From Marinobacter bohaiensis (GTDB taxonomy: Bacteria > Pseudomonadota > Gammaproteobacteria > Pseudomonadales > Oleiphilaceae), in contig NZ_QGEH01000001.1 in NCBI RefSeq assembly GCF_003258515.1, forward strand, positions 1,240,001 to 1,304,000: 64,000 nucleotides of DNA, written 5' to 3'. The notes beneath the pieces are model-generated. The model was not told the DNA's origin, searched no databases, and saw only the letters and a program-made list of their open reading frames with translations. Each line of letters opens with the position of its first letter. Positions within the stretch are counted from its first letter, which is position 1. A program made the translations under genes and the position numbers. Of this stretch, positions 1 to 64,000 are shown in pieces.

Positions 1-115
1 CGAGCCGCTCAGTACGACGCAACTGGTGAGCTTTGCCATCATCTGGGCGGCGCTGCTGCTGTATTCCTGGTCGTCCTGGAACACGCGTCCGGTGGCGGCG
101 GCCAAGGCGACCTGA
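1..115 (+). CDS. rarD: RarD-type EamA permease, C-terminal end only
   Basis: The window opens inside this gene. The frame beginning at base 2 is open to a TGA at 113-115 and encodes a last membrane helix (LVSFAIIWAALLLYSWSSW) followed by a short basic tail. This ending is typical of RarD, a ten-helix inner-membrane transporter of the drug/metabolite (EamA) superfamily whose substrate is not firmly known. Only about 37 residues are visible, so the assignment rests on resemblance of the last helix. It is followed after about 130 bases by fetA on the same strand. Confidence 0.6.
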   Translation, partial: EPLSTTQLVSFAIIWAALLLYSWSSWNTRPVAAAKAT

Positions 116-246
116 AGGGCGCTGCGGGCGGCTGTTCCGTTCCCGGCATTCAGGGATGACCGCTGGGGTCCGGCGCTCGGGCGGCGACGGTCGCCATTGT
201 CGGTTACACTCCCGGCTGTCGTTCAGCAGAAGGCGTGCTTTCATCC

Positions 247-864
247 ATGTCGCAGTCTCCCGGCATCCTGTCGATTCAGGCGCTCTCGGTCGGTTCCCTG
301 TCTGACGTCCACCTGGACGTCCGGCCCGGTGAAGTGGTGTGTCTGTCCGGCCCGTCCGGCTCGGGCAAGAGTCGCCTGTTACGGGCGGTAGCGGACCTGG
401 AGGCCCATGGCGGCCAGGTCAGCCACGACGGCCGCTCACAGGGTTCGCTGGCGGCCCACGAGTGGCGCCGCCGGGTGATGATGGTCCCGGCCGAGAGTCA
501 GTGGTGGTTCGATCAGGTGGGCGCCCACTTCCCGGACGACCTGCCCGAGGCGGACCTGCACGCCCTCGGGTTTGACGGCGCGGTGACGGGCTGGTCCGTC
601 AGCCGCCTGTCGTCCGGCGAGCGCCAGCGGCTGGCCCTGCTGCGGGCGCTGGTCAGCGGGCCGTCGGCGATCCTGTTGGACGAACCCACCAGCAACCTGG
701 ACCCCGAACGCACCCTTGCCACGGAAGACTGGCTGCGCCGCTGCATTCACCAGCGACGCCTCTGCGCCTTGTGGGTTGCCCACGACCCCGCCCAGATTGA
801 GCGCGTTGCCGACCGACATGTCCGCGTCACGGATCATGGACTGGAGGTGGTGTCATGGGCGTGA
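247..864 (+). CDS. fetA: FetA-type ABC transporter ATPase
   Basis: ATPase subunit of a two-gene exporter of the FetAB (YbbL-YbbM) type, which in E. coli lowers cytosolic iron and protects against peroxide. It has a Walker A (GPSGSGKS), the ABC signature LSSGERQRLALLRAL, a Walker B ending ILLDEPTSNLD and a switch histidine in WVAHD. About 205 residues is the usual size for this compact family. I prefer the ATG at 247, with AGAAGG upstream, over an in-frame GTG at 235. The stop overlaps the start of the permease gene by 10 bases, so the two are translationally coupled. Confidence 0.88.
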   Translation: MSQSPGILSIQALSVGSLSDVHLDVRPGEVVCLSGPSGSGKSRLLRAVADLEAHGGQVSHDGRSQGSLAAHEWRRRVMMVPAESQWWFDQVGAHFPDDLPEADLHALGFDGAVTGWSVSRLSSGERQRLALLRALVSGPSAILLDEPTSNLDPERTLATEDWLRRCIHQRRLCALWVAHDPAQIERVADRHVRVTDHGLEVVSWA

Positions 865-1661
865 TCGATCTGGCCTGGTGGAAGCTGGCCCTGGCGGCGA
901 GCATGGTCCTGCTGCTGGCCCTGTTCACCCATCTGGGGCGCCTGGGCATGACCCGCAGCCTGGTGATCGCCGCAAGCCGTACCGTCGTGCAGCTGGCGCT
1001 GATCGGGGTCGTGCTGGAGGCGCTGTTCTCCACATCGAGCCCGGTCTGGGTGCTGCTCATGGCGATGGTCATGCTGCTGGTGGCCGGGCGCGAAGTCACG
1101 GCCCGTCAGAACCGGCGGCTCACCGGGTGGTGGGCGTTTGGTCTGGGCACTGGCGCCATGTTCGTGTCGTCCTTTGCGGTGACGGTGTTTGTCCTTACGG
1201 TGGTGATCGGTCCCGATCCCTGGTACGCGCCCCAGTACGCCATCCCCCTACTGGGCATGATCCTGGGCAACGCCATGACCGGCGTGTCGCTGTGCCTGGA
1301 GCGGCTGACCGAATCGGTCTGGCGGCAGCGGGCGGTGATCGAGGCGCGCCTGATGCTGGGCCAGACCTGGCGCGAGGCGATCGGCGATATCCGGCGCGAT
1401 GCCATGCGCAGCGGCATGATCCCGTCGATCAATGCCATGGCGGCGGCGGGGATTGTGGCCCTGCCGGGCATGATGACCGGCCAGATCCTGGCGGGCAGCT
1501 CGCCGGGTGTGGCGGTGAAGTATCAGATCCTGGTGATGTTCGCGATCAACATCGGGTCCGGGTTTGGCACGGTGATGGCCGTGTCCTGGGGCAGTCGGCG
1601 ACTGTTCGATGAGCGCGAACGCCTGCGCCTGGATCGGTTGACCCGTTCTCCGGCGCGATGA
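855..1661 (+). CDS. fetB: FetB-type ABC permease (UPF0014)
   Basis: Inner-membrane permease partner of the preceding ATPase. The 268-residue product has about seven hydrophobic segments and the family hallmark region around IPLLGMILGNAMTGVSLCLERL, followed by a cytoplasmic stretch rich in Arg and Glu (ESVWRQRAVIEARLMLG) and the conserved GMIPSINAMAAAGIVALPGMMTGQILAG block. It overlaps fetA by 10 bases, so the pair forms one transcription unit. The role as a putative iron exporter comes from the E. coli family member; no iron-responsive site was recognised upstream. Confidence 0.9.
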   Translation: MGVIDLAWWKLALAASMVLLLALFTHLGRLGMTRSLVIAASRTVVQLALIGVVLEALFSTSSPVWVLLMAMVMLLVAGREVTARQNRRLTGWWAFGLGTGAMFVSSFAVTVFVLTVVIGPDPWYAPQYAIPLLGMILGNAMTGVSLCLERLTESVWRQRAVIEARLMLGQTWREAIGDIRRDAMRSGMIPSINAMAAAGIVALPGMMTGQILAGSSPGVAVKYQILVMFAINIGSGFGTVMAVSWGSRRLFDERERLRLDRLTRSPAR

Positions 1662-1708
1662 CGTGCGCTGACCGGTGCGCTCAGGCGCCCGGTTCGGGGA
1701 AGGCGTGC

Positions 1709-1906
1709 TTAGCCAATCCGGAAACCCGGATTACGCTTGCGCAGGCAGGCGATGACTTTCTCGCGCGGGGTGGAGCTTTCGAACGCGGTGGGCAGTTCGT
1801 CGCTGCCAAACAGGTCGATCAGTTGCGCGGTATGGGGACCGTCGTGCTTGGCGATCCACAGACCGTTGCCGGTTTTCAGTTCGATACTCGATTGTACGGT
1901 ATCCAA
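1709..1906 (-). CDS. Small hypothetical protein with TTG start
   Basis: A 65-residue soluble protein with no family I recognise. The probable start is TTG at 1906, chosen because a perfect AAGGAGG lies four bases upstream. That ribosome-binding site overlaps the TAA stop of the upstream membrane-protein gene, so translation is probably coupled. The product has a basic C-terminal third (TPREKVIACLRKRNPGFRIG) and an Asp/His-containing centre. A function cannot be proposed. The strong ribosome-binding site and gene-pair layout argue that it is real. Confidence 0.5.
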   Translation of the reverse strand: MDTVQSSIELKTGNGLWIAKHDGPHTAQLIDLFGSDELPTAFESSTPREKVIACLRKRNPGFRIG

Positions 1907-1915
1907 ATGACCTCC

Positions 1916-2197
1916 TTAGTGGGGGTGTGGGTTCCAGCGGCTCATTGTCCAGAACAGCCCGGCCAGGGCGTAGGTAACGCACATCGGCAGTAGCCAGAGC
2001 TTGTGTTCGTAGGGTAGTTCGATACCCGTGGACTGCGTCAGTTCCGGCCATACCGATTCCAGGTTGACCAGGATCAGGATGGCGAGTGACGAGAGAGTGA
2101 CAAAGCCGCCGATCAGGACCGGTGCGCTGTCCGTGTGATCACGGTGCGGGCACTCGGTTGAGTCGGGTTGCGGTCCTTCCGCGGTGTATCCTTCCAT
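1916..2197 (-). CDS. Small two-helix membrane protein, hypothetical
   Basis: A 93-residue protein with a polar N-terminus rich in Glu, Asp and His (about residues 1-24), then two hydrophobic segments near residues 28-46 and 68-84, consistent with a two-pass inner-membrane protein. The ATG is preceded by GGAAGAGGGAAG. It is the first gene of a two-gene minus-strand unit, and the downstream small gene starts nine bases after its stop. No family is recognised. The upstream 250 bases hold no other gene and are relatively AT-rich, fitting a promoter. Confidence 0.55.
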   Translation of the reverse strand: MEGYTAEGPQPDSTECPHRDHTDSAPVLIGGFVTLSSLAILILVNLESVWPELTQSTGIELPYEHKLWLLPMCVTYALAGLFWTMSRWNPHPH

Positions 2198-2445
2198 GAC
2201 GTCTTCCCTCTTCCGTGAGTTTTTGCCGCAGCTAAAAAATCAGGTTCAGAATGATCAGGAATCCATACTGACGGGACTGCTTATACCCTTGGTCCTTCTC
2301 CAAGATGGGGGCATTCCATCCGAATTCAAGGGCCAGTATCCCGAAATTTGGTTGCAGTTATGTGATACGCAATCTCCAATCCATTGGATCACTGTCACCA
2401 ACATGGGCGTTGAGCCGCCATCAACGGTGGCCACAGCCGGCTTCT

Positions 2446-2952
2446 TCAGAACCGGAACCCCTCATCCGCCTGGCGTTGCTCGACGCGGATGCCCTGCCGT
2501 TCCAGCAGGCCCACCAGGGCGTGGGTGTCGTCCATGTTGAGAAACGGCGCCAGGCCGATTTCCAGTTCCCGGTGCATCAGGAAAAGCCGCGGTGGAGTCC
2601 AGGGATGCCGCGCCGCCACCAGGTGAATCCGGGTGTCCCGGCGTGGCAGCTGCCACTCGGCCAGCTTGCGTTGCCGCCCTCGTTCCAGGCACAGGGTATC
2701 GGCATCGATCGACAGCACCTCGCAACGCTGGCACTCGCGACAGGTGGTGTAGATGGCCCAGGCCAGGGCGCTCAACTCAAGGCCGGCGAACGGCAGGATC
2801 AGCCACGCGCCGGCCCAGGCCATGCCCCCGGCGATCAGCACCGAGACCACGAGCAGTGCGAACCAGACCCGCAGATTGCCGCGCCAGCTGAGAGAACGAT
2901 TGGGTGTCAACAGCAGGCTTGTACCGCCACTCCGTTGTAGCCGCTGGACCAT
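2446..2952 (-). CDS. DUF2244 family membrane protein
   Basis: 168 residues matching the DUF2244 layout: a short basic N-terminus containing LTPNRSLSWRGNLRVWF, two adjacent membrane helices at about residues 30-70, a Cys-containing turn (CRECQRCE), then a soluble C-terminal half of beta character with the typical PRLFLMHRELEIGLAPFLN segment. The ATG at 2952 has GGGAG eight bases upstream. The open frame continues further upstream, but those residues do not resemble the family. The cellular role of DUF2244 is unknown. It lies downstream of the ybaK-type gene, separated by a strong hairpin. Confidence 0.82.
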   Translation of the reverse strand: MVQRLQRSGGTSLLLTPNRSLSWRGNLRVWFALLVVSVLIAGGMAWAGAWLILPFAGLELSALAWAIYTTCRECQRCEVLSIDADTLCLERGRQRKLAEWQLPRRDTRIHLVAARHPWTPPRLFLMHRELEIGLAPFLNMDDTHALVGLLERQGIRVEQRQADEGFRF

Positions 2953-3054
2953 CGCAATACTCCCACGTGCCCACAACCGGGCGCCGCTTCCGGCATCGGT
3001 TGGCTTTTCAGTATAGAAGCGATCCGGAGGGTGGCCAAAAAATGACCTGTTATG

Positions 3055-3085
3055 GGCGGGCCGGCGTTGCAGGTGCCGGCCCGCC
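3055..3085 (-). terminator. Strong GC hairpin, probable terminator of the YbaK-type gene
   Basis: An 11-bp perfect inverted repeat (GGCGGGCCGGC at 3055-3065 and GCCGGCCCGCC at 3075-3085) with a 9-base loop lies 12 bases after the stop of the minus-strand YbaK-like gene. On the minus strand it is followed, 12 bases later, by a run of six T. The spacing to the T-run is longer than classical, so read-through into the DUF2244 gene is possible. Confidence 0.55.
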
Positions 3086-3097
3086 ATGGGGGACGGA

Positions 3098-3553
3098 TCA
3101 GAAGTGCAGGACCTGCGGCTGCACCAGCCGGTCGTAGTCCTGATAACGCATCTGCATGACCTCGTCATGGCTGCCGGCGTTGAAGGAGATACGATCGTCC
3201 TCACGCAGGTGCTCGCTGACGAACACGTCCATGTTGTAGAGGTTGCCGAAAGGCGGCATTGCACCGAGCTCGCAGTCCGGAAACGCCTGGCGGATGTCGT
3301 CTTCGTCGGCCAGCTCCACGTCCTGGGAGCCCATGGAACGGCGCAGTTCGTCCAGGTGGACCCGGTCGGTGGACGGCAGGACCGTCATGAACAGGCGTCC
3401 GTTGGACTTGACGACCACGGTCTTGGCGAATTCGCGACCCCGGACGTGCGCCGCCTGGGCGGTCCGTGAAGCGTCGACGGTGGGTTCGTGCAATGCGGTC
3501 TGGTAGGTGACAGCGTTGCTGTCGAGATACTGCCGGAGTTTTTGACTGATCAT
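3098..3553 (-). CDS. YbaK/EbsC-domain aminoacyl-tRNA deacylase
   Basis: A 151-residue single-domain protein of the YbaK/ProX editing family, which hydrolyses mischarged aminoacyl-tRNA in trans. Visible family features are the early HEPTVDAS region, the GREFAKTVVVKSNGRLFMTVLP strand with its conserved lysine, and the GAMPPFGN loop that lines the substrate pocket. The ATG at 3553 is preceded by GGGAGG at good spacing; a GTG further upstream is less likely. The exact tRNA substrate (Cys-tRNA-Pro, Ala-tRNA-Pro or other) cannot be read from sequence. Confidence 0.85.
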   Translation of the reverse strand: MISQKLRQYLDSNAVTYQTALHEPTVDASRTAQAAHVRGREFAKTVVVKSNGRLFMTVLPSTDRVHLDELRRSMGSQDVELADEDDIRQAFPDCELGAMPPFGNLYNMDVFVSEHLREDDRISFNAGSHDEVMQMRYQDYDRLVQPQVLHF

Positions 3554-3797
3554 GGCGTTGACCTCCCTCACCGAAGTGAAAGTCCCATGATGGCTTGCCC
3601 TTTCAGTTTAACACGGCTGGAGCCGGCCGGCGGAAGAGGTGCGCATGGGCCGTGCGCTTGCCGGTATACCGGGTAACGCCGGTCACAAATGGAAATTGAA
3701 CCGGGGGTACAGGCGTATTACTGTTGGCACTGACGACCCATTCGACGTTGGATCGGCACGTGCACCAAGGGCCCGATTCGCGTATTCCGGTAACCCC

Positions 3798-4697
3798 ATG
3801 TCCACAGACACCATGACCTCACAAAACAGCCATTCCCAGAAACTGCTGCTGTTCGGCCTGTCCGGGCAGAAATCCTTCGCTATCGGCACCCTTAAGATCC
3901 GGGAGATCATGCCGTTTCCCCGGTTGACCAAGCTGCCGCACAGCCACCCTTCGGTGATCGGGACCACCACTTTCCGCGGTTCGGCGGTGCCGGTGATCGA
4001 CATGGGCGCCGCGGTGGGTTATCCGCCGCTGTCCCGTGAAGAGCTGGCGCAAAGCTCGGTGATCGTCACCGACATCCAGCGCAAGGAGATCGGTTTCGTC
4101 GTGCGCTCAGTGCGCCAGATCATCGAAGCCGACTGGAAGGCGGTCAAGGCGCCGCCCAAGGCGCTGGGCAAGCAGGCCTTCGTGACCGGTCTGCTGGATC
4201 TGGAGGGCGAGGTCATCCAGCTGCTGGACGTGGAGCTGCTGCTGGCGCTGGTGTATCCCAGTGCCGTGGACACCGGCGAGGTGGTGCTTACGGACGTGCA
4301 GCGGGAAACCCTCAAAGGGCTCCGCATCCTGCTGGTGGACGATTCCCAGGTGGCGCGCAAGCAGCTTTCCGACGTGCTGGACAGCAAGGAGATTCCCTAC
4401 CAGGTGACCACCAGCGGCGACGACGCCCGACAGATCATCCTGGAGGCGGCGGCCAGTAACCGATCCATCGACGTGCTGGTGAGCGACATCGAGATGCCGG
4501 GGCTGGACGGTTACGAGCTGGCTTTCCAGGTGCGTGACAACGCCACCATCCAGCAACCGTATATCATCCTCCATACGTCCCTGAACAGCGAGATGAGCGT
4601 CAGCTACGCCAATCAGGTCGGCGCCAACGAAGCGCTGACCAAGTTCGACGCCAACGAACTGCTGCAGGCCATGCTGCGGGGAGCGCAAAGCCGCTGA
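3798..4697 (+). CDS. cheV: Chemotaxis coupling protein CheV
   Basis: 299 residues with an N-terminal CheW-like coupling domain (about residues 10-165, including the FAIGTLKIREIMPFP and RGSAVPVIDMG strands) and a C-terminal receiver domain (about 175-299) with the acidic pair in VDDSQ, the phospho-acceptor D230 in VSDIEMPG and the conserved lysine near the end (LTKFD). CheV couples chemoreceptors to CheA and is tuned by phosphorylation. The gene stands alone here, which is common for cheV paralogues. The ATG at 3798 is where family similarity begins; the frame is open further upstream, but that stretch looks non-coding. Confidence 0.92.
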   Translation: MSTDTMTSQNSHSQKLLLFGLSGQKSFAIGTLKIREIMPFPRLTKLPHSHPSVIGTTTFRGSAVPVIDMGAAVGYPPLSREELAQSSVIVTDIQRKEIGFVVRSVRQIIEADWKAVKAPPKALGKQAFVTGLLDLEGEVIQLLDVELLLALVYPSAVDTGEVVLTDVQRETLKGLRILLVDDSQVARKQLSDVLDSKEIPYQVTTSGDDARQIILEAAASNRSIDVLVSDIEMPGLDGYELAFQVRDNATIQQPYIILHTSLNSEMSVSYANQVGANEALTKFDANELLQAMLRGAQSR

Positions 4698-4820
4698 GCG
4701 CCTGCCGCCGTCTTGACGCTCCGGGGCCCGTTACCTATACAGATTGAACAGATAACTCATTAACAGGCTGTCTGTTCGGGAGTGTGGGTCAGGGATCGCT
4801 CCGGTAGTACGCCCGGCATT

Positions 4821-4842
4821 CGGCGACTTGAGGAAGTCGCCG
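4821..4842 (+). promoter_or_regulatory. Perfect hairpin in the betT leader
   Basis: A 9-bp perfect inverted repeat (CGGCGACTT, loop GAGG, AAGTCGCCG) ends 20 bases before the betT start codon. There is no T-run after it, so it is not a standard terminator. It may be a leader structure or a repressor site. Confidence 0.4.
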
Positions 4843-4862
4843 GGCAGCGTTGAGGGCGGCGT

Positions 4863-6947
4863 ATGGCGGACACGGGGCAGTCGCAATCATCGGAAGACGG
4901 ACCGCATGAGCCAGAGGTCCGCGATCGCCTGAACCGGGTGGTTTTCTACGGCTCGGTCATCGGCATTGTCGGCTTCGCCTTGCTGACCATGCTCTTTACG
5001 GAATCGGCCAGCGCCGTGATCAATCAGGTGCTGGGCTGGATCTCCAGCAGTTTCGGCTGGTTTTACTTCCTCGCGGTGGTGGTCTACCTGGTCTTTGTGA
5101 TCGGCATCGGACTGTCCCGCTACGGCAAGCTGCGCCTGGGGCCGGCCCATTCCAAACCGGATTTCAACGTGGTGACCTGGGCGGCGATGCTGTTCTCGGC
5201 GGGCATCGGTATCGACCTGCTGTTTTTCTGCATTGCCGAACCGGTGACCCAGTTCCTGGCGCCGCCCACCGCCCAGCCCGACCAGGTGGCCGCCGCCCGC
5301 CACGCGATGCAGCTGACGTTCTTCCACTGGGGCCTGTCCGGCTGGGGCGTCTACACGCTGGTGGGCATGGCGCTGGCGTTTTTCAGCTACCGTCACGGGC
5401 TGCCGTTGACCATCCGCTCCACCCTGTATCCCATCTTCGGACGACGCATTCACGGACCCATTGGCCACGCCGTGGACATTGCGGCCGTCCTTGGAACGGT
5501 ATTCGGAATCGCCACCAGCCTGGGGATCGGCATCATTCAGCTCAATTTCGGCCTCAACTACATGTTCGGCATTTCCGAAAGCACGCTGACCCAGTCGATC
5601 CTGGCGATCCTGATCGTCATTTTCGCGACTATTTCGGCGGTGACGGGTGTCGACAAGGGCATTCGCCGGCTGTCTGAGTTCAATATGGCGCTGGCACTGC
5701 TGTTGATGCTGTTCGTGCTGTTCACCGGCAAGACGGTGTTCCTGCTCAACGCGCTGGTGATGAACATCGGCGATTACCTGTCCGACTTCGTGAGCCTGTC
5801 GATGGACACCTACGCCTTCGATCCGCCCACTGACTGGCTCAACGCCTGGACCGTGTTCTTCTGGGCCTGGTGGATTGCCTGGGGGCCCTTCGTGGGGCTG
5901 TTCCTGGCGCGCATCTCGCGGGGCCGGACCATTCGCCAGTTCGTCGCCGGCACCCTGATCCTGCCGCTGACCTTCATGATGGCGTGGATGTCGATCATGG
6001 GGAACAGCGCCATCGACCTGGTGATCAACGACGCCGGCGTCGCGGAGTTCGGGCAGCGGGCCATGGAAAGTCCCGGCTCCTCGATCTACCTGTTCATGGA
6101 AAGCTATCCCTGGGTCAGCTTTACCACCATTGTGGTGACCATCCTGGCGGTGGTGTTCTTCGTCACCTCCGGCGACTCCGGGTCGCTGGTGCTGTCCAAC
6201 CTGACCTCCATTCTCCGTGATCCGAACCACGACGCCCCGTCCTGGATGCGGATCCTGTGGGCGGCGGTGATCGGTGTGCTGACGCTGGCGCTGCTGATGG
6301 CCGGTGGCCTGTCGGCCCTGCAGAGTACGGTGGTGATCATGGGGCTGCCGTTCGCCTTCGTGTTGTTCCTGATGATCGTCGGCGTGTTCAAGGCGTTGCG
6401 ACTGGAAGGGCTGAAGGAGGACAGCCACCTGGTCAGCATGTCCGGCTACCTGTCCGGAAGGGTGGTGTCGACCGAGCAGAAGGGCACACTCAACTGGCGC
6501 CAGCGGTTGTCCCGCAGTGTCAGCTTTCCGAGTCACGCCGATGTCCGTAAGTTCCTGGATGAAACCGCACAGCCCGCCATGGACGACTTTGCCCGGGTGC
6601 TGGGGGAAAAGGGATTCACGGTCGGCGTGGACAGTGGGGAAGGGGATCAGGAGCACGTCGGTCTGGTGGTTGACCTGGGCGGCGAGCAGAACTTCACCTA
6701 TCAGGTGTGGCCCCGCAAATGCCTGATGCCAGCCTTTTCCATCCGGGCCACGCGCGGCGACACGCACTACTACCGGGCGGAAGTGCACATCGGCGAGGGC
6801 GGACAGGGCTATGACCTGTTCGGATATAGCCAGGAACAGGTGATCGCCGACATCCTCGACCAGTACGAGCGGCATCTTCTTTTCCTGCATACGCAGCGCG
6901 AATTGCCCGGCGGTGATACCATCATGCCCGACAGTCATACGCAGTAG
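4863..6947 (+). CDS. betT: BetT-type choline transporter (BCCT family)
   Basis: A 694-residue BCCT-family symporter with about twelve membrane helices (residues 30-520) and a long cytoplasmic C-terminal domain (about 525-694) of the kind that makes BetT osmotically responsive. The glycine-rich SAGIGIDLLFFCIAEPV helix and the tryptophan-rich TVFFWAWWIAWGPFVGLFLARISRGR segment are classic choline-transporter signatures. It precedes betA by 24 bases on the same strand, so uptake and oxidation of choline to the osmoprotectant glycine betaine are probably co-expressed. betB and the repressor gene betI are not in the window. Confidence 0.93.
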   Translation: MADTGQSQSSEDGPHEPEVRDRLNRVVFYGSVIGIVGFALLTMLFTESASAVINQVLGWISSSFGWFYFLAVVVYLVFVIGIGLSRYGKLRLGPAHSKPDFNVVTWAAMLFSAGIGIDLLFFCIAEPVTQFLAPPTAQPDQVAAARHAMQLTFFHWGLSGWGVYTLVGMALAFFSYRHGLPLTIRSTLYPIFGRRIHGPIGHAVDIAAVLGTVFGIATSLGIGIIQLNFGLNYMFGISESTLTQSILAILIVIFATISAVTGVDKGIRRLSEFNMALALLLMLFVLFTGKTVFLLNALVMNIGDYLSDFVSLSMDTYAFDPPTDWLNAWTVFFWAWWIAWGPFVGLFLARISRGRTIRQFVAGTLILPLTFMMAWMSIMGNSAIDLVINDAGVAEFGQRAMESPGSSIYLFMESYPWVSFTTIVVTILAVVFFVTSGDSGSLVLSNLTSILRDPNHDAPSWMRILWAAVIGVLTLALLMAGGLSALQSTVVIMGLPFAFVLFLMIVGVFKALRLEGLKEDSHLVSMSGYLSGRVVSTEQKGTLNWRQRLSRSVSFPSHADVRKFLDETAQPAMDDFARVLGEKGFTVGVDSGEGDQEHVGLVVDLGGEQNFTYQVWPRKCLMPAFSIRATRGDTHYYRAEVHIGEGGQGYDLFGYSQEQVIADILDQYERHLLFLHTQRELPGGDTIMPDSHTQ

Positions 6948-6971
6948 GGCATTGGGGGGAGCCAGTCCAGA

Positions 6972-8657
6972 ATGAGTCAGCAAGATTTTGATGCAACGTT
7001 CGATTACGTCGTGGTCGGTGCCGGGTCCGCCGGTTCGGTCCTGGCCGATCGCCTGAGCGCGGACGGCAGCAACCAGGTGTTGGTGCTGGAATACGGCGGC
7101 CGCGACAATTCCATTTTCATCCAGATGCCCACAGCCCTCTCGATTCCCCTGAACAAGCCGAAATTCGACTGGGAGTTCTACACCGAACCCGAGCCGGGCC
7201 TGAACGGCCGTCGCCTGCATCAGGCGCGCGGCAAGGTGATCGGCGGCTCGTCGTCCATCAACGGCATGGCCTACGTGCGTGGGTGCGCGGGGGACTTTGA
7301 AGAGTGGGAAACGCTTGGCGCCCGGGGCTGGGGTTACCGCGACGTGCTGCCGTATTTCCGGCGCGCGGAGGATTGCCTCTACGGTGAAGACGACTACCGG
7401 TCCACGGGCGGCCCGGTCGGCGTCTGCAACGGCAACAACATGAAGAACCCGCTCTACCGTGCCTTCATCGAAGCCGGCAAGCAGGCGGGTTACGGCGAAA
7501 CCAGCGACTACAATGGCTATCGCCAGGAAGGTTTCTGCCGCATGGACATGTCGGTGCGCAACGGCGTGCGCAGTTCCACCGCCAACGCGTACCTCAAGCC
7601 GGCGCTCAACCGCTCCAACCTCAAGCTGGAAATGCGCGCCCTGACCACGCGTATTCTGCTGGACGGCAAAAAAGCGGTGGGCGTGGAATACGAGCAGGGC
7701 GGTCGCACCGTGAAGGTGGCGGCGCGCAAGGAAGTGATCCTGTCAGCCAGCGCTTTCAATTCGCCCAAGCTGCTGATGCTTTCCGGCATCGGGCCGGCCG
7801 ATCACCTGCAGGAAATGGGCATCGACGTGGTGCACAACCTGCCGGGTGTGGGCGAGAACCTGCACGATCACCTGGAGGTCTGGATCCAGCAGGCCTGCAC
7901 CCAGAAGATCACCCTCAATGGCTGGCTGAACCCGTTCGGCCAGGCGTGGATCGGCGCGCGCTGGATCCTGTCCAAATCCGGACTGGGCGCCACCAACCAC
8001 TTCGAGTCCAACGGCTACATCCGCAGTCGCGCCGGGCTCAAGTATCCGGACCTGCAATACCACTTCCTGGCCGGCGCTGTGGCCTACGACGGTTCCGCAT
8101 CGGCCGAGGGCCATGGTTTCCAGGCTCATCTGGGTGCCAACAAGCCCAAGAGCCGGGGTCGGGTGCGCCTGCGCTCCAGCGATCCGGAAGCGCCGCCCAG
8201 CATGTTTTTCAACTACCTCAGCGACGAGGACGACCGCCGCACCTACCGCGACGGTATCCGCCTGACCCGGGAGATCTTCGGTCAGCCGGCGTTCGATCCC
8301 TATCGCGGCAAGGAACTGATGCCCGGTGACGACGTCCAGAGCGACGACGAGCTGGACAACTGGGTGGCGGACAATGCGGAAACCGCCTATCACCCCTGTG
8401 GCAGTTGTCGCATGGGCGAAGACGACATGGCGGTGGTGGATTCCGAATGCCGCGTACACGGCATGGAAAACCTGCGGGTGGTGGATTCCTCCATCATGCC
8501 AGCGGTCACCAACGGCAACATCAACGCGCCCACCATCATGATCGGCGAGCGCGGCGCGGACCTGATCCTGGGCCGCAAGCTGCCCCCGGCCGAGGTGGAA
8601 TCCTTCGCGCCGGAGAACTGGTCAACCAGCCAGCGTGAAGGCAGCGCCAGCCGGTAA
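6972..8657 (+). CDS. betA: Choline dehydrogenase (GMC oxidoreductase)
   Basis: 561 residues, the usual BetA length. The N-terminus carries the FAD-binding [17 protein letters not shown] motif. The GMC signatures [14 protein letters not shown] (around residue 92) and [16 protein letters not shown] (around 258) follow, and the C-terminal block contains the active-site region [10 protein letters not shown] and [18 protein letters not shown]. It oxidises choline to betaine aldehyde at the inner membrane with quinone as acceptor. Its place 24 bases after betT supports this over other GMC alcohol dehydrogenases. The start ATG at 6972 follows a GGGGGGAG stretch. Confidence 0.93.
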
Positions 8658-8701
8658 CGAGACGGCTGGACACGCCGTGATCGCGTTCGCGGGGCCCGGG
8701 C

Positions 8702-8992
8702 CTATAAGCGGACGCGCATCTCGGTGACGCTGTCCGGCGTCATGCCAATCATCTCGTCGGTGCCTGCCGGCGGGATGATCTCTGTCTGCTGGATCTTGAA
8801 GCCGTGGAAGGCTTCCCGCACTTCGCAGCTGCTGGTAAACAGCACCGGCCGCTGATCCTTGCCCGCCAGAATGAAACCATCGTCCCCGATATAGAAGCGC
8901 GCCATGTAGTAGCGACCCTCCATGGAGACGACTTCCAGCAGGTCGATGTGAGTGTCCGGTCTGAGTCTGGCTTCCGCCATGGTGATGTTCAT
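8702..8992 (-). CDS. DUF6482-like small protein
   Basis: A 96-residue soluble protein that converges on betA. It contains alternating beta strands (EGRYYMARFYIGDDGFILAG) and a conserved-looking ending with TDEMIGM, which resembles the DUF6482 family of marine gammaproteobacteria; I hold that name with moderate confidence. The ATG at 8992 is supported by GGAGAG six bases upstream; the longer open frame upstream lacks support. Nothing in it indicates a catalytic function. Confidence 0.6.
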   Translation of the reverse strand: MNITMAEARLRPDTHIDLLEVVSMEGRYYMARFYIGDDGFILAGKDQRPVLFTSSCEVREAFHGFKIQQTEIIPPAGTDEMIGMTPDSVTEMRVRL

Positions 8993-9151
8993 GTCCGCTC
9001 TCCTCTGTCCGATGCGCCGGGCCGGAATACCTGCTGGTGATACGACGATATACGCTGGCCGTCGCGGACGGGATGGGTGCCTGTGGTTGTTTTTTGCACA
9101 TTTCAGCATAGGCCTGTCAGGCGGCGGAGGACAATGATTTTTCGCAGTGGC

Positions 9152-9856
9152 CTACCCCAGGTCGATGCCCACCTCCAGGCTGGCCCGGAAGCCCTCGGCA
9201 ACGCTGCCGGAGATGCTGGCGGTCTGGTGGGGCGCGCCGTCGCGGAACAGGAAGTCGGCGTCGACGGTCGCGACCGACCGGTTCGGCCCCCGAGGATAGA
9301 GTGGCGAGTGGTACACCGCCCGGGTGACGGCGTCGGGAAACACCAGCTGTGAGGTGGCGGTCGTGTCGCCGTGCAGGAATACCTGGAAATGAATGTGGGT
9401 GATCCGGCCCCGGTACCAGCCCGGATAGACGGTTTCGAACCGCACCCGGCCGTGCTCGTCCACCGGCTGGAGCCCGCGCATGAACGTCTGCCCGGTGGCG
9501 CTGCCATAGCCGGAATAGACGCCGTCCCGGTCGCAATGCCAGACGTAGACCGAGGCATTGCCCGAAATCGGCTGGCAGACGTGGTGGATGTCCAGCAGCG
9601 TGAAGGTCAGCTCCAGCGGAATGCCAGGGCGGCCTTCGGTGATGTCGGAGCGGGTCAGGGCATCGTTGTCGAGCTCGGCGGACAGCGGGAAGGGCCCGGC
9701 GGTTTCGCGCGGAATCAGCACGCAGCGGCCTGCTTCACCCGGATCCGCGGCGAAAGCGCGGCGCCAGCCGGTCAGGGGCGTTGCGCCTACAGCGCCCAGC
9801 AGGGCCAGCATCCGGCGACGGCTGAACGGCGCGCTCCACGATCGTTGCTTGCTCAT
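9152..9856 (-). CDS. Tat-exported intradiol dioxygenase-like protein
   Basis: A 234-residue protein with a twin-arginine type signal (SRRRMLALLGAVGATPLTGWRR, residues about 12-33) followed by an intradiol ring-cleavage dioxygenase fold. The four iron ligands of the catechol dioxygenase family can be proposed: Tyr in the WHCDRDGVYSGY region, Tyr in PGWYRGR, and the two His of ITHIHFQVF. Cytoplasmic catechol dioxygenases lack export signals, so this belongs to the exported branch, whose substrates are poorly known. It lies downstream of a two-component gene pair on the same strand, about 90 bases away, and may be co-regulated. Confidence 0.82.
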   Translation of the reverse strand: MSKQRSWSAPFSRRRMLALLGAVGATPLTGWRRAFAADPGEAGRCVLIPRETAGPFPLSAELDNDALTRSDITEGRPGIPLELTFTLLDIHHVCQPISGNASVYVWHCDRDGVYSGYGSATGQTFMRGLQPVDEHGRVRFETVYPGWYRGRITHIHFQVFLHGDTTATSQLVFPDAVTRAVYHSPLYPRGPNRSVATVDADFLFRDGAPHQTASISGSVAEGFRASLEVGIDLG

Positions 9857-9949
9857 GGCGTTGTCTCCCTTGCAGGGCGATCGACCACGGTCTGATTCCG
9901 GTGTCCTTTAACACGAGAACAAACTTGGTGACGGCGAAGCCGTCCCGGG

Positions 9950-10672
9950 TCAGGCGCGGCCGCTGGCGGCCACCGCCCGGCGCCGCTTGCGCCCGCCTGT
10001 TCTCTGGGGCAGTTCCAGCTTGTAGCCCACGCCATAGACCGAGTGGATGATGTCTTGCCCGGTCAACGAGAACAGTTTCTTGCGCACCTTGTTAATGTGC
10101 GAGTCGATGGTGCGGTCATTGACCACCCGCTGGTCATCGTAGGCGTGAGACATAATCTGATCGCGAGAGAATATACGACCGCTTTGCGAACACAGTGCAC
10201 TGAGGATACGCCATTCCACCAGCGTCAGCTGGACGCGGCTGCCATCGTAGGCGGCGGTCAGGGTGCCTTCATCCAGGGCCAGGCCAGGGCGGCCGTCGGA
10301 CAGCGGCGACGCCGCCGCGGTACGGCGCATTACCGTTTTGACCCGGGCCACTACCTCGCGCGGGCTGAAGGGCTTGCAGATGTAGTCGTCGGCACCCAGC
10401 TCCAGGCCGATCAGGCGATCCACCTCTTCCACCCGGGCGGTGATCATGATGATCGGCACGTGGGAGGTCTGGCGCACCCTGCGGCAGATGTCGATGCCGT
10501 CCGCCCGCGGCAGTCCCAGGTCCAGCAGGACCATGTCCCACGGGTGGCTGAGGATCGTCTGGGTCGCCAGGTGACCGTCGGTCAGGTGGGTCACTTCGAA
10601 ACCGTGTTGATGCAGGTATTCGCCCAGGATACTGGCCAGTTCGATCTCATCTTCGATCAGCAGAATGTCCAT
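9950..10672 (-). CDS. BaeR-like OmpR-family response regulator
   Basis: 240 residues: a receiver domain (1-120) with phospho-acceptor D51 in LLDLGLP, and a winged-helix DNA-binding domain (about 135-228). The stretch VEEVDRLIGLELGADDYICK and the DDQRVVNDRTIDSHINKVRKKL recognition region are strikingly like BaeR, the envelope-stress regulator of drug efflux genes. A basic C-terminal tail (GGRKRRRAVAASGRA) is unusual. The start is one base after the stop of the sensor kinase gene, so the two are translated together. No RND efflux genes lie nearby. Confidence 0.88.
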   Translation of the reverse strand: MDILLIEDEIELASILGEYLHQHGFEVTHLTDGHLATQTILSHPWDMVLLDLGLPRADGIDICRRVRQTSHVPIIMITARVEEVDRLIGLELGADDYICKPFSPREVVARVKTVMRRTAAASPLSDGRPGLALDEGTLTAAYDGSRVQLTLVEWRILSALCSQSGRIFSRDQIMSHAYDDQRVVNDRTIDSHINKVRKKLFSLTGQDIIHSVYGVGYKLELPQRTGGRKRRRAVAASGRA

Positions 10673-10673
10673 A

Positions 10674-12074
10674 TTACACCTTTGCCAGGGGGAGGGAGAC
10701 GGTCACACGCAGGCCGCCCAGGGAGCTCGAGGCGATATCGATCGATCCATGATGGGCCTCGACGATTTTGTGGCACAGACTCAGGCCCAGGCCTGCCCCG
10801 CCGCTGTTGCGGCTGCGTGAAGGGTCGACGCGGTACAGGCGCTCGAACAGGCGTGCCTGCAGTGGCTCCGGCACGCCGGGCGGCGAGTCCTCGACGACGA
10901 TACGGGCCCGGCCGTCCGTTGCCTCGAGACCCAGGATCACCTGTCCCGGCGCATGGGTATGTTGTTGGGCGTTGTTGAGCAGGTTCAGCAGCAACTGTCC
11001 CAGCCGGTCGCTGTCACCCAGCACCATCAGGCGATCGCGCTGGTGCGTTTGGAACGAGAACGCCAGGCCAGCCCGTTCGCAGGCCGGTGCGATGGAGGCC
11101 GCAGCCTGCTCGGCGATGACCGCCAGGTTGCAGGCTTCCTTGCGGTAGCTCAGGGCGCCGATGTCGGAAAGGGACAGTTCGTAGAGATCGTCGATCAGGT
11201 GCTTGAGCCGGCCCACATGATGCAACAGGCGGGTGACCGCGGCCGGATCCAGCGGGCGAATGCCGTCCTCCATGGACTCCAGATCCGCCTGCAGCACCGC
11301 GATAGGCGTGCGCAGCTCGTGGGAGGTGTCCGCCACCCACTGGCGCTGGGCCTGTTCGCTCTTGCGCAGACTGGCCCCCAGGTCGTTGAGGTGGGTGGTC
11401 AGCACATTGAGCTCGTCGTGGCCGGCCACGACAAGTCGCGCGTCGTACTGTCCCAGGCTGAAGTGCCGCACCTGGCCCACCAGCTTGCGGATGCGGTTGG
11501 TCAACAGATGGGACAGGATCAATGCCACCAGCACCGCCGCCGCCAGGGCGATGCCGGTGATGATCAGCAGGGCGTCGGTCTGTTGTCGCAGGAAGCCTTC
11601 ATCGTGGTAATCGCGCAGCTCTGGAGGTGGCGGCAGGCCCAGGTAGCCGACGGTGGCGCCGTCCACGTCGATGGGCAGCAGCAGGGCGTCGTCGCCGGGC
11701 CAGTCCGTGTCCGATACCGGCTGGCGCCGGGCATCGAGCAGGAACAGGGGCAGGCCCGGATGGGGGCGGTTGTCGGGCCCGGTTTCCGGTGGGGGGAAGG
11801 GAGCGTCCCGGTGGTCGAAAGCGGGCGGCAAGGGTGCCCGACGGGCCCGGAACTCATGCCAGCGTGCGGGGGAGGCGAGAGCATCCCAGCTTTGCCGCTC
11901 CCGGTAGACATCCGCCAGTTCGTTGACCAGCGGCTGCAGCCGGGTGACCGCGCGCTGCTCGACGTAGTCCCAGAAGCCCTCGCGGATGCTGGACCCCATG
12001 AAAAACCACATGCCCGCGGCAATGGCGATGCTCACCACAAGGATGGACGCGAAGAGCTGACCTCGAAAACTCAC
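10674..12074 (-). CDS. BaeS-like sensor histidine kinase
   Basis: A 466-residue inner-membrane kinase. A first helix at about residues 8-27, a periplasmic sensor region to about residue 165 rich in Pro and Arg, a second helix (LLIITGIALAAAVLVALILS), a HAMP linker, the dimerisation box with H252 in TSHELRTP, and a C-terminal ATPase domain with N (NLLNNAQQH) and G (GGAGLGLS) boxes. I chose the GTG at 12074, which has AGGAG seven bases upstream and gives the natural N-terminus SFRGQLF. It is followed directly by its response regulator gene. Confidence 0.88.
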   Translation of the reverse strand: MSFRGQLFASILVVSIAIAAGMWFFMGSSIREGFWDYVEQRAVTRLQPLVNELADVYRERQSWDALASPARWHEFRARRAPLPPAFDHRDAPFPPPETGPDNRPHPGLPLFLLDARRQPVSDTDWPGDDALLLPIDVDGATVGYLGLPPPPELRDYHDEGFLRQQTDALLIITGIALAAAVLVALILSHLLTNRIRKLVGQVRHFSLGQYDARLVVAGHDELNVLTTHLNDLGASLRKSEQAQRQWVADTSHELRTPIAVLQADLESMEDGIRPLDPAAVTRLLHHVGRLKHLIDDLYELSLSDIGALSYRKEACNLAVIAEQAAASIAPACERAGLAFSFQTHQRDRLMVLGDSDRLGQLLLNLLNNAQQHTHAPGQVILGLEATDGRARIVVEDSPPGVPEPLQARLFERLYRVDPSRSRNSGGAGLGLSLCHKIVEAHHGSIDIASSSLGGLRVTVSLPLAKV

Positions 12075-12193
12075 TGCAGGCTCCTGGTGGACCGAGCGAA
12101 TCAATGTCGCCGTCAGGATAAGCACAAAATGTGCAAACAATGTTGTGTTCTGTAATGGCTTGTCCGTTTTGGCGGCAGGCCGGCGTTGGTCGG

Positions 12194-12808
12194 TCAGCTA
12201 CGCAGGATGCTCACCACCAGGCGGCCTGCCAGGCCCAGCAGGATGACGCCGAACAGCCGCTCGAACCAGAGCGTGTGCCTTTGCAGGGCCGACAGCCAGC
12301 GCGGACTGGAAAACAGCCAGGCGACGATCAGGTACCAGCCGGCGTCGATGGCCATGGCAGTGGCGGCGTAGCCGAGTTTGGCGAGAAAGGAGGTGTCGAC
12401 GCCCACCACCTGGCTGAACAGGGCAATGAAGAAGATGCTGATCTTGGGGTTGAGGAACACCACCAGGAAACCGTCCCGTGCGGCACCGGAAGTGGCCACG
12501 TCGGGCAGTTCGGTGGCGGCCTGGCGTCTGGCCCGCAGTCCTTTCACGCCAAGCCAGGCCAGATAGAGGGCGCCGCCCCACTGCAGCAGACCGAAGGCCA
12601 CCGGCGACGCCTTGATCACTGCCGCCAGCCCGACGATGCTCAGGAAGGCGTAAAGTCCCACGCCCAGGCCGTGACTCAGGGCGGCCACCACGCCGTGCCG
12701 GCGTCCGCCGGAGAGCGTCTGCTTGAGGACGACGGCCAGGGACGGGCCCGGCGACATGGCGCCGAGAATGCAGATGGTGACGACGGTGAGCCAGGTGGCC
12801 AGGGTCAT
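12194..12808 (-). CDS. LysE/RhtB-family exporter
   Basis: 204 residues with six hydrophobic segments and the family signature near the N-terminus (GAMSPGPSLAVVLKQTLSGGRRHG). The central LVVFLNPKISIFFIALFSQ segment is also diagnostic of the RhtB group, which exports amino acids such as homoserine, threonine or arginine. The substrate cannot be decided. The ATG at 12808 gives the normal length; a longer open frame upstream lacks the family sequence. It stands alone, divergent from the patatin gene. Confidence 0.87.
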   Translation of the reverse strand: MTLATWLTVVTICILGAMSPGPSLAVVLKQTLSGGRRHGVVAALSHGLGVGLYAFLSIVGLAAVIKASPVAFGLLQWGGALYLAWLGVKGLRARRQAATELPDVATSGAARDGFLVVFLNPKISIFFIALFSQVVGVDTSFLAKLGYAATAMAIDAGWYLIVAWLFSSPRWLSALQRHTLWFERLFGVILLGLAGRLVVSILRS

Positions 12809-12944
12809 GGGGAGAGTCCGGGTAACGACGTTCGAATCGCGCCAGTTTAATGCAGCCGCCTGATGCACGTCATCTTTTTGGCCCCGGACCGGGTTGGCTG
12901 GACTATGCTGGCAAAGGGCGAATCCGGCAGAGGGGAGGAACAGC

Positions 12945-14072
12945 ATGCAGCAAACCGGCGTGGTACTGACCGGTGGTGGCGCCCGCGCCGCCTACCAGGT
13001 GGGGGTGCTGAAAGCCATATCCGAGATGTATCCGGACTGGGCCCATCCGTTTCAGCAGATCGTGGGCACCTCGGCGGGGGCGATCAACGCGGTCGCCATT
13101 GGTGGCGGTGGCGGGCGGTTCCGGCACAACATCGCCAAGCTGGAGGGCATCTGGTCGAAGCTGAACATCGACCAGATCTACAAGAGCCACAGCTACGACA
13201 TCCTGCGCAACCTGACCGAGGTCGCCCGCCTGCTGCTGGCGGACGGCCAGGGGGAGAAACCCTTGTCCCTTCTCAACAACAGCCCGCTGCGGCAGTTACT
13301 GGAGAAGGAGCTGGACTTCGACACCCTGCACCAGACCATTGCCGACAACCGGATCAGCGCGATCGGGGTCAATGCCTGTGGCTATTCCACAGGGCAGAAT
13401 ATCTGCTTCTTCGAGGCCAACGAGAAACTGGCGAACTGGACCCAGGGTCAGCGCGCTGGGGCCCATACGCAATTGAATCTGGACCACGTGATGGCCTCCT
13501 CGGCGATTCCCACTTTGTTCCAGCCGGTCAAGATCAACCGCGAATACTTTGGTGACGGCGTCACCCGCCAGATGGCCCACATCAGCCCGGTGTTGCGGCT
13601 GGGCGCGGAAAAGGTGCTGGTCATCGGCGTCAGCGCCAATCACGTGTGCTTCCCGCAGCGTCCCCGGCAACCTTCGGTACCGGGGTTTGCCCAGGTGCTG
13701 GCCCATGTTTTCAACGGTATGTTCCTGGACACTCTCGACTACGACATTGACCGCCTGAGGCAGGTTAACGGCCTGCTGGAGCTGGTTCCGGAAAAGAAGC
13801 TGGGGCAGGCCGGCCTGGACCTCAAGCCGGTGCGGCTGCTGGAAATCTCCCCCAGCGCCGACATCGGCGAAATAGCCACCCACTACATCGACAGCTTGCC
13901 GCTGGTGCTGCGAAAGCTGCTGGGGGCCAATGTCGGGAGTTACACACCGGGCGCCACGCTCGCCAGCTACCTGCTGTTCGACCACCGCTTCTGCAGTGCC
14001 CTGATCAGCCTGGGGTACAAGGACGGCCAGGCCCAGGCACGGCAGATTGAGAGTTTCTTCGCTGACAGCTGA
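12945..14072 (+). CDS. Patatin-like phospholipase
   Basis: 375 residues. The N-terminus has the oxyanion-hole motif GGGARAAYQVG (11-20), then the nucleophile elbow GTSAG with S43, and the second half of the catalytic dyad at D204 in YFGDGVTRQ. These define an active lipid acyl hydrolase of the bacterial patatin family. No signal peptide is visible, so it probably acts on the cytoplasmic side. GGGGAGGA before the ATG at 12945 decides the start. A C-terminal domain of about 120 residues shows no recognised fold. Confidence 0.88.
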   Translation: MQQTGVVLTGGGARAAYQVGVLKAISEMYPDWAHPFQQIVGTSAGAINAVAIGGGGGRFRHNIAKLEGIWSKLNIDQIYKSHSYDILRNLTEVARLLLADGQGEKPLSLLNNSPLRQLLEKELDFDTLHQTIADNRISAIGVNACGYSTGQNICFFEANEKLANWTQGQRAGAHTQLNLDHVMASSAIPTLFQPVKINREYFGDGVTRQMAHISPVLRLGAEKVLVIGVSANHVCFPQRPRQPSVPGFAQVLAHVFNGMFLDTLDYDIDRLRQVNGLLELVPEKKLGQAGLDLKPVRLLEISPSADIGEIATHYIDSLPLVLRKLLGANVGSYTPGATLASYLLFDHRFCSALISLGYKDGQAQARQIESFFADS

Positions 14073-14155
14073 TGAGCGTCGGTCGGGCATCGTCTGCAGA
14101 CAGATAATTGTTTTTACAACTTTTCTCAGACAATCCGCGCTGGGTTCACTCGGGT

Positions 14156-14465
14156 ATGAATGCCCAATCTCGCTTTGATCGCGTTATGTCCCGGTACTGT
14201 GATTACACCAGTCTCAAGGGGTGATGTTCTGGATTCAGAAGGGCGGCTGGTTACGGAGATGGGGATCTCCAGAGGCAAGCCTCACGGTGCTTTTGTTGAA
14301 TAGTCCGCGACGGGGCGGGCCGTTTCCCGAGGCAGCCTTACCTATGGCCGGAAGGATGGAGAAGTACAGTTTTATTTTGAAGATGGCGAACTGGTTTTCA
14401 GTAATGTGTTTGATTCCGGAGAACGGCTCGGTCTAGACGGCACTCGGCATCGAGGTCGGCGCTGA
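14156..14465 (+). pseudogene. Decayed MORN/YwqK-repeat-like protein gene
   Basis: A reading frame starts at ATG 14156 (MNAQSRFDRVMSRYCDYTSLKG) and stops after a GGGG run at about 14217-14221. Shifting by one base continues smoothly as GDVLDSEGRLVTEMGISRGK, meets an in-frame TAG at 14301-14303, and then continues in the same frame through GRKDGEVQFYFEDGELVFSN to a TGA at 14463. The joined product would be about 100 residues with repeats of the G-x-x-D/H-G-x-(Y/F)-(Y/F) type seen in MORN or YwqK antitoxin-like proteins. One frameshift plus one nonsense change marks it as dead. The family call is tentative. Confidence 0.6.
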
Positions 14466-14527
14466 GCAGAGACTCTCTTTGAAAGGTTCTGTGCATGCGG
14501 CCATAAGTTGGCTGCGTCAGCCGCGCT

Positions 14528-14548
14528 GGTCGCAAAGCGGGCGTTGAG
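14528..14548 (+). repeat. 21-bp repeat, copy 1
   Basis: GGTCGCAAAGCG-GGCG-TTGAG. It matches 18 of 21 bases of the copy at 16864-16884, and the three differences are all G to A. The two copies are direct repeats bracketing the Fic and integrase genes. Confidence 0.65.
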
Positions 14549-14634
14549 GAGAGGCGGTATGACATGCTCCCCTCTGGCTTAACTGTTGAGCACCTTTCCC
14601 TCCATAAAAGATTAAGAAAGCCAAACAGGATTTT

Positions 14635-14654
14635 GCCGGACAAATTGCCGGTCA
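14635..14654 (+). repeat. GQ-repeat relic, copy 1
   Basis: GCCGGACAAATTGCCGGTCA. In one frame this reads AGQIAGHVAGQ, in another LPDKLPV. The same unit occurs in expanded form at 14804-14835. Tandem TGQ/AGQ repeats are common linkers in bacterial Fic, AlbA-ATPase and similar proteins, so this may be what remains of such a linker. Confidence 0.45.
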
Positions 14655-14803
14655 CGTGGCCGGACAGGAAAATAGAAAATATGACCAGATGAAGCTGAGC
14701 TTCAAAACCTGGCAATGATGTAAGTGTCTATTTATACTGGCTAAAAGGCAAATATATTACCGTCATTGGGAACTTTGTGCCGCTGCTGGCAACCGGTCAT
14801 AAT

Positions 14804-14835
14804 GCCGGACAAATACCCGGACAAACTGCCGGTCA
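14804..14835 (+). repeat. GQ-repeat relic, copy 2
   Basis: Three degenerate units of GCCGGACAAA type ending in CTGCCGGTCA. They read AGQIPGQTAGQ in one frame. They lie 36 bases before the chosen Fic start. The Fic frame itself is open here and would read MPDKYPDKLPV, so a longer Fic protein starting at 14802 is possible but less likely. Confidence 0.45.
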
Positions 14836-14870
14836 GAAACTCAGAATCACTACACGAATTAAGGTATCAG

Positions 14871-16058
14871 ATGACATCCTGGATGAGTGCCGCGCCTTTT
14901 GCGCCAAACGAGAAATCCTGTACGGAAGAGGGGCTTCTCGATCTGGCCAGCATCCTGAACAGGAAGGCCGCTCAGATCGCAGGCCAGCTTGAGCCGGAGA
15001 CAGCGGATACGTTGCGCCGGCACATGGCTGTCATCAACTCGTACTACAGCAATCTGATTGAAGGCAATCGAACCCTTCCTCACCAGATCCGCGAGGCCCA
15101 GCGGGGAAATTTTGAGGACGATCCGGTTGCTAGGGACAAACAGATTGAGTCTCTTGCCCACATCGACGTACAAGCGTGGATAGCTTCTGAGGATCGGAGT
15201 CTGGAAGAAGTTATTTCCGTGGACTTCATCAAAGAGCTGCATCGTCGATTTTACAGGGACTTGCCTAGCGATCTTAAAAAGGTCGAGCTGGATGAAACGG
15301 GGGAAGTCGCCTGGGTTGAAGGTGGAAAGTTCAGGGATCGAGGGGTAAAGGTTGGTCAGCACATACCGGCTGACGCCGAACACCTGGAGCAGTTAATGAC
15401 GCAGTTCTGCAACGAATATAAAAGCGTCAGACACCAAGGTGATCGACGTCTGATCGCAATCGCAGCTGCACACCACCGATTCCTCTGGATCCATCCATTC
15501 CTGGATGGCAATGGCCGAGTTGTTCGTCTATGGACGGATGCGGCATTCCGGGCGGCTGGACTGGAAAGCGTGGGCGTCTGGTGCTTGAGCCGTGGGCTTG
15601 CGATTTACTCCGAGAAGTACAAAAGCAACTTGGCTCAAGCTGACGCCGTCCAGCAGGGCCAAACCGATGGCAGAGGCCCGCTCAGTGAGCTTGGTCTGGC
15701 CCGGTTCTGTCATTTCGTTCTGGACACCTCCGTTGACCAAGTCAGCTACATTTCAGAGCTTCTGAACCTGAAATCAATGAAACGTCGAATCGAAGACTTC
15801 GTGGCGAGCAGGGATGACCTGAAACCCGCTTCTACATGGGTTCTGTATCAGGCGTTCATTCAGGGATCGATCTCAAGGTCTGATGCCCTGACATTAACAG
15901 GGGAGCGTGATGAGCGGACTGCCCGGCGACTACTTAAAAAGCTTCGCGATCTAGGCTTGCTGGTCGATGCAGACCCAAAGGATAGTCGCTCGCCACTTCT
16001 TTGGTCTGTTCCGGAACATGCTGAGCCAGTCTATTTCCCAAAACTCTCACCCCAGTAG
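14871..16058 (+). CDS. Fic-domain AMP-transferase
   Basis: 395 residues. The Fic core carries the catalytic motif HPFLDGNGR (208-216) with H208. An N-terminal inhibitory helix with SNLIEGN (S60, E64, G65) places it in the class whose own N-terminus blocks ATP binding. A C-terminal winged-helix-like segment with DALTLTGERDERTARRLLKK suggests DNA binding or regulation. Such proteins transfer AMP to hydroxyl side chains of target proteins. The ATG at 14871 has AAGGT five bases upstream. No separate antitoxin gene is present, which fits the self-inhibited class. It lies in an AT-richer island beside a broken integrase. Confidence 0.9.
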   Translation: MTSWMSAAPFAPNEKSCTEEGLLDLASILNRKAAQIAGQLEPETADTLRRHMAVINSYYSNLIEGNRTLPHQIREAQRGNFEDDPVARDKQIESLAHIDVQAWIASEDRSLEEVISVDFIKELHRRFYRDLPSDLKKVELDETGEVAWVEGGKFRDRGVKVGQHIPADAEHLEQLMTQFCNEYKSVRHQGDRRLIAIAAAHHRFLWIHPFLDGNGRVVRLWTDAAFRAAGLESVGVWCLSRGLAIYSEKYKSNLAQADAVQQGQTDGRGPLSELGLARFCHFVLDTSVDQVSYISELLNLKSMKRRIEDFVASRDDLKPASTWVLYQAFIQGSISRSDALTLTGERDERTARRLLKKLRDLGLLVDADPKDSRSPLLWSVPEHAEPVYFPKLSPQ

Positions 16059-16179
16059 GTGGTTTCATGGAAAATCCCGACCCAGAGGGGGGCTACCCCG
16101 TTACTGCGAACATTTCTGCGGAGTATTCCAAGACTTTAATGGCTTAAAAATCGGCGAAAGAGGGGCCTCGTTACACGAA

Positions 16180-16793
16180 TTAGATCTCAATACTCTCAGC
16201 TATCTCCAGAGCGTCTTCGACCTCGACACCAAGATATCGCACGGTACTGGGCATGTTGGTGTGGCCCAGCAGCAACTGGACAGCTCGAAGATTTTTGGTC
16301 TTCTTGTAGATCAATGTTGCTTTGCTCCTTCTCATTGAGTGAGTGGCATAGACGGAAGGGTCAAGTCCAATGCTTCCGATCCACTTCTTGACGATACGGG
16401 CATACTGATGGGGGGTGATGTGGTCGCACCTCCTGATCCGGCTCGGCCACAGATAATCCATACCCGTTAGTCCGCGATACTTGATCCACGCCTCGACCGA
16501 TTCACGTGTCTTTTTCGTTATTTCAAACCTGACGGGCTGATTGGTTTTCTGTTGAACCACTTGAGCGCGCTCCAGCACTTCTCCGTTTCTGGAAATATCT
16601 CGAACCAAGAGCTTTACCATATCGCAGGATCGGAGTTTGCAATCAATCGCCATATTGAACATCGCCAGTTCGCGGATGTTCTTAGCAATCTCCAACCGAA
16701 TGCGGGTATTCCATATTGTTCGAGTTTGAGCGGTAGCTTCTGGCTGACGAGCTTCCCTTTGTTCCAGGGAGCTTTGCTGATAGGAAATGTCAT
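16180..16793 (-). pseudogene. Tyrosine recombinase (integrase) with N-terminal frameshift
   Basis: The natural start appears to be ATG 16793, giving MTFPISKAPWNKGKLVSQ and then PLKLEQ, the standard opening of a family of small (about 200-residue) tyrosine integrases. At about 16717 the frame breaks: one missing base moves the rest (IWNTRIRLEIAKNIRELAMF onward) into another frame, open to 16180. That part holds the catalytic set: R in SKLRSCDM-type region, HSMRR with His and Arg, GHTNM with His, and the nucleophile Tyr in STVRYLG. A TTG at 16695 could restart translation, but the N-terminus would be lost. Probably inactive. Confidence 0.78.
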
Positions 16794-16863
16794 GACGTGG
16801 CCCTCTTTGGAGGGAAAGGGCCTTTAAGTATGGTTCAGAAGATCGTTATCTGCTGGTCAACCA

Positions 16864-16884
16864 GGTCGCAAAGCGAACATTGAG
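16864..16884 (+). repeat. 21-bp repeat, copy 2
   Basis: GGTCGCAAAGCG-AACA-TTGAG, a direct repeat of 14528-14548 with three transitions. It lies between the integrase pseudogene and the end of the Lrp-type gene. Confidence 0.65.
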
Positions 16885-16904
16885 ACCTCGTAAATTTCCG
16901 CCAT

Positions 16905-17372
16905 CTAAATCGGTATCGGTAGCCGGTTGGACGATTTAAGTTCGCGTAGGGAGACGTTGGATCGGATGCTCGTAACACCTGGCAATCGCCGCAATACATG
17001 TTCAACGAAGCGACTGTAATCATCCAGATCTTTAGCAACGACTTGAAGTAAAAAATCAGCCTCGCCAGTCGTGTTGTGGCAAGAAAGAACGTTCGGGCTG
17101 CATTGAATAATCCGTTGAAATTCCTCTGTTGTTTCCTCGCTATGCTCATTACACCCTAGCTGGACGAACGCCAAGACACCCAGACCTAGCGCTCGCCGAT
17201 CCAGGACTGCCTGATACCCGGCGATTACTCCGCTCTCCTCAAGTCGCTTTAATCGACGCCAGCATGGCGTTTCGCTTATCGAAAGTCGCCCCGCTACCTT
17301 GGCATTGGATAGCCTTCCATTCTCTTGGAGCATATCGAGAATATCGGCATCCACTCTATCAATTTTGAACAT
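16905..17372 (-). CDS. Lrp/AsnC-family transcriptional regulator
   Basis: 155 residues: an N-terminal helix-turn-helix (residues 1-55, with LSNAKVAGRLSISETPCWRRLKRLE) and a C-terminal RAM/AsnC ligand-binding domain (about 65-145, ending LRRLPGVTSIRSNVSL). The GV-T-x-I motif and the GEADFLLQVV strand are typical. It is transcribed divergently from a zinc alcohol dehydrogenase gene across 147 bases that contain a near-perfect palindrome, so it most likely controls that gene and itself. Codon use and AT content fit the surrounding island rather than the core. Confidence 0.9.
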   Translation of the reverse strand: MFKIDRVDADILDMLQENGRLSNAKVAGRLSISETPCWRRLKRLEESGVIAGYQAVLDRRALGLGVLAFVQLGCNEHSEETTEEFQRIIQCSPNVLSCHNTTGEADFLLQVVAKDLDDYSRFVEHVLRRLPGVTSIRSNVSLRELKSSNRLPIPI

Positions 17373-17399
17373 TTAGAAAGATCCATTCATTAAAAAACC

Positions 17400-17413
17400 G
17401 TCTATTAAAAGAC
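17400..17413. promoter_or_regulatory. Palindrome between divergent Lrp and ADH genes
   Basis: GTCTATTAAAAGAC, symmetrical at 12 of 14 positions, in an AT-rich 147-base divergent intergenic region. Lrp/AsnC regulators bind such AT-centred 13-15 bp palindromes, so this is a candidate operator. Confidence 0.45.
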
Positions 17414-17519
17414 TATTTCATTTTATCTCAATTTTGTAGTGTGAATAGCAAGGCATTTTCAGGCTGTCGGAATTAACATAGAGAATCCGAAGCATTCACT
17501 GAAAAGAGGAAAGCACCCC

Positions 17520-18560
17520 ATGAAGGCCGTTCTGATTGAGAAGTTTCAGGAACTACCCAAGCTCGTTGAGGTGAACGATCCAACCCCTGAAACACATGGC
17601 GTGGTCATTAAAGTAGAGGCCACCGGTGTATGCCGATCTGATTGGCACGGCTGGATGGGGCACGACAAAGACATCGATCTACCCCATGTGCCCGGACACG
17701 AACTGGCTGGAGTGATCACTGCGGTCGGCAAGAACGTCTCCAACTGGAAAACTGGCGATCGTGTGACCGTCCCTTTTATTTCCGGTTGCGGTTCATGCTC
17801 GGAATGCCATGCTGGTCATCAGCAGGTTTGCCACAATCAGGAACAGCCAGGTTTTACTCATTGGGGTTCCTTTGCCGAGTACGTCGGTATCCACCAGGCT
17901 GATTTAAATCTTGTGGCCTTACCCGAAAATATGGATTTTGCGACAGCAGCCAGTCTTGGGTGTCGGTTTGCCACCTCGTTCCGGGCCGTTGTCGATCAAG
18001 GCAAGGTAAGTGCCGGACAGTGGGTTGCGGTCCATGGCTGTGGCGGAGTCGGTCTATCTGCGATCATGATCGCAAATGCTGTTGGCGCAAATGTGATCGC
18101 AATCGATATAGATGACAAAAAGCTTGCATTGGCAAAGAACTTGGGAGCAGTTGCAACCCTGAACGGCGCAGCTGTAACAGACGTGCCTGAGGCAGTCATT
18201 GAATTAACCAAAGGCGGGGCTCATGTGTCTTTGGATGCTCTCGGCCATCCCATGACCTGCTTCAACTCAATTCAAAATCTTCGACCACGCGGGAAGCACA
18301 TCCAGGTTGGCCTGATGCTGGGAGATCACACCACACCGCAAGTCCCGATGGCCAAGGTGATTGGTAAGGAACTGGAAGTTCTTGGTTCCCATGGCATGCA
18401 AGCATATCGTTATGGTGCGATGCTGGACATGATCAGCTCCGGCAAGCTCGATCCGTCCCGCCTTGTCGGCAATAGGATTTCTTTGGAAGAAGCTCCAGAG
18501 GCCCTCATTAACATGGACAAGTTTCAGTCTCTCGGCGCAACTGTAATCACGAGTTTCTAA
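17520..18560 (+). CDS. Zinc-dependent alcohol dehydrogenase (MDR family)
   Basis: 346 residues of the medium-chain dehydrogenase family. Catalytic zinc ligands are visible as the Cys in VCRSDWHGW (about residue 38) and the GHE motif of VPGHELAG. The structural-zinc lobe has four Cys in [15 protein letters not shown]. The Rossmann motif is [14 protein letters not shown]. This set fits an NAD(P)-dependent zinc alcohol dehydrogenase of the AdhP-like branch. The ATG is preceded by AGAGGAAAG. The divergent Lrp-type gene is probably its regulator. The true alcohol or aldehyde substrate is unknown. Confidence 0.88.
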
Positions 18561-19085
18561 CTGCAAGGATCCAATGTGTCGTAAGTAGTTAAACATGATC
18601 AATGCACGCAGAAAGCAGCGGAAATAGAGATCTTCGAACGCTGAGACTATGAGAAGGGTTCATCGAGTGTGGTGCGAATGTTCGCTTTTGTTTAAAAACC
18701 GAGAGCCTGAAAAGAGCGCAGGCTAATACATGACGACAATCCTCGGCCACAACCGGTGGCCTCTGTCACCCGATTGGACAATCTCCGGCGTCAACAGGGT
18801 GCCTCGCCCTCGACGAGCCTTACCTAGGTCAAGATGGATTAGAACGTTGGGGGCAGGTTACGGCGGACAAATTATCTCGCGCTCGCTACCGAAGGCTGGC
18901 CAAAGCGGACAACTTATGCCCGCATGCACAGTTCTTTCAGGACGCGTAGGTGGTAGCACGCACTTGTCGGGGATTTGTCGATTCTGGTTCACTCCGGCGC
19001 GTGGATAGGGAATATCCATCGACCCGTCGGGCCGATTGAAAGGCCTGACATTCAACACAGGATCGATTTCAAAGGAGGGATCCCC
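18561..19085. other. Gene-poor island edge
   Basis: 525 bases without a convincing gene. At 18677-18688 is the reverse complement of AAAGCGAACATT, the core of the 21-bp repeat seen at 16864. The surrounding GCGAATGTTCGC is itself a palindrome. A frame from about 18733 to 18939 has no stop for roughly 67 codons but has no start or recognisable product. The segment ends with AGGAGGG, the ribosome-binding site of the DUF2628 gene. Confidence 0.45.
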
Positions 19086-19502
19086 ATGAACAGTTATCAC
19101 ATCTATACCCACCAGGACGGCAAATCCGAGGCGGTGAAGCAGGGCTGGTCCTGGCCCGCGTTTTTCTTTGGCATGTTCTGGGCGTGCGCCAAGCAGCTTT
19201 GGAAACTGGCCGCCGGATTGTTGGTTCTGGGGCTGGTGTTCATTTTCGCGCCGTTTGTGCTGGATATGAGCTATGACGGCGTCAAGGCCTTCAACCTGTT
19301 GTGCAACATACTGGGACTGGGCATCGGGCTCTGGCTGGGCGGCCAGGGCAACGCCATGCGCGAGAAGAATCTTCAGGAGCGCGGGTTTCGTCTGGTCAGC
19401 AACGTGGAAGCCCAAAGCCCTGAACTGGCCCTGACCGAGCATCGTACTGAAGCCGGTGCCGACGCGGCGGAGAAGTCGCCCGCTGCTTCGATGCAGGCCT
19501 GA
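19086..19502 (+). CDS. DUF2628 family membrane protein
   Basis: 138 residues. The N-terminus has the DUF2628 pattern: a short polar lead, then AVKQGWSWPAFFFGMFWACAKQLWKLA with its Trp/Phe-rich membrane-entering helix, then two more helices up to about residue 90, and a charged, Ala-rich cytoplasmic tail. AGGAGGGATCCCC before the ATG fixes the start. DUF2628 has no established function; members are small inner-membrane proteins. It marks the return to GC-rich core-like sequence after the island. Confidence 0.85.
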   Translation: MNSYHIYTHQDGKSEAVKQGWSWPAFFFGMFWACAKQLWKLAAGLLVLGLVFIFAPFVLDMSYDGVKAFNLLCNILGLGIGLWLGGQGNAMREKNLQERGFRLVSNVEAQSPELALTEHRTEAGADAAEKSPAASMQA

Positions 19503-19696
19503 TGCCGTCCTGACTGTCGATTTGCAAGGCCGCTCCGCCGCGCCGCGGAGCAGGCCGATCCCGCGCCCCTTCCGGTAATCTCGTGTGCGGCCGGCATTCT
19601 GGTGTCGGCGCGTGTGGCGGCCACTTGATCCCGGCCTATTATCTGGTGCATGCTGTATAAATAAACAGCATCCAGGTCAATTCTTCCTTTGTCGCC

Positions 19697-20473
19697 ATGT
19701 CCCAGTCCTTCTATCGACGCGGCCCCGACCATCGCGCCGGGGCGTCTGTGACCTTTCTCGATGTGCGCCGTCGTTTCCAGTTCCGCTCGGTGGAAATCGG
19801 GCGCTGGGTGACGGAGCCGGAGAAACAGCGCAGCGCCGGACTGTTCTACGATGCGCTGTGTGACCTGATGACCACGCTGGGCGGGACCGAATCGCTGATC
19901 TCCCTGCGGGGCACGCTGGGGCTGCAGTACGGCATCGGCGGGCAGCGGGGCGTGTCGGCCCACTACACGCCGGCGACTCGCAGCTTTGCCCTGGCCAAGA
20001 ACGCCGGGCCCGGGAGCATCGCCCACGAATGGTTCCACGCCTTCGATCACTATATCTGCGACAAGCTGTATACCGGTAGCCCGCCGGGGGCATTTGCCTC
20101 AAAGCGTTGGCTGGGCAAGGCGTCGGGCACGGAACACCCACTGAATCGCCGGCTGCAGAGGTGTTTTGCGGCGGTCATGCTCGATGCGGATGGCAACAAC
20201 CCCAGCCACCTTTTCCGGCAGTCGGTGAAGGCCGACAAAGCCGCCGGCACGCTGTACTTCAGTCAGCCGGAGGAACTCTGCGCCCGGGCGTTCGAAGCGT
20301 TCGTGCAGGATGGCCCGTGCAAGAACGCGTTCCTGGTCAAGGGTACCCGCGCCACCGAGGAAGCGCGCCTCGGGCTCTACCCGACCGGGGAAGAACGGGA
20401 GCGGATCAACCGGGCGTTTGCGGACTATTTCCGGTCTCTGGGTGCGGCCCTGAAGTGGACCGAATCGGTCTGA
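19697..20473 (+). CDS. CLCA_X family protein with HExxH-like motif
   Basis: 258 residues resembling the CLCA_X family found in marine gammaproteobacteria. A central AHEWFHAFDHY segment (about residues 113-123) is a zinc-metallopeptidase-like HExxH motif, and a downstream EELCARAFEAFVQDG could provide a third ligand. No signal peptide or membrane segment is visible. Peptidase activity is an inference from the motif only. Its stop codon directly abuts the stop of the convergent MFS gene, with no bases between them. Confidence 0.75.
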   Translation: MSQSFYRRGPDHRAGASVTFLDVRRRFQFRSVEIGRWVTEPEKQRSAGLFYDALCDLMTTLGGTESLISLRGTLGLQYGIGGQRGVSAHYTPATRSFALAKNAGPGSIAHEWFHAFDHYICDKLYTGSPPGAFASKRWLGKASGTEHPLNRRLQRCFAAVMLDADGNNPSHLFRQSVKADKAAGTLYFSQPEELCARAFEAFVQDGPCKNAFLVKGTRATEEARLGLYPTGEERERINRAFADYFRSLGAALKWTESV

Positions 20474-21685
20474 TCAGCGCCCGGCCGTGTTGGTTTCTCC
20501 AGCCGGTTGGGTGGGTTCGGTCAGCCAGAAAAGCACGCCGGCGACGCCCAGCGCCATCCCCAGGAGACAGGCGCCAAGCCAGCCGCCTATCTGGAACAGG
20601 TAGGCCGCTCCGGCCGATCCCGCCGCACCGCCGAGGAAATAGCAGGTCATGTAGGCGGTGGTAATGCGGCTGCGCGCGTCCGGACGAATCTGGTAGATGG
20701 CGCTCTGGTTGAGGATCTGGTTGCCCTGCACCCCCAGGTCGAGCACGATCACGCCCACGATGATGGCGGCCAGGCTGTGGGGCAGTATGGCCATTAACAG
20801 GAAGGACAGCCCCATCAGTGCCTGGAACAGCCCCGTGCCGAGGCGTGAATGGCCCTTGTCGTGCAGGCTGCCGGCGAGATTGGCGCACAGGGCCCCGGCG
20901 ATACCGAGCAGTCCGAACAGGCCGATCACCGAATCCCGGTAGCCGTAGGGCGGCTGGGCCAGCAGGAACGGCAGCGTGGTCCAGAAAGCGCTGAAACTGG
21001 CGAAGCCCAGGGCGCCGTAGAGGATGCGTCGGCGCAGCAAGGGTTCGTCGCGCATCAGGGCCAGCACCGAAAGCAGCAGGCGACCGTAGGACATCTTCGA
21101 TTGGGGCGGTTCCGCCGGCAACAGGCGAGCAAGCATGACTGCCTGCAGCAGCATCACACCAGCCGCCAGCCAGTAGACCGCGCGCCAGCCCCAGATATCG
21201 GCAATACCACCGGACACGACCCGTGCCAGCAGAATGCCCAGCAGCAGGCCGGTCATCACCCGCCCCACCACGCGCCCGCGCTCGGCATCGCTGGCCATGT
21301 GCGCGGCGAACGGCACCAGAATCTGGGCCACCACCGCGGTCACCCCAGTGGCCAGCGCCGCCATGATGAACAGCGCGATGCTGGGCGAGAGGGCGACGCC
21401 GGCCAGCGAAACAGCGGTCACCAGCGTTATCACCGTGATCAGCCGGCGGCGTTCGAGCAGGTCCCCCAGTGGCACCAGCAGGATCAGGCCGGCGGCGTAG
21501 CCCAGTTGAGTCATGGTGATGATCAGCCCGGCGGTGCCACGGCCCACTCCGAAATAGGCGGCCAGCGTGTCCAGCAGCGGTTGGGCGTAGTAGATGTTGG
21601 CCACCGCAATACCGCAGGCGGCGGCCATGACGAACGTCAGCAGGTCATTGGGGCGCAGGCTGGCACTGGGCGATGGGCTGGACAT
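20474..21685 (-). CDS. MFS transporter
   Basis: 403 residues with twelve predicted helices. The first loop after helix 2 holds the MFS motif region PLGDLLERRRL, and the tenth helix region has DLGVQGNQILNQSAIY, typical of the YgaY/CynX-like drug:proton antiporter group often annotated simply as MFS. The ATG at 21685 removes about 48 non-membrane residues present in the longer open frame. The substrate is unknown. No regulator lies next to it. Confidence 0.88.
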   Translation of the reverse strand: MSSPSPSASLRPNDLLTFVMAAACGIAVANIYYAQPLLDTLAAYFGVGRGTAGLIITMTQLGYAAGLILLVPLGDLLERRRLITVITLVTAVSLAGVALSPSIALFIMAALATGVTAVVAQILVPFAAHMASDAERGRVVGRVMTGLLLGILLARVVSGGIADIWGWRAVYWLAAGVMLLQAVMLARLLPAEPPQSKMSYGRLLLSVLALMRDEPLLRRRILYGALGFASFSAFWTTLPFLLAQPPYGYRDSVIGLFGLLGIAGALCANLAGSLHDKGHSRLGTGLFQALMGLSFLLMAILPHSLAAIIVGVIVLDLGVQGNQILNQSAIYQIRPDARSRITTAYMTCYFLGGAAGSAGAAYLFQIGGWLGACLLGMALGVAGVLFWLTEPTQPAGETNTAGR

Positions 21686-21853
21686 GGCGCGTCGTCTCCG
21701 GACGTCAGGATGAACAGAAATCGTGCGACCATTAGCTGGAAAGGCCGCCGGGCCGGAGTGAGTCCGGCGTGGGCGGCGCAGTATACCGGACCTGACAGAC
21801 GTCCGGGCCGGATGGTTTGCCTGGATCAATCGGGGGGCGCGACGCCAGGGGAA

Positions 21854-24277
21854 TCAACCGGCGTCGGAATAGTGCATGGCGATGCCGGGTTTCTGGATGA
21901 AGTAGCCCTGGAAGTAGCGGATGCCCTGTTCCCAGAAACGGGACAGCACCCGGGCGTCTTCGACCCCGGTGACAATGATGTGTTCCGGGGACCCGAAATG
22001 GGCCGACAACTGGGTCAGCAACTGGTCCAGTTCGCGGGTTTGGCCGTCACGTGAGCCAAGCGCAGGGCGGAGTTTGACGAAGTCGACGTTACCCACGTCT
22101 TTGAGCAACTGAACGATATTACTGTTGAGGGTGACGTGCTCAACGATGATGCCGAATCCCAGTTGCTGCAGGGTCGCGAACAGACTTTGCGCGGTTGGAA
22201 TTTCCTTGACGACGCTGGGGCAGGAAAACGCCAGGAAGATGCGCCGCTGGCCCTTGACCCGTGACGAGCGGATGACGTTGGTGATAAACGGCTGCATCCG
22301 CGCCACGTCCGCCAGCGACGAGGACAACTTGATGATCACCGAATGGGAGGCCGAGGCCTTGCCTTCAAGCTTGGCCAGGTTTTCTACCGCGTGTTCGATG
22401 ACCCAGCGATCCAGATCGTAGTGGCCGCGGTCGGATGGCAGCGATGGCAGGAACTGGCTGGGCATGTAAACGACCTGATCGTCGTCCACCAGGCGCACCA
22501 GGGACTCGAACATCGTGTCCTCGGTCTCCATGTTCATGACCGGCTGGAAGTGCAGGGTGAAAGACCTGTTCTGCAGCAGTTCCTGAATGTGCTCGTTGAG
22601 TTTTGGCTGCTCTTCCGGGGGCTCTTCCTCATGCCATTCGATCCGATCACCGCCTTCGCGGATGGCGGTGGCGCAGGCCTGTTCCACCTGGCTCAGGGCC
22701 TGGTCCACGTCCAGCCCGTGGTTGAGCGGGAGCGCTCCCATACTGACCGTCAGCGACTTGCCGACCTGCTCCGTCAACCAGGGGAGTTCAGACAGCTCCG
22801 TGCGCAACGCTTCGATCAGGGTACGGTTGTCGTCGGGGGTCGTGCCCTCCGCCAACAGCAGATAGCTGCCGCCGCCGAGATGGCAGCCGCGGCCGCCGAT
22901 GAGGGGATGACTGGCCAGGTGTTTCTCCAACTGACCGGTCAGTTCGATCATCCGGCGAGTGCCCAGGCGTGCCTTGATGTATGGCTCGTTGTCGATGGCC
23001 AGTTGAATCAGGGTGCGGGCGAGCTGGGTTTCGTCCGTGCTCAGGCGTCCCATCAGGTGCTCCAGGCTGTCGATGAAGTAGTCCTGGTTCTGCAGGCCGC
23101 TGACCTCGTGGCGCTGGCTGAGCAAGTCGATGCGGGCGGCAATCAGCTGTGCCTTGACGATCTGCGCCTGGAGGCAGTTGATGAATGCTTCGTCGTCCAG
23201 CGGTTTCTGGAAATAGGCGTTACCCACCAGACTGCCCAGCCCCTCGGTGTTCTGCAGGTCCGCTGTCGCCGAGACGAACAGAATGGGGATGGTCATGTAG
23301 CGGGGGTCCTGGCGTAGGATACGGGCCAACTCGAGACCGTTGCACGAGGGCATCTGATAATCCAGAACAATCACGTCCGGCTGGAAGCGTTCGATCCGTT
23401 CCAGCAGGCGCACCGACTGGGACAGGCAATCCACCTGATAGCCGCGCTCGGTCAGCAGGTTCCGGTAGTAGTTGAGCAGATCCTTGTCGTCGTCCACCCA
23501 GAGCACGCGGGGGCAGACATCGGTGGCGCTTTCGTGCAACTGGCGGATGCGACGGGCCAGGAAATTCAGGTCCAGCGGCTTGGTCAGGAAAATGTCAGCT
23601 CCGGCTTGCAGCGCACGCATGCGTGCCACCATGTCGGTGCGGGCGGACATGATGGCGATCGGCACGTGGCTGCCCACGTGTCCGCGCAGCCGTTCCAGCC
23701 AGGCCAGCCCCTCCAGGGGGCCCTCGGGAAAGCCTACGTCCAGCAGGATCAGTTGGAACACTTTCTCCTGGGCGCGTCGGGAATAGGTTTCCGGGTCGGC
23801 GAAGACGTCCACATGGTAACCCTGGCCGCTCAACTCCTGATAAAGCTGGGAGGCCTGCGCCGGATCGTCCTCGACGACGGCGATGTTGAACTCGGGTTTG
23901 GCGGTCTCGTCCTCGCCCGGCGTTCCCGTTTCTTCCTCCTGGCCGCCGCTGGCCTGATTGATGGCGCGGTTCAGGGCCTCCAGACTGCTGACGATCAACT
24001 GACGTTCTTCCGGGCTGGCTTCTGCCTTGGCCTGCAATTCGATCAGCTGCTGCTCCAGGGTGCTGGCATTGGCCGTGATCTCGGGGAAACGAAAAGTGGA
24101 ACCGCTGCCGGTCAGCTTGTGCACGGCGTGAGTCATGAAGGTCAGCACTTTCGGATCCCAACTGACATGCTGCAGGCGGTCCCAGGCGGTGCGAATCTGC
24201 TGGATTCGCTGGGGTAAGCCCTGAACATACTGTTGTCGGAGTTGCTGGAATTTCTGCTTGGCCTGGGGGTCTGCCAT
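21854..24277 (-). CDS. Hpt-REC-REC-GGDEF-EAL signalling protein with degenerate output domains
   Basis: 807 residues in five modules. An Hpt domain (about 1-110) has the phosphorylatable H53 in AVHKLTGSGS. Receiver 1 (131-248) has D180 in LILLDVGFPEG, and receiver 2 (256-375) has D306 in VIVLDYQMP. A GGDEF-like domain (about 400-570) has GGGSYL where GGDEF should be, and an EAL-like domain (about 585-807) has ESL for EAL and VEHV where DDFG is normal. Both c-di-GMP domains therefore look catalytically inactive. The likely role is phosphorelay reception with c-di-GMP sensing or protein binding. GGAAGGA precedes the ATG. Confidence 0.88.
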   Translation of the reverse strand: MADPQAKQKFQQLRQQYVQGLPQRIQQIRTAWDRLQHVSWDPKVLTFMTHAVHKLTGSGSTFRFPEITANASTLEQQLIELQAKAEASPEERQLIVSSLEALNRAINQASGGQEEETGTPGEDETAKPEFNIAVVEDDPAQASQLYQELSGQGYHVDVFADPETYSRRAQEKVFQLILLDVGFPEGPLEGLAWLERLRGHVGSHVPIAIMSARTDMVARMRALQAGADIFLTKPLDLNFLARRIRQLHESATDVCPRVLWVDDDKDLLNYYRNLLTERGYQVDCLSQSVRLLERIERFQPDVIVLDYQMPSCNGLELARILRQDPRYMTIPILFVSATADLQNTEGLGSLVGNAYFQKPLDDEAFINCLQAQIVKAQLIAARIDLLSQRHEVSGLQNQDYFIDSLEHLMGRLSTDETQLARTLIQLAIDNEPYIKARLGTRRMIELTGQLEKHLASHPLIGGRGCHLGGGSYLLLAEGTTPDDNRTLIEALRTELSELPWLTEQVGKSLTVSMGALPLNHGLDVDQALSQVEQACATAIREGGDRIEWHEEEPPEEQPKLNEHIQELLQNRSFTLHFQPVMNMETEDTMFESLVRLVDDDQVVYMPSQFLPSLPSDRGHYDLDRWVIEHAVENLAKLEGKASASHSVIIKLSSSLADVARMQPFITNVIRSSRVKGQRRIFLAFSCPSVVKEIPTAQSLFATLQQLGFGIIVEHVTLNSNIVQLLKDVGNVDFVKLRPALGSRDGQTRELDQLLTQLSAHFGSPEHIIVTGVEDARVLSRFWEQGIRYFQGYFIQKPGIAMHYSDAG

Positions 24278-24450
24278 TAATCCTTCCCTTGCCTGTGTCG
24301 ATGAAGTTGTCGGCTTGGCGGGCCTGCTGCCAGTGTGAACTGGATCACCATCAGACCATACAAGAAATGCCCGAAAAATGGGGCCAACCTTTCTCAGAGT
24401 TAATGCGCGGTCGCTGATCCAGATCATGCCCGTTGCGCGGGGGAGAGGGA

Positions 24451-25236
24451 TTAGCCAAGCGTCGTATCCAGGAACATCATCACCGCAAAACCGCCCAGCA
24501 ACGAAAACGTGGCATGGGTGCGGAATTCGCCGCGATGGGTTTCCGGGATAATCTCGTCGCTGATGATGAACAGCATGGCCCCGGCGGCGAAGCCCAGGGT
24601 CCAGGGCATCACCGGCTCTGCCAGCCACACCATTCCGGCCCCGAACAGCCCGCCGATGGGCTCCACCAGCCCGGTCATGACCGCCAGGCCAAAGGCCTGC
24701 AGCCGCGAATGCTGGATCGACAGCAGCGAGATCGCCACCGCCAGGCCTTCGGGGATGTTCTGCAGACCGATACCCATGGCGAGCACGATGCCGTTGTTAA
24801 GATTGTTACCGCCGAAACCCACGCCGACGGCCATGCCTTCGGGAAAGTTGTGCAAGGTGATGGCGATGATGAACAGCCAGATGCGCTTGACCCGCGCGCT
24901 GTCCGGTCCGTCCTCGCTAAGGGCAAAGCGTTCGTGTGGGACACGCTGATGAAGCCAGAACAGCAGCATCGCGCCGATCAGGACGCCGGCTATGACCATG
25001 AACGCGGCGATCCAGGTCTGGCCGGTCAGCTCTTCGCCGTACTCCAGACCGGGCAGCAACAGAGAGAAGAAAGACGCCGCCAGCATCACCCCGGCGGCGG
25101 CGCTGAGCATGCTGTCCTGCATGCGGTCGGACAGGTTGCGGATCAGGAAGACGCCCAGAGCGCCCAGGGCGGTGCCGTTGCCTGCCAGGAAGCTGGCAAT
25201 GGCGCCTTGCCAGACGACGCTGAGTTCGGAAAACAT
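24451..25236 (-). CDS. ZIP-family divalent metal transporter
   Basis: 261 residues with eight hydrophobic segments. Helix 4 carries the metal site HNFPEGMAVGVGFGG and helix 5 carries QNIPEGLAVAISLL, the two signature motifs of the ZIP family, GufA/ZupT-like branch. It imports zinc or other divalent metals. The variable loop is short and not His-rich. The ATG at 25236 follows GGGGAG. No Zur or Fur site was recognised in the short region before it. Confidence 0.9.
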   Translation of the reverse strand: MFSELSVVWQGAIASFLAGNGTALGALGVFLIRNLSDRMQDSMLSAAAGVMLAASFFSLLLPGLEYGEELTGQTWIAAFMVIAGVLIGAMLLFWLHQRVPHERFALSEDGPDSARVKRIWLFIIAITLHNFPEGMAVGVGFGGNNLNNGIVLAMGIGLQNIPEGLAVAISLLSIQHSRLQAFGLAVMTGLVEPIGGLFGAGMVWLAEPVMPWTLGFAAGAMLFIISDEIIPETHRGEFRTHATFSLLGGFAVMMFLDTTLG

Positions 25237-25445
25237 GCTTCTCCCCACCGGGTCCGGGCTTTCATGGCCCGGCCGGCCAATCGAATCAATCGGATAAAGT
25301 GTCGGGCGATACGCTTAAGCGTGCCATTGTGGCGGTTTTTGGCGGGCTTATGGAAGCGCCTGGCGGCACAAGTTTCAAACGAGTGACACCCGCCCAGGGT
25401 CGGGGTAACGTGGAGACTCGTCGTCAACGGTCGTTTGGAGCGGCC

Positions 25446-26552
25446 ATGCGGATCGAACGTCTGACCCTTTACACCGCAGAACTTCACTATGCCGGAGCGG
25501 CCTACGCTTTTGCCGGCGGCCGTTCCTATCGCGCCTTCACCAGTTCGGTGGTGACGCTGACCACTGACGACGGCCGGCAGGGATTCGGGGAAGTGTGTCC
25601 CTGTGGCCCCAACTACATGCCGGCCTTTGCCGGGGGAATGCCGTCCTGCCTGGAGCAACTGGCGCCGGCGGTGCTGGGAGCGGACCCGCGACAGACGCTG
25701 GCCATCAACGCGCGTATGGACCAGGCCCTGTGCGGCCATGCCTACGCCAAGGCTGCCATCGACCTGGCGTGCTGGGACCTGCTGGGCAAGTCCGCTGGTG
25801 TGCCGGTCTACATCCTGCTGGGCGGCCTGCTCAGCGACGCCATGCCGTTGCACCGGATCGTCCCGCTGGCGGACGCGGACAGCATGACCCGCGATCTGGC
25901 CGGATTTCGCGCCGATGGCTTCCGCCATTTCCAGATCAAGCTGGGCCACGCCATGGCCGACGACGGCGCCCTGTTGCGAGAGCTTGCCGTTGCCAAGCAG
26001 CCGGACGAGATCTGGGTGGGTGACGTCAACGGTGCCTGGCGGCGTGACGAGGCCCTGCGCTTTTCCCGCTCCCTGGCGGATCTGGACATCTATCTGGAGC
26101 AGCCCTGCGCCAGCTACGAGGCCTGCCGCTCGGTGCGACGGCTCGGCTGCCATCCGGTCAAACTGGATGAAAGCATCAACAGCCTTGCCGACGTCCGCCG
26201 CGCGCTGGAGGACGATGCCATGGACGCCATGTCCCTCAAGGTCAGCAAGTTCGGCGGCCTGACCCGCTCGCGGGTTATTCGGGATCTGTGCGTCGATGCC
26301 GGCATCCCGCTGACTATTGAGGACGCCTGGGGCAGCGGTATCGCCACGGCCGCCTACGCCCATCTGGCGGCCAGCACCCCGCCGTCAGGGCTGCTCAATA
26401 CCACCGACCTGCATGGCTACAACACCGTGCAGCTGGCCACGGGCGCACCGCAGGTCAGCGACGGTCGGATGGTGCTGAGTGATCGGGCGGGGCTGGGCGT
26501 CGAGCCGGATTTCAGCGTGCTGGGTCAGCCGGTGCGGCAGTGGCCGGCCTGA
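25446..26552 (+). CDS. Enolase-superfamily enzyme, cis-3-hydroxy-L-proline dehydratase-like
   Basis: 368 residues of the mandelate racemase/muconate-lactonising group. Metal ligands are D193 (GDVNGAW), E218 (LEQPC) and D241 (LDESI). Likely acid/base lysines are K165 in FQIKLGH and K268 in VSKFGG. The N-terminal capping domain (GFGEVCPCGPNYMPAF) resembles cis-3-hydroxy-L-proline dehydratases more than racemases, which suggests use of hydroxyproline-type osmolytes. Function within this superfamily is easily misassigned. The ATG at 25446 matches where family similarity begins. Confidence 0.8.
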   Translation: MRIERLTLYTAELHYAGAAYAFAGGRSYRAFTSSVVTLTTDDGRQGFGEVCPCGPNYMPAFAGGMPSCLEQLAPAVLGADPRQTLAINARMDQALCGHAYAKAAIDLACWDLLGKSAGVPVYILLGGLLSDAMPLHRIVPLADADSMTRDLAGFRADGFRHFQIKLGHAMADDGALLRELAVAKQPDEIWVGDVNGAWRRDEALRFSRSLADLDIYLEQPCASYEACRSVRRLGCHPVKLDESINSLADVRRALEDDAMDAMSLKVSKFGGLTRSRVIRDLCVDAGIPLTIEDAWGSGIATAAYAHLAASTPPSGLLNTTDLHGYNTVQLATGAPQVSDGRMVLSDRAGLGVEPDFSVLGQPVRQWPA

Positions 26553-26719
26553 TTCTTTTGCAGGAGCCCGGGTAGCCAGCTCTCTGTTGAAATAACCTGG
26601 CACGCAGTCTGGTCAGTCGGCACGGCTTGCCCGGCAAGACAGGCCGGGGGCGACTTCGGTACGCTGGTCAGTCTGAATCGAGACGCCCGCCAGTGCATCG
26701 ACCCACGACGAGGAGAGGC

Positions 26720-28051
26720 ATGATCAAATCGCTGACCCTGCACAATCGCAAGCACCAGGTCATTCGCGCGATTACCGCCAACAACCGGGATCTGGACCCG
26801 ATCGCCCGGGAGCGCAAGTTCGCTGCCATGGCGGAATCGCCCTACCGTTTCTTTCGCGGAACCAGCCACCTGTTCTGGCAGGATATGTACAACGACTGGC
26901 GCTTTGCCCTGTTCGGCGGGGTGGAAGGTACCCAGACCTGGATTCAGGGGGACGCCCATGTCTACAACTTCGGTGCCTTCGCCAACCATGATGGTGAGGT
27001 GATCTACGGCCTGGACGATTTCGACGACGCCATCGTCAGCGATTACCAGTACGATCTCTGGCGCCTCGCCGTCAGTCTGGTGCTGGACTGCCGGGCCAAT
27101 GGCCGCTTCGACGAGTCGGCCCAGGCCGACGCCCTGGACGCGTTGACCGGCCGCTACCTGGATGCCGCCACCCAGTGGGACCAGGATGACCTCGGGCGCG
27201 AGGTGCACTTTACCGCCGATACCGCCGGCAAGCCGCTCAAGTCCTTCCTCAAGAAGGTGGCGAAGAAGAAGGGGCGGCAGCGCATGCTGAACAAGTGGAC
27301 CCGCTTCCAGAAGAACGGCAAGCGCGTGTTCGACACCGCCAATCCCAAGCTCAAGCGGCTGTCACCCCAGGCCCGCAAGACGTTCATGGACGCGTTCGAG
27401 GCCTACCGGGACACCCGGGACGACACCTCCGATTTCTTTGCCGTCAAGGATGTGGTGCGCCGCATCAAGGCGGGCACCGGCTCCATGGGAACGCCGCGCT
27501 ATTACGCGCTGATTGAGGGCCTGGATGGCGGGCATGACGACGACATCATCCTCGACATCAAACAGCAGGACGGGCCGTCCATCTGCCAGGCCATGGACGC
27601 CGACGAACGGGCGGCCTATGAAGCCGCCTACGACAACGAGGGCGTTCGCCACGCCAGGGCATTCCGGGCGCTGGCGGAGCATCCCGACCGCTACCTGGGC
27701 TGGCTGGCCATGGACGGTGCGATCTTTTCGGTGCGCGAACGCTCCCCGTTCAAGGATGATTTCCCCACCGACAAGCTGGACAAGAAGAAGCATCTCCGAA
27801 AAATGGCCGCCCTCTGGGGCGACGTGCTGGCCACCGAGCACAAGCGCGCCAGTCGCACCCTGAATCCCGACAACCCGTTTCAGTTCGAGCAGTCCCTGCA
27901 GCGGTTGATCGTTGGCCGCGAAGGCCGTTTCCGCCGGCTGGTCAGCGCCATCGCCCGCCATTACGCCGCCTGTGTCGAGCAGGACTACCGCACCTTCCTG
28001 GGGGCCTTCGTCGACGCAACCGAAGACGACGAGCGGGGAGACGTGGTCTAG
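26720..28051 (+). CDS. DUF2252 family protein
   Basis: 443 residues that fit DUF2252: an early RFFRGTSHLFWQDMYND block, WIQGDAHVYNFGAF, and GLDDFDDAIVSDYQYDLWRLAVSL, which together look like an aminoglycoside-kinase-type phosphotransferase core (the GD-H-x-x-N and D-F-D elements). A Lys-rich middle (FLKKVAKKKGRQRML) separates it from a helical C-terminal half. The enzymatic role is not established. AGGAGAG just before the ATG at 26720 decides the start. It stands alone between the dehydratase and the esterase genes. Confidence 0.85.
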   Translation: MIKSLTLHNRKHQVIRAITANNRDLDPIARERKFAAMAESPYRFFRGTSHLFWQDMYNDWRFALFGGVEGTQTWIQGDAHVYNFGAFANHDGEVIYGLDDFDDAIVSDYQYDLWRLAVSLVLDCRANGRFDESAQADALDALTGRYLDAATQWDQDDLGREVHFTADTAGKPLKSFLKKVAKKKGRQRMLNKWTRFQKNGKRVFDTANPKLKRLSPQARKTFMDAFEAYRDTRDDTSDFFAVKDVVRRIKAGTGSMGTPRYYALIEGLDGGHDDDIILDIKQQDGPSICQAMDADERAAYEAAYDNEGVRHARAFRALAEHPDRYLGWLAMDGAIFSVRERSPFKDDFPTDKLDKKKHLRKMAALWGDVLATEHKRASRTLNPDNPFQFEQSLQRLIVGREGRFRRLVSAIARHYAACVEQDYRTFLGAFVDATEDDERGDVV

Positions 28052-28130
28052 TGTCCCGTCTGGTTAATTCGCTGAACGACTGAGCGGCCTGGTCTCCGCA
28101 TCACGGACCCCCGCCCATTCCCTGTATCAT

Positions 28131-28149
28131 GCGAATCGTTATCATTATT
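28131..28149 (-). promoter_or_regulatory. Fur box
   Basis: Read on the minus strand, AATAATGATAACGATTCGC matches the 19-bp Fur consensus GATAATGATAATCATTATC at 14 positions, including an unbroken ATAATGATAA. It lies about 80 bases before the start of the enterochelin-type esterase gene, so that gene should be repressed when iron is plentiful. Confidence 0.7.
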
Positions 28150-28226
28150 TATTGCGTGCTGGTATAAAGGCCTTCCTTCAAACGCGTCTCAACGGCCGAA
28201 CGAGCACACGATGGGTAACGACTTTC

Positions 28227-29807
28227 ATGCGACAGGCAATACTAGGGCTGGTGATGGTAGCTAGTGGATGGGTTCACGCACAGACGGTCCTGACGCCGGA
28301 CCAGCCGGTCGCCGGCACACTCGCGGCGGGCGGCACGATCCAGGTGGATCTGGAAACCCGCGCGGGTGATTACTTGGCGGGGGATCTGGACATCCCGACC
28401 TCCGATTTCCGGTTGGAACTGGTCGACCGCAACGGCGCCGCCATCCGACGGTTGGTCAGCGAAGGCGACAACCGCCGGCTTTTCCAGTTTGTGGCGCCCG
28501 CCGAACCGGTGGCATTGCGCCTGAGTGGGGCTTCGGGCGGCGATTACGCGCTCTCGCTGGTACGTCAGGTCGCCAGGGCGGATCAGCAGTCGCCGGAGCC
28601 TGACTATCGCAGCCCAACCGTGGCCCGCCTGGCCGCTGAGCTGGCCGGCGGCGATGACGTCGACGCCCTCTGGCGGGCGATCAGCGAACGCGGCACGCCG
28701 CTTGAGGAAACCGGTCCCGACGGCGAAACCCTGCTGACGTTCCTCTATCGCGGCGCACGGCACAACGCGCGCGTCGTGGGCTCGCCCTCTGGCGATCACG
28801 CCTGGATGAAGCGGCTGGGGACGACGGACATCTGGTACCACAGTTTCGAGGTCCCGGCGGACACCCGCCTGTCCTACCAGATCGCGCCGGATATCCCCGA
28901 ATTCGACGGTACCGACCGGGAGCGCCGCGTGGCCCTGCTGGCGACCGCCCAGGCCGACCCGCTGAACCGTCACCCCTGGCCGACCGATGCGCCGGACGTC
29001 TATAACCGAAAGTCGACCGTCGCCCTGTCCAAGGCACCGGCCCAGCCCTGGCTGGCGGCGCGGGACGTACCGCATGGCGAGCTGCGTTCCTATCGCTTTG
29101 CCAGCGAGGCGCTGGGGAACGAGCGCGATGTCATGATCTATCGCCCCCCGGGTTTCCAGCCGGATAACCCCGACAACCTGCTGCTGGTGCTGTTTGACGC
29201 CGAGGCCTATACCACCACGGTGCCCACACCCACCATCCTCGACAACATGATCGCCGAGGGCGTCATTCCGCCGGTGGTGGCCGTGTTCGTTGCCAATCCC
29301 GACCTGGAAACCCGGGGCCGGGAACTGCCTGCCAACCCGGATTTCGCAAAGGTGATGGCCGAGGACCTGGTGCCCTGGGTGGCGCAGGAAACCGGCCTGG
29401 AGCCGACGGCCGCGCGCACCATCCTGTCCGGTTCCAGCTACGGCGGGCTGGCGTCCACCACCATCGCCCTGGCGTATCCGCAGGTGTTCGGTAACGTGCT
29501 GGGCATGTCCTCGTCGTTCTGGTGGTCACCGCCGGGTACACCCGCTGAGGAACAGGAATACGTAGCCCGGGAGTTGGTGGACATGCCGGCCCGGCCCGTG
29601 CGTTTCTTCCTCAGTGCCGGCCTGTTCGAACGCCAACACGCCGGCGCCGCCGGTATCCTGGAAACCAATCGCCACGTGCGTGACCTGCTGCAGGCCAAGG
29701 GCTTCGACGTGCGCTATCGCGAATACGCCGGCGCCCACGATTACCTCATCTGGCGCGGTGTGCTGTCCGATGGGCTGCTGGCGTTGGCGGATATGGCGGG
29801 CTGGTAA
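28227..29807 (+). CDS. Enterochelin esterase-type alpha/beta hydrolase, exported
   Basis: 526 residues. A signal peptide ends near VHA-QT (about residue 18). A beta-sandwich N-terminal part of roughly 250 residues resembles the immunoglobulin-like domain of Fes-type esterases, and a C-terminal esterase domain has the nucleophile S404 in GSSYGG and a late His in AGAHDYLIW. Such enzymes cleave ferric siderophore triesters to free iron; an exported form would act in the periplasm, like IroE. The Fur box upstream supports an iron role. The ATG at 28227 places the signal peptide at the N-terminus. Confidence 0.85.
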   Translation: MRQAILGLVMVASGWVHAQTVLTPDQPVAGTLAAGGTIQVDLETRAGDYLAGDLDIPTSDFRLELVDRNGAAIRRLVSEGDNRRLFQFVAPAEPVALRLSGASGGDYALSLVRQVARADQQSPEPDYRSPTVARLAAELAGGDDVDALWRAISERGTPLEETGPDGETLLTFLYRGARHNARVVGSPSGDHAWMKRLGTTDIWYHSFEVPADTRLSYQIAPDIPEFDGTDRERRVALLATAQADPLNRHPWPTDAPDVYNRKSTVALSKAPAQPWLAARDVPHGELRSYRFASEALGNERDVMIYRPPGFQPDNPDNLLLVLFDAEAYTTTVPTPTILDNMIAEGVIPPVVAVFVANPDLETRGRELPANPDFAKVMAEDLVPWVAQETGLEPTAARTILSGSSYGGLASTTIALAYPQVFGNVLGMSSSFWWSPPGTPAEEQEYVARELVDMPARPVRFFLSAGLFERQHAGAAGILETNRHVRDLLQAKGFDVRYREYAGAHDYLIWRGVLSDGLLALADMAGW

Positions 29808-29881
29808 AACCGGAGCGTGCCGAGAGAACAACGGCCATGAGCCCCGGCCCTGTGTCAGCGACCGGGGAATAAGGCGAGGCT

Positions 29882-31408
29882 TCAGTGATTGGCCCAGTCC
29901 TGGATCGACAGCATCTGGACGTTGATGTTGCTGTGGAAGCGGGTGTCGGACGCGCCCTGCGGGTCGGCCGCGAGGACGACCGGCGAGTTATTGCGCGTCA
30001 CCTCGGTATTGAAGGAACTTCCCGCGCTGATCTGGGCGCTGTTGATGTAGAGCCGCACACCGCCGTTGCCGTCGTAGGCGCCGGTGACGTAGTAGCTGTT
30101 GCCCTCGCTGAGCGCACTGGCGTCGTAGGTGACGTAGCGGTAGGCGCCGTCCACGTGAACGCCGTAGCGCAGCACCGGACCGGGGATGCCGGAAGGGTTG
30201 TATAACTCGAGAGCGAAGCCGGCGCTGTCCGATTTGTTGACGATGGCCCAGGTGGCGCCGTCGGGCACCGACAGATCGTTGAACTGCACCAGTGCGTTGA
30301 CCAGGTAGCCGTTGCCGCTGCCCTGGTCGGCGTCGTAGAAGCTCAGATGATCCTCTTCGCTGTTATCAAACAGGGCCACGGTGCCAAAGAAGGGGGAGCC
30401 GCTACCGGCTTCGCTCAGAGATGGGGCCGTTGCGCCGTCTGCCGATACGCTGTAGGCGATTGCCCCGGTGCGGTAATAGCTGAGGCTGCTGGCGCCGCTG
30501 TCCTGGTCGGCGGTGTTGAAATAGAGGAGCTGGTTGCTGTCCGCGACCACCTGGCGGGCGCTGGCCAGGTCGTAGTCGGTGGTCATTTCGTCGACTTCAT
30601 CCCGGAACAGGGTCAGGCCCACTTCGCCCATGCTGGACGGAATCGTCCAGAGCCCGACGCCCAGGTCCAGTGATTTGGCGTACTGGATATGGGCGCCCAG
30701 GTTGGGCGTCTGATAGTTGAACTCCACCATGTCGAAACCGTCCGCCCGGGCGGATGCCACCTGGCTTTGCAGACCGCCGAGATCGCTGGTCGAACTGTAC
30801 AGTTCACTGTAGTGCACGTAGGGCGCGAGATTCGGGTAATTGTTCGCCAGGTACTGTTGGGCGTAAACCAGATTGGCGCGGCCGCTGGCGAAACTGCGCA
30901 GGAACACCGGCCGGCCTTCGGTCAGGTAGCCGCGGTTGCGCAGGCTCTCGATGATGCCCACCACGTAATCCGGCATCAGGCTGGTTTCCTTGAGCTCCAG
31001 GAACAGGGGCTGGCTGGCGCCCTGCAGCTTGGCATCGCTGAGCACATCGTCCAGCACCGCCTTGTTGCCATGAAGGGTGCCCGGGTTGTGGGAAACCTTC
31101 ACCATCTGATCGTTCCCGTCGTACACCAGGTCCAGTTCCAGCAGATCGGCGCCGGCGTCGATGGCGTCCGACAGCTTGGTCAGCGTGCCGCTGAGATTCA
31201 GGCTGGCGGCCAGGTGGGCCTCGGTGTAGGCGTTGTGGGCGGACACCGCCGCGGTGTTGTTCATCGGCGTCTGGATCATCGCGTGGTCCAGACCCGACTG
31301 GCTTTCCACATCCTCCCAGAAGCCGGCATGGGCCGGGACGGCGGCGGCCAGCAACAGGGTCGTCACACTGATGCGAGCCATAGAACGATTACGGGCAGAG
31401 AAACGCAT
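29882..31408 (-). CDS. Exported glycerophosphodiesterase/PLC-like protein with LamG-type domain
   Basis: 508 residues: a signal peptide (cut near AHA-GF, about residue 28), a TIM-barrel phosphodiesterase domain (about 40-285), and a C-terminal concanavalin/LamG-like domain (about 330-505). The barrel shows SAHNAYTEAHLA, the ELDLVYD acidic strand and VSHNPG, the His-Glu-Asp-His arrangement of PI-PLC and GDPD enzymes. It is the last gene of the ABC-transporter operon, so it probably releases glycerol-3-phosphate or a similar phosphate ester outside the inner membrane for the transporter to import. Confidence 0.78.
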   Translation of the reverse strand: MRFSARNRSMARISVTTLLLAAAVPAHAGFWEDVESQSGLDHAMIQTPMNNTAAVSAHNAYTEAHLAASLNLSGTLTKLSDAIDAGADLLELDLVYDGNDQMVKVSHNPGTLHGNKAVLDDVLSDAKLQGASQPLFLELKETSLMPDYVVGIIESLRNRGYLTEGRPVFLRSFASGRANLVYAQQYLANNYPNLAPYVHYSELYSSTSDLGGLQSQVASARADGFDMVEFNYQTPNLGAHIQYAKSLDLGVGLWTIPSSMGEVGLTLFRDEVDEMTTDYDLASARQVVADSNQLLYFNTADQDSGASSLSYYRTGAIAYSVSADGATAPSLSEAGSGSPFFGTVALFDNSEEDHLSFYDADQGSGNGYLVNALVQFNDLSVPDGATWAIVNKSDSAGFALELYNPSGIPGPVLRYGVHVDGAYRYVTYDASALSEGNSYYVTGAYDGNGGVRLYINSAQISAGSSFNTEVTRNNSPVVLAADPQGASDTRFHSNINVQMLSIQDWANH

Positions 31409-31434
31409 GAAACCTCCTTGCTTTGCGATTGGGT

Positions 31435-32223
31435 TTAAACGTCCGCGATGCGAACGGCGAGCTCGGCGAAACCGTGTCCTCCCTGTTGGCGGGTGATGTA
31501 GCGCGGGTGGTGGCGCATCAGCGGCAGGAATTCGCGAATGTTGGCCACCCCGACGGTGAGGCGGAAATGCTCGAACATGGATTCGTCGTTGGGGGAGTCA
31601 CCGATGAACAGGCTGTCGTCCGGCGACAGACCGTGGTCGCCGAGCCAGGCGAGGGCGCCGCTGGCCTTGCTGTGATCCCCCACCCAGGCGTTGATGTGGA
31701 TGGAACTGAGTCGCGCGGACAGTCCCTGGCGCCGCAGCCAGTCGGTGGCTTCCTGCGCGGTCTGACGGTCTACGGTGGCGGCTTGCCCGACGTCAAAGGC
31801 CATCTCGCTGATGCGGAACGGCTGGTCCTGGGTCGGGCGTATGTCGGGATAGCGGGCCTGCAGGTCGGTGCTCAGCTGGCACAGGCGCCGGCGATCCCCG
31901 GCAATCGATGATTCGGGCTTGAGCCAGCGCCGCTGCACCACGCCGTTGCCGGTTCGATAGAGGTAGAACGCGCCGTTCTCTCCGACGATCGCCCGAATGG
32001 GCCAGGTCTTCATCAGGCAGTCGCACCAGCCAGCGCTGGCTCCGGTCACCGGGACCACATCGACGCCGCCGGCGGACAGGTTGTACAGCGCCTGCATCGC
32101 TTCGACCGGCACCCGGCCCTGCCAGGTCAGGGTGTCGTCCACGTCGGTGAACAGGATCTGTGGACGGTCGGATAGCCGGTCGGGAAGCGGCTTGGGCTGA
32201 GGCACGGGCAGGCCGGCGTTCAT
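31435..32223 (-). CDS. HAD-superfamily phosphatase
   Basis: 262 residues with HAD motif I as FTDVDDTLTW (nucleophile Asp and acid/base Asp), motif II near PVTGASAGW, and motif IV as FIGDSPNDESMF. The cap region of about 90 residues between motifs II and III fits subclass IIB, which dephosphorylates sugar and polyol phosphates. It is 20 bases downstream of the permease gene and 26 bases before the phosphodiesterase gene, so it probably removes phosphate from the imported compound or a derivative. The ATG at 32223 is preferred over the much longer open frame. Confidence 0.82.
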   Translation of the reverse strand: MNAGLPVPQPKPLPDRLSDRPQILFTDVDDTLTWQGRVPVEAMQALYNLSAGGVDVVPVTGASAGWCDCLMKTWPIRAIVGENGAFYLYRTGNGVVQRRWLKPESSIAGDRRRLCQLSTDLQARYPDIRPTQDQPFRISEMAFDVGQAATVDRQTAQEATDWLRRQGLSARLSSIHINAWVGDHSKASGALAWLGDHGLSPDDSLFIGDSPNDESMFEHFRLTVGVANIREFLPLMRHHPRYITRQQGGHGFAELAVRIADV

Positions 32224-32243
32224 GGCGGTTTCCTTGAATCGGA

Positions 32244-33053
32244 TTACTTGAGCCCGGCCCGCAGGAAGGACTGGACGAACTGGCGCTGGAACAGCAGGAA
32301 GAGGACGAGCAGCGGACCAACGGTGATCAGCGTGCCGGCGGAGATCACCGCCCAGTCGACGCCGGACTCCGGGGCGCCGAAGATCGACATGCCCACGGTC
32401 AACGGACGGCTGTCCTCGGTGTTGGTCACCACCAGCGGCCACAGGAAGTTGTTCCAGTGGTAGCTGATCGAGACCAGCGCAAAGGCCAGGTAGGTGGGTT
32501 TTCCCAGAGGCACGAACACTTTCCAGATGATGCCCAGCTCGCTGCATCCCTCCAGCCGGGCCATGTCCTCGAATGCCTGGGGCACGGTCCTGAAGGTCTG
32601 GCGCAGCAGGAAGATGGCGAAGGCGCTGGCCAGGTAGGGCAGACCCACGCCCAGGTAAGTGTCCACAGCGCCCAGGCTGGCGACCGTCTGGTAGTTCTCC
32701 ACGATCAGCACTTCCGGGACCACCATCAGTTGCAGCAGGATCAGCGCGAACACCGTACCGCGGCCGCGAAATTCGAAGCGAGCCAGGGCGTAGGCCGCCA
32801 GGGTGCAGAGCACCAGCTGGCAGGCCAGGATCAGCCCGGTGATCAGCACGGTGTTGAGCATGTAGCGCAGGAACGGCGCCTGGTGCCAGGCGGTGGCGAA
32901 GTTCTCCAGGGTCAGCGGCGCCAGCAGCTCGAAGTGGGTGGTGTAATCCGAGCCGTGGAAGGCCGACCAGAAGGCGTAGAGCAATGGGAACAGCCAGGCG
33001 ATGCCGACGATCCAGGCCAGCAGGCCGGACAGGGAGCGGAAAAGTGTCTGCAT
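32244..33053 (-). CDS. ABC permease, UgpE-like
   Basis: 269 residues with six membrane helices and the EAA loop near DMARLEGCSELGIIWKVFVPLGKP, the contact point with the ATPase. The gene order binding protein, permease A, permease E and the partner genes match glycerol-3-phosphate (Ugp) or related carbohydrate importers of the CUT1 family. It is 20 bases after the first permease gene. CUT1 permeases are alike, so the substrate comes from context only. Confidence 0.88.
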   Translation of the reverse strand: MQTLFRSLSGLLAWIVGIAWLFPLLYAFWSAFHGSDYTTHFELLAPLTLENFATAWHQAPFLRYMLNTVLITGLILACQLVLCTLAAYALARFEFRGRGTVFALILLQLMVVPEVLIVENYQTVASLGAVDTYLGVGLPYLASAFAIFLLRQTFRTVPQAFEDMARLEGCSELGIIWKVFVPLGKPTYLAFALVSISYHWNNFLWPLVVTNTEDSRPLTVGMSIFGAPESGVDWAVISAGTLITVGPLLVLFLLFQRQFVQSFLRAGLK

Positions 33054-33073
33054 GAGCCGTTTCCTAGCGATAG

Positions 33074-33940
33074 TTAGCGATAGTGGATGCGTTTTTCGAA
33101 GACGCCGAACTGCAGCAGCGCCAGCGCCATCAGGATCAGCAGCAGGACCACCGTCAGGGCCGCCGCGTAGGCGGTGTCGAAGAAACTGAAGGCGTTTTCG
33201 AAGATGTAGTAGAGCAGCAGGTTGGTGCTGTTATTGGGGCCGCCCTTGGTCAGGATGAACAGGTGATCCACCAGCTTGAACGCGTTGAGGATGGCGTTGA
33301 CCAGGACGAACAGGGTGGTCGGCATCAGCAACGGAAAGGTCACCCGGCGGAAGGTGTACCAGCGACCGGCGTTCTCCACGGCGGCGGCCTTGTAGTATTC
33401 GGGGCTGATGGTCTGCAGGGCGGCCAGGTAGAAAATCATGAAGAACCCCGCCTCTTTCCAGATGGTCATCGCCATCAGGCTGTAGAGGCTGACATCCGGG
33501 TCGCCGAGCCAGTTCAGGCCCGGGTGGCCGAAGAACGCGAGCACGTGGTTGAACAGTCCGATTTCCGGGCTGTAGAAAAACAGCCAGATGTTGGCGACCG
33601 AGATCATCGGCAGGATGGTGGGTGTGAAATAGGCCAGGCGCAGGAAACCGACGCCGCGCAGCCGGTCGTTGACCCACAGCGCCATGGTCAGGGCCAGGAT
33701 CATGGAGACGGGCACTGTGATCGCCGCGTAGAGGAAACTGTTGGACAGCACCTGCCGGAGCACCGGGTCGTGCAGCATGTACTGGTAGTTATCCAGGGTC
33801 AGCTCGCCGGCCGGCTGGACGCCGATGGCGCTGATGCTGCGCCAGAGCGTGGCCACGGCCGGGTAGTGGGTAAAGGCCACCAGCAGGACCAGGGCCGGCA
33901 GCAGCAGGAGCCAGGCGTAGAGGGTTTTGGTGTTTTGCAT
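33074..33940 (-). CDS. ABC permease, UgpA-like
   Basis: 288 residues, six helices, with the EAA loop at EYYKAAAVENAGRWYTFRRV and a typical CUT1 N-terminus (WLLLLPALVLLVAFTHYPAV). It forms the transmembrane channel with the following permease. It is separated from the binding-protein gene by 111 bases that contain a strong hairpin, so its expression may be lower than that of the binding protein. Confidence 0.88.
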   Translation of the reverse strand: MQNTKTLYAWLLLLPALVLLVAFTHYPAVATLWRSISAIGVQPAGELTLDNYQYMLHDPVLRQVLSNSFLYAAITVPVSMILALTMALWVNDRLRGVGFLRLAYFTPTILPMISVANIWLFFYSPEIGLFNHVLAFFGHPGLNWLGDPDVSLYSLMAMTIWKEAGFFMIFYLAALQTISPEYYKAAAVENAGRWYTFRRVTFPLLMPTTLFVLVNAILNAFKLVDHLFILTKGGPNNSTNLLLYYIFENAFSFFDTAYAAALTVVLLLILMALALLQFGVFEKRIHYR

Positions 33941-34011
33941 ACAGTTTGGCTGTCTTGATGGCGGTTCGGTTGAGTGGGGCGGCTTGATGGATGTTGAACC
34001 CTTGCCCCGAT

Positions 34012-34040
34012 CCCCCCTCGCCCGCAGGGAGAGAGGGGGG
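34012..34040 (-). promoter_or_regulatory. Intercistronic hairpin after the binding-protein gene
   Basis: CCCCCCTC (34012-34019) and GAGGGGGG (34033-34040) form a perfect 8-bp stem with a 13-base loop, 12 bases after the binding-protein stop on the minus strand. No T-run follows, so it is more likely an mRNA-stabilising or attenuating structure than a terminator. Confidence 0.5.
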
Positions 34041-34051
34041 CGAAGATTCCT

Positions 34052-35332
34052 CTAGCGATACCGCCTCAGGATTCGGTCGGCCTGCATCTGCGCGGTGCTC
34101 AGCGCGTCTTCGGCGGATTCCTGACCGCTCAGGGTGGCCTGGATGGCATCATCCAGGAACTTGCGCACGCGGCCGGACTGGTGGGTGGACAGCTCGGCGG
34201 TGGCGTACTTGAGCTGGTTGCGGGCCACCAGAGCCGGCGGGAAGGTCTCGGTGTACTGTTCCAGCTCCGGTGTCTCGTAAGCGGCGGGGCTCACGCCCAT
34301 GTAACCGGTGGCGATACTCCACTGGGCGGCGCGCTCCGGGGCGGTCATGAATTTGACCAGTTGCAGTGCCGCCTGGCGCTGCTCGGGCGTGGACTGCTTG
34401 AACAGATAGAAGTTGCCGCCGCCGGTGGGCGAGCCCGGTTCTTTCCGGGCCGGCAGCATGGCAACCCCGAAGTCGAAGTTGGCGTTTTCCTTCACGGCGG
34501 TCAGGTTGCCGGTGGAGTGCCACATGATGGCGGTCTTCTGGTCCAGGAAGTTCTGGCGCAGGGTGCCCCACTCGATGGTGCCGGTGGGCATGATGTGATG
34601 CTCGGCGCCGAGCGAACGCCAGTACGCCAGGGCCTCCACCACGGCCGGGTCGTCGAAGTGGGTTTCGGTACCGGCCTGGTTCATCAGGACTTCGCCGTTC
34701 TGCTTGGCCAGGGCGCCGAACATCCAGTACGGATAGCCGGTGGAGGGGATCATCGCACCCCACTGGTCCACGTTGCCGCTGTCGTCTCGTTTGGTCAGGG
34801 CCTTGCCGTATTCCACCAGCTCGTCCCAGTTCTTTGGTGGCTGCTCAGGGTCGAGGCCGGCTTTACGGAACAGGTCCTTGTTGTAGTACATGACGATGGT
34901 GGAGCGCTGGAAAGGCACACCCCAGGTCTTGCCGTCCACCTTGCCGTTTTCCATCAGGGCGGGGTAGAAGCTGTCGAGCCACTCGCGGTCGGCGTCGGTT
35001 TCGACCACCTCGTCGAAGGGCACGATGGCGTCCAGGTCGCGCAGCTCGTGCAGGTCGATGGAAAACATGACCGACAGCTGGGCCGGTTCACCGCTTTTCA
35101 GGGCGGCCAGGGATTTGACCCGGGCGTCGTTGTAGTTGCCGGCGTAGATGGCATCCACGTCCACGTCCGGATGGGCGGCCTCGAAATCGGCGATCATGCC
35201 GTCCACCACCTTGGTCAGCGGGCCGCCGACGGAAACCGGGTAGTACATGGTCAGTTGGGTCTGGGCACTGGCGGCGGACACGAGTCCGGCGCTCAGCAGG
35301 GCGACCTTCAGGCCGTTCTTGAAGTTGAGCAT
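34052..35332 (-). CDS. ABC solute-binding protein, UgpB-like
   Basis: 426 residues with a cleaved signal peptide (SAASA-QTQ, about residue 23). The fold is the CUT1 family 1 solute-binding type. GVPFQRSTIVMYYNKDLFRK and AGLDPEQPPKNWDELVEYG closely resemble UgpB, the periplasmic receptor for glycerol-3-phosphate and its diesters. The start lies 25 bases inside the end of the ATPase gene, so translation is coupled. The downstream phosphodiesterase fits glycerol-3-phosphate but does not prove it. Confidence 0.87.
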   Translation of the reverse strand: MLNFKNGLKVALLSAGLVSAASAQTQLTMYYPVSVGGPLTKVVDGMIADFEAAHPDVDVDAIYAGNYNDARVKSLAALKSGEPAQLSVMFSIDLHELRDLDAIVPFDEVVETDADREWLDSFYPALMENGKVDGKTWGVPFQRSTIVMYYNKDLFRKAGLDPEQPPKNWDELVEYGKALTKRDDSGNVDQWGAMIPSTGYPYWMFGALAKQNGEVLMNQAGTETHFDDPAVVEALAYWRSLGAEHHIMPTGTIEWGTLRQNFLDQKTAIMWHSTGNLTAVKENANFDFGVAMLPARKEPGSPTGGGNFYLFKQSTPEQRQAALQLVKFMTAPERAAQWSIATGYMGVSPAAYETPELEQYTETFPPALVARNQLKYATAELSTHQSGRVRKFLDDAIQATLSGQESAEDALSTAQMQADRILRRYR

Positions 35333-36363
35333 TGTCGAGTCTCTCCATGAGGTTCGGTGGGTGTTGGCGTAATGCCGGGTGCTGCAGGCAGGCGCCGCCC
35401 GGTGTCCGGGCAGAACCGGTGTTCGTCTTCGATTGGCCAGGCGATGCGCAGGCGGGTGCCGCGCAGGGAATGGGTGCGACCGGGCCGGGTCAGGCGCAGG
35501 CGTTCGCCGTGCAGGTCGACGGTGAGGATGGATTCGGCGCCGTGGTAGTCCTCGTCGATCACCTCGACCATCAGACCGCCGTCGTCCACCACCCGGATGT
35601 GTTCGGGGCGCACGCCAATGATGACGCCATCCCGCTCGAACAGGTTCATCGGCGGCTGGCCGATAAAGCCGGCGGTAAAACGGCTGGCGGGCTGGTTGTA
35701 GAGCGCGTCGGGGCGGTCGTTCTGCTCCACCTGGCCCTGGTTCAGCAACAGGATGCGGTCGGCCATGCTCATGGCTTCCACCTGGTCGTGGGTGACGTAG
35801 ACCACGGTCAGCCCCAGCTTTTGCTGCAGGGCGCGGATCTCCGAGCGCATCTCGTTGCGCAGCTTGGCGTCCAGGTTCGACAGCGGCTCGTCCATCAGGC
35901 ACAGCGGTGCCTTGGAAACGATGGTTCGGGCCAGGGCGACACGCTGGCACTGGCCGCCGGAGAGCTGTCCCGGCTTCTTGTGGACGTGGTCGTTCAGGTC
36001 CACCAGCGCCAGGGCGTGCTCCAGCCGGTCGGCCTGTTCCTGCCTGGGGACACGCCGCGCCTTGAGGCCGAACAGGATGTTTTCCTTCACGCTCAGGTGG
36101 GGCAGCAGGGCGTAGGACTGGAACACCATCGACAGGTTGCGTCGGCCCGGCGGCAGGGCGCTGATGTCCTGACCATTGAGATGGATCTCTCCCGAGGACG
36201 GCGTCTCCAGCCCGGCGATCATGTTGAGGGTGGTGGACTTGCCGCAGCCGCTGGGACCGAGCAGGGCGACGAATTCCCCTTCGTCGATGGTCAGGCTCAG
36301 ATCGTCCACGGCGACCTTGTCGCCCCAGCGCTTGGTCAGTTGGCGTATTTCCAGGAAGCTCAT
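35308..36363 (-). CDS. ABC ATPase, UgpC/MalK-like
   Basis: 351 residues. The nucleotide-binding domain has Walker A GPSGCGKST, the signature LSGGQCQRVALAR (a Cys replaces the more usual Gln after LSGGQ), Walker B and the switch VTHDQVEAM. A C-terminal regulatory domain of OB fold starts near residue 235 (GVRPEHIRV). The ATG overlaps the regulator stop as ATGA, and the 3' end runs 25 bases into the binding-protein gene, so the last residues are shared coding sequence in two frames. Confidence 0.9.
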   Translation of the reverse strand: MSFLEIRQLTKRWGDKVAVDDLSLTIDEGEFVALLGPSGCGKSTTLNMIAGLETPSSGEIHLNGQDISALPPGRRNLSMVFQSYALLPHLSVKENILFGLKARRVPRQEQADRLEHALALVDLNDHVHKKPGQLSGGQCQRVALARTIVSKAPLCLMDEPLSNLDAKLRNEMRSEIRALQQKLGLTVVYVTHDQVEAMSMADRILLLNQGQVEQNDRPDALYNQPASRFTAGFIGQPPMNLFERDGVIIGVRPEHIRVVDDGGLMVEVIDEDYHGAESILTVDLHGERLRLTRPGRTHSLRGTRLRIAWPIEDEHRFCPDTGRRLPAAPGITPTPTEPHGETRQCSTSRTA

Positions 36364-37139
36364 GCGTTCTCCCCGTGTGCGTCGGCCTCAATCACTTCCA
36401 CGCCCATCTCGTTGCACAGCGGGCGCAATCCCTCGGGCAGGCGGTCGGTGAAGAAGCGATCGATGGAGCGCAGGTGCCCGCTCTTGACCGGTGCGCTGCG
36501 CTGGAACTTGTGGTGATCCGCCACCAGCAGTCGGGATTCGCAGTTCGCCAGCAGGGTCTGGGTCAGGTGCGCCTCTTCCGGCGAGAAGTCCAGCAGGGCT
36601 CCCTGCTCGGAGATGCCGCCCACTCCGCAGATGCCGTAGTTCACCTGGAACTTGCGGAAGTAGGCGGTGGCGTCCTCGCCAACGATGTCCTGGTCGGCGT
36701 TGCGCACCCGACCGCTGACGCAGTAGGTGGTGATGTTGGGGTTCTGGCACAGCGCCAGGGCGGCGTTCAGGTTGTTGGTGATGGCCGTCAGGCCGGGGTG
36801 ATGGATCAGCTTCTGGGCGATCTGCTGAGGGGTCGTGCCGATGCCCAGGAAGATGCTGACGCCCTCGGGCAGGAACCCGGCAATCAGTTGGCCGATCCTT
36901 TCCTTTTCCGCCAGGTTGATCACCTTGCGGTTGTCGAACGACAGGTTCTTGTTCTGCACCGGCAGGGTCACGCCGCCATAGACCCGTTTGACCAGACCGT
37001 ACTCGCTCAGCTCGTTCAGGTCCTTGCGGATGGTCTGTACCGAGACGTGAAGCTGGTCGGTCAACTCGCCGCTTTCCAGGACCCCGCCCTTGTCGCGGAG
37101 CAGGTCCAGGATGGTGTTCTGTCTTTCGCTTAGCTGCAT
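36360..37139 (-). CDS. DeoR/GlpR-family transcriptional regulator
   Basis: 259 residues. The N-terminal winged helix has the DeoR signature (LTDQLHVSVQTIRKDLNELSEYGLVKRVYGG), and the C-terminal sugar-phosphate sensor domain contains LGIGTTPQQIAQKL and the GVGGIS loop. Such repressors release DNA when they bind phosphorylated sugars; GlpR responds to glycerol-3-phosphate. It is the first gene of the transporter operon and overlaps the ATPase gene by four bases. A cluster of TTCGA palindromes upstream is the likely operator. Confidence 0.9.
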   Translation of the reverse strand: MQLSERQNTILDLLRDKGGVLESGELTDQLHVSVQTIRKDLNELSEYGLVKRVYGGVTLPVQNKNLSFDNRKVINLAEKERIGQLIAGFLPEGVSIFLGIGTTPQQIAQKLIHHPGLTAITNNLNAALALCQNPNITTYCVSGRVRNADQDIVGEDATAYFRKFQVNYGICGVGGISEQGALLDFSPEEAHLTQTLLANCESRLLVADHHKFQRSAPVKSGHLRSIDRFFTDRLPEGLRPLCNEMGVEVIEADAHGENA

Positions 37140-37149
37140 GGAGGTTCCA

Positions 37150-37340
37150 ATCGAATGTTTCCGTGTTTCGATCGAAACTGTAGAGACGTAATATTTCAGG
37201 AGAGTGGCGTTCGAATGTCAGTTTTGTTGCTTTTTCCTGACACAGCGCAGGCCTTCCCCGCGGTTTGTGTTTCGAACGAAGGTTTGCGCTTCGATGGAAG
37301 AGGCCGGCATCGCGCCCGGCCCCGAGGCGTATTTCGAAGC
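37150..37340. promoter_or_regulatory. Cluster of TTCGA-type operator candidates
   Basis: The 250-base region before the DeoR-family gene has several palindromes: GTTTCGATCGAAAC (37165-37178, perfect), GTTTCGAACGAAGG (37269-37282), CTTCGATGGAAG (37289-37300), plus shorter TTCGAA or TCGAAT elements near 37151, 37210 and 37333. DeoR/GlpR repressors bind such repeated TTCG-centred sites. Sites occur on both sides of the region, so the divergent membrane gene at 37390 may also be controlled. Confidence 0.6.
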
Positions 37341-37389
37341 GGTGCTGTGCTAATTTGAGCGTGACGACGTTACTCAGGGAGCGGTAGGT

Positions 37390-38049
37390 ATGCGCATACG
37401 GATCACCCACCAGCGGATCACGATAGCGCTGCAACTGGTGTTATTGGTCCAGGCTGTGTTTGCCCTGATCGAGCGTCAGTGGATGACCGCGGCGTTCGTC
37501 CTGCTGATCATCGGCATTACCTTTCTGCCGGTGCTGGTGGAGCGTCGTTTCCGCATCTTCGTGCCGCCGCAGATGCAGTTGCTGGCCATTGGCTTTGTCT
37601 TCGCGGCGCTGTTCCTGGGGGAGGTGCGCGGTTACTACACGCGCTTCTGGTGGTGGGATATCGTCCTGCACACCAGCTCGGGGTTCCTGCTGGGAATCCT
37701 CGGCTTCCTGCTCGTGCACATCCTCAACGAAACCGAACGCCTGGAGATGCATCTCAAGCCCGGTTTCGTGTCCTTCTTCGCCTTTCTGTTCGCCGTCGGC
37801 TTCGGGGCGCTGTGGGAGATCTTCGAGTTCAGTATGGACCAGTTGTTCGGGATGAACATGCAGAAAGCCATGCTGGGAGATCCATCCGGCCTCACCGACA
37901 CCATGTGGGACCTGATCGTCGACACGATTGGTGCGCTGGTGATTGCGATCCTGGGCTGGCGCTACCTGCGCCAGGGCACCGGCGAGTCCTTCCTGGCGCG
38001 CTGGATCAATGCCTTTATCGAGCGCAACCCGCGGTTCTTTACGCGCTGA
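37390..38049 (+). CDS. YjdF/DUF2238-like membrane protein
   Basis: 219 residues with about six hydrophobic segments. The WWWDIVLHTSSGFLLGILGF region and VGFGALWEIFEFSMDQLFG are like the DUF2238 (YjdF) family of inner-membrane proteins. The conserved Asp and His of the first block and the Glu pair of the second are in membrane-proximal positions, which suggests a transport or enzymatic role that is not established. It is divergent from the DeoR-controlled operon and convergent with the ATP-grasp gene. Confidence 0.6.
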   Translation: MRIRITHQRITIALQLVLLVQAVFALIERQWMTAAFVLLIIGITFLPVLVERRFRIFVPPQMQLLAIGFVFAALFLGEVRGYYTRFWWWDIVLHTSSGFLLGILGFLLVHILNETERLEMHLKPGFVSFFAFLFAVGFGALWEIFEFSMDQLFGMNMQKAMLGDPSGLTDTMWDLIVDTIGALVIAILGWRYLRQGTGESFLARWINAFIERNPRFFTR

Positions 38050-38055
38050 GGCGGC

Positions 38056-38907
38056 TTAGACCGCAATCGGCATCGGCGGTTCGGGATCCAGCGGGGTGTC
38101 CGGATCCTTTGGGTCACTCTCGTTGCGCAGGTAGTCGAGGATGGCGTCGCGCAGGTCCGAACCCCGGTTGAGGCCCTGATTGCCGAACAGGCGGTTGAAC
38201 TCCAGCACGTAGGGGTAATCGCCCACCATGGCGATGTCGAACCCGGCGTGGTTGATGTCCAGGTCGCGGGCGATCTGCAACGCCAGCGCCGTCGCCGCCC
38301 TGGGGACCGGGCCGTTGTCGATGCGTCCGCCGCGCGCCACGTTGTTGTAGAACCCCTGCGGCGCCTGATGGCGCCAATAGGCGGTCACCACCCGGTCGCC
38401 CACGATCACCACCCGGATGTCCCGGTCGATCGGCAGGTACTCCTGGGCGTAGAGCACATGCGCCGCCTCGCAGTAGCGCTGCCAGTCCTCGCGCGTCTCG
38501 ATCAGCCAGACGCCTTCGCCCATGCTGGCGCGGGGAGCCTTGGCGACAAAGGGGAGTGGCATCGCCTGCCAGATGGCCTCGCGTTCCTGCGGGCCGTTGG
38601 CTTCGATCATTGTCCAGGGCGTGTGGGCCGGGGCGACGGTCTGGAAGGCGCGGGTCATCTCGATCTTGTCGTGGCCGATGCGGTAGCTGGCTTCACTGGG
38701 AAACACCCGGCACTTGAGCCCATGCACCAGGGCGTTGAGTTGCCAGTATTCGGGAAACAGCACCCAGTCAGCCTCGCCCAGCTCGCTCTTGTGACGCAGG
38801 AACGCCTCCGGTTTCAGGACCGAGGTGTCGGGAAAACCAAGGGTTCGGAACACATCAAAGGAAATCAGTCGCACGGCTGCCTGCACAGGTGACCAAAGAT
38901 TGCGCAT
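38056..38907 (-). CDS. ATP-grasp domain protein (RimK-like)
   Basis: 283 residues. A pre-ATP-grasp part (1-95) is followed by an ATP-grasp domain with the lysine strand LPFVAKAPRASMGEGVWLI, the adenine-contacting AQEYLPIDRDIRVVIVG and the metal-binding YVLEFNRLFGNQG. This fits a carboxylate-amine ligase of the RimK/GshB superfamily; the substrates are unknown. The C-terminal tail is rich in Asp and Pro. It ends seven bases from the convergent membrane-protein gene. Confidence 0.8.
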   Translation of the reverse strand: MRNLWSPVQAAVRLISFDVFRTLGFPDTSVLKPEAFLRHKSELGEADWVLFPEYWQLNALVHGLKCRVFPSEASYRIGHDKIEMTRAFQTVAPAHTPWTMIEANGPQEREAIWQAMPLPFVAKAPRASMGEGVWLIETREDWQRYCEAAHVLYAQEYLPIDRDIRVVIVGDRVVTAYWRHQAPQGFYNNVARGGRIDNGPVPRAATALALQIARDLDINHAGFDIAMVGDYPYVLEFNRLFGNQGLNRGSDLRDAILDYLRNESDPKDPDTPLDPEPPMPIAV

Positions 38908-39006
38908 TCTAAGCGGTTGCTTGAGGCGGCGGTAGCATTTTTGTCAGGCCGTGATCCATCAGCTGCTAAGATGGGTGGATTCTAGAACCAGTCGGAAGCT
39001 GATTTA

Positions 39007-39885
39007 ATGTCCTTCAAGGCCATTGGCTGGCTGTGCGTCGTCCTGTTGTGGTGCGCTGACGTTTTGGCCGATACCGATAAGCCGGTGATCACCTGGCGCG
39101 CGCCTGATTTCCCGCCTTTCTTTGCCGGTATCGACGGCCGTAACGGTGGCGTGCTGGATCGATTGCACCTGCTGGTCACCGACGCCATGCCCGAGTATCA
39201 GCATCGCTACCGGCAGTCGGATTTTGCGCGGATGATCTACGAGATGGAGCGGGGTGTTTCCACCTGTTCCTATGCGTTGCTCTGGACCCCGGAGCGATCC
39301 ACCTTCGTGGCCTATTCGGATCCGGTGATTCCCATGCTGCCGCCGGGGCTGGTGCTGCGACGTGATCAGGCTGACCGCCTGGCGCCACTGTATGGCGGTG
39401 AGCGGCGCGTCAGCCTCACGGCATTGCTTGAGAACGAAAGCCTGCGATTGGGGGTCGTGCGCGGGCGTAGCTATGGGCGCGCCGTCGACCAGATTGCGCG
39501 TCAGTACTTCAACCGGGTCGGCCAGAACGACCCGCGCACCGTCCGCTTGCGTCACGCGGAGTTGCTGTTCGGGCTGCTCGAAGCCGGGCGGGTCGACGCT
39601 ATCCTGGCTCACTCATCCGAGGTTCACTATTACGCCGGCTCCGGCGACACCGACCTGGTCTTCCTGGCCCTGACCGAGCAGCCTGCCTATCTGCTGCAGT
39701 ACTACGGCTGCCCGCGCGGGGCGTGGGGCAATGCCATCATCGATGTCGTTGATAAGGTGCTGGAGGATCCCGTCATCCGCCAGGAAGGGCGGGATCTCTA
39801 TCGCCAGACGCTGCTGCCGGTCGACCGTCGTGCCTACGACGATGTGTTCGACCTCTTCATGGAGCGGCGCAGGGCGCTGCCGTAG
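39007..39885 (+). CDS. Periplasmic binding-protein-like (family 3 type)
   Basis: 292 residues with a signal peptide (cut near LA-DTD, about residue 22) and an SBP family 3-like two-lobe fold of the group annotated as TIGR02285 (ITWRAPDFPPFF start; RMIYEMERGVSTCSYALLWTPER middle). No transporter genes accompany it, so it may be an orphan receptor or sensor protein. It is divergent from the ATP-grasp gene. Confidence 0.7.
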   Translation: MSFKAIGWLCVVLLWCADVLADTDKPVITWRAPDFPPFFAGIDGRNGGVLDRLHLLVTDAMPEYQHRYRQSDFARMIYEMERGVSTCSYALLWTPERSTFVAYSDPVIPMLPPGLVLRRDQADRLAPLYGGERRVSLTALLENESLRLGVVRGRSYGRAVDQIARQYFNRVGQNDPRTVRLRHAELLFGLLEAGRVDAILAHSSEVHYYAGSGDTDLVFLALTEQPAYLLQYYGCPRGAWGNAIIDVVDKVLEDPVIRQEGRDLYRQTLLPVDRRAYDDVFDLFMERRRALP

Positions 39886-39895
39886 GGTTCCGGGA

Positions 39896-40303
39896 TCAGT
39901 CCGCGGTCTTGTGCCGCGCCTCGAAATCCTCCAGCTCAATATTGATCGCATTGTTGGAAATCACGATCTCATACAGCGAGTAGAGCAGTGACATCGACAG
40001 CAGCACCAGGCTGGCCCCGAAGCAGATGATCCCGGTGGTGTGAAAGCCCAGGAACAGGGTGAACATGGAAATGGTGCACAGCAGGAAACTCAGCACACCG
40101 CAGGCCTGCATACGCTTGGTCAGCACGATGCGCTTGCGCAGCCCGCCGATCTGTCGCGCCAGCAGCTCGTAATCCCGCTCGCTTTCCATCTGTTTGAGTT
40201 GCCGGATCAGCTGTGCCAGAACCAGGAAACGGTTGGTGTAGGCCAGCAGCAGCAGGGAAATGGCGGGAAACAGCAGGGCGGGCGTGGTGAGAGTCAGGGT
40301 CAA
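39896..40303 (-). CDS. DUF2721 family membrane protein
   Basis: 135 residues fitting DUF2721: an N-terminal helix (LLFPAISLLLLAYTNRFLVL), a charged cytoplasmic helix with QLKQMESERDYELLARQIGGLRKRI, then two more membrane helices (about 68-112) and an acidic tail. The function of this family is unknown. It converges with the binding-protein-like gene, 10 bases apart. Confidence 0.82.
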   Translation of the reverse strand: MTLTLTTPALLFPAISLLLLAYTNRFLVLAQLIRQLKQMESERDYELLARQIGGLRKRIVLTKRMQACGVLSFLLCTISMFTLFLGFHTTGIICFGASLVLLSMSLLYSLYEIVISNNAINIELEDFEARHKTAD

Positions 40304-40437
40304 AGAGGGCTCCTTGCGCGGGATGAAAGTCTATCTTCCTGTGATTGTGGAAGAATTCCGGGGAGCCGTCGAGTCAGCGATTGTACGGGCCGCGACCCGG
40401 CTGGCTCCACCCGGTCGGGCGGAGCCAGGGGGCGGGA

Positions 40438-41232
40438 TCAGGCGATGCTGTCCACAACCCCACCATCGACCCTCAATGCGGCGCCGGTGGTGGCGGAAGA
40501 CAGCGGCGAGGCCACGTAAACCACGAGGTTGGCGACCTCGTCCACCTCGGCGGGACGCTGGATGATCGAGCTGGGACGCTCGGCCTTGACGAAGTCGATG
40601 GCGGTTTCCTGCACGCTCTTGCCGGAGGCTTCGGCGGCCTCCTTCAGCATGCCTTCCACGCCCTCGGACATCGTCGGCCCCGGCAGCACCGCGTTGACGG
40701 TCACGCCGGTGCCTGCCATGCGCTTGGCCAGGCCGCGGGAAACCGACAGGTTGGCGGTCTTGGTGAAACCGTAGTGGATCATGTCCGCCGGAATGTTCAG
40801 CGCGGATTCGGAGGACAGGAAAATCACCCGGCCCCAGCCCTTGTTCTCCATGCCCGGCAGATAGGCCCGGGACAGCCGCACGCCGGACATCACGTTGACG
40901 TCGAAGAAGCGCTGCCACTCGTCGTCCGGCGTGTCGAAGAAGTCCTGCGGACCGAACACGCCCACATTGTTGACCAGAATATCGGCGGTCGGCTCGGCCT
41001 CAACCAGCGCCTGGCAGCCCTCGGCGGTGGCCAGGTCGGCGGCGACGCCGCGTACTTCCGCACCGGTAGCGCTTTCCCGCACCTTGGCCACGGCCGCGTC
41101 CACGGCGGCCTGCTTGCGGCCGTTCACCACAACCGTGGCACCGCATCCGGCCAGGCCTTTGGCGATGGCCAGGCCGATGCCCTGGGTGGACCCGGTGACG
41201 ATGGCGACTTTACCTTGAAGATCGATGTTCAT
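40438..41232 (-). CDS. Short-chain dehydrogenase/reductase
   Basis: 264 residues of the classical SDR family: cofactor motif TGSTQGIGLAIAKGL near the N-terminus, NNVG strand, catalytic Ser in LSSESALN, and the YxxxK pair in HYGFTKTANLS. It is probably NADPH- or NADH-linked; the substrate is not evident. It lies 64 bases after the MFS gene on the same strand and may be co-transcribed with it under the divergent LysR regulator. Confidence 0.88.
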   Translation of the reverse strand: MNIDLQGKVAIVTGSTQGIGLAIAKGLAGCGATVVVNGRKQAAVDAAVAKVRESATGAEVRGVAADLATAEGCQALVEAEPTADILVNNVGVFGPQDFFDTPDDEWQRFFDVNVMSGVRLSRAYLPGMENKGWGRVIFLSSESALNIPADMIHYGFTKTANLSVSRGLAKRMAGTGVTVNAVLPGPTMSEGVEGMLKEAAEASGKSVQETAIDFVKAERPSSIIQRPAEVDEVANLVVYVASPLSSATTGAALRVDGGVVDSIA

Positions 41233-41296
41233 AGCGACTCCTTTCAGTCAGTGGGGTTGCTCAGTCAGCGTGGTTGCTGCGTTGACAGTGAATGGA

Positions 41297-42523
41297 CTAC
41301 TCACTCGGACAGGCCGAGTCGAAGGAAAGTTCTTGCGGCGCCCTGCGCTGTTCCAGCCGCAGGCTCAGCAGCGCCGTGGCGATGGCGGCCAACGGAATGA
41401 GGGCCGCAACCCAGGGCAGTGCCGACAGGCCCAGACCCTGATCGATGACCGCACCGCCCAGCCAGGCGCCGATGGCATTGCCCAGATTGAACGCGGCGAT
41501 GTTGATGCTGGACACCATGCTCTGGCCCGCCCCTTCGGCTTTCGACAGCACCCACATCTGCAGGGGCGCGACGGTGGCGAACGCGGTAACGCCCAGCAGG
41601 CCGACAAAGGCGATCGTCAGCCACTGGCTTTCCAGCACCAGCGACAACAGACCCAACGTGGCCGCCAGCGCCAGCAGGCTGCCCAGCACCGTCGGCACCA
41701 GGTGGCGATCCGCCAGACGCCCGCCCAGCAGGTTACCGATGATCAGCCCGCCGCCGAATACCAGCAGGATGGGCGACACAGCGGCGTCTGCAAACCCCGA
41801 GACTTGAGTCAGGATGGGTGCGATGTAGGTGAATACGGCGAACACACCGCCGAAGCCCAGTACCGTGGTCAGCAGGCCCAGCACCACCGGCAGCCGCCCC
41901 AGGGCGCGCAGGTCGGCCCGCCAGTCGGGCGTTTCCGGCGTGCCCTGGTCGCGGGGAACGAACAGGGCGATGACCGCCAGTGCGGCCAGGCCCACCAGGG
42001 TGACGGCCCAGAATGTCGCCCGCCAGTCGAGGGTCTGACCGAGCCAGGTGCCGAAAGGCACGCCCAGGATGTTGGCTACCGTCAGCCCGGTGAACATGAC
42101 CGCAATGGCCGAGGCCTTGCGCTCGGGCGCGACCAGCCCGGTGGCGACGATGGAGCCGACGCCGAAGAAAGTGCCGTGGGCGAAGGCGGTGACCACGCGG
42201 GCGACCATCAGAACTTCGTAGTTGGGGGCCAGGGCGCAGACGGCGTTGCCCACGGTGAAGACCACCATCAGGATCAGCAGCGTCAGCTTGCGCGGCCAGG
42301 CGGCGGTCAGGGTGGTCATCACCGGGGCGCCGACGACCACGCCCAGGGCGTAGCCGGAGATCAGCATGCCGGCTGACGAGATAGTGACGTCCAGGTCTGT
42401 GCTGACTTCCATCAGCAGGCCCATGATGACGAATTCGGTCACGCCTATGCCAAAGGCGCCGACGGTCAGGGCCAGCAGCGCGACGGGCAGGCGTGGGGAA
42501 TCGGAGTTCGTTGGGGTGTTCAT
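41297..42523 (-). CDS. MFS transporter, AraJ/sugar-efflux-like
   Basis: 408 residues with twelve helices. The first helix (ALTVGAFGIGVTEFVIMGLL) and the loop with GYALGVVVGAPVMT are the signature of the AraJ/NepI/Ydh-type DHA1 efflux group. Divergent from a LysR gene (117 bases between) and followed by an SDR gene. This layout suggests export and modification of a small aromatic or sugar compound under LysR control. Confidence 0.88.
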   Translation of the reverse strand: MNTPTNSDSPRLPVALLALTVGAFGIGVTEFVIMGLLMEVSTDLDVTISSAGMLISGYALGVVVGAPVMTTLTAAWPRKLTLLILMVVFTVGNAVCALAPNYEVLMVARVVTAFAHGTFFGVGSIVATGLVAPERKASAIAVMFTGLTVANILGVPFGTWLGQTLDWRATFWAVTLVGLAALAVIALFVPRDQGTPETPDWRADLRALGRLPVVLGLLTTVLGFGGVFAVFTYIAPILTQVSGFADAAVSPILLVFGGGLIIGNLLGGRLADRHLVPTVLGSLLALAATLGLLSLVLESQWLTIAFVGLLGVTAFATVAPLQMWVLSKAEGAGQSMVSSINIAAFNLGNAIGAWLGGAVIDQGLGLSALPWVAALIPLAAIATALLSLRLEQRRAPQELSFDSACPSE

Positions 42524-42639
42524 GAAGCGTTTTCCGTGTCTTTCGCAGTGAGCGATGAATGATGAACGCTATTGTGTTGGCTGAAGCGGCGACTGATAAT
42601 TGGCCTGAGCGATAAAACACTTTCAATCAGATTTTGAAA

Positions 42640-43551
42640 ATGACCAATCTTGCAGATCTGCGCCTGTTCGTGGAGGCGGCCCGGCTGGGTTCCCTCAGTG
42701 CCGCCGCGCGCACCCTGGAGCGTTCGCCCGCTGCCGCCAGTGCCAGCCTCAAGCGTCTGGAGGCGGAACTGGGCGTGCGGCTGGTGGAGCGCAACACCCG
42801 CAACCTGCGTCTGACACCCGAGGGTCTGCTGTTCCGCGAGCGGGTGGCGCCGGGGCTGACCCTGATCGACGAGGCCCGGCATTCGGTGAGCCACGACTGC
42901 GCCGAAATCAGTGGTGAAATCCGGTTCACGGCACCGGTGGATTTTGCCCGCCAGTGGCTGCGCCCACTGATGGACGAATTCCGCGCCCTGCATTCACAAG
43001 TGCGATTCATCCTGCAGGCGGGGGATTCCATGCGGGATCTGGTGTCCGAGCCGCTGGACCTGGCGATCCGCTACGGTGAGCTGCCGGACTCCGCGCTGGT
43101 GGCCCGTCGGCTGCTGGACAATCGACGCATCGTGGTCGGCTCGCCGGACTATTTTGCCCGCCACGGCCGGCCCGGCCACCCGCAGGACCTGGCCTCCCAC
43201 AACTGCCTGACCTACTTCTTCGGCGGCAGTGCCTACCGGCGCTGGTCGTTCCGCCGGGGCAGCGAGGCGGTGGTGGTGGAGGTCAGCGGCGACTGCACCA
43301 GCAACGACGGCTCCATTGTCCGGGACTGGGCGCTCGACGGCGTCGGTCTGGCCTACAAGAGCGAGTTGGACGTCAGGGCGGACCTGCTGGCCGGCCGCCT
43401 GGAGCCGGCCTTCCGCGACTGGCGCGGCGATTCGGTGCCCCTCAACGCTGTGTATCCGGGCACCGGGCCGCGACCGGTGCGGGTGCGCCAGTTCGTGGAT
43501 TTTCTGCGGGAGCGGCTGAGGGCCCAGCAGGCGACTGGTCCGGGTACCTGA
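42640..43551 (+). CDS. LysR-family transcriptional regulator
   Basis: 303 residues: winged helix-turn-helix (ADLRLFVEAARLGSLSAAART and the following SPAAASASLKRLEAELGV) and a LysR substrate-binding domain (about 90-295). The ATG at 42640 is preferred over the TTG six bases before it. No clear ribosome-binding site is seen. It is divergent from the MFS-SDR pair, which are the probable targets. Confidence 0.9.
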   Translation: MTNLADLRLFVEAARLGSLSAAARTLERSPAAASASLKRLEAELGVRLVERNTRNLRLTPEGLLFRERVAPGLTLIDEARHSVSHDCAEISGEIRFTAPVDFARQWLRPLMDEFRALHSQVRFILQAGDSMRDLVSEPLDLAIRYGELPDSALVARRLLDNRRIVVGSPDYFARHGRPGHPQDLASHNCLTYFFGGSAYRRWSFRRGSEAVVVEVSGDCTSNDGSIVRDWALDGVGLAYKSELDVRADLLAGRLEPAFRDWRGDSVPLNAVYPGTGPRPVRVRQFVDFLRERLRAQQATGPGT

Positions 43552-43616
43552 CTGGCGGCGGCCTGCCGGAATGGTAGGATGCGCTTTCTATCCGTTTGAG
43601 AAGGCAGGCTTTCCGG

Positions 43617-44744
43617 ATGATCGTATTCAGCACGCTGCGCCGGCATTCGCGTCAGGAACTGACCCGACGGCTGCAGGTCAACATGGCCTCGCGCCTGCGC
43701 CGTATCCTGGGCTGGTTACTGGTGCTGGCCGTGCTGCACGTCGTGGCCATGGTGGTCTTCGAGAATCTGGCGGTGGGCGACGCCACCTGGCTGACGCTCA
43801 CCACACTCACTACGGTCGGCTACGGCGATTTCTCCGCCACGACCGCGGCCGGGCGGGCGGCGACCACCGTGCTGCTCTACCTGGCCGGCATCACGATGAT
43901 GGCGCAGCTGGCCAGCGATTACATCGATTTCCGGCTCAAACGCAAACAGGACATGCTCAACGGCCGCTGGAGGTGGCAGATGAAAGATCACGTACTGATC
44001 ATCCACAGCCCGGCCCGTAACCCGGACGTCTACTTCCGCCGTCTGGTGGACCAGTTGCGAGCCACCGACACTTTCGCCGACCGGCCGGTGCAGATCCTCA
44101 CCGACGCCTTTCCCGATGGCCTGCCCGCCAACCTGCGTGAACGCGGCGTGGTGCATCACCACGGTGAGTCGTCCGACCCGGAAGCCCTGCGTGCTGTCAC
44201 ACCCGAAGCCGCGCGCGCCATCATCATCCTGGCCCGGGACGAGGACAGCCGCATCTCCGACAGCGTCACCCTCGACGTGCTGATGCAGCTCAATACGCTC
44301 TGCGGCGAGCACCAGCCCTACACCGTGGCGGAGTGCGTGGATACGGACAACCGCGTCCGCGCCAGCCAGTTGGGGGCTGACAGCACCCTGCGCCCGATCC
44401 GCGCCTATCCGGAAATGCTGGTGCGTTCGCTGGTGGCACGGGGCTCCGAGAAGGTGCTGGAAAACCTGTTTACCCACCACGACGACCACCCGATGCGTTA
44501 TCCGGTGGACCTCAGGAACGCGCTGTGGGCGGAAGTGGCCTGCAAACTGGTGGCCGGCGGCATGGGCACGCTGATGGCCTATGTCACCGCCGACGAGGAA
44601 GTCATCTGTCACCCGGCCCACAACCACCGTTTCGACGCCACCGCCCTGATCCTGATGGTGCGTGAAGAATACATCCCCGGCGAAACCGAGGTGCGCGCCT
44701 GCATCGACCGGCCCATGGCGTCCTTCATGGCTGACAGTCAGTAA
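43617..44744 (+). CDS. Potassium channel with TrkA-N/RCK-like domains
   Basis: 375 residues. Helix near residues 31-49, pore loop with the selectivity filter TTLTTVGYGDFS, a second helix, and then a cytoplasmic part from about residue 115 with a Rossmann-like RCK domain (DHVLIIHSPARNP, IIILARDEDSRISD) and a C-terminal RCK_C-like region. This is the bacterial two-helix K+ channel design in which the cytoplasmic ring gates the pore. The ATG at 43617 gives a short basic N-terminus. Confidence 0.88.
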   Translation: MIVFSTLRRHSRQELTRRLQVNMASRLRRILGWLLVLAVLHVVAMVVFENLAVGDATWLTLTTLTTVGYGDFSATTAAGRAATTVLLYLAGITMMAQLASDYIDFRLKRKQDMLNGRWRWQMKDHVLIIHSPARNPDVYFRRLVDQLRATDTFADRPVQILTDAFPDGLPANLRERGVVHHHGESSDPEALRAVTPEAARAIIILARDEDSRISDSVTLDVLMQLNTLCGEHQPYTVAECVDTDNRVRASQLGADSTLRPIRAYPEMLVRSLVARGSEKVLENLFTHHDDHPMRYPVDLRNALWAEVACKLVAGGMGTLMAYVTADEEVICHPAHNHRFDATALILMVREEYIPGETEVRACIDRPMASFMADSQ

Positions 44745-44765
44745 CCGGCGGTTGTCGGTGTCCGA

Positions 44766-45854
44766 TCAGCGTCCGCGGTAAACGCGCGGTACTCGGGCGG
44801 TGACACCGGTGAACAGGTGATAGGCGATGGTATCGCAGCATTCGGCCACCTCGTTGGCGGACAGGCGCTTGCCCCAGAGTTCCACCTCGCTGTCGATCCG
44901 CGCGTTGGGAAGGTCAGTGAGGTCCACGGTCAACATGTCCATGGACACCCGGCCGACCAGCGGGGCACGCTGACCGTCGACCAGAACCGGCGTGCCCTCC
45001 ACCGCCTGACGCGGGTAGCCGTCGGCGTAGCCCATGGCGACCGTGCCGATGCGGCGGCGATCCCGGGCGACGAAGCGGCCGCCGTAGCCGACCTGCTCGC
45101 CGGGCTCGACCCAGCGCATGGCGATGATCTTGCTCTTCAGGGTCATGGCCGCCTGCAGCTGTTGGCTGTGATCGTTCTCCACCGCCAGCGGCGAGGCGCC
45201 ATAGAGCATGATGCCAGGCCGCTGCCAGTCCAGCCGGGCCTGATCGTGGTCCAGCAGGCCGGCCGAATTGGCGACGCTGGTTTCGATGCCCGGCGCACGC
45301 AACGCCGGCGGCAACCGTTCGATCTGGTCCGCCACGGACACGCGGTCCGCCACCGCCTGATCCGCGTTGGCCAGGTGCGTCATCACCACCACGCGCTCGA
45401 CCTGGGGCAGGCCGCTCAGCCGCTGGTAGGCCGCCACCGCTTCCGCGCCGCTGAAACCCAGCCGGTGCATCCCCGTGTCCACCTTCAGCCACACGGTAAT
45501 GGGGCGGGGCAGGTCAGCCCGGGCAATCTGGTCGATCTGGGCGGTATCGTGCACCGCGCTCCAATAGCCTTCGCGGGCGATCTCGTCCAGCTCCGATTCC
45601 TCGAAGAACCCTTCCAGCAGCAGAACCGGATGCGGCAGCCCCGCATGGCGCAACGTTCTGGCTTCCTCGATGGAGGCGACGGCAAACGCTTCGGCCTCGC
45701 CCGCCAGGCTGCGGGCCACGCGCACCGCGCCGTGGCCGTAGGCGTCTGCCTTCACCACGGCCAGCGCTTTACCCTGCGGGGCCAGCGTGGTGGCCAGGCG
45801 GAAGTTGGCGCGGATACTGTCCAGATCGATGTCGGCAACGGCGGGTCGGGCCAT
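44766..45854 (-). CDS. dadX: Alanine racemase, catabolic (DadX type)
   Basis: 362 residues, a fold-type III PLP enzyme. The PLP lysine is K35 in AVVKADAYGHGA, and the second catalytic base Tyr is in the GYGGRFVARDR region near residue 255. It interconverts L- and D-alanine. It lies 28 bases after dadA, and this pairing indicates the catabolic racemase that feeds L-alanine into the D-amino acid dehydrogenase rather than the biosynthetic Alr. Confidence 0.93.
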   Translation of the reverse strand: MARPAVADIDLDSIRANFRLATTLAPQGKALAVVKADAYGHGAVRVARSLAGEAEAFAVASIEEARTLRHAGLPHPVLLLEGFFEESELDEIAREGYWSAVHDTAQIDQIARADLPRPITVWLKVDTGMHRLGFSGAEAVAAYQRLSGLPQVERVVVMTHLANADQAVADRVSVADQIERLPPALRAPGIETSVANSAGLLDHDQARLDWQRPGIMLYGASPLAVENDHSQQLQAAMTLKSKIIAMRWVEPGEQVGYGGRFVARDRRRIGTVAMGYADGYPRQAVEGTPVLVDGQRAPLVGRVSMDMLTVDLTDLPNARIDSEVELWGKRLSANEVAECCDTIAYHLFTGVTARVPRVYRGR

Positions 45855-45882
45855 GGGATTCCTCGTGCGATGGCGGTTGGCG

Positions 45883-47142
45883 TCAGTGGAGGTAGCGCTG
45901 GATGGACAGGCCGTCGGTGTCGATGTCCGGGCGGCGCCCGTTGATGACGTCGGTGACGAGACGCGCGGAGCCCTGGGACATGGTCCAGCCCAGCGTGCCG
46001 TGCCCGGTGTTCATGTAGAGATTGCGGATCGGGGTCTGGCCCACCACCGGCACGCTGTCCGGCGTCATGGGGCGCAGCCCGCACCAGAAGGACGCGTTGT
46101 CCAGGTCGCCGGCGCCGGGGAACAGGTCGTTCACCACGAACGCGGTCGGCTTGCGGCGCTTCGCCTGCAGGCTCAGGTCGAAGTCGGCGATCTCGGCGGT
46201 GCCGCCCACGCGGATGCGGTCGTCGAAGCGGGTGACGGCCACCTTGAAGGACTCGTCCATCACCGTCGATTGCGGCGCCCTGTTGGCGTCCAGCAGCGGC
46301 AGGGTGAGGGAATAGCCCTTGATGGGGTAGATCGGCAGCCGGAAGCCCAGGGGATGGAGCAGCAGCGGTGAGTAGCTGCCCAGGGCCATCACGTAGGCGT
46401 CCGCCTCAATCCGCCCCCGCGACGTGCGGATACCGGTGAGGGTGTCGCCGGATCGCTCCAGGCCGTCAATGGTGGTGCCCAGTAGGAACTCGACGCCGGC
46501 GTCGGCGCAGTGACGGGCCAGCCCCTTGGTAAACCGGTTGCAGTCACCGGTGCCGTCCTGGGGAAAACGCAGGCCGCCGACGAACTTATCCGCCACGTTG
46601 GCCAGGGCCGGTTCGTGCCGGATGCAGCCGGCGTGGTCGATGACCTCGTGGGTGACGCCGCATGCCCGAAGCGACGCCAGGTCGGCGCCGATGCTGTCCA
46701 TTTTCTGCTGCTCGCGGAACAGCTCGATGGTGCCCTGGCTGCGGTGGTCGAAATCCAGAGCCACCCGACGGGTCAGGTCGTCCAGGCAGGTGCGGCTGTA
46801 CTCCGAGATGCGCAGCATACGCTGTTTGTTGATCCGATAAGCCTTTTCCGAGCACTGGCCCAGCATCTGGAAGAGCCACTGGGCGGTGCGCCCGTTCATC
46901 GCGCTGGGGCTTACCAGGATCGGCGCCATGTCCTGCATCATCCACTTCAGTGCCTTGAAGGGAACGCCCGGAGCGGCCCAGGGGCTCGTATAGCCGAACG
47001 ACAGCATGCCGGCGTTGCCGAAGCTGGTTTCGTCCGCGACCGCCTCGCGCCGCTCGATGACCGTGACCTCATGCCCCGAATTGGCGAGATACCAGGCGCT
47101 GGATACGCCCGCCACACCGCCACCCAAAACCGCAATCTTCAT
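45883..47142 (-). CDS. dadA: D-amino acid dehydrogenase small subunit
   Basis: 419 residues. The N-terminal FAD motif (KIAVLGGGVAGVSSAWYLA) and the DadA block ETSFGNAGMLSFGYTSPWAAPGVP are clear, and the C-terminal end has the GHGTLGWTMSQGSARLVTD region. It oxidises D-alanine and other D-amino acids to keto acids at the inner membrane, passing electrons to quinones. The start is the ATG at 47142; the longer frame is not similar to the family. The 301 bases upstream hold its promoter, with an AT-rich tract at 47228-47300, and the ridA terminator. Confidence 0.93.
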   Translation of the reverse strand: MKIAVLGGGVAGVSSAWYLANSGHEVTVIERREAVADETSFGNAGMLSFGYTSPWAAPGVPFKALKWMMQDMAPILVSPSAMNGRTAQWLFQMLGQCSEKAYRINKQRMLRISEYSRTCLDDLTRRVALDFDHRSQGTIELFREQQKMDSIGADLASLRACGVTHEVIDHAGCIRHEPALANVADKFVGGLRFPQDGTGDCNRFTKGLARHCADAGVEFLLGTTIDGLERSGDTLTGIRTSRGRIEADAYVMALGSYSPLLLHPLGFRLPIYPIKGYSLTLPLLDANRAPQSTVMDESFKVAVTRFDDRIRVGGTAEIADFDLSLQAKRRKPTAFVVNDLFPGAGDLDNASFWCGLRPMTPDSVPVVGQTPIRNLYMNTGHGTLGWTMSQGSARLVTDVINGRRPDIDTDGLSIQRYLH

Positions 47143-47393
47143 GCTGCGTGAACCCCCAGTTTCCAGGACAGCCGCTCCGGGGCCGTCGTGTCTTTGGGAA
47201 AATTCTAATGCAAGCCGTGGATGAAAATGCTTCAAAAAAAGAGTTTTTGCAGATGATATAGCTGCGTTTTTCTATTTTTGAAGTTATAAAACCTGAATGT
47301 TTCCTGGCGCTTGCTGATGAAGGGGTGGCGGGCAGGCGCGGGCGTGAGAGGCGCGACGTAAAAGGGGAATCAGGCGTAGGGTGCCCTTGGAGG

Positions 47394-47429
47394 AAAAAAC
47401 ACGACCGCACGCCCGGGACAGGCGTGCGG
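47394..47429 (-). terminator. Rho-independent terminator of the RidA gene
   Basis: CCGCACGCC (47405-47413) and GGCGTGCGG (47421-47429) form a perfect 9-bp stem with a 7-base loop, 15 bases after the ridA-type stop. On the minus strand a run of six T follows (47394-47399). It separates ridA from dadAX, so dadA must have its own promoter. Confidence 0.82.
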
Positions 47430-47443
47430 ACGGTACTCAAACG

Positions 47444-47800
47444 TCAGGCGTTTTCGGCGGCGACGACCGACATCTCGACCAGGATGGGCGGACGCGCCAT
47501 TCGCGCCTCGACGCAGGCGCGGGCGGGTTTGGGCCGTTCGGCGAACCAGTTGTCCCAGACCTCGTTCATGGCGGCAAAGTCCTTCATGTCGCGCACGTAA
47601 ATGGTCACCGACAGCATCCGGTCCACGCCGCTGCCAGCTTCCTCCAGCAGGCCCTTGATCTTCTCCAGGCAGCGTTCGGTCTGCTCCGCGATATCCCAGT
47701 TCTCATCGCCGGCGGTCTGGCCACACAGATAGATCACGCCCTGATGCTTGACGATGCGGCTCATCCGCTCGGTGGAGTGAAGGCGTTCGATCTCGGACAT
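47444..47800 (-). CDS. RidA family protein (enamine/imine deaminase)
   Basis: 118 residues of the YjgF/YER057c/UK114 family. The [13 protein letters not shown] strand, the [26 protein letters not shown] middle and the [19 protein letters not shown] end with its conserved Arg are diagnostic of the RidA branch. RidA hydrolyses reactive 2-aminoacrylate-type enamines made by PLP enzymes, which fits its position beside dadA and dadX. GGAGCC lies before the ATG. Confidence 0.9.
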
Positions 47801-48015
47801 GAATAGGCTCCTCGTAGTCGGTCATTGGGGCGGTCGGCGAAAGCGGGCGGCCTCGGCAACCGTGTCGTCCGGTGCATTGTAGTACAGGCCTGACATGGAA
47901 ATTTCGTGTATATGCGTCGGTTCCAGCAGATCCAGCTGTGATCGCTTGCTATGCCAGTGCATCGCCCTGATCATGTTGTCGATAATGGGGATAATACAGA
48001 CGAGGGGGCCGAATC

Positions 48016-48522
48016 GTGCCAAGAACCGCTGCAAGAGAGACCGGAAGCCGGAAACGCACTCTGGACCGGCTGGATCGCCGCATCCTGGCCGCGCTCCAGG
48101 ACGACGGCCGGCTCAGTTACGTCGAGCTGGCGGAGCGGGTCGGGCTCAGTTCCACACCCTGCATTGAGCGGGTCCGGCGCCTGGAGAAAGACGGTTACAT
48201 CGAGGGCTACCACGCCCGGCTGAATCCGGACCTGCTGGGCTTTTCCATGCTCGTGTTCGTGGAGATTTCCCTGTCCTACCAGTCCCGGGATGCCTTCGAG
48301 AAGTTCAACGAAGCGGTGGAGAACCTGCCGTTCATGCTCGAGTGCCACCTGGTGTCGGGTGATGCCGACTACCTGATCAAGGCCCGTATCAGTGACATGT
48401 CCGAATACCGGGCGCTGCTGGGCGACATGCTACTGGTGCTGCCCGGGGTCAAGAATTCCAAGAGTTACATCGTTATGGAAGAGGTCCGTGAGTCGATGCG
48501 CCTGCCGGTGGACACCGCCTGA
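48016..48522 (+). CDS. Lrp-family regulator of the dad region
   Basis: 168 residues starting at GTG 48016. Helix-turn-helix at about 18-62 (YVELAERVGLSSTPCIERVRRLE) and an AsnC/RAM domain with VFVEISLSY, SGDADYLIK and the LPGVKNSKSYIVMEEV ending, close to true Lrp of gammaproteobacteria. It is divergent from ridA across 215 bases. In E. coli and Pseudomonas, Lrp or an Lrp homologue (DadR) controls dadAX with alanine as signal, so this is probably that regulator. Confidence 0.9.
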   Translation: MPRTAARETGSRKRTLDRLDRRILAALQDDGRLSYVELAERVGLSSTPCIERVRRLEKDGYIEGYHARLNPDLLGFSMLVFVEISLSYQSRDAFEKFNEAVENLPFMLECHLVSGDADYLIKARISDMSEYRALLGDMLLVLPGVKNSKSYIVMEEVRESMRLPVDTA

Positions 48523-48541
48523 CGGCGCTAAATCGACTTCG

Positions 48542-49459
48542 TCAGGCGCCGGGCGTTCCGGCGGCACAGCGGCCCAGTCCCGGCAATCCCAGCACCCACT
48601 CGCGAACGACGGTAATGGTCGGATCGTGGCGCCGCGCCTCCGGGTAAACCAGTTGGAAAGGTTCCCCTTGCAGCGCCGGGCCGAAAGGCTCCACCAGTTG
48701 CCCGTTGGCCAGTTCGTCCGCGATCAGCGTGCGGCTCATCAGGGCGATGCCCTGGCCGCCGACCGCGGCGGGGATGGTGTGGGTTTCGTCGGAGAACACC
48801 AGCCCAGCGCTGACGTCCAGACCGGGTACGCCGGCTTCAGCCTGCCAGGTGCGCCAGTCTAGTGGCAGGCTGCGGGACGTCTGGGGCTCGAAGTGGATCA
48901 GCGTATGCCGGGGCAGGTCGGCCGGGTCGGTGAGGCCGAGCGATGGGCTGCAGGCGGGGACAAACGTGTTGTCGAACAGCTTTTCCGCCACCAGCCCCGG
49001 CCATGGGCCCGTGCCGTAGCGGATGGCCAGGTCCGCCGTCACGCCGTCCAGCGGCGTCAGGTCGTGGGTGGCGTGGACGCGAAGGTCGATGCGGGGCCGG
49101 ATGTCCTTGAGCTGGCAGACCCAGGGCAATAGCCAGCGCACCGCGATGGCGGGCGTGGTTGAAATCGTCACGGCGCGACGCTCCGGAGGCGCCTGCAGCC
49201 GTTGCACCGCATCGGCCATGGTGTCGAAGGCATCGGTCAACGACGTCAGCAGTTCCCGCCCCTGAGCGGTGAGCAGCAGTTGCCGCGGTTTGCGCACGAA
49301 CAGAGATACCCCGAGCGTGTCTTCAAGCTGCCGGATCTGGTGGCTGACGGCGGTGGGCGTCACCGACAGCTCCTGAGCCGCCTGCTTGGCGCTCAGGTGG
49401 CGGGCGGCGGCCTCGAAGGCACGGAGGGCGGATAGCGAGGGCAGTCGGCGCGTTCTCAT
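48542..49459 (-). CDS. LysR-family regulator, GcvA-like
   Basis: 305 residues. The N-terminus LPSLSALRAFEAAARHLSAKQAAQ and SVTPTAVSHQIRQLEDTLGV are characteristic of the GcvA/AmpR-like LysR branch. The effector domain follows from about residue 95. It ends convergently with the Lrp gene (19 bases between) and is divergent from azoR, its likely target; the region between holds tandem repeats. Confidence 0.9.
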   Translation of the reverse strand: MRTRRLPSLSALRAFEAAARHLSAKQAAQELSVTPTAVSHQIRQLEDTLGVSLFVRKPRQLLLTAQGRELLTSLTDAFDTMADAVQRLQAPPERRAVTISTTPAIAVRWLLPWVCQLKDIRPRIDLRVHATHDLTPLDGVTADLAIRYGTGPWPGLVAEKLFDNTFVPACSPSLGLTDPADLPRHTLIHFEPQTSRSLPLDWRTWQAEAGVPGLDVSAGLVFSDETHTIPAAVGGQGIALMSRTLIADELANGQLVEPFGPALQGEPFQLVYPEARRHDPTITVVREWVLGLPGLGRCAAGTPGA

Positions 49460-49556
49460 GGATGAGTTGAATTTTGTCGTGGCTGCAAATATTCATCGTT
49501 TGTCGGCTTTACCAGTATTTGGTCTCCTGAAGTTCCCTGTCAACGGCAGGTGAGTT

Positions 49557-49640
49557 CTTTTCATCTGGTTGAACGCTTTTCATCTGGTGAGCGCTTTTCA
49601 TCGGGTTGAGTGTTTTCAACCCGTTGCGTGGCTCTCACCC
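49557..49640. repeat. Tandem repeats and hairpin between LysR and azoR
   Basis: Three tandem 18-19 base units of the type CTTTTCATCTGGTTGAACG run from 49557 to 49612. They lead into an 8-bp perfect hairpin (CGGGTTGA at 49602-49609, TCAACCCG at 49616-49623), followed by two copies of CA(A/C)CCCGTTGCGT. The array fills the divergent region and lies 35-120 bases before azoR, so a repeated regulator-binding site is plausible. Confidence 0.6.
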
Positions 49641-49674
49641 CGTTGCGTTTCTTTGACATCAACAGGAGACCGTC

Positions 49675-50376
49675 ATGACCCGCATTCTGCATCTCGACGC
49701 CAGTGCCCGTCCCGGCCGTTCCGGCACCCACGAACATGGCTCCCACTCACGCCGCCTGACCCACCGTTTCGTGTCCCGGTGGCTCGCCGCCCGGCCGCAG
49801 GACGCCGTGACCTACCGTGATGTGGGCGCCGAGCCGCCGACGCCGGTGTCCGGCGAATGGATCGAGGCCGCCTTTGCCTCACCGGAAAAATACCAGCCCT
49901 GGATGGACGATGTGCTGGCGGAAAGCGATGCCCTGATCGACGAAGTGATCGGTGCGGACGTTCTGGTGCTTGGCGTGCCACTGTACAACTTCAGCATGCC
50001 CTCGGCCTTCAAGGCGTGGATCGACAACATCGTAAGAGTGAGGCGCACCGTCGATTTTGACCCGGATAACCACGACGAGCCCTTCACCCCGCTGCTGGCC
50101 GACAGGCCGCGCAAGGTCATCCTGCTTTCGTCCCGTGGTGGCCACCAGCAGGATCCGGGCGGTCGGTTCGCCCACATGAACCATCTGGAAAGCAGCGTGC
50201 GCACGGCGCTTGATTTCATCGGGCTGACCGACGTGCAGAACACCGCCATCGAGTATCAGGAAGCCGGCGGCGAGTTGCTGGCAGCGTCCATCCGGGCGGC
50301 GGAGGACTGGGTCGACGCACGGGTGCGGGAACTGCTGCGCGACCACGCGCCGGCCACCGCCGATGCCACGGCGTAG
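49675..50376 (+). CDS. azoR: FMN-dependent NADH azoreductase
   Basis: 233 residues of the flavodoxin-like AzoR family. The start MTRILHLDASARPGRSG forms the phosphate loop for FMN, VLGVPLYNFSMPSAFKAWID is the dimer/flavin region, and SSRGG is the second flavin loop. The enzyme reduces quinones and azo compounds with NAD(P)H. It has a charged C-terminal extension compared with the usual 200 residues. The divergent LysR gene probably regulates it in response to quinones or electrophiles. Confidence 0.9.
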   Translation: MTRILHLDASARPGRSGTHEHGSHSRRLTHRFVSRWLAARPQDAVTYRDVGAEPPTPVSGEWIEAAFASPEKYQPWMDDVLAESDALIDEVIGADVLVLGVPLYNFSMPSAFKAWIDNIVRVRRTVDFDPDNHDEPFTPLLADRPRKVILLSSRGGHQQDPGGRFAHMNHLESSVRTALDFIGLTDVQNTAIEYQEAGGELLAASIRAAEDWVDARVRELLRDHAPATADATA

Positions 50377-50379
50377 GGC

Positions 50380-51414
50380 TCAGGCGGCGCCGTCGGCCAG
50401 CGGGTCGGCGGCGGAATCCTGCATCGGGAACGCGCGCGTTTCGCCGTGCTGCATGATCCGGAAATCCGCCTCGGCGACGCCCTGGTCCGCCAGGGCCTGG
50501 TGCAGGCGCCGGGGCGGTTCATCCATGGGCTCGTCGGTCAGCACGAAAGTGCCCCAGTGCATGGCCACCGACTGACGCGCGCCGATGTCCCGGTGAATGC
50601 GAACCGCCTCTTCGGGATCGACGTGGACCGGCGACATGAACCAGCGCGGGTCGTAGGCGCCGATGGGTAGCAGGGCCAGATCGATGGGCGCGAACAGTTC
50701 GCCAATCTGTTGGAAAACCGTGCCGTAGCCGGTATCACCGCCGAAATAGAGACGATAGCCGTCGATCTCCAGCAGCCAGCTGCCCCAGAGGGTGGTGTTG
50801 CCGTCCCGCGCGCCGCGGCCACTGAAATGCTGGGTGGGCAGGAAGAACACCTCTTCGCTGGCGGAAAGCGCCTGCGACTGCCACCAGCCCAGCTCCACAA
50901 GGTTGCGGATGCCACGCTTCTCGAACCAGCGCCGCAGCCCCTGAGGAATGCAGAAGCACAGATCGTCGCCGAAGCGCCGGTGCAGGCGGCGCACCGTGGC
51001 CTCGTCCAGGTGATCGTAGTGGTTGTGGGAGATCAGCACGCGGTGGATCGTTGGCATCTGCTCCACGCTCAGCGCTGGCGGCGTATAGCGCCTGGGGCCG
51101 ACGAAGGCAAACGGGCTGGCCCGGTCCGACAGCACCGGATCGGTCAGCACATTGAGCCCTTCATACTGGAACAGGAAGGAAGCGTGGCCCAGCCAGGTCA
51201 GTTGGGGCTGGGCCGGTGGGTGCGCGAGCTTGCCGGCGTCCGGCGACAACAGGGTGTAGCGACGCCCCTTGGGGAACCGGCGCCCCGGTGCCAGCTGCCA
51301 GCGCAGGAAGTCTCCCAGGCCGTGCGCCACGGTGGGTTCCAGGTTGCGGAACCGCCCGCCGGAACGGGGCTGGCTTTCGGCCAGCCGGGCCAGGTGCTGT
51401 CGATCAACGGTCAT
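50380..51414 (-). CDS. MBL-fold hydrolase, NAPE-PLD/UlaG-like
   Basis: 344 residues. The metallo-beta-lactamase signature SHNHYDHLD provides zinc ligands, and further ligands are the FGGDTGYG Asp and the AMHWGTF His. An early WLGHASFLFQ strand puts it in the branch that includes N-acyl phosphatidylethanolamine phospholipase D and similar proteins. Membrane anchoring is not evident. The ATG at 51414 follows AAAGGAGA. It converges with azoR with only three bases between the stops. Confidence 0.85.
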   Translation of the reverse strand: MTVDRQHLARLAESQPRSGGRFRNLEPTVAHGLGDFLRWQLAPGRRFPKGRRYTLLSPDAGKLAHPPAQPQLTWLGHASFLFQYEGLNVLTDPVLSDRASPFAFVGPRRYTPPALSVEQMPTIHRVLISHNHYDHLDEATVRRLHRRFGDDLCFCIPQGLRRWFEKRGIRNLVELGWWQSQALSASEEVFFLPTQHFSGRGARDGNTTLWGSWLLEIDGYRLYFGGDTGYGTVFQQIGELFAPIDLALLPIGAYDPRWFMSPVHVDPEEAVRIHRDIGARQSVAMHWGTFVLTDEPMDEPPRRLHQALADQGVAEADFRIMQHGETRAFPMQDSAADPLADGAA

Positions 51415-51495
51415 GCACGGTCTCCTTTGAGAACACCTGTGGTTGCCCTGGCGCAGCGGCGTCGGTCGTGCGTCGGCGCGTGGCAACATACGTGC

Positions 51496-51557
51496 GAACA
51501 GAACGAAGTGTATGAACAGAACAACGATTATGGATAGAACAAAGACTGCGAACAAAC
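51496..51557. repeat. Four phased GAACAGAAC-type repeats
   Basis: GAACAGAAC at 51496 and 51514, GATAGAAC at 51533 and GAACAAAC at 51550 are spaced 18, 19 and 17 bases apart in the 318-base divergent region between the MBL hydrolase and the kinase-methyltransferase gene. The even spacing suggests an operator array or relics of a tandem repeat. The rest of the 318 bases shows no gene. Confidence 0.5.
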
Positions 51558-51732
51558 CGCCCGGGATGCAACTTTGGCCGGTTCGCCGGACGGCTTCTAT
51601 ACTGATGTCGTGCCCGGCTCTGTGTCGTCATCGATGACCGGAGTCCGCCTTTCAACGTGCCATGCACCCGCGCAGTCGGGGCGAGCTTGATGCCGTCTCC
51701 CCGGAGGTCCATCTGGGAGTCACTGTGACGCC

Positions 51733-52983
51733 ATGGACAAACACCTGCACTGGACCGAGCTGACCGGCGGCGACCCTCCGTTCGCCCGCCGCGATATCGT
51801 TCCCTATCGAACCCAACCTCTCTACCGCAGCCGCTGGGGCCAGGCCCATGTCAGCCGGGGGCTTCTGGCCGGTCGCGACTGGGTGATCAAGGATGTCGCC
51901 GCCAACCGGATCACTAAATTCCTCTGGGGGCGCTGGCTGTTGTCCCGGGAACATCGCGCCATGCATCGGCTGACCGGGTTGCCGGGAATGCCCGCGGAGG
52001 CCTTCCGGCTGGACCGGGACGCCCTGTGCTATCGATTCGTGGCCGGGTCCACCCTGCGCCAGTACCGCGAGGACAAAGCGCCCCTGCCGCCGGATTTCTT
52101 CCCGCAGCTGGAGGCGGCGGTCGACCAGGTGCACGGTCGTGGCGTGGTGCACATGGACCTGGGAAACACCCGCAATATCCTGGTCAGCGACGACACCGGC
52201 GAACCCCGCCTGATCGATTTCGGCTCCTGCGTGTTTACCGAGCGACTGCCGTCCCGTCTGGCTGAACGACTGCAGCGGATTGACCGCAGCCGCGTCTACA
52301 AGAGCTGGGCGAAACTGGCTCCGGACTCGTTCGATGCCGGGCGTGCCGAATACCTGGCCTCGCATTACCACCGCCATCATCTCAAACCGAAACACTGGGG
52401 TAGTCGGATGATTCGATCAATGCGAGGTTTCTTCCACAACCCGACCCTGCGCCGGGGGTTCCGCAAGACCCGGTTGCCGCTGGGGATAGCGTTTCTGGCC
52501 CTGGTGATGAGCCAGATCAGCGCCGCCTGGTTCTGGCCGGGCGCCATGGTGGCCACGGTAGGTGCCCTGTTGCAGGCCTGGTGCTTCGCCTGCATCGATA
52601 CGCAGAAAACCCTGGCGGATCGCGGTCCATACAGTCTGGTGCGCAACCCGCAGTACCTGACCCGCTTCCTGCTGATTATCGGTGTGGTGCTGATGACCGG
52701 CAATCCGTGGCTACTGGGGCTGACCGCCGTGATCTATTACTTCTATGCGGTGACGCGGGTCGAGCGGGAAGAGGCGCTGTTGCCGGAGGTCTTCGGCGCC
52801 GCCTATCGCGACTACTGCCAACGAGTGCCGCGCTTCCTGCCGCGCCTGGCCAACCTCGACGGTGAGCGGTTGCGATACTGGAACCCACAGGCTTTCCGCA
52901 AGAACCACGGCGTCACCAACCTGGCGACCGTCGCACTGTGCCTGGTGCTGTTGTATGGGTGGGCGTTTCATGTGATGGGGTAA
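51733..52983 (+). CDS. Fusion of a RIO/Kdo-kinase-like domain and an isoprenylcysteine methyltransferase-like domain
   Basis: 416 residues. The N-terminal half (about 25-215) is a protein-kinase-like domain with the ATP lysine near K53, catalytic loop VHMDLGNTRNILV (H140, D142, N148) and metal-binding IDFG (D162). The C-terminal half (about 245-416) has four or five membrane helices and the ICMT/PEMT motifs RGPYSLVRNPQY (297-308) and a later EREEALLPEVFGAAYRDY. I know both domains as separate proteins. The frame has no break between them. A role in modifying a membrane lipid or polyprenyl compound is an inference. Confidence 0.8.
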   Translation: MDKHLHWTELTGGDPPFARRDIVPYRTQPLYRSRWGQAHVSRGLLAGRDWVIKDVAANRITKFLWGRWLLSREHRAMHRLTGLPGMPAEAFRLDRDALCYRFVAGSTLRQYREDKAPLPPDFFPQLEAAVDQVHGRGVVHMDLGNTRNILVSDDTGEPRLIDFGSCVFTERLPSRLAERLQRIDRSRVYKSWAKLAPDSFDAGRAEYLASHYHRHHLKPKHWGSRMIRSMRGFFHNPTLRRGFRKTRLPLGIAFLALVMSQISAAWFWPGAMVATVGALLQAWCFACIDTQKTLADRGPYSLVRNPQYLTRFLLIIGVVLMTGNPWLLGLTAVIYYFYAVTRVEREEALLPEVFGAAYRDYCQRVPRFLPRLANLDGERLRYWNPQAFRKNHGVTNLATVALCLVLLYGWAFHVMG

Positions 52984-53328
52984 CGCGGTTGACGGGGCAG
53001 ACCCGTGATTGGCGGCTCCAGCAAGGGGAGCGAGATCATTCGGGCAACCGGGCGTATCGCTCCTTTCTTGGGACCGTTCGGTCTCTGTTGACCCTGCGAC
53101 GGATTGACCCCGGCAGACGTGTGTCAGTTTCGATGGCTCCTGCCTTGGGTCGCATGACCGCCTACGCGACCTCCACTTCGCTGCGCTAAAGAATCGGGTG
53201 GAGCGCTTCCGATAGCGTCCCGGATTCAATTGACCTGCATTCATATCTCACATTAGTCTTGATGGCTACCTCTTCGATTTTTTTGAGGTTTTTGTTGTAT
53301 AACAAGTTGAGTTACAAGGTAAAATAAT
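52984..53328. other. Intergenic region before the CobW gene
   Basis: 345 bases without a recognised gene. The first 200 bases are GC-rich; the last 100 are AT-rich and hold the probable promoter and the TTGTTGTATAACAA operator candidate of the CobW gene. A short stem ACCTC/GAGGT (about 53268-53290) brackets a T-run and could mark a terminator or leader structure. Confidence 0.4.
53292..53305. promoter_or_regulatory. Operator candidate, copy 1
   Basis: TTGTTGTATAACAA, an imperfect palindrome 24 bases before the CobW start. Its arms TTGTT and AACAA equal those of the two sites before the hydrolase operon at 55190 and 55233, which suggests binding by the same GntR-family protein. Confidence 0.55.
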
Positions 53329-54369
53329 ATGAATCTCATATCAGTGACGATCCTTACCGGCTTTCTGGGCTCCGGTAAAACCACGCTGCTCAAGCGTGTT
53401 CTCAGTGAAGCCCATGGCCAGAAAATCGCCGTCATCGAGAACGAGTTCGGTGAGGAAAACATCGACAACGATATACTGATATCCGATAGCGAAGAACAGA
53501 TTATCCAGATGAGCAATGGCTGTATCTGTTGCACCATCCGTGAGGATCTGCGCAGCACCCTGACGATGCTGGCAGCCAAAAAGCACGAGGGCCTACTCGA
53601 CTTCGACCGGATTATCATTGAAACGACGGGGGTTGCCGATCCCGGTCCGGTGGCACAGACGTTCTTCATGGATGAAGACGTGGTGGAGAGCTATGTTCTG
53701 GACTCCATCGTCACGCTGGTGGATGCTAAGCATGCGACGCAGCAACTGAACGACCGACAGGAGGTTCGCCGGCAGGTTGGGTTTGCCGACCGGATCTTTG
53801 TCAGCAAGGCCGATTTGGTGGATGCAGAGACAGTCGAAGCGCTGATTCCCAGGCTCAGAAGCATGAACCCTCGTGCGCCCGTTGAGACGGTGCATTTCGG
53901 TGAGGCGCCGCTGACCAAGGTCCTGGACCTGCAAGGCTTTAACCTGAACGCCAAGCTCGACGTGGATCCGGACTTCCTGAAAGAGGGTGACGATGCGCAT
54001 GACCACTGTGAGCACGAGCATTGCGATCATCCGTCCCATCGGCATGGCCACGGCAGTCACCACCATCATGACGACGATGTGAAGAGCTTTGTCTACAAGG
54101 CCGACCGTCCCTTCGACCCGCGCCGTCTCGAGGATTTTCTCGGTGCCGTCGTTGAAGTGCATGGGCCCAAGATGCTGCGTTACAAAGGGGTACTGGATAT
54201 GAAGGGCACGGACCGCAAGGTCATTTTCCAGGGCGTGCACCAGGTTATGGGCAGCGACCTGGGGCCGGAATGGAAACCGGACGAAGTGCGTCAGAGCAAG
54301 ATGGTCTTTATCGGAGTGGATCTGCCCAAAGAGATACTCGAAGAGGGGCTAAGCCAGTCTCTGGCTTGA
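53329..54369 (+). CDS. CobW/ZNG-type GTPase metallochaperone
   Basis: 346 residues of the G3E GTPase family. Walker A is GFLGSGKTTLL (11-21), the metal-binding CxCC motif is GCICC (C65, C67, C68), and the guanine-specificity motif is SKAD (159-162). A His-rich segment (about 224-247, with a run of four His) and a C-terminal CobW_C domain follow. Such proteins insert zinc or other metals into client enzymes. It lies just before the GntR gene and the metallohydrolase operon, with a shared operator motif, so a dedicated client in that operon is likely. Confidence 0.9.
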   Translation: MNLISVTILTGFLGSGKTTLLKRVLSEAHGQKIAVIENEFGEENIDNDILISDSEEQIIQMSNGCICCTIREDLRSTLTMLAAKKHEGLLDFDRIIIETTGVADPGPVAQTFFMDEDVVESYVLDSIVTLVDAKHATQQLNDRQEVRRQVGFADRIFVSKADLVDAETVEALIPRLRSMNPRAPVETVHFGEAPLTKVLDLQGFNLNAKLDVDPDFLKEGDDAHDHCEHEHCDHPSHRHGHGSHHHHDDDVKSFVYKADRPFDPRRLEDFLGAVVEVHGPKMLRYKGVLDMKGTDRKVIFQGVHQVMGSDLGPEWKPDEVRQSKMVFIGVDLPKEILEEGLSQSLA

Positions 54370-54416
54370 ACGGTTGGTCGACTCTTGGCTAACTAACTGA
54401 TTGAAAGTTGAAAAAT

Positions 54417-55166
54417 ATGCTAACAATGAATCGTTTACTCGACCGAAGTTCTTCCGAACCACTGTATAGCCAGATCAAGCAAATCCTGATTCATGAGATG
54501 AGGGATGTCGATAAGGTGGCTGAATTGGTCCTTACCGAAAGCACTCTGATGAAGCGTTTTCGTGTTAGCCGCGCGCCCATCCGTCAGGCTTTGAAGGAGA
54601 TGGAGGACGAGGGCTACGTCGTTCGACACCGAGCCAAAGGGACTTTTCCGGTCCGCCGCGTGAATGTGAGTCTCCCGCCCGCCCTGGAACTTGGTGGAAT
54701 CAGCCGATACCTCACCGAGCAGGGATTAAAGCCGACTTCTCGCGTTGTCAGCCTTGAAAGGGTTGAGGCACCTGAGGAAGTGGGGCAGGCGCTGGATCTC
54801 GGAGCGTCGGCGAAAATGCTTCATCTCAAGCGGATTATCTTTGTCAAAGGCACCCCGCTCGCCTGGGTTTCAACCTACCTTTACACGCCGCCGGACTTTT
54901 TCCCGGAAGTTGAAGAACTTGAGCGTTTGGGCTCCGTTTTCGGATTGATCGAAAGTGGGCTGGGGCTAAAGTTCACTCGGGGAACGCAGCACATCTGGGC
55001 GTCGGGCGCCACTCAGGAAGAGGCCGAAGCGCTTGAGGTCAGCATGGGAACCCCGGTCCTTGTCGCCGAAACCGTGATGTTCACCGATGATGGACAGCCG
55101 GGAGGGTGGCGGCGTGCGGTGCATCGCGCGGAAGACTTCAAATATTCATTCGGTCTAGGTGGTTGA
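54417..55166 (+). CDS. GntR/HutC-family regulator (UTRA domain)
   Basis: About 250 residues: an N-terminal winged helix (PLYSQIKQILIHEM, then STLMKRFRVSRAPIRQALKE) and a UTRA effector domain (about 90-245, ISRYLTEQGLKPTSRV). HutC-type regulators sense pathway intermediates. The start is uncertain: ATG 54417, ATG 54426 and TTG 54408 are all in frame, and none has a strong ribosome-binding site. The gene lies between the CobW gene and the hydrolase operon and is the obvious candidate to bind the repeated TTGTTATAACAA sites. Confidence 0.88.
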   Translation: MLTMNRLLDRSSSEPLYSQIKQILIHEMRDVDKVAELVLTESTLMKRFRVSRAPIRQALKEMEDEGYVVRHRAKGTFPVRRVNVSLPPALELGGISRYLTEQGLKPTSRVVSLERVEAPEEVGQALDLGASAKMLHLKRIIFVKGTPLAWVSTYLYTPPDFFPEVEELERLGSVFGLIESGLGLKFTRGTQHIWASGATQEEAEALEVSMGTPVLVAETVMFTDDGQPGGWRRAVHRAEDFKYSFGLGG

Positions 55167-55189
55167 CAGGCCATTTTCTGCGCAATACA

Positions 55190-55209
55190 TTGTCATAACA
55201 ATATAACAA
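55190..55209. promoter_or_regulatory. Operator candidate, copy 2
   Basis: TTGTCATAACAATATAACAA. It differs by one base from the 20-mer at 55233 and lies 24 bases after the GntR stop, upstream of the hydrolase operon. Confidence 0.65.
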
Positions 55210-55232
55210 ATGGCCAATGGGTTTCTCTCGTA

Positions 55233-55252
55233 TTGTTATAACAATATAACAA
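55233..55252. promoter_or_regulatory. Operator candidate, copy 3
   Basis: TTGTTATAACAATATAACAA, containing the perfect 12-bp palindrome TTGTTATAACAA plus a further TATAACAA. The start-to-start distance to copy 2 is 43 bases, about four helical turns, so two bound dimers would sit on the same face. Confidence 0.7.
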
Positions 55253-55371
55253 ATACTGGGAGGAAGCATTGGCCCGAACAGAACAAATAAAAAGGAGTTC
55301 TCGCTTGACTGATATGACCCTGATTTCCGCCTGGGAAATGCATGGTTTCTCCATGCTTCAAGGAGGTCGGT

Positions 55372-56433
55372 ATGTGCCTTAAACACAGCAAGGGCGCATC
55401 CGAGCCGGTTCCGCCGTTTACCTCGCTCTTTCTCGATAAGCCCTCAAACAAGTCCGCTGTTGCATCGGTCAATACCGTGCTCGGCCCGGTCGACGCCAGC
55501 CAGCTGGGCGTCACTCTGCTCAGCGAATCGTTGCTGAACGTGTTGCCCGGGGCGCAGTACGCCTACGACATCAAGATCGACCGCGCTGAAGTCTTCGAAG
55601 CACTGGAAGAAAAGCTGACGGCGTTCAAGGCAGCCGGTGGCGGAGCCATTGTCGATTCCACCGGGATGTTCCATGGGCGCGACCTGCGTTTGTACGAAGC
55701 GTTGTCGCGTGCCACGGGCGTCCACATTGTGGCGACCACGGGGCAGGGACCGGAAGCTTTGCTCGGCGGATACTTCCTGACACCGCAGACCAATCCTCCT
55801 ACCCCGTGGCCGGCGCAAAAGTTCGCCGAACTGTTCGGTCGTGAAGTGAACGATGGCATGGTCGTGCCCCGTCTGGAGCGCCGCGCTCCCGCGGGCATGA
55901 TCTGTACGGCGGTGACCGTCGAGGGCATGACGCCGACGGATGGAAGTCTGGTGCGTGGCGCCGCTCGCGCCGCAGCCGCCTACGGGGTGCCGGTTCTTAT
56001 CCGGTGCGGGTCCGATGCGCCCGCGGAACTGCAGCTGGCCGTCGACGAATCCCTCGACCCGCAACGCATTGCGATGGGCGGTATGGATCGCCGTGACGCC
56101 GTGGAAAAAGGCTGGCCCATGGACGTGGCCAATGCCGGGGCTCAGGTGTGTATCGATCACATCGGTTCGACGGACCCGCAGTACCTTGATGATTCCGAAC
56201 GGGTTGCACTGGTTCTGGAATTGATCGAGGCGGGCCATGTGGAGCGCATTGCTCTGTCCTTGAGTGCCACTGGCGTCTCTTTCGGGGAGCCGGGCAATGA
56301 CCTGCCGTACAGCAACGTATTGACGGAGTTCGTACCCATGCTCCTGGAGGCGGGCGTGTCCCGGGAACAGGTTACACAGATGCTGACCACCAACGCAGCG
56401 CGACTGCTGAGTGTAAGTGGAGACGTTAAATGA
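55372..56433 (+). CDS. Phosphotriesterase-family protein lacking all metal ligands
   Basis: 353 residues of the phosphotriesterase (PTE-like amidohydrolase) fold, aligning along its length with the next gene product. The metal ligands are all replaced: the HxH pair is S51-E-S53 in TLLSESLL, the bridging Lys is C178, the two further His are R211 and G237, and the Asp is S298. It should not bind the usual binuclear metal centre. It may stabilise, regulate or form a heteromer with the intact neighbour, or bind substrate. AGGAGG before the ATG at 55372 fixes the start. It overlaps the next gene by four bases. Confidence 0.85.
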   Translation: MCLKHSKGASEPVPPFTSLFLDKPSNKSAVASVNTVLGPVDASQLGVTLLSESLLNVLPGAQYAYDIKIDRAEVFEALEEKLTAFKAAGGGAIVDSTGMFHGRDLRLYEALSRATGVHIVATTGQGPEALLGGYFLTPQTNPPTPWPAQKFAELFGREVNDGMVVPRLERRAPAGMICTAVTVEGMTPTDGSLVRGAARAAAAYGVPVLIRCGSDAPAELQLAVDESLDPQRIAMGGMDRRDAVEKGWPMDVANAGAQVCIDHIGSTDPQYLDDSERVALVLELIEAGHVERIALSLSATGVSFGEPGNDLPYSNVLTEFVPMLLEAGVSREQVTQMLTTNAARLLSVSGDVK

Positions 56434-57404
56434 AGCGCGTAAATACAGTGCTTGGCACTATTCCGGCGGCGGAACTCGGGTTCGTTGCCGTTCACGAACA
56501 CGTTGGCTACGGCATGCCTGGCTGTGAGCTGGACAGTCGCTGGTGGAAAACGCCGGAAGAGCGATACGACGAGACCGTGCCGAAGCTGCGCGAGTTCCAC
56601 GAGAATACCCAGAAGTGGGGGGCAGCAACCTTTGTGGATGCCACCGGCATCTGCAATGGCCGCGATATCGATTACTACAAGTCCCTCTCCGCAAAGACCG
56701 GGGTGCACATTATCGCGAGTACCGGTTTTGTCGGCGGTGACACGGCCCTGCCTTTCTTCGAACGCGCCAGCGTCGAGTATCTGACCGACCAGTTCGTCCA
56801 CGAAATCACCGTCGGTATCGGCGACAGCGGCGCGAAGGCCGGGATCATTAAAGTGGGCGTCAGTCGCGGCTTCAAGATGAAGGAGCTTGACCTTCGCATT
56901 TACCGGGCCGCCGCGCGTGCCTCCAAAATCACGGGCGCGCCGATCTTCACGCACCTTGCGGTCGACTGTGAACCCGCTCTGAAGATCTTTGCCGAAGAGG
57001 GGCTGCCCTGCCACCGCGTGTTGTTCGGGCATGCCGACGATGGTGTCAGTCAAGGCAAGATCAACGAGAAAGCTCTGCTCGAGGCCGGTGGCCGAATTGG
57101 CTTCGACACCTTCGGCTATGACTCCGAGTTGCCCGATCCGCCGTTTTGGGGGCGCCCCCGCAAGGAGCGTCTCGAACACTTCCTCCGTTTCCTGAACAGC
57201 GGCCGGATCGATCAGGTCCTGGCATCGGCCGACGCGAACTGTTCGCCGCTGGGCTGGCCGGGCGTTAAGGGGCACACGGTTAACTATCTGTTCGATCAGC
57301 TGATACCCGATCTTCGCGAAGAGGGCATCGACGATGCGGTGATCGATAAGTTGTTTGTGCACAACACCGCAGAGTTCCTGACGTTGCAGCCGATCTCCGA
57401 CTAA
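56430..57404 (+). CDS. Phosphotriesterase-family metallohydrolase (putative lactonase/esterase)
   Basis: 324 residues. All six binuclear-metal ligands of the family are present: H22 and H24 in VHEHVG, K141 in IIKVG (carboxylated lysine), H175 in THL, H201 in FGHAD, and D268 in SADAN. Members hydrolyse lactones, esters or organophosphates. The start overlaps the stop of the ligand-less paralogue as ATGA. It is the most likely client for the CobW-type metallochaperone. The natural substrate cannot be read from the sequence. Confidence 0.88.
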   Translation: MKRVNTVLGTIPAAELGFVAVHEHVGYGMPGCELDSRWWKTPEERYDETVPKLREFHENTQKWGAATFVDATGICNGRDIDYYKSLSAKTGVHIIASTGFVGGDTALPFFERASVEYLTDQFVHEITVGIGDSGAKAGIIKVGVSRGFKMKELDLRIYRAAARASKITGAPIFTHLAVDCEPALKIFAEEGLPCHRVLFGHADDGVSQGKINEKALLEAGGRIGFDTFGYDSELPDPPFWGRPRKERLEHFLRFLNSGRIDQVLASADANCSPLGWPGVKGHTVNYLFDQLIPDLREEGIDDAVIDKLFVHNTAEFLTLQPISD

Positions 57405-57455
57405 ACCCCGCAAAACAAAAGCATAAAAACCGAGAAGTAATACTGGAGAAAAACA

Positions 57456-58574
57456 ATGACACCAGAAGCTTTTAAAAACCTGAATGTCGCCGTCATCGGT
57501 GCGGGTTACGCCGGTGCGACGACAGCATATGCCCTCCATCTGTTGGGGGCGAAAGTGACCGTTTACGAACAGGCGCAGGAAGTGAAAGAGGTCGGCGCCG
57601 GGATCGGGCTGCGCCCCTCAACCATGGAGCAGTTCCGCAAGCTCGGGATCTTCGATGACATCGATGCGGTGACCTCGCCGAGCGACTACTTCGAAATTCT
57701 GACGGCCCAGGGCCAGCGGATCGCCATGGAGGAATGGCCCGAGAAAGAGGCGTTCAACGCATCAACCCATTTCGTGCACCGCGGTGATTTCATTGACGTT
57801 CTGCTGGGTGTTCTGCCGGCCGATATGGTCAAGCTGAACCATCGTCTCAGCAAAGTGATCGATAACGGCGCAACCGCGACCGCCGTGTTCGAAAACGGGG
57901 AGAGCGTGGAAGCCGACCTGATCGTTGGTGCCGATGGTATTCGCTCGCAAGTGCGCCATCACCTGTTTAGCGACAAAGCGCCCGTATTTGCGGGCGAGCA
58001 TGCCTATCGAGTGGTCATCCCCGCGGCCGATACCTTTGGGTTGGTGGACGACGGGAACCTGCGCATGTACATGGGGCGCGGCACCAAGATTTACATGCTG
58101 CCGTTGCTTCATCGTAAAGAAGTGTCGTACGACGTCACGTGCCTTGCAGCCGACTCGACGCCTGCACCGGCTGCCAGCAAAGAGCATTTGCTTGAAGTCG
58201 TCGAGGGTTTTGATGAGCGCCTGGTGAAAATCACCGAAGGTCTTGATATTGACCGGGTGAACTTGCGCGCCGTCTACGATATCGATCCCATTGAGACATG
58301 GCATTCCGACTCTGTCGTTCTGGTGGGCGATGCGGCTCACGCCATGTGCCACCATCAGGGGCAAGGCGCCAACTCCGCCGTTCTCGATGCGGGCGCTCTC
58401 GCCGATTCCCTCAGAGAAGCCTTGTCCATTCCCGAAGCTCTTGCGCAATACCAAGCGAATCGCAAGCCCGTAACCGATGTACTGCAACGCGAGTCCCGTC
58501 ACGGCTGGAGCGACGACGAAATCAAGGATGTCTTCCCCAGCCAGCACGCGGGCCAACTGGGAGCACGGAGCTGA
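57456..58574 (+). CDS. FAD-dependent aromatic-type monooxygenase (group A)
   Basis: 372 residues. The FAD motif VAVIGAGYAGATTAYAL begins near residue 10, the DG motif is GADGIRSQVRHH, and the GD motif is VVLVGDAAHAMCHHQGQGAN. This is the layout of group A flavoprotein hydroxylases such as salicylate or 6-hydroxynicotinate monooxygenases, which use NAD(P)H and O2. It lies 51 bases after the lactonase-like gene and one base before the esterase gene, within the operon. It probably hydroxylates the substrate ring or decarboxylates it oxidatively. Confidence 0.88.
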   Translation: MTPEAFKNLNVAVIGAGYAGATTAYALHLLGAKVTVYEQAQEVKEVGAGIGLRPSTMEQFRKLGIFDDIDAVTSPSDYFEILTAQGQRIAMEEWPEKEAFNASTHFVHRGDFIDVLLGVLPADMVKLNHRLSKVIDNGATATAVFENGESVEADLIVGADGIRSQVRHHLFSDKAPVFAGEHAYRVVIPAADTFGLVDDGNLRMYMGRGTKIYMLPLLHRKEVSYDVTCLAADSTPAPAASKEHLLEVVEGFDERLVKITEGLDIDRVNLRAVYDIDPIETWHSDSVVLVGDAAHAMCHHQGQGANSAVLDAGALADSLREALSIPEALAQYQANRKPVTDVLQRESRHGWSDDEIKDVFPSQHAGQLGARS

Positions 58575-58575
58575 T

Positions 58576-59514
58576 ATGCCATTACATCCGACTATCGCCA
58601 AGTTCATCGCCGAGATGCCCGCACCGCCGCCCGGACCTCTCGATCCAGAAGCCATGCGAGCCGCCGATGAGAGTCACGTGGCTCCGATGGAAAAGCGGCT
58701 GCCCGTGCATTCGGTGCAGGACAAGACGGTGCCGACATCGGTGGGTGATGTCCCCGTGCGTGTTTACACGCCGACGCCGGCGGAATCCCACCCGGTACTG
58801 ATTTACTTTCACGGGGGCGCGGGCTTCCTGGGCAGCCTCAATACGCATGACCACGTCACGCGGGAGCTTGCAAACGCCACTGAATGTGTCGTCGTAGCCG
58901 TCGATTACCGCCTGGCACCTGAACACGCTTTCCCGGCGGGGCTGGACGATTGCTACGCCGTGGTTCAGTGGGTCGCCGAACACGGTACAGAGCCGGGTAA
59001 CGGACTGGGCTGGGATGGCCAGACCCTGGTGGTGGCCGGCGATAGCTCAGGCGCGAACTTTGCCGCCGCGGTGTCGGCGAAGGCGCTGGACGAGGGGCTG
59101 AATGGCATCACTCACCAAGTGCTGTACTACCCGTCGCTTGACCTCGATTTTGATGTCGAGCGCTACGAGTCATTGAAGACCAACGCGGTAGGCAACGGTT
59201 TGGAGACAGCGATGCTGAAACCATTCAATGCCTTTTATCTCGATAGTGGTGCCGACCCCGCCGATCCGCTGGTATCGCCCATCAAACGCAAAGACCTGTC
59301 AGGACTTCCGACCACGCTCGTGATCACCGCCGAGTACGATCCGCTTCGCGACGAGGGGGAAGTGTACGGTCAGAAACTCGCCGATGCCGGCGTGCCGGTG
59401 ACCGTGCACCGCTACGACTCGGCCGGGCATGGTTTTGTCCAGCATTTCTCCTGGCTGCCCGAGTTCCAAGGCGTTTTTGCCGAGACGGCCGAATTTCTGA
59501 GAGGCCAGGGATGA
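58576..59514 (+). CDS. HSL-family alpha/beta-hydrolase (carboxylesterase)
   Basis: 312 residues. The oxyanion motif is FHGGAGFLG (a variant of HGGGF), the nucleophile elbow is GDSSGAN, and the acid and His of the triad fall in AEYDPLRDEG and SAGHGFVQHF. This is the hormone-sensitive lipase family of esterases acting on short or bulky esters. No signal peptide is visible, so it is cytoplasmic. A GGAG precedes the ATG at 58576, and the gene ends in a four-base overlap with the MBL-fold gene. Confidence 0.9.
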   Translation: MPLHPTIAKFIAEMPAPPPGPLDPEAMRAADESHVAPMEKRLPVHSVQDKTVPTSVGDVPVRVYTPTPAESHPVLIYFHGGAGFLGSLNTHDHVTRELANATECVVVAVDYRLAPEHAFPAGLDDCYAVVQWVAEHGTEPGNGLGWDGQTLVVAGDSSGANFAAAVSAKALDEGLNGITHQVLYYPSLDLDFDVERYESLKTNAVGNGLETAMLKPFNAFYLDSGADPADPLVSPIKRKDLSGLPTTLVITAEYDPLRDEGEVYGQKLADAGVPVTVHRYDSAGHGFVQHFSWLPEFQGVFAETAEFLRGQG

Positions 59515-60446
59515 GTGCGGTGGATATTCATTCGCTGTACTCCGAATGGGGCCGTTTTGGTCTGTACAGCTTCTTTATCGATGGCAGCGAGCCGGCGATT
59601 GTCGACACCGGCATCGCCAGCTCCCCCGCGGGCGGGATTTCATCGGGGCTGAAAGCGCTGGGGCGCCGTATCGAGGACGTGCGCTGGATTCTCCTTACGC
59701 ATGGGCACATCGACCACATCGGCGGTGCCTATGCGCTTTGGGAAATGACCGGCCGCAAGGCCAAGGTGGTGATCCACGAGGCGGACGTTCCCTTTCTTGA
59801 GTCGCGCCGCGCGCATGTCGAGGAATACCTCGCCGCGAGGGGGCGTTACATCAACGATGGCGCGGGTGAATCCAAGGTGGCGGCCGCCTGTCTGGCAGCG
59901 ATCTCGGGTGAAATGGAGCCTCACATTGTGGTGCGAGATGGCGACGAGCTGTCGTTGGGCCCGGATGTGACCATCAAGGTCCATTCCGTGCCGGGGCACA
60001 CAGCAGGGTCCGTTGCTTACGAAGTCAAAGGGCAGGGCGACGTTTTCGTAGGCGATGCCGTACAGATTCACGGCGCTGCCAACGGTTTCCCCAGCTACGT
60101 CGATCCCGACGCCTACCGCACCAGCCTGCTGCACCTGCGCGATCAGGTCCGGCCCAGCCGCTTGTTCCTGGGGCATCCGTACCGCAGCCAGGGAGCTGAA
60201 CCGTTGGGTGTCGAACTCAATCGGGAACAGGCCGCGGAAAAAATTCAGGAGAGTCTCGATATCGAGACCCGTGTTCGTAATGCCACCGACGAGGTGGGTG
60301 TCGATGGGGCTGAAATAGCCGAAGCGCTGTGTTCGCCGTTCTGTTGTATTGCCGATTATCTGCGCTACAGCGGTGACCCGACGCTGGAACCGTCACCCTT
60401 TTTCACCACGATGCACGGCTATTTCAACAAAGGTTATCGATCATGA
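59511..60446 (+). CDS. MBL-fold metallohydrolase
   Basis: 311 residues with the metallo-beta-lactamase signature THGHIDHIGG, a second His in HSVPGHTAGS, the FVGDAVQ Asp and the FLGHPYRS His: the full binuclear zinc set. This group includes lactonases, glyoxalases and thioesterases. The C-terminal 70 residues form an added helical domain with a Cys pair (SPFCC). It overlaps both neighbours by four bases, so it is tightly coupled to the operon and may be a second metal client of the CobW GTPase. Confidence 0.88.
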   Translation: MSAVDIHSLYSEWGRFGLYSFFIDGSEPAIVDTGIASSPAGGISSGLKALGRRIEDVRWILLTHGHIDHIGGAYALWEMTGRKAKVVIHEADVPFLESRRAHVEEYLAARGRYINDGAGESKVAAACLAAISGEMEPHIVVRDGDELSLGPDVTIKVHSVPGHTAGSVAYEVKGQGDVFVGDAVQIHGAANGFPSYVDPDAYRTSLLHLRDQVRPSRLFLGHPYRSQGAEPLGVELNREQAAEKIQESLDIETRVRNATDEVGVDGAEIAEALCSPFCCIADYLRYSGDPTLEPSPFFTTMHGYFNKGYRS

Positions 60447-62140
60447 TGGTAGTTCACAAAGACCTGCGTGTCCCCATGCGTGACGGCGTTCACCTGGCTG
60501 CCGATGCCTACCATGACCAAGGGGATGAACCGCGTCCGGCGCTGGTCGCGCTGAGCCCGTACGGCAAAGAGCTGCAGGCCCTGGCGCTTACCGTTCCGCC
60601 GCAGAAACGCCCCTCTCCCTTGTGGGACGGTTGTATCGAAGCGGGTGACATTGCTCGTGTCGTCAAGGAAGGCTATGTCCACGTGATCGGTGACGTGCGC
60701 GGGTCCGGCGGTTCCGAAGGGGAGCACATCGGCAACTACAACGCCGGCGGTGTGCCCTTAGGCCAGGACGCCTACGATTTCATCGAGTGGGTGGCGGCCC
60801 AGCCCTGGTGTAACGGGGTCGTGGGCATGATTGGTATTTCGTACTTCGGCTCCATGCAAATCTTTGCGGCGTCGGAGCGCCCGCCCAGTCTTAAGGCGAT
60901 CTTCGTCAGCGGCGGCCATTTCGACTTTTACGAGACGACCTACCACGGTGGTGTCATGTGGTTCATGCCACGGGCCGCGCGTGAAGGGCGGGGCGGAGAC
61001 TCGGGCTGGGCGTTCACGCACCGGCATAAGTCCCGGATGCTCGAGGCGTATTCCGAGGAAGAGATCAAGCGGCGCGTTTCCGAACGCCTCGCCGATCCCG
61101 ATGTGGCCGCCTGGCCCAACCTGGTTCATGTACTGAACTACCCGATCCATCACGAGTCCTGGTTCGATATCATCACCAACGAAGTCGATGGTGAATGGTA
61201 CGAAGAGCAGAACCCGATCAACCTGGCCCGGAACATCGACATCCCGGTGTACCTGCAGATCAACCAGGGTCGCGGCTGGACACTGGATGGCACCATTGAG
61301 CTGTTCGACGTTCTCGATTGTCCGAAGAAGCTGGAAATCGGGCCGTATCCGCCGATGCAGACCCGGCCCTGGGTCGATGAGCATGACACGATGTTCCGCT
61401 GGTACGACTACTGGCTGAAGGGCATCGACAACGGCATCATGGATGAGCCGGCCGTCAAGGTGCATGTTGAAGGCACGCGGCATTGGGCCACCGGTGAAAA
61501 CTGGCCCGTGAAGGACGTCGAGTATCGACCGCTGTATCTGCGCGCCCGCGGCAAGCTGGCTTTCGAACCCGAGCCTTACGGCGTCGATGTTGCCCACCCG
61601 GAAGGTTTCTTTCAGGCGCCGCTCACCATTACCGACAAGGTCGAGAAGCTCTCATGGGCGACCGAACCTTTTACAAAGGTGACGTCGGTGCACGGTGTCG
61701 GTGCCGCACACCTGTTTGTCGAGATCGATCAGCCGGATACCAACCTGATTCTGCGTTTCTGGGATGAGTCGCCGTCGGGCAAGCGTCGGCTGGTGACGAC
61801 CGGGTTCCTCAAGGCGTCACACAACGAGCTGGACGAACGCACCACCGAAGGCAACCCCTACCACCCGCATACCCGCAGTGTGCCTGTCGAGCCCGGCGCC
61901 ATTAACGAATATGTCGTTCGGATCTATCCCTTTGCCAACGACTTCCTGCCCGGACACAAACTGGTTGTCGAGCTCATGTGTAACGAGCCGCTGGTCGACG
62001 ACCATAACGCGTTGCTGCCGCCGGACGCCTTCCATCTGCCCGTAGGGCGACCCGTGACTCATACGGTCTACCGAGACGCCGAACACTGGTCGCGTCTTGT
62101 GCTGCCGTTTGTGACGGCCAACGACTGGTCGGACGTTTAG
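60443..62140 (+). CDS. CocE/NonD-family hydrolase
   Basis: 565 residues: an alpha/beta-hydrolase core with the nucleophile elbow GISYFGSMQ, a helical cap (about 175-280), and a C-terminal jelly-roll domain (about 380-565, from VEYRPLYLRARGKL), as in cocaine esterase and X-Pro dipeptidyl peptidases. A catalytic His is likely in VDEHD of the core end. Such enzymes cleave aromatic or bulky esters or amides. No signal peptide is present. It overlaps the MBL gene by four bases. Confidence 0.9.
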   Translation: MMVVHKDLRVPMRDGVHLAADAYHDQGDEPRPALVALSPYGKELQALALTVPPQKRPSPLWDGCIEAGDIARVVKEGYVHVIGDVRGSGGSEGEHIGNYNAGGVPLGQDAYDFIEWVAAQPWCNGVVGMIGISYFGSMQIFAASERPPSLKAIFVSGGHFDFYETTYHGGVMWFMPRAAREGRGGDSGWAFTHRHKSRMLEAYSEEEIKRRVSERLADPDVAAWPNLVHVLNYPIHHESWFDIITNEVDGEWYEEQNPINLARNIDIPVYLQINQGRGWTLDGTIELFDVLDCPKKLEIGPYPPMQTRPWVDEHDTMFRWYDYWLKGIDNGIMDEPAVKVHVEGTRHWATGENWPVKDVEYRPLYLRARGKLAFEPEPYGVDVAHPEGFFQAPLTITDKVEKLSWATEPFTKVTSVHGVGAAHLFVEIDQPDTNLILRFWDESPSGKRRLVTTGFLKASHNELDERTTEGNPYHPHTRSVPVEPGAINEYVVRIYPFANDFLPGHKLVVELMCNEPLVDDHNALLPPDAFHLPVGRPVTHTVYRDAEHWSRLVLPFVTANDWSDV

Positions 62141-62267
62141 CGGATTGATGGGTATCTCCAAATCAAATGCATAGGTTGGAACACCGCCCAGGGCAGGGAG
62201 CCCGGGCTGCCTGAACGATGAAAGGGCGCTGGACCGCCCGGGCCCAGCCTGATGCCGGGCCTCACCG

Positions 62268-62281
62268 CAATACAATAACAA
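62268..62281. promoter_or_regulatory. Weak operator-like element before the porin gene
   Basis: CAATACAATAACAA, which shares CAATA and ATAACAA with the 20-bp sites at 55190 and 55233. It lies 15 bases before the DUF1302 start in a 156-base gap, so a secondary promoter under the same regulator is possible. Confidence 0.3.
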
Positions 62282-62296
62282 AAGGTGTATCTCACA

Positions 62297-64000
62297 ATGA
62301 CAAGCGACAAGAAGACGTTGCCACAACAGGTGGGCAACCGATATGCGTGTGCCTTTATCGCCGCCACGATGATGGCGGGAACGCCCGCCTACGCCATCGG
62401 AGATTTCGGTAAGCCGCGCATCAACTGGACCAACAACCTGCAGTACAACCTGCTGTATCGTTTGCAGGACCCGAATTCGGCTCTGTTGGCCAACCAGCCG
62501 GGGAACAAGTACAGCGCGAACGTCGATGACGGCAATGCCAGCTTCGATAAAGGCGTCGTCTCGAATCGACTGGAATTGCTGAGCGAACTGGACGTCATTT
62601 TCCAGAACGGCTGGGGCGCACGCGTCAGCGGCTTGGCCTGGTACGACACCGTCTACAACGAACGCAATGACAACCCTGGCTTTGCCGGCGGCGCGGTGCC
62701 GAACCAGACATCCGTCCCCTACAACGAGTTCACCGACGACACGCGGGACCTGCAAGGCCGTGATATCGAGCTGCGCGATGCCTTTGTGTTCGGCCGGACA
62801 ACCGTCGGCGACGCCGCTCTGCGTTTTCGCGCGGGCCAGTATGCCTCGGTGTGGGGCGAGAGCCTGTTCTTCGCCAACAACTCGATTGCCGGTGCCCAGA
62901 ACGCCTTCGATATCGACCGTCTGCTGCGTGATCCCACCGCCGAGGCGAAGGAGTTCGTTCTCCCCGTGCCCCAGGTGGGCGCCGATCTCCAGCTGACGTC
63001 CGACCTCACCTTCAGCGCCTACTACCAGTTTGGTTATGAACCCAATCGTCTCCCTGGCGTGGGCAGTTATTTCTCAAGCCAGGACCAGGGCGTCGTGGGC
63101 GCCGAAAACATGTGGATCGGCCCTGGCCAGTCCATTCCCCGAAGCGGCACGGATGAGCCGGACGACAGTGGGCAGTTCGGCTTCAAAGTGCGTTGGCGCC
63201 TGGGTTATACCGATCTCGGTTTCTACGCCCTGCGTTTCCACGACAAGTCCTACCAGCAGGTGGTTCGTCTGGGGCTGCAGCAGGTTGGCCCGAATCCAGG
63301 CGACGTAGCCGCGGTCCCCGAGGATTACTACCTGACTTACAACGAAGGAACAACCGCCTACGGCGTGAGCGTCAGCCACAGCTTCGGATCCGTCAACGTA
63401 GCGGGGGAGGCGTCCATCCGTCACAACCAGGCTCTGGCCTCCACGGGCGCCGCCGACACGTCGTCGTTCACGTCCGCACCGGCAAGTGATAACCACGATC
63501 ATCCAGCCTATGCCGTTGGCGATACCGCCCACATCAACCTGTCCACCATCTGGTCGCTGGAGCCGGGCCTGTTGTGGCAGGAAGCCACCTTCCTCGGGGA
63601 AGTGGCCTGGAACCGGCGACTGAATTGTCACGAGAACTGCGATGTGGCCCTGGACCCCAACGCGACCCGGGATGCGGTGGCCTTCCGGGCTGTTTTCGAG
63701 CCGGTCTACCGCCAGGTGATCACAGGCCTCGACCTGGGCGTTCCCGTCGGGGTGGGGTACTCGCCGAAAGGGTCACGCTCCAGCCTCGGTGCCGGATTCC
63801 CGGCCGAGAACGGCGGTGACGTCACCCTGGGCCTGAACGGCACTTACCTGAATAGCTGGCAGATCAGCCTGGCCTACACCCATTTCTACGGCCGTGACGA
63901 AGCGTTCCTGGTGGAGCGCGAGAACGATGCCAATAACCCGGCTTTCAGTTATCAGCAGTCGTTGAAAGACCGAGATTTTGCGTCGCTGACGGCCAGTCGC
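62297..64000 (+). CDS. DUF1302 family outer-membrane protein, cut by the window end
   Basis: 568 codons are present without a stop. A signal peptide ends near AYA-IG (residue 33). The mature start has the DUF1302 pattern INWTNNLQYNLLYRLQDP, then FDKGVVSNRLELLSELDV and amphipathic beta strands throughout, with FRAGQYASVWGESLFF typical of the family. Members are probable outer-membrane channels for hydrophobic compounds, often paired with DUF1329 proteins, which may follow beyond the window. It follows the CocE gene by 156 bases and probably provides substrate entry for the pathway. Confidence 0.87.
   Translation, partial: MTSDKKTLPQQVGNRYACAFIAATMMAGTPAYAIGDFGKPRINWTNNLQYNLLYRLQDPNSALLANQPGNKYSANVDDGNASFDKGVVSNRLELLSELDVIFQNGWGARVSGLAWYDTVYNERNDNPGFAGGAVPNQTSVPYNEFTDDTRDLQGRDIELRDAFVFGRTTVGDAALRFRAGQYASVWGESLFFANNSIAGAQNAFDIDRLLRDPTAEAKEFVLPVPQVGADLQLTSDLTFSAYYQFGYEPNRLPGVGSYFSSQDQGVVGAENMWIGPGQSIPRSGTDEPDDSGQFGFKVRWRLGYTDLGFYALRFHDKSYQQVVRLGLQQVGPNPGDVAAVPEDYYLTYNEGTTAYGVSVSHSFGSVNVAGEASIRHNQALASTGAADTSSFTSAPASDNHDHPAYAVGDTAHINLSTIWSLEPGLLWQEATFLGEVAWNRRLNCHENCDVALDPNATRDAVAFRAVFEPVYRQVITGLDLGVPVGVGYSPKGSRSSLGAGFPAENGGDVTLGLNGTYLNSWQISLAYTHFYGRDEAFLVERENDANNPAFSYQQSLKDRDFASLTASR

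Follow-up and report, generated by a model that had tools for sequence, protein, structure and literature searches.

In the phosphotriesterase (PTE) family, to which the phosphotriesterase-like lactonases belong, a binuclear metal centre is held by a defined ligand set (HxH, K, H, H, D). PyrC', an inactive dihydroorotase, probably plays a supporting part in its complex, and the operators of HutC-type repressors take the form of a GT-N4-AC palindrome. Genes of the COG0523 family frequently lie beside paralogues devoid of zinc ligands, and one ligand-less paralogue of PyrC is reported to be active (PMC2770081). The tetrapartite RND system AmeABCD of Castellaniella defragrans, an exporter tied to tolerance, is encoded beside catabolic genes in the order DUF1302, DUF1329/LolA-like, YCF48-like and RND (PMC6394551). 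Finally, the isoflavone (ifc) cluster of Variovorax, which is spread in Proteobacteria, provides an early ring hydroxylation by a group A flavin monooxygenase and encodes a protein that resembles FdeC, a dioxygenase (PMC11069340).

The locus considered here lies in a window of 64,000 nt of Marinobacter bohaiensis (contig NZ_QGEH01000001.1, 1,240,001-1,304,000; GCF_003258515.1), the whole stretch of DNA that was analysed. The genes and families that an earlier note had named in the region 53292..64000 were all found at their positions, on the forward strand. The region opens with a CobW/COG0523 (YjiA-like) GTPase, a putative metallochaperone (53329..54369) with a P-loop (GFLGSGKTT), a CxCC motif (GCICC), a His-rich loop and a CobW_C domain. 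It is followed by a HutC-type regulator (54426..55166) with a GntR HTH and a UTRA domain; its reading frame opens at TTG 54408, and the start is probably ATG 54426, which fits the copy from Marinobacterium mangrovicola (L005). Six enzyme-family genes come next: PTE1 (55372..56433), a paralogue within the PTE family in which the typical metal ligands are missing; PTE2 (56430..57404), a PTE-family hydrolase; FMO (57456..58574), a group A FAD monooxygenase; an HSL-family esterase (58576..59514) with catalytic triad motifs, LipP1-like although under that model's cut-off; an MBL-fold hydrolase (59511..60446); and a CocE/NonD (S15) alpha/beta hydrolase (60443..62140). As noted earlier, they are tightly packed, with 4-base overlaps at PTE1/PTE2, HSL/MBL and MBL/CocE and gaps of 51 bases (PTE2/FMO) and 1 base (FMO/HSL). 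After a further 156 bases, an AmeA-like DUF1302 outer-membrane protein begins (62297..64000), whose stop codon lies 9 bases beyond the window end.

Searches with PTE1 or PTE2 as query recovered nine intact loci, five of them from one family, in alpha-, beta- and gammaproteobacteria. All nine hold PTE1-PTE2-FMO-HSL-MBL-CocE in the same order and on the same strand, which argues for clustering beyond chance. A tenth copy in a Rhodobacteraceae MAG (L010) is degenerate, with piecewise matches, internal deletions and neither PTE2 nor MBL, and was left out of every nine-locus count. Mean pairwise identity per gene ranges from 76 to 90% across the core, correlations between the six proteins' identity matrices lie at 0.79-0.91, and the window and L005 are neighbours in all six protein trees. 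The distribution of the core among genomes is patchy. PTE1 searches returned only the window's own genome, both among 369 genomes of its class (E 1e-40) and among 151 of its family (E 1e-30); at E 1e-90, PTE2 turned up in 5 of 398 genomes from the family to which Caballeronia arvi belongs and in 1 of 394 from the family of Paracoccus salipaludis, and the plasmid search gave a single carrier among 72,556. The protein families of the six enzymes are broad and promiscuous, as would be expected of generic hydrolases that happened to cluster without a common pathway, but constant order and strand over three classes, together with the patchy distribution, make this reading exceedingly improbable.

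The synteny instead upholds the earlier proposal that these genes, with a GntR/UTRA regulator, form a single conserved catabolic-type unit, and our literature search, like the earlier note, turned up no described pathway with such a gene set. We consider it fairly likely that the module is a horizontally transferred, inducible catabolic cassette with a putative PTE1/PTE2 pair, GntR control and exchangeable flanking modules. It would be an apparently undescribed, portable unit of three proteobacterial classes. The high mean identities suggest that all copies serve a similar substrate and that the block moves as a whole.

The first two core genes had been described as a PTE-like pair of hydrolases, which does not hold for PTE1. 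PTE2 matches the PTE family over nearly its full length, and its six metal ligands are all present and invariant in 9/9 loci. PTE1 fits the family profile (E 1.2e-32) and has none of the six ligands in any locus: the H, H, K, H, H, D of PTE2 correspond to S, S, C/V/A, R, G, S, with the second S replaced by A in L006, G by D in L009 and the last S by N in L008. Nevertheless, PTE1 is encoded together with PTE2 in all nine loci, and dN/dS values of 0.084, 0.149, 0.116 and 0.113 in four pairs indicate purifying selection. It thus looks like a conserved pseudoenzyme, seemingly a copy of the neighbouring enzyme stripped of its metal site. Like PyrC' and the ligand-less PyrC of Zur regulons (PMC2770081), it would be an amidohydrolase-type protein kept after loss of its zinc ligands; it differs in belonging to another family and in lying directly upstream of, and overlapping, its competent paralogue. 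The structure prediction for PTE1 was too poor for use (mean pLDDT 49.9).

The same selection, with long nearly invariant stretches and an N-terminal M-C-x-K-H in which M1, C2, K4 and H5 are invariant in 9/9 loci, would also suit an enzyme that performs its own pathway step in a novel active site free of metal, for example at this N-terminus. However, no PTE-family enzyme is known to work without a metal centre, and conservation is lower in PTE1 than in any of the other five proteins (76.5% mean identity versus 90.2% for PTE2), so we regard this as distinctly unlikely. A conserved pseudoenzyme beside a live PTE would, as far as literature searches reach, be new for this much-engineered family, and the six-gene unit is small enough to be expressed and assayed whole. 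Separately, the Asp at one ligand position of the L009 PTE1 is a point against the reading that we favour.

Upstream of PTE1 lies a promoter-like TTGACA-17-TACATT (55163..55191), a kind of match that is weak alone, with 3 found versus 3.5 expected in shuffles; its TTGACA hexamer is kept in L005. The second hexamer overlaps candidate operator 1, ATTGTCATAACAAT (55189..55202), which is followed by candidate operator 2, ATTGTTATAACAAT (55232..55245), a perfect palindrome; both are kept in L005. The underlying pattern ATTGTYATRACAAT, which was defined after seeing these promoters and overlaps the promoter-like site, has two sites at up to one mismatch in the 4.76 Mb genome, both ahead of PTE1, and its reversed control has none. 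A leader reading frame of just 25 codons (55305..55382), possibly coding, overlaps the PTE1 start out of frame and is open at the same place in 7/9 loci. The domain pair of the regulator and the GT-N4-AC palindrome at the promoter are those of HutC-type repressors, with the difference that the palindrome here is confined to this operon genome-wide.

The presence of the operator largely tracks the gntR gene, judging from the nine upstream regions. In all five loci with an intact gntR, a site with up to two mismatches precedes PTE1; of the four others, two have a site, each at two mismatches. The site of gntR-bearing L009 also has two mismatches, equal to these two. A 3' remnant of gntR is found ahead of PTE1 in Caballeronia arvi (L007). 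The operator-like sequences which the earlier note took to be shared with cobW stand in part: two perfect sites precede PTE1, but the window's cobW promoter has no ATTGTYATRACAAT site at up to four mismatches, only a similar palindrome of other spacing. Among the other cobW promoters, that of L005 has one site with two mismatches, and a ATTGTYATRACAAT scan of that of L006 (Paracoccus) found none.

CobW itself adjoins just 3/9 loci, the other six having no cobW in the flanks examined; it is therefore optional, and metal delivery is not supported as a core part of the system, as had been suggested. Its presence nevertheless raises a zinc-sparing explanation, in which PTE1 would be an active paralogue of PTE2 that needs no metal and serves when zinc is scarce, kept with a COG0523 chaperone, and the palindrome would be a Zur box. 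Indeed, the operator core TGTTATAACA resembles a Zur box, so binding of the operator by GntR is putative, and the L005 cobW promoter carries AATGTTATAATAAT, presumably a Zur-like half. Some paralogues of PyrC, DksA and HemB are likewise kept with COG0523 genes, one ligand-less PyrC being reported as active (PMC2770081). On the other hand, PTE1 never occurs without PTE2 in the nine loci, six of which show no cobW in their examined flanks, and the site largely follows gntR, with TGTCATGACA at the gntR promoter of L009. The Zur-box form AATGTTATAACATT occurred in 0/32 loci, a weak argument since these were mostly the operon's own surroundings. We judge zinc sparing quite unlikely.

The DUF1302 gene had been proposed as the operon's own outer-membrane channel for uptake. 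The DUF1329 gene whose presence after the window the earlier note had asked about is there, followed by YCF48-like and MMPL/RND genes. DUF1302 is thus part of a cassette in AmeABCD order, a reported exporter, which adjoins 3/9 loci in the flanks examined, and the uptake role is not supported. Like its counterpart in C. defragrans, the cassette stands beside catabolic genes, here after a hydrolase-rich operon and not a monoterpene one (PMC6394551). By analogy, it would putatively export hydrophobic compounds. Since AmeABCD is linked to tolerance (PMC6394551), the unit might serve detoxification or antibiotic inactivation in place of carbon supply, destroying a toxic ester or lactone while the pump exports; chloramphenicol hydrolase and tetracycline destructase models are indeed distant matches of HSL and FMO. 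Their scores, however, fall far under the curated cut-offs (223 versus 500 and 81 versus 550 bits), and carbon use is indicated by the PcaR/PcaF-type genes beside L005 and by a MetA-type porin and MFS protein, which replace the Ame-type cassette in at least four other loci. Detoxification appears unlikely.

With regard to the substrate, 8/9 carrier genomes encode a CYP199-like P450, and in seven of them it lies no more than 10 kb from the operon. The search found none in the M. bohaiensis genome, so the P450 step is not universal. In M. mangrovicola, PcaR-, PcaI/J- and PcaF-type genes lie next to the P450 after the operon. Together, the P450 and the PcaR/PcaF-type genes suggest an aromatic compound. 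On the reading that we favour, the module would be induced by its substrate, a compound with an ester or lactone that is probably aromatic. The sole pointer to a terpenoid is the Ame-type cassette. The M. mangrovicola genome yielded no PcaH or CatA at E 1e-30 and no PF00775 protein at E 1e-5; the latter search did give matches in two of the four genomes that it covered. Because the Pca-type genes are there without these, the P450 and the module might convert an aromatic acid to 3-oxoadipate without an intradiol dioxygenase, the ring being opened by flavin oxygenation and lactone or ester hydrolysis, with a PTE1/PTE2 heteromer of one dead and one live subunit doing a key hydrolysis; we hold this very unlikely. 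Alternatively, M. mangrovicola may use a hydroquinone/maleylacetate route, or its draft genome may be incomplete at this point.

In the course of events that we propose for the transferred cassette, the GntR/UTRA protein would keep the promoter repressed as long as its UTRA domain has bound neither the substrate nor an intermediate. A CYP199-like P450 would, in most hosts, first oxidise or O-demethylate an aromatic acid or ether; FMO would then hydroxylate the ring, and CocE, HSL, PTE2 and MBL would break ester, lactone or similar bonds. As a non-catalytic partner, PTE1 would pair with PTE2, in the way that PyrC' may support its complex. In hosts that have CobW next to the core, it may deliver metal to PTE2 and MBL, and Ame-type or porin/MFS genes would move or export the compound. 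The enzyme core would be constant, and transport genes, CobW and regulators would be modules that can be swapped around it.

Three specific substrates were considered and rejected. For an isoflavone, the ifc cluster has an FdeC-like dioxygenase, whereas the six-gene core encodes none, and the term 'phosphotriesterase' is absent from the main text of that paper (PMC11069340). For a beta-lactam, MBL shows a partial and weak resemblance to class B3 enzymes. Tropone or tropolone was suggested by the best PDB match of FMO, but 6-hydroxynicotinate 3-monooxygenase scores nearly equally, and the closest solved relatives, these two monooxygenases (tropone 2-monooxygenase being the former), span several chemistries. 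PTE2, MBL, HSL, CocE and FMO each carry their own family motifs. The full HxHxDH, H, D, H set of MBL is present in 8/9 loci, with Tyr replacing the last His of HxHxDH in L020. FMO has the GxGxxG, DG and GD motifs of group A flavin monooxygenases in all nine loci, and the Pro that precedes the GQG motif in its relatives is His in every one of them.

The window covers positions 1240001-1304000 of a 4.76-Mb genome, and profile searches and ORF coordinates confirmed all the genes named in it by the earlier note, with the families claimed and the close packing. Six of these genes (window 55372-62140, plus strand), encoding two PTE-family proteins (PTE1 and PTE2), a group A FAD monooxygenase (FMO), an esterase (HSL), an MBL-fold hydrolase (MBL) and a CocE/NonD hydrolase (CocE), form a real, conserved catabolic module. 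The conserved co-occurrence proposed as a check was borne out: order (PTE1-PTE2-FMO-HSL-MBL-CocE) and strand are identical at all nine intact loci, namely the window, Marinobacterium mangrovicola (L005), Paracoccus salipaludis (L006), Caballeronia arvi (L007), C. cordobensis (L008), a MAG (L009), C. insecticola (L011), and the genomes G879 (L020) and G787 (L021). No description of such a module was found in the literature searched, and since this left out preprints and most subscription papers, we consider the module undescribed only provisionally.

With PTE1 as the sole query, genome contigs yielded six loci, and a plasmid collection gave one match among 72,556 records, C. insecticola p2. PTE2 (E 1e-90) was found in 5 of 398 genomes from the family of C. 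arvi: C. arvi, C. cordobensis, the new G787 and G879, and G767, whose match has the same coordinates as C. insecticola p2. The equivalent search in the family of P. salipaludis returned 1 of 394 genomes, the locus already known. Within the window's own family (151 genomes, E 1e-30) and class (369 genomes, E 1e-40), PTE1 was present in its own genome only. Hosts with a species name belong to the gamma-, alpha- and betaproteobacteria, and mean pairwise identity reaches 76.5% for PTE1, 90.2% for PTE2, 81.9% for FMO, 79.9% for HSL, 84.8% for MBL and 89.9% for CocE. Such high identity over three classes, together with the patchy presence, suggests that the core may have been transferred horizontally as a block. 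The identity matrices of the six proteins show correlations of 0.79-0.91, and each of the six trees groups the window with L005. A degenerate core copy with internal deletions, due to decay or misassembly, lies in a Rhodobacteraceae MAG (L010:9180-13190) and was excluded from the nine-locus counts.

The PTE profile still aligns to residues 40-346 of PTE1 (E 1.2e-32). At the six positions that we take to be the metal ligands of the family, PTE2 carries His, His, Lys, His, His and Asp at every locus, and PTE1 carries Ser; Ser (Ala in L006); Cys, Val or Ala; Arg; Gly (Asp in L009); and Ser (Asn in L008). Judged by sequence, PTE1 would be a pseudoenzyme, a point missed by the earlier note. It is under purifying selection (dN/dS of 0.084, 0.149, 0.116 and 0.113 in four pairs, simple counting method), and its N-terminal M-C-x-K-H is invariant. 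Precedents are PyrC', an inactive dihydroorotase, and a PyrC paralogue from Zur regulons that lacks the ligands, described in PMC2770081. Because PTE1 and PTE2 occur together at 9/9 loci with overlapping genes, our preferred reading is that PTE1 would be a partner of PTE2.

The other core enzymes look competent from their motifs: the Ser, Asp and His motifs of HSL, GISYFG of CocE and three flavin motifs of FMO are found at all nine loci, and the full MBL ligand set at eight. The MBL of L020 (15065-15997), in which the last His of HxHxDH is Tyr, is the sole such case. FMO (window 57456-58574) best matches tropone 2-monooxygenase (160 bits) and 6-hydroxynicotinate 3-monooxygenase (157 bits), followed by decarboxylative vanillate hydroxylase (129 bits) and salicylate hydroxylases (122-124 bits); its His299, invariant across the nine loci, replaces the Pro that precedes the GQG motif in solved relatives. 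Neither these relatives nor the enzyme motifs fix a substrate.

A CYP199-like P450 (E 1e-50) was found in eight of the nine carrier genomes, in seven of them no more than 10 kb from the operon, and was not found at that threshold in the window's genome. CYP199 proteins are the best PDB matches for the P450s of L008 and L024, a Marinobacterium region; CYP199A enzymes use para-substituted benzoates as substrates. After the P450 in M. mangrovicola come a PcaR-type gene, on the opposite strand, and PcaI-, PcaJ- and PcaF-type genes, all four above curated cut-offs, the PcaI and PcaJ models covering 3-oxoacid CoA-transferases generally. The PcaI/J/F-type genes and PcaR-type regulator beside the L024 P450 occupy 509-3101 (minus) and 3224-3976 (plus). 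PcaH and CatA (E 1e-30) were each detected in 7/9 genomes, and neither in M. mangrovicola or MAG L009; a PF00775 search likewise gave no match in M. mangrovicola and the MAG, and did in the other two of four genomes searched. Pca-type genes beside the P450, yet no detectable PcaH, CatA or PF00775, suggest an aromatic route that reaches 3-oxoadipate in a different way, a draft genome and a MAG being weak negatives.

Within the flanking sequence examined at each locus, gntR is intact at five of nine (window, L005, L006, L009 and L021), CobW adjoins the core at three (window, L005 and L006), and an AmeA-like DUF1302 gene adjoins it at three (window, L005 and L009), each with an RND gene. Downstream of the core, C. 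cordobensis, C. insecticola, G879 and G787 encode a porin of the MetA type together with an MFS protein, L007 not being among the loci covered. Ahead of PTE1, C. insecticola carries TetR, P450, ferredoxin and reductase genes, and L020 carries homologues of TetR, P450 and reductase (L008 proteins as queries). In C. arvi, a 3' remnant of gntR (L007, about 9800-9861) lies after the P450 unit and ahead of PTE1, directly before a degenerate operator; no remnant was found in L008, L011 or L020. In G787, an intact gntR adjoins the operon and the P450 homologue (90% identical) is on a different contig. Taken together, GntR control was most likely ancestral and lost to displacement in part of Caballeronia. 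Window 51733-52983 is a single ORF joining a kinase-like stretch (below the Pfam cut-off) to a phospholipid methyltransferase (PEMT) domain.

The candidate operator ATTGTYATRACAAT occurs at up to one mismatch only twice in the whole genome, both times upstream of PTE1 (55189-55202 and 55232-55245); the reversed pattern gave no match genome-wide. The first site overlaps a promoter-like TTGACA-17-TACATT (55163-55191), a type of match no more frequent over the region than by chance, whose TTGACA hexamer is kept in L005. The best site lying up to 300 bases from PTE1 has no mismatches in the window and L005 (two copies each), one in L006 and L021, and two in L009 and the gntR-less L007 and L011, with none found in L008 and L020; the chance expectation at up to two mismatches is 0.003 per 300 bases (mononucleotide shuffling). 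L009 also has a perfect copy ahead of gntR itself. Against an operator reading count the derivation of the pattern from the very promoters scored, the lack of such a site ahead of cobW in the window and in L006, and the TGTTATAACA core, which we take to resemble a Zur box. A 25-codon frame (55305-55382) opens 67 bases ahead of PTE1 and stops just inside it, out of frame; open at seven of nine loci (window, L005, L007, L008, L011, L020 and L021), it may serve in translational coupling or reflect conservation of the underlying DNA.

Beyond the window end, the DUF1329 gene that the earlier note had suggested looking for is present, along with YCF48-like and MMPL/RND genes. A putative AraC-type ORF, two DLH-type hydrolases and an OYE-type reductase past the MMPL/RND gene were left out of the unit. 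AmeABCD of Castellaniella defragrans has the same gene order, DUF1302-DUF1329-YCF48-RND. In that species, AmeABCD deletion lowered monoterpene tolerance and raised dye accumulation in de-energised cells, real-time dye efflux of the mutant was almost equal to that of the wild type, and the role proposed is export or tolerance (PMC6394551). Given this AmeABCD-like order and deletion phenotype, the uptake role first ascribed to the channel appears doubtful. The 156-base CocE-DUF1302 gap contains a GC-rich near-palindrome without a T run (window 62194-62213).
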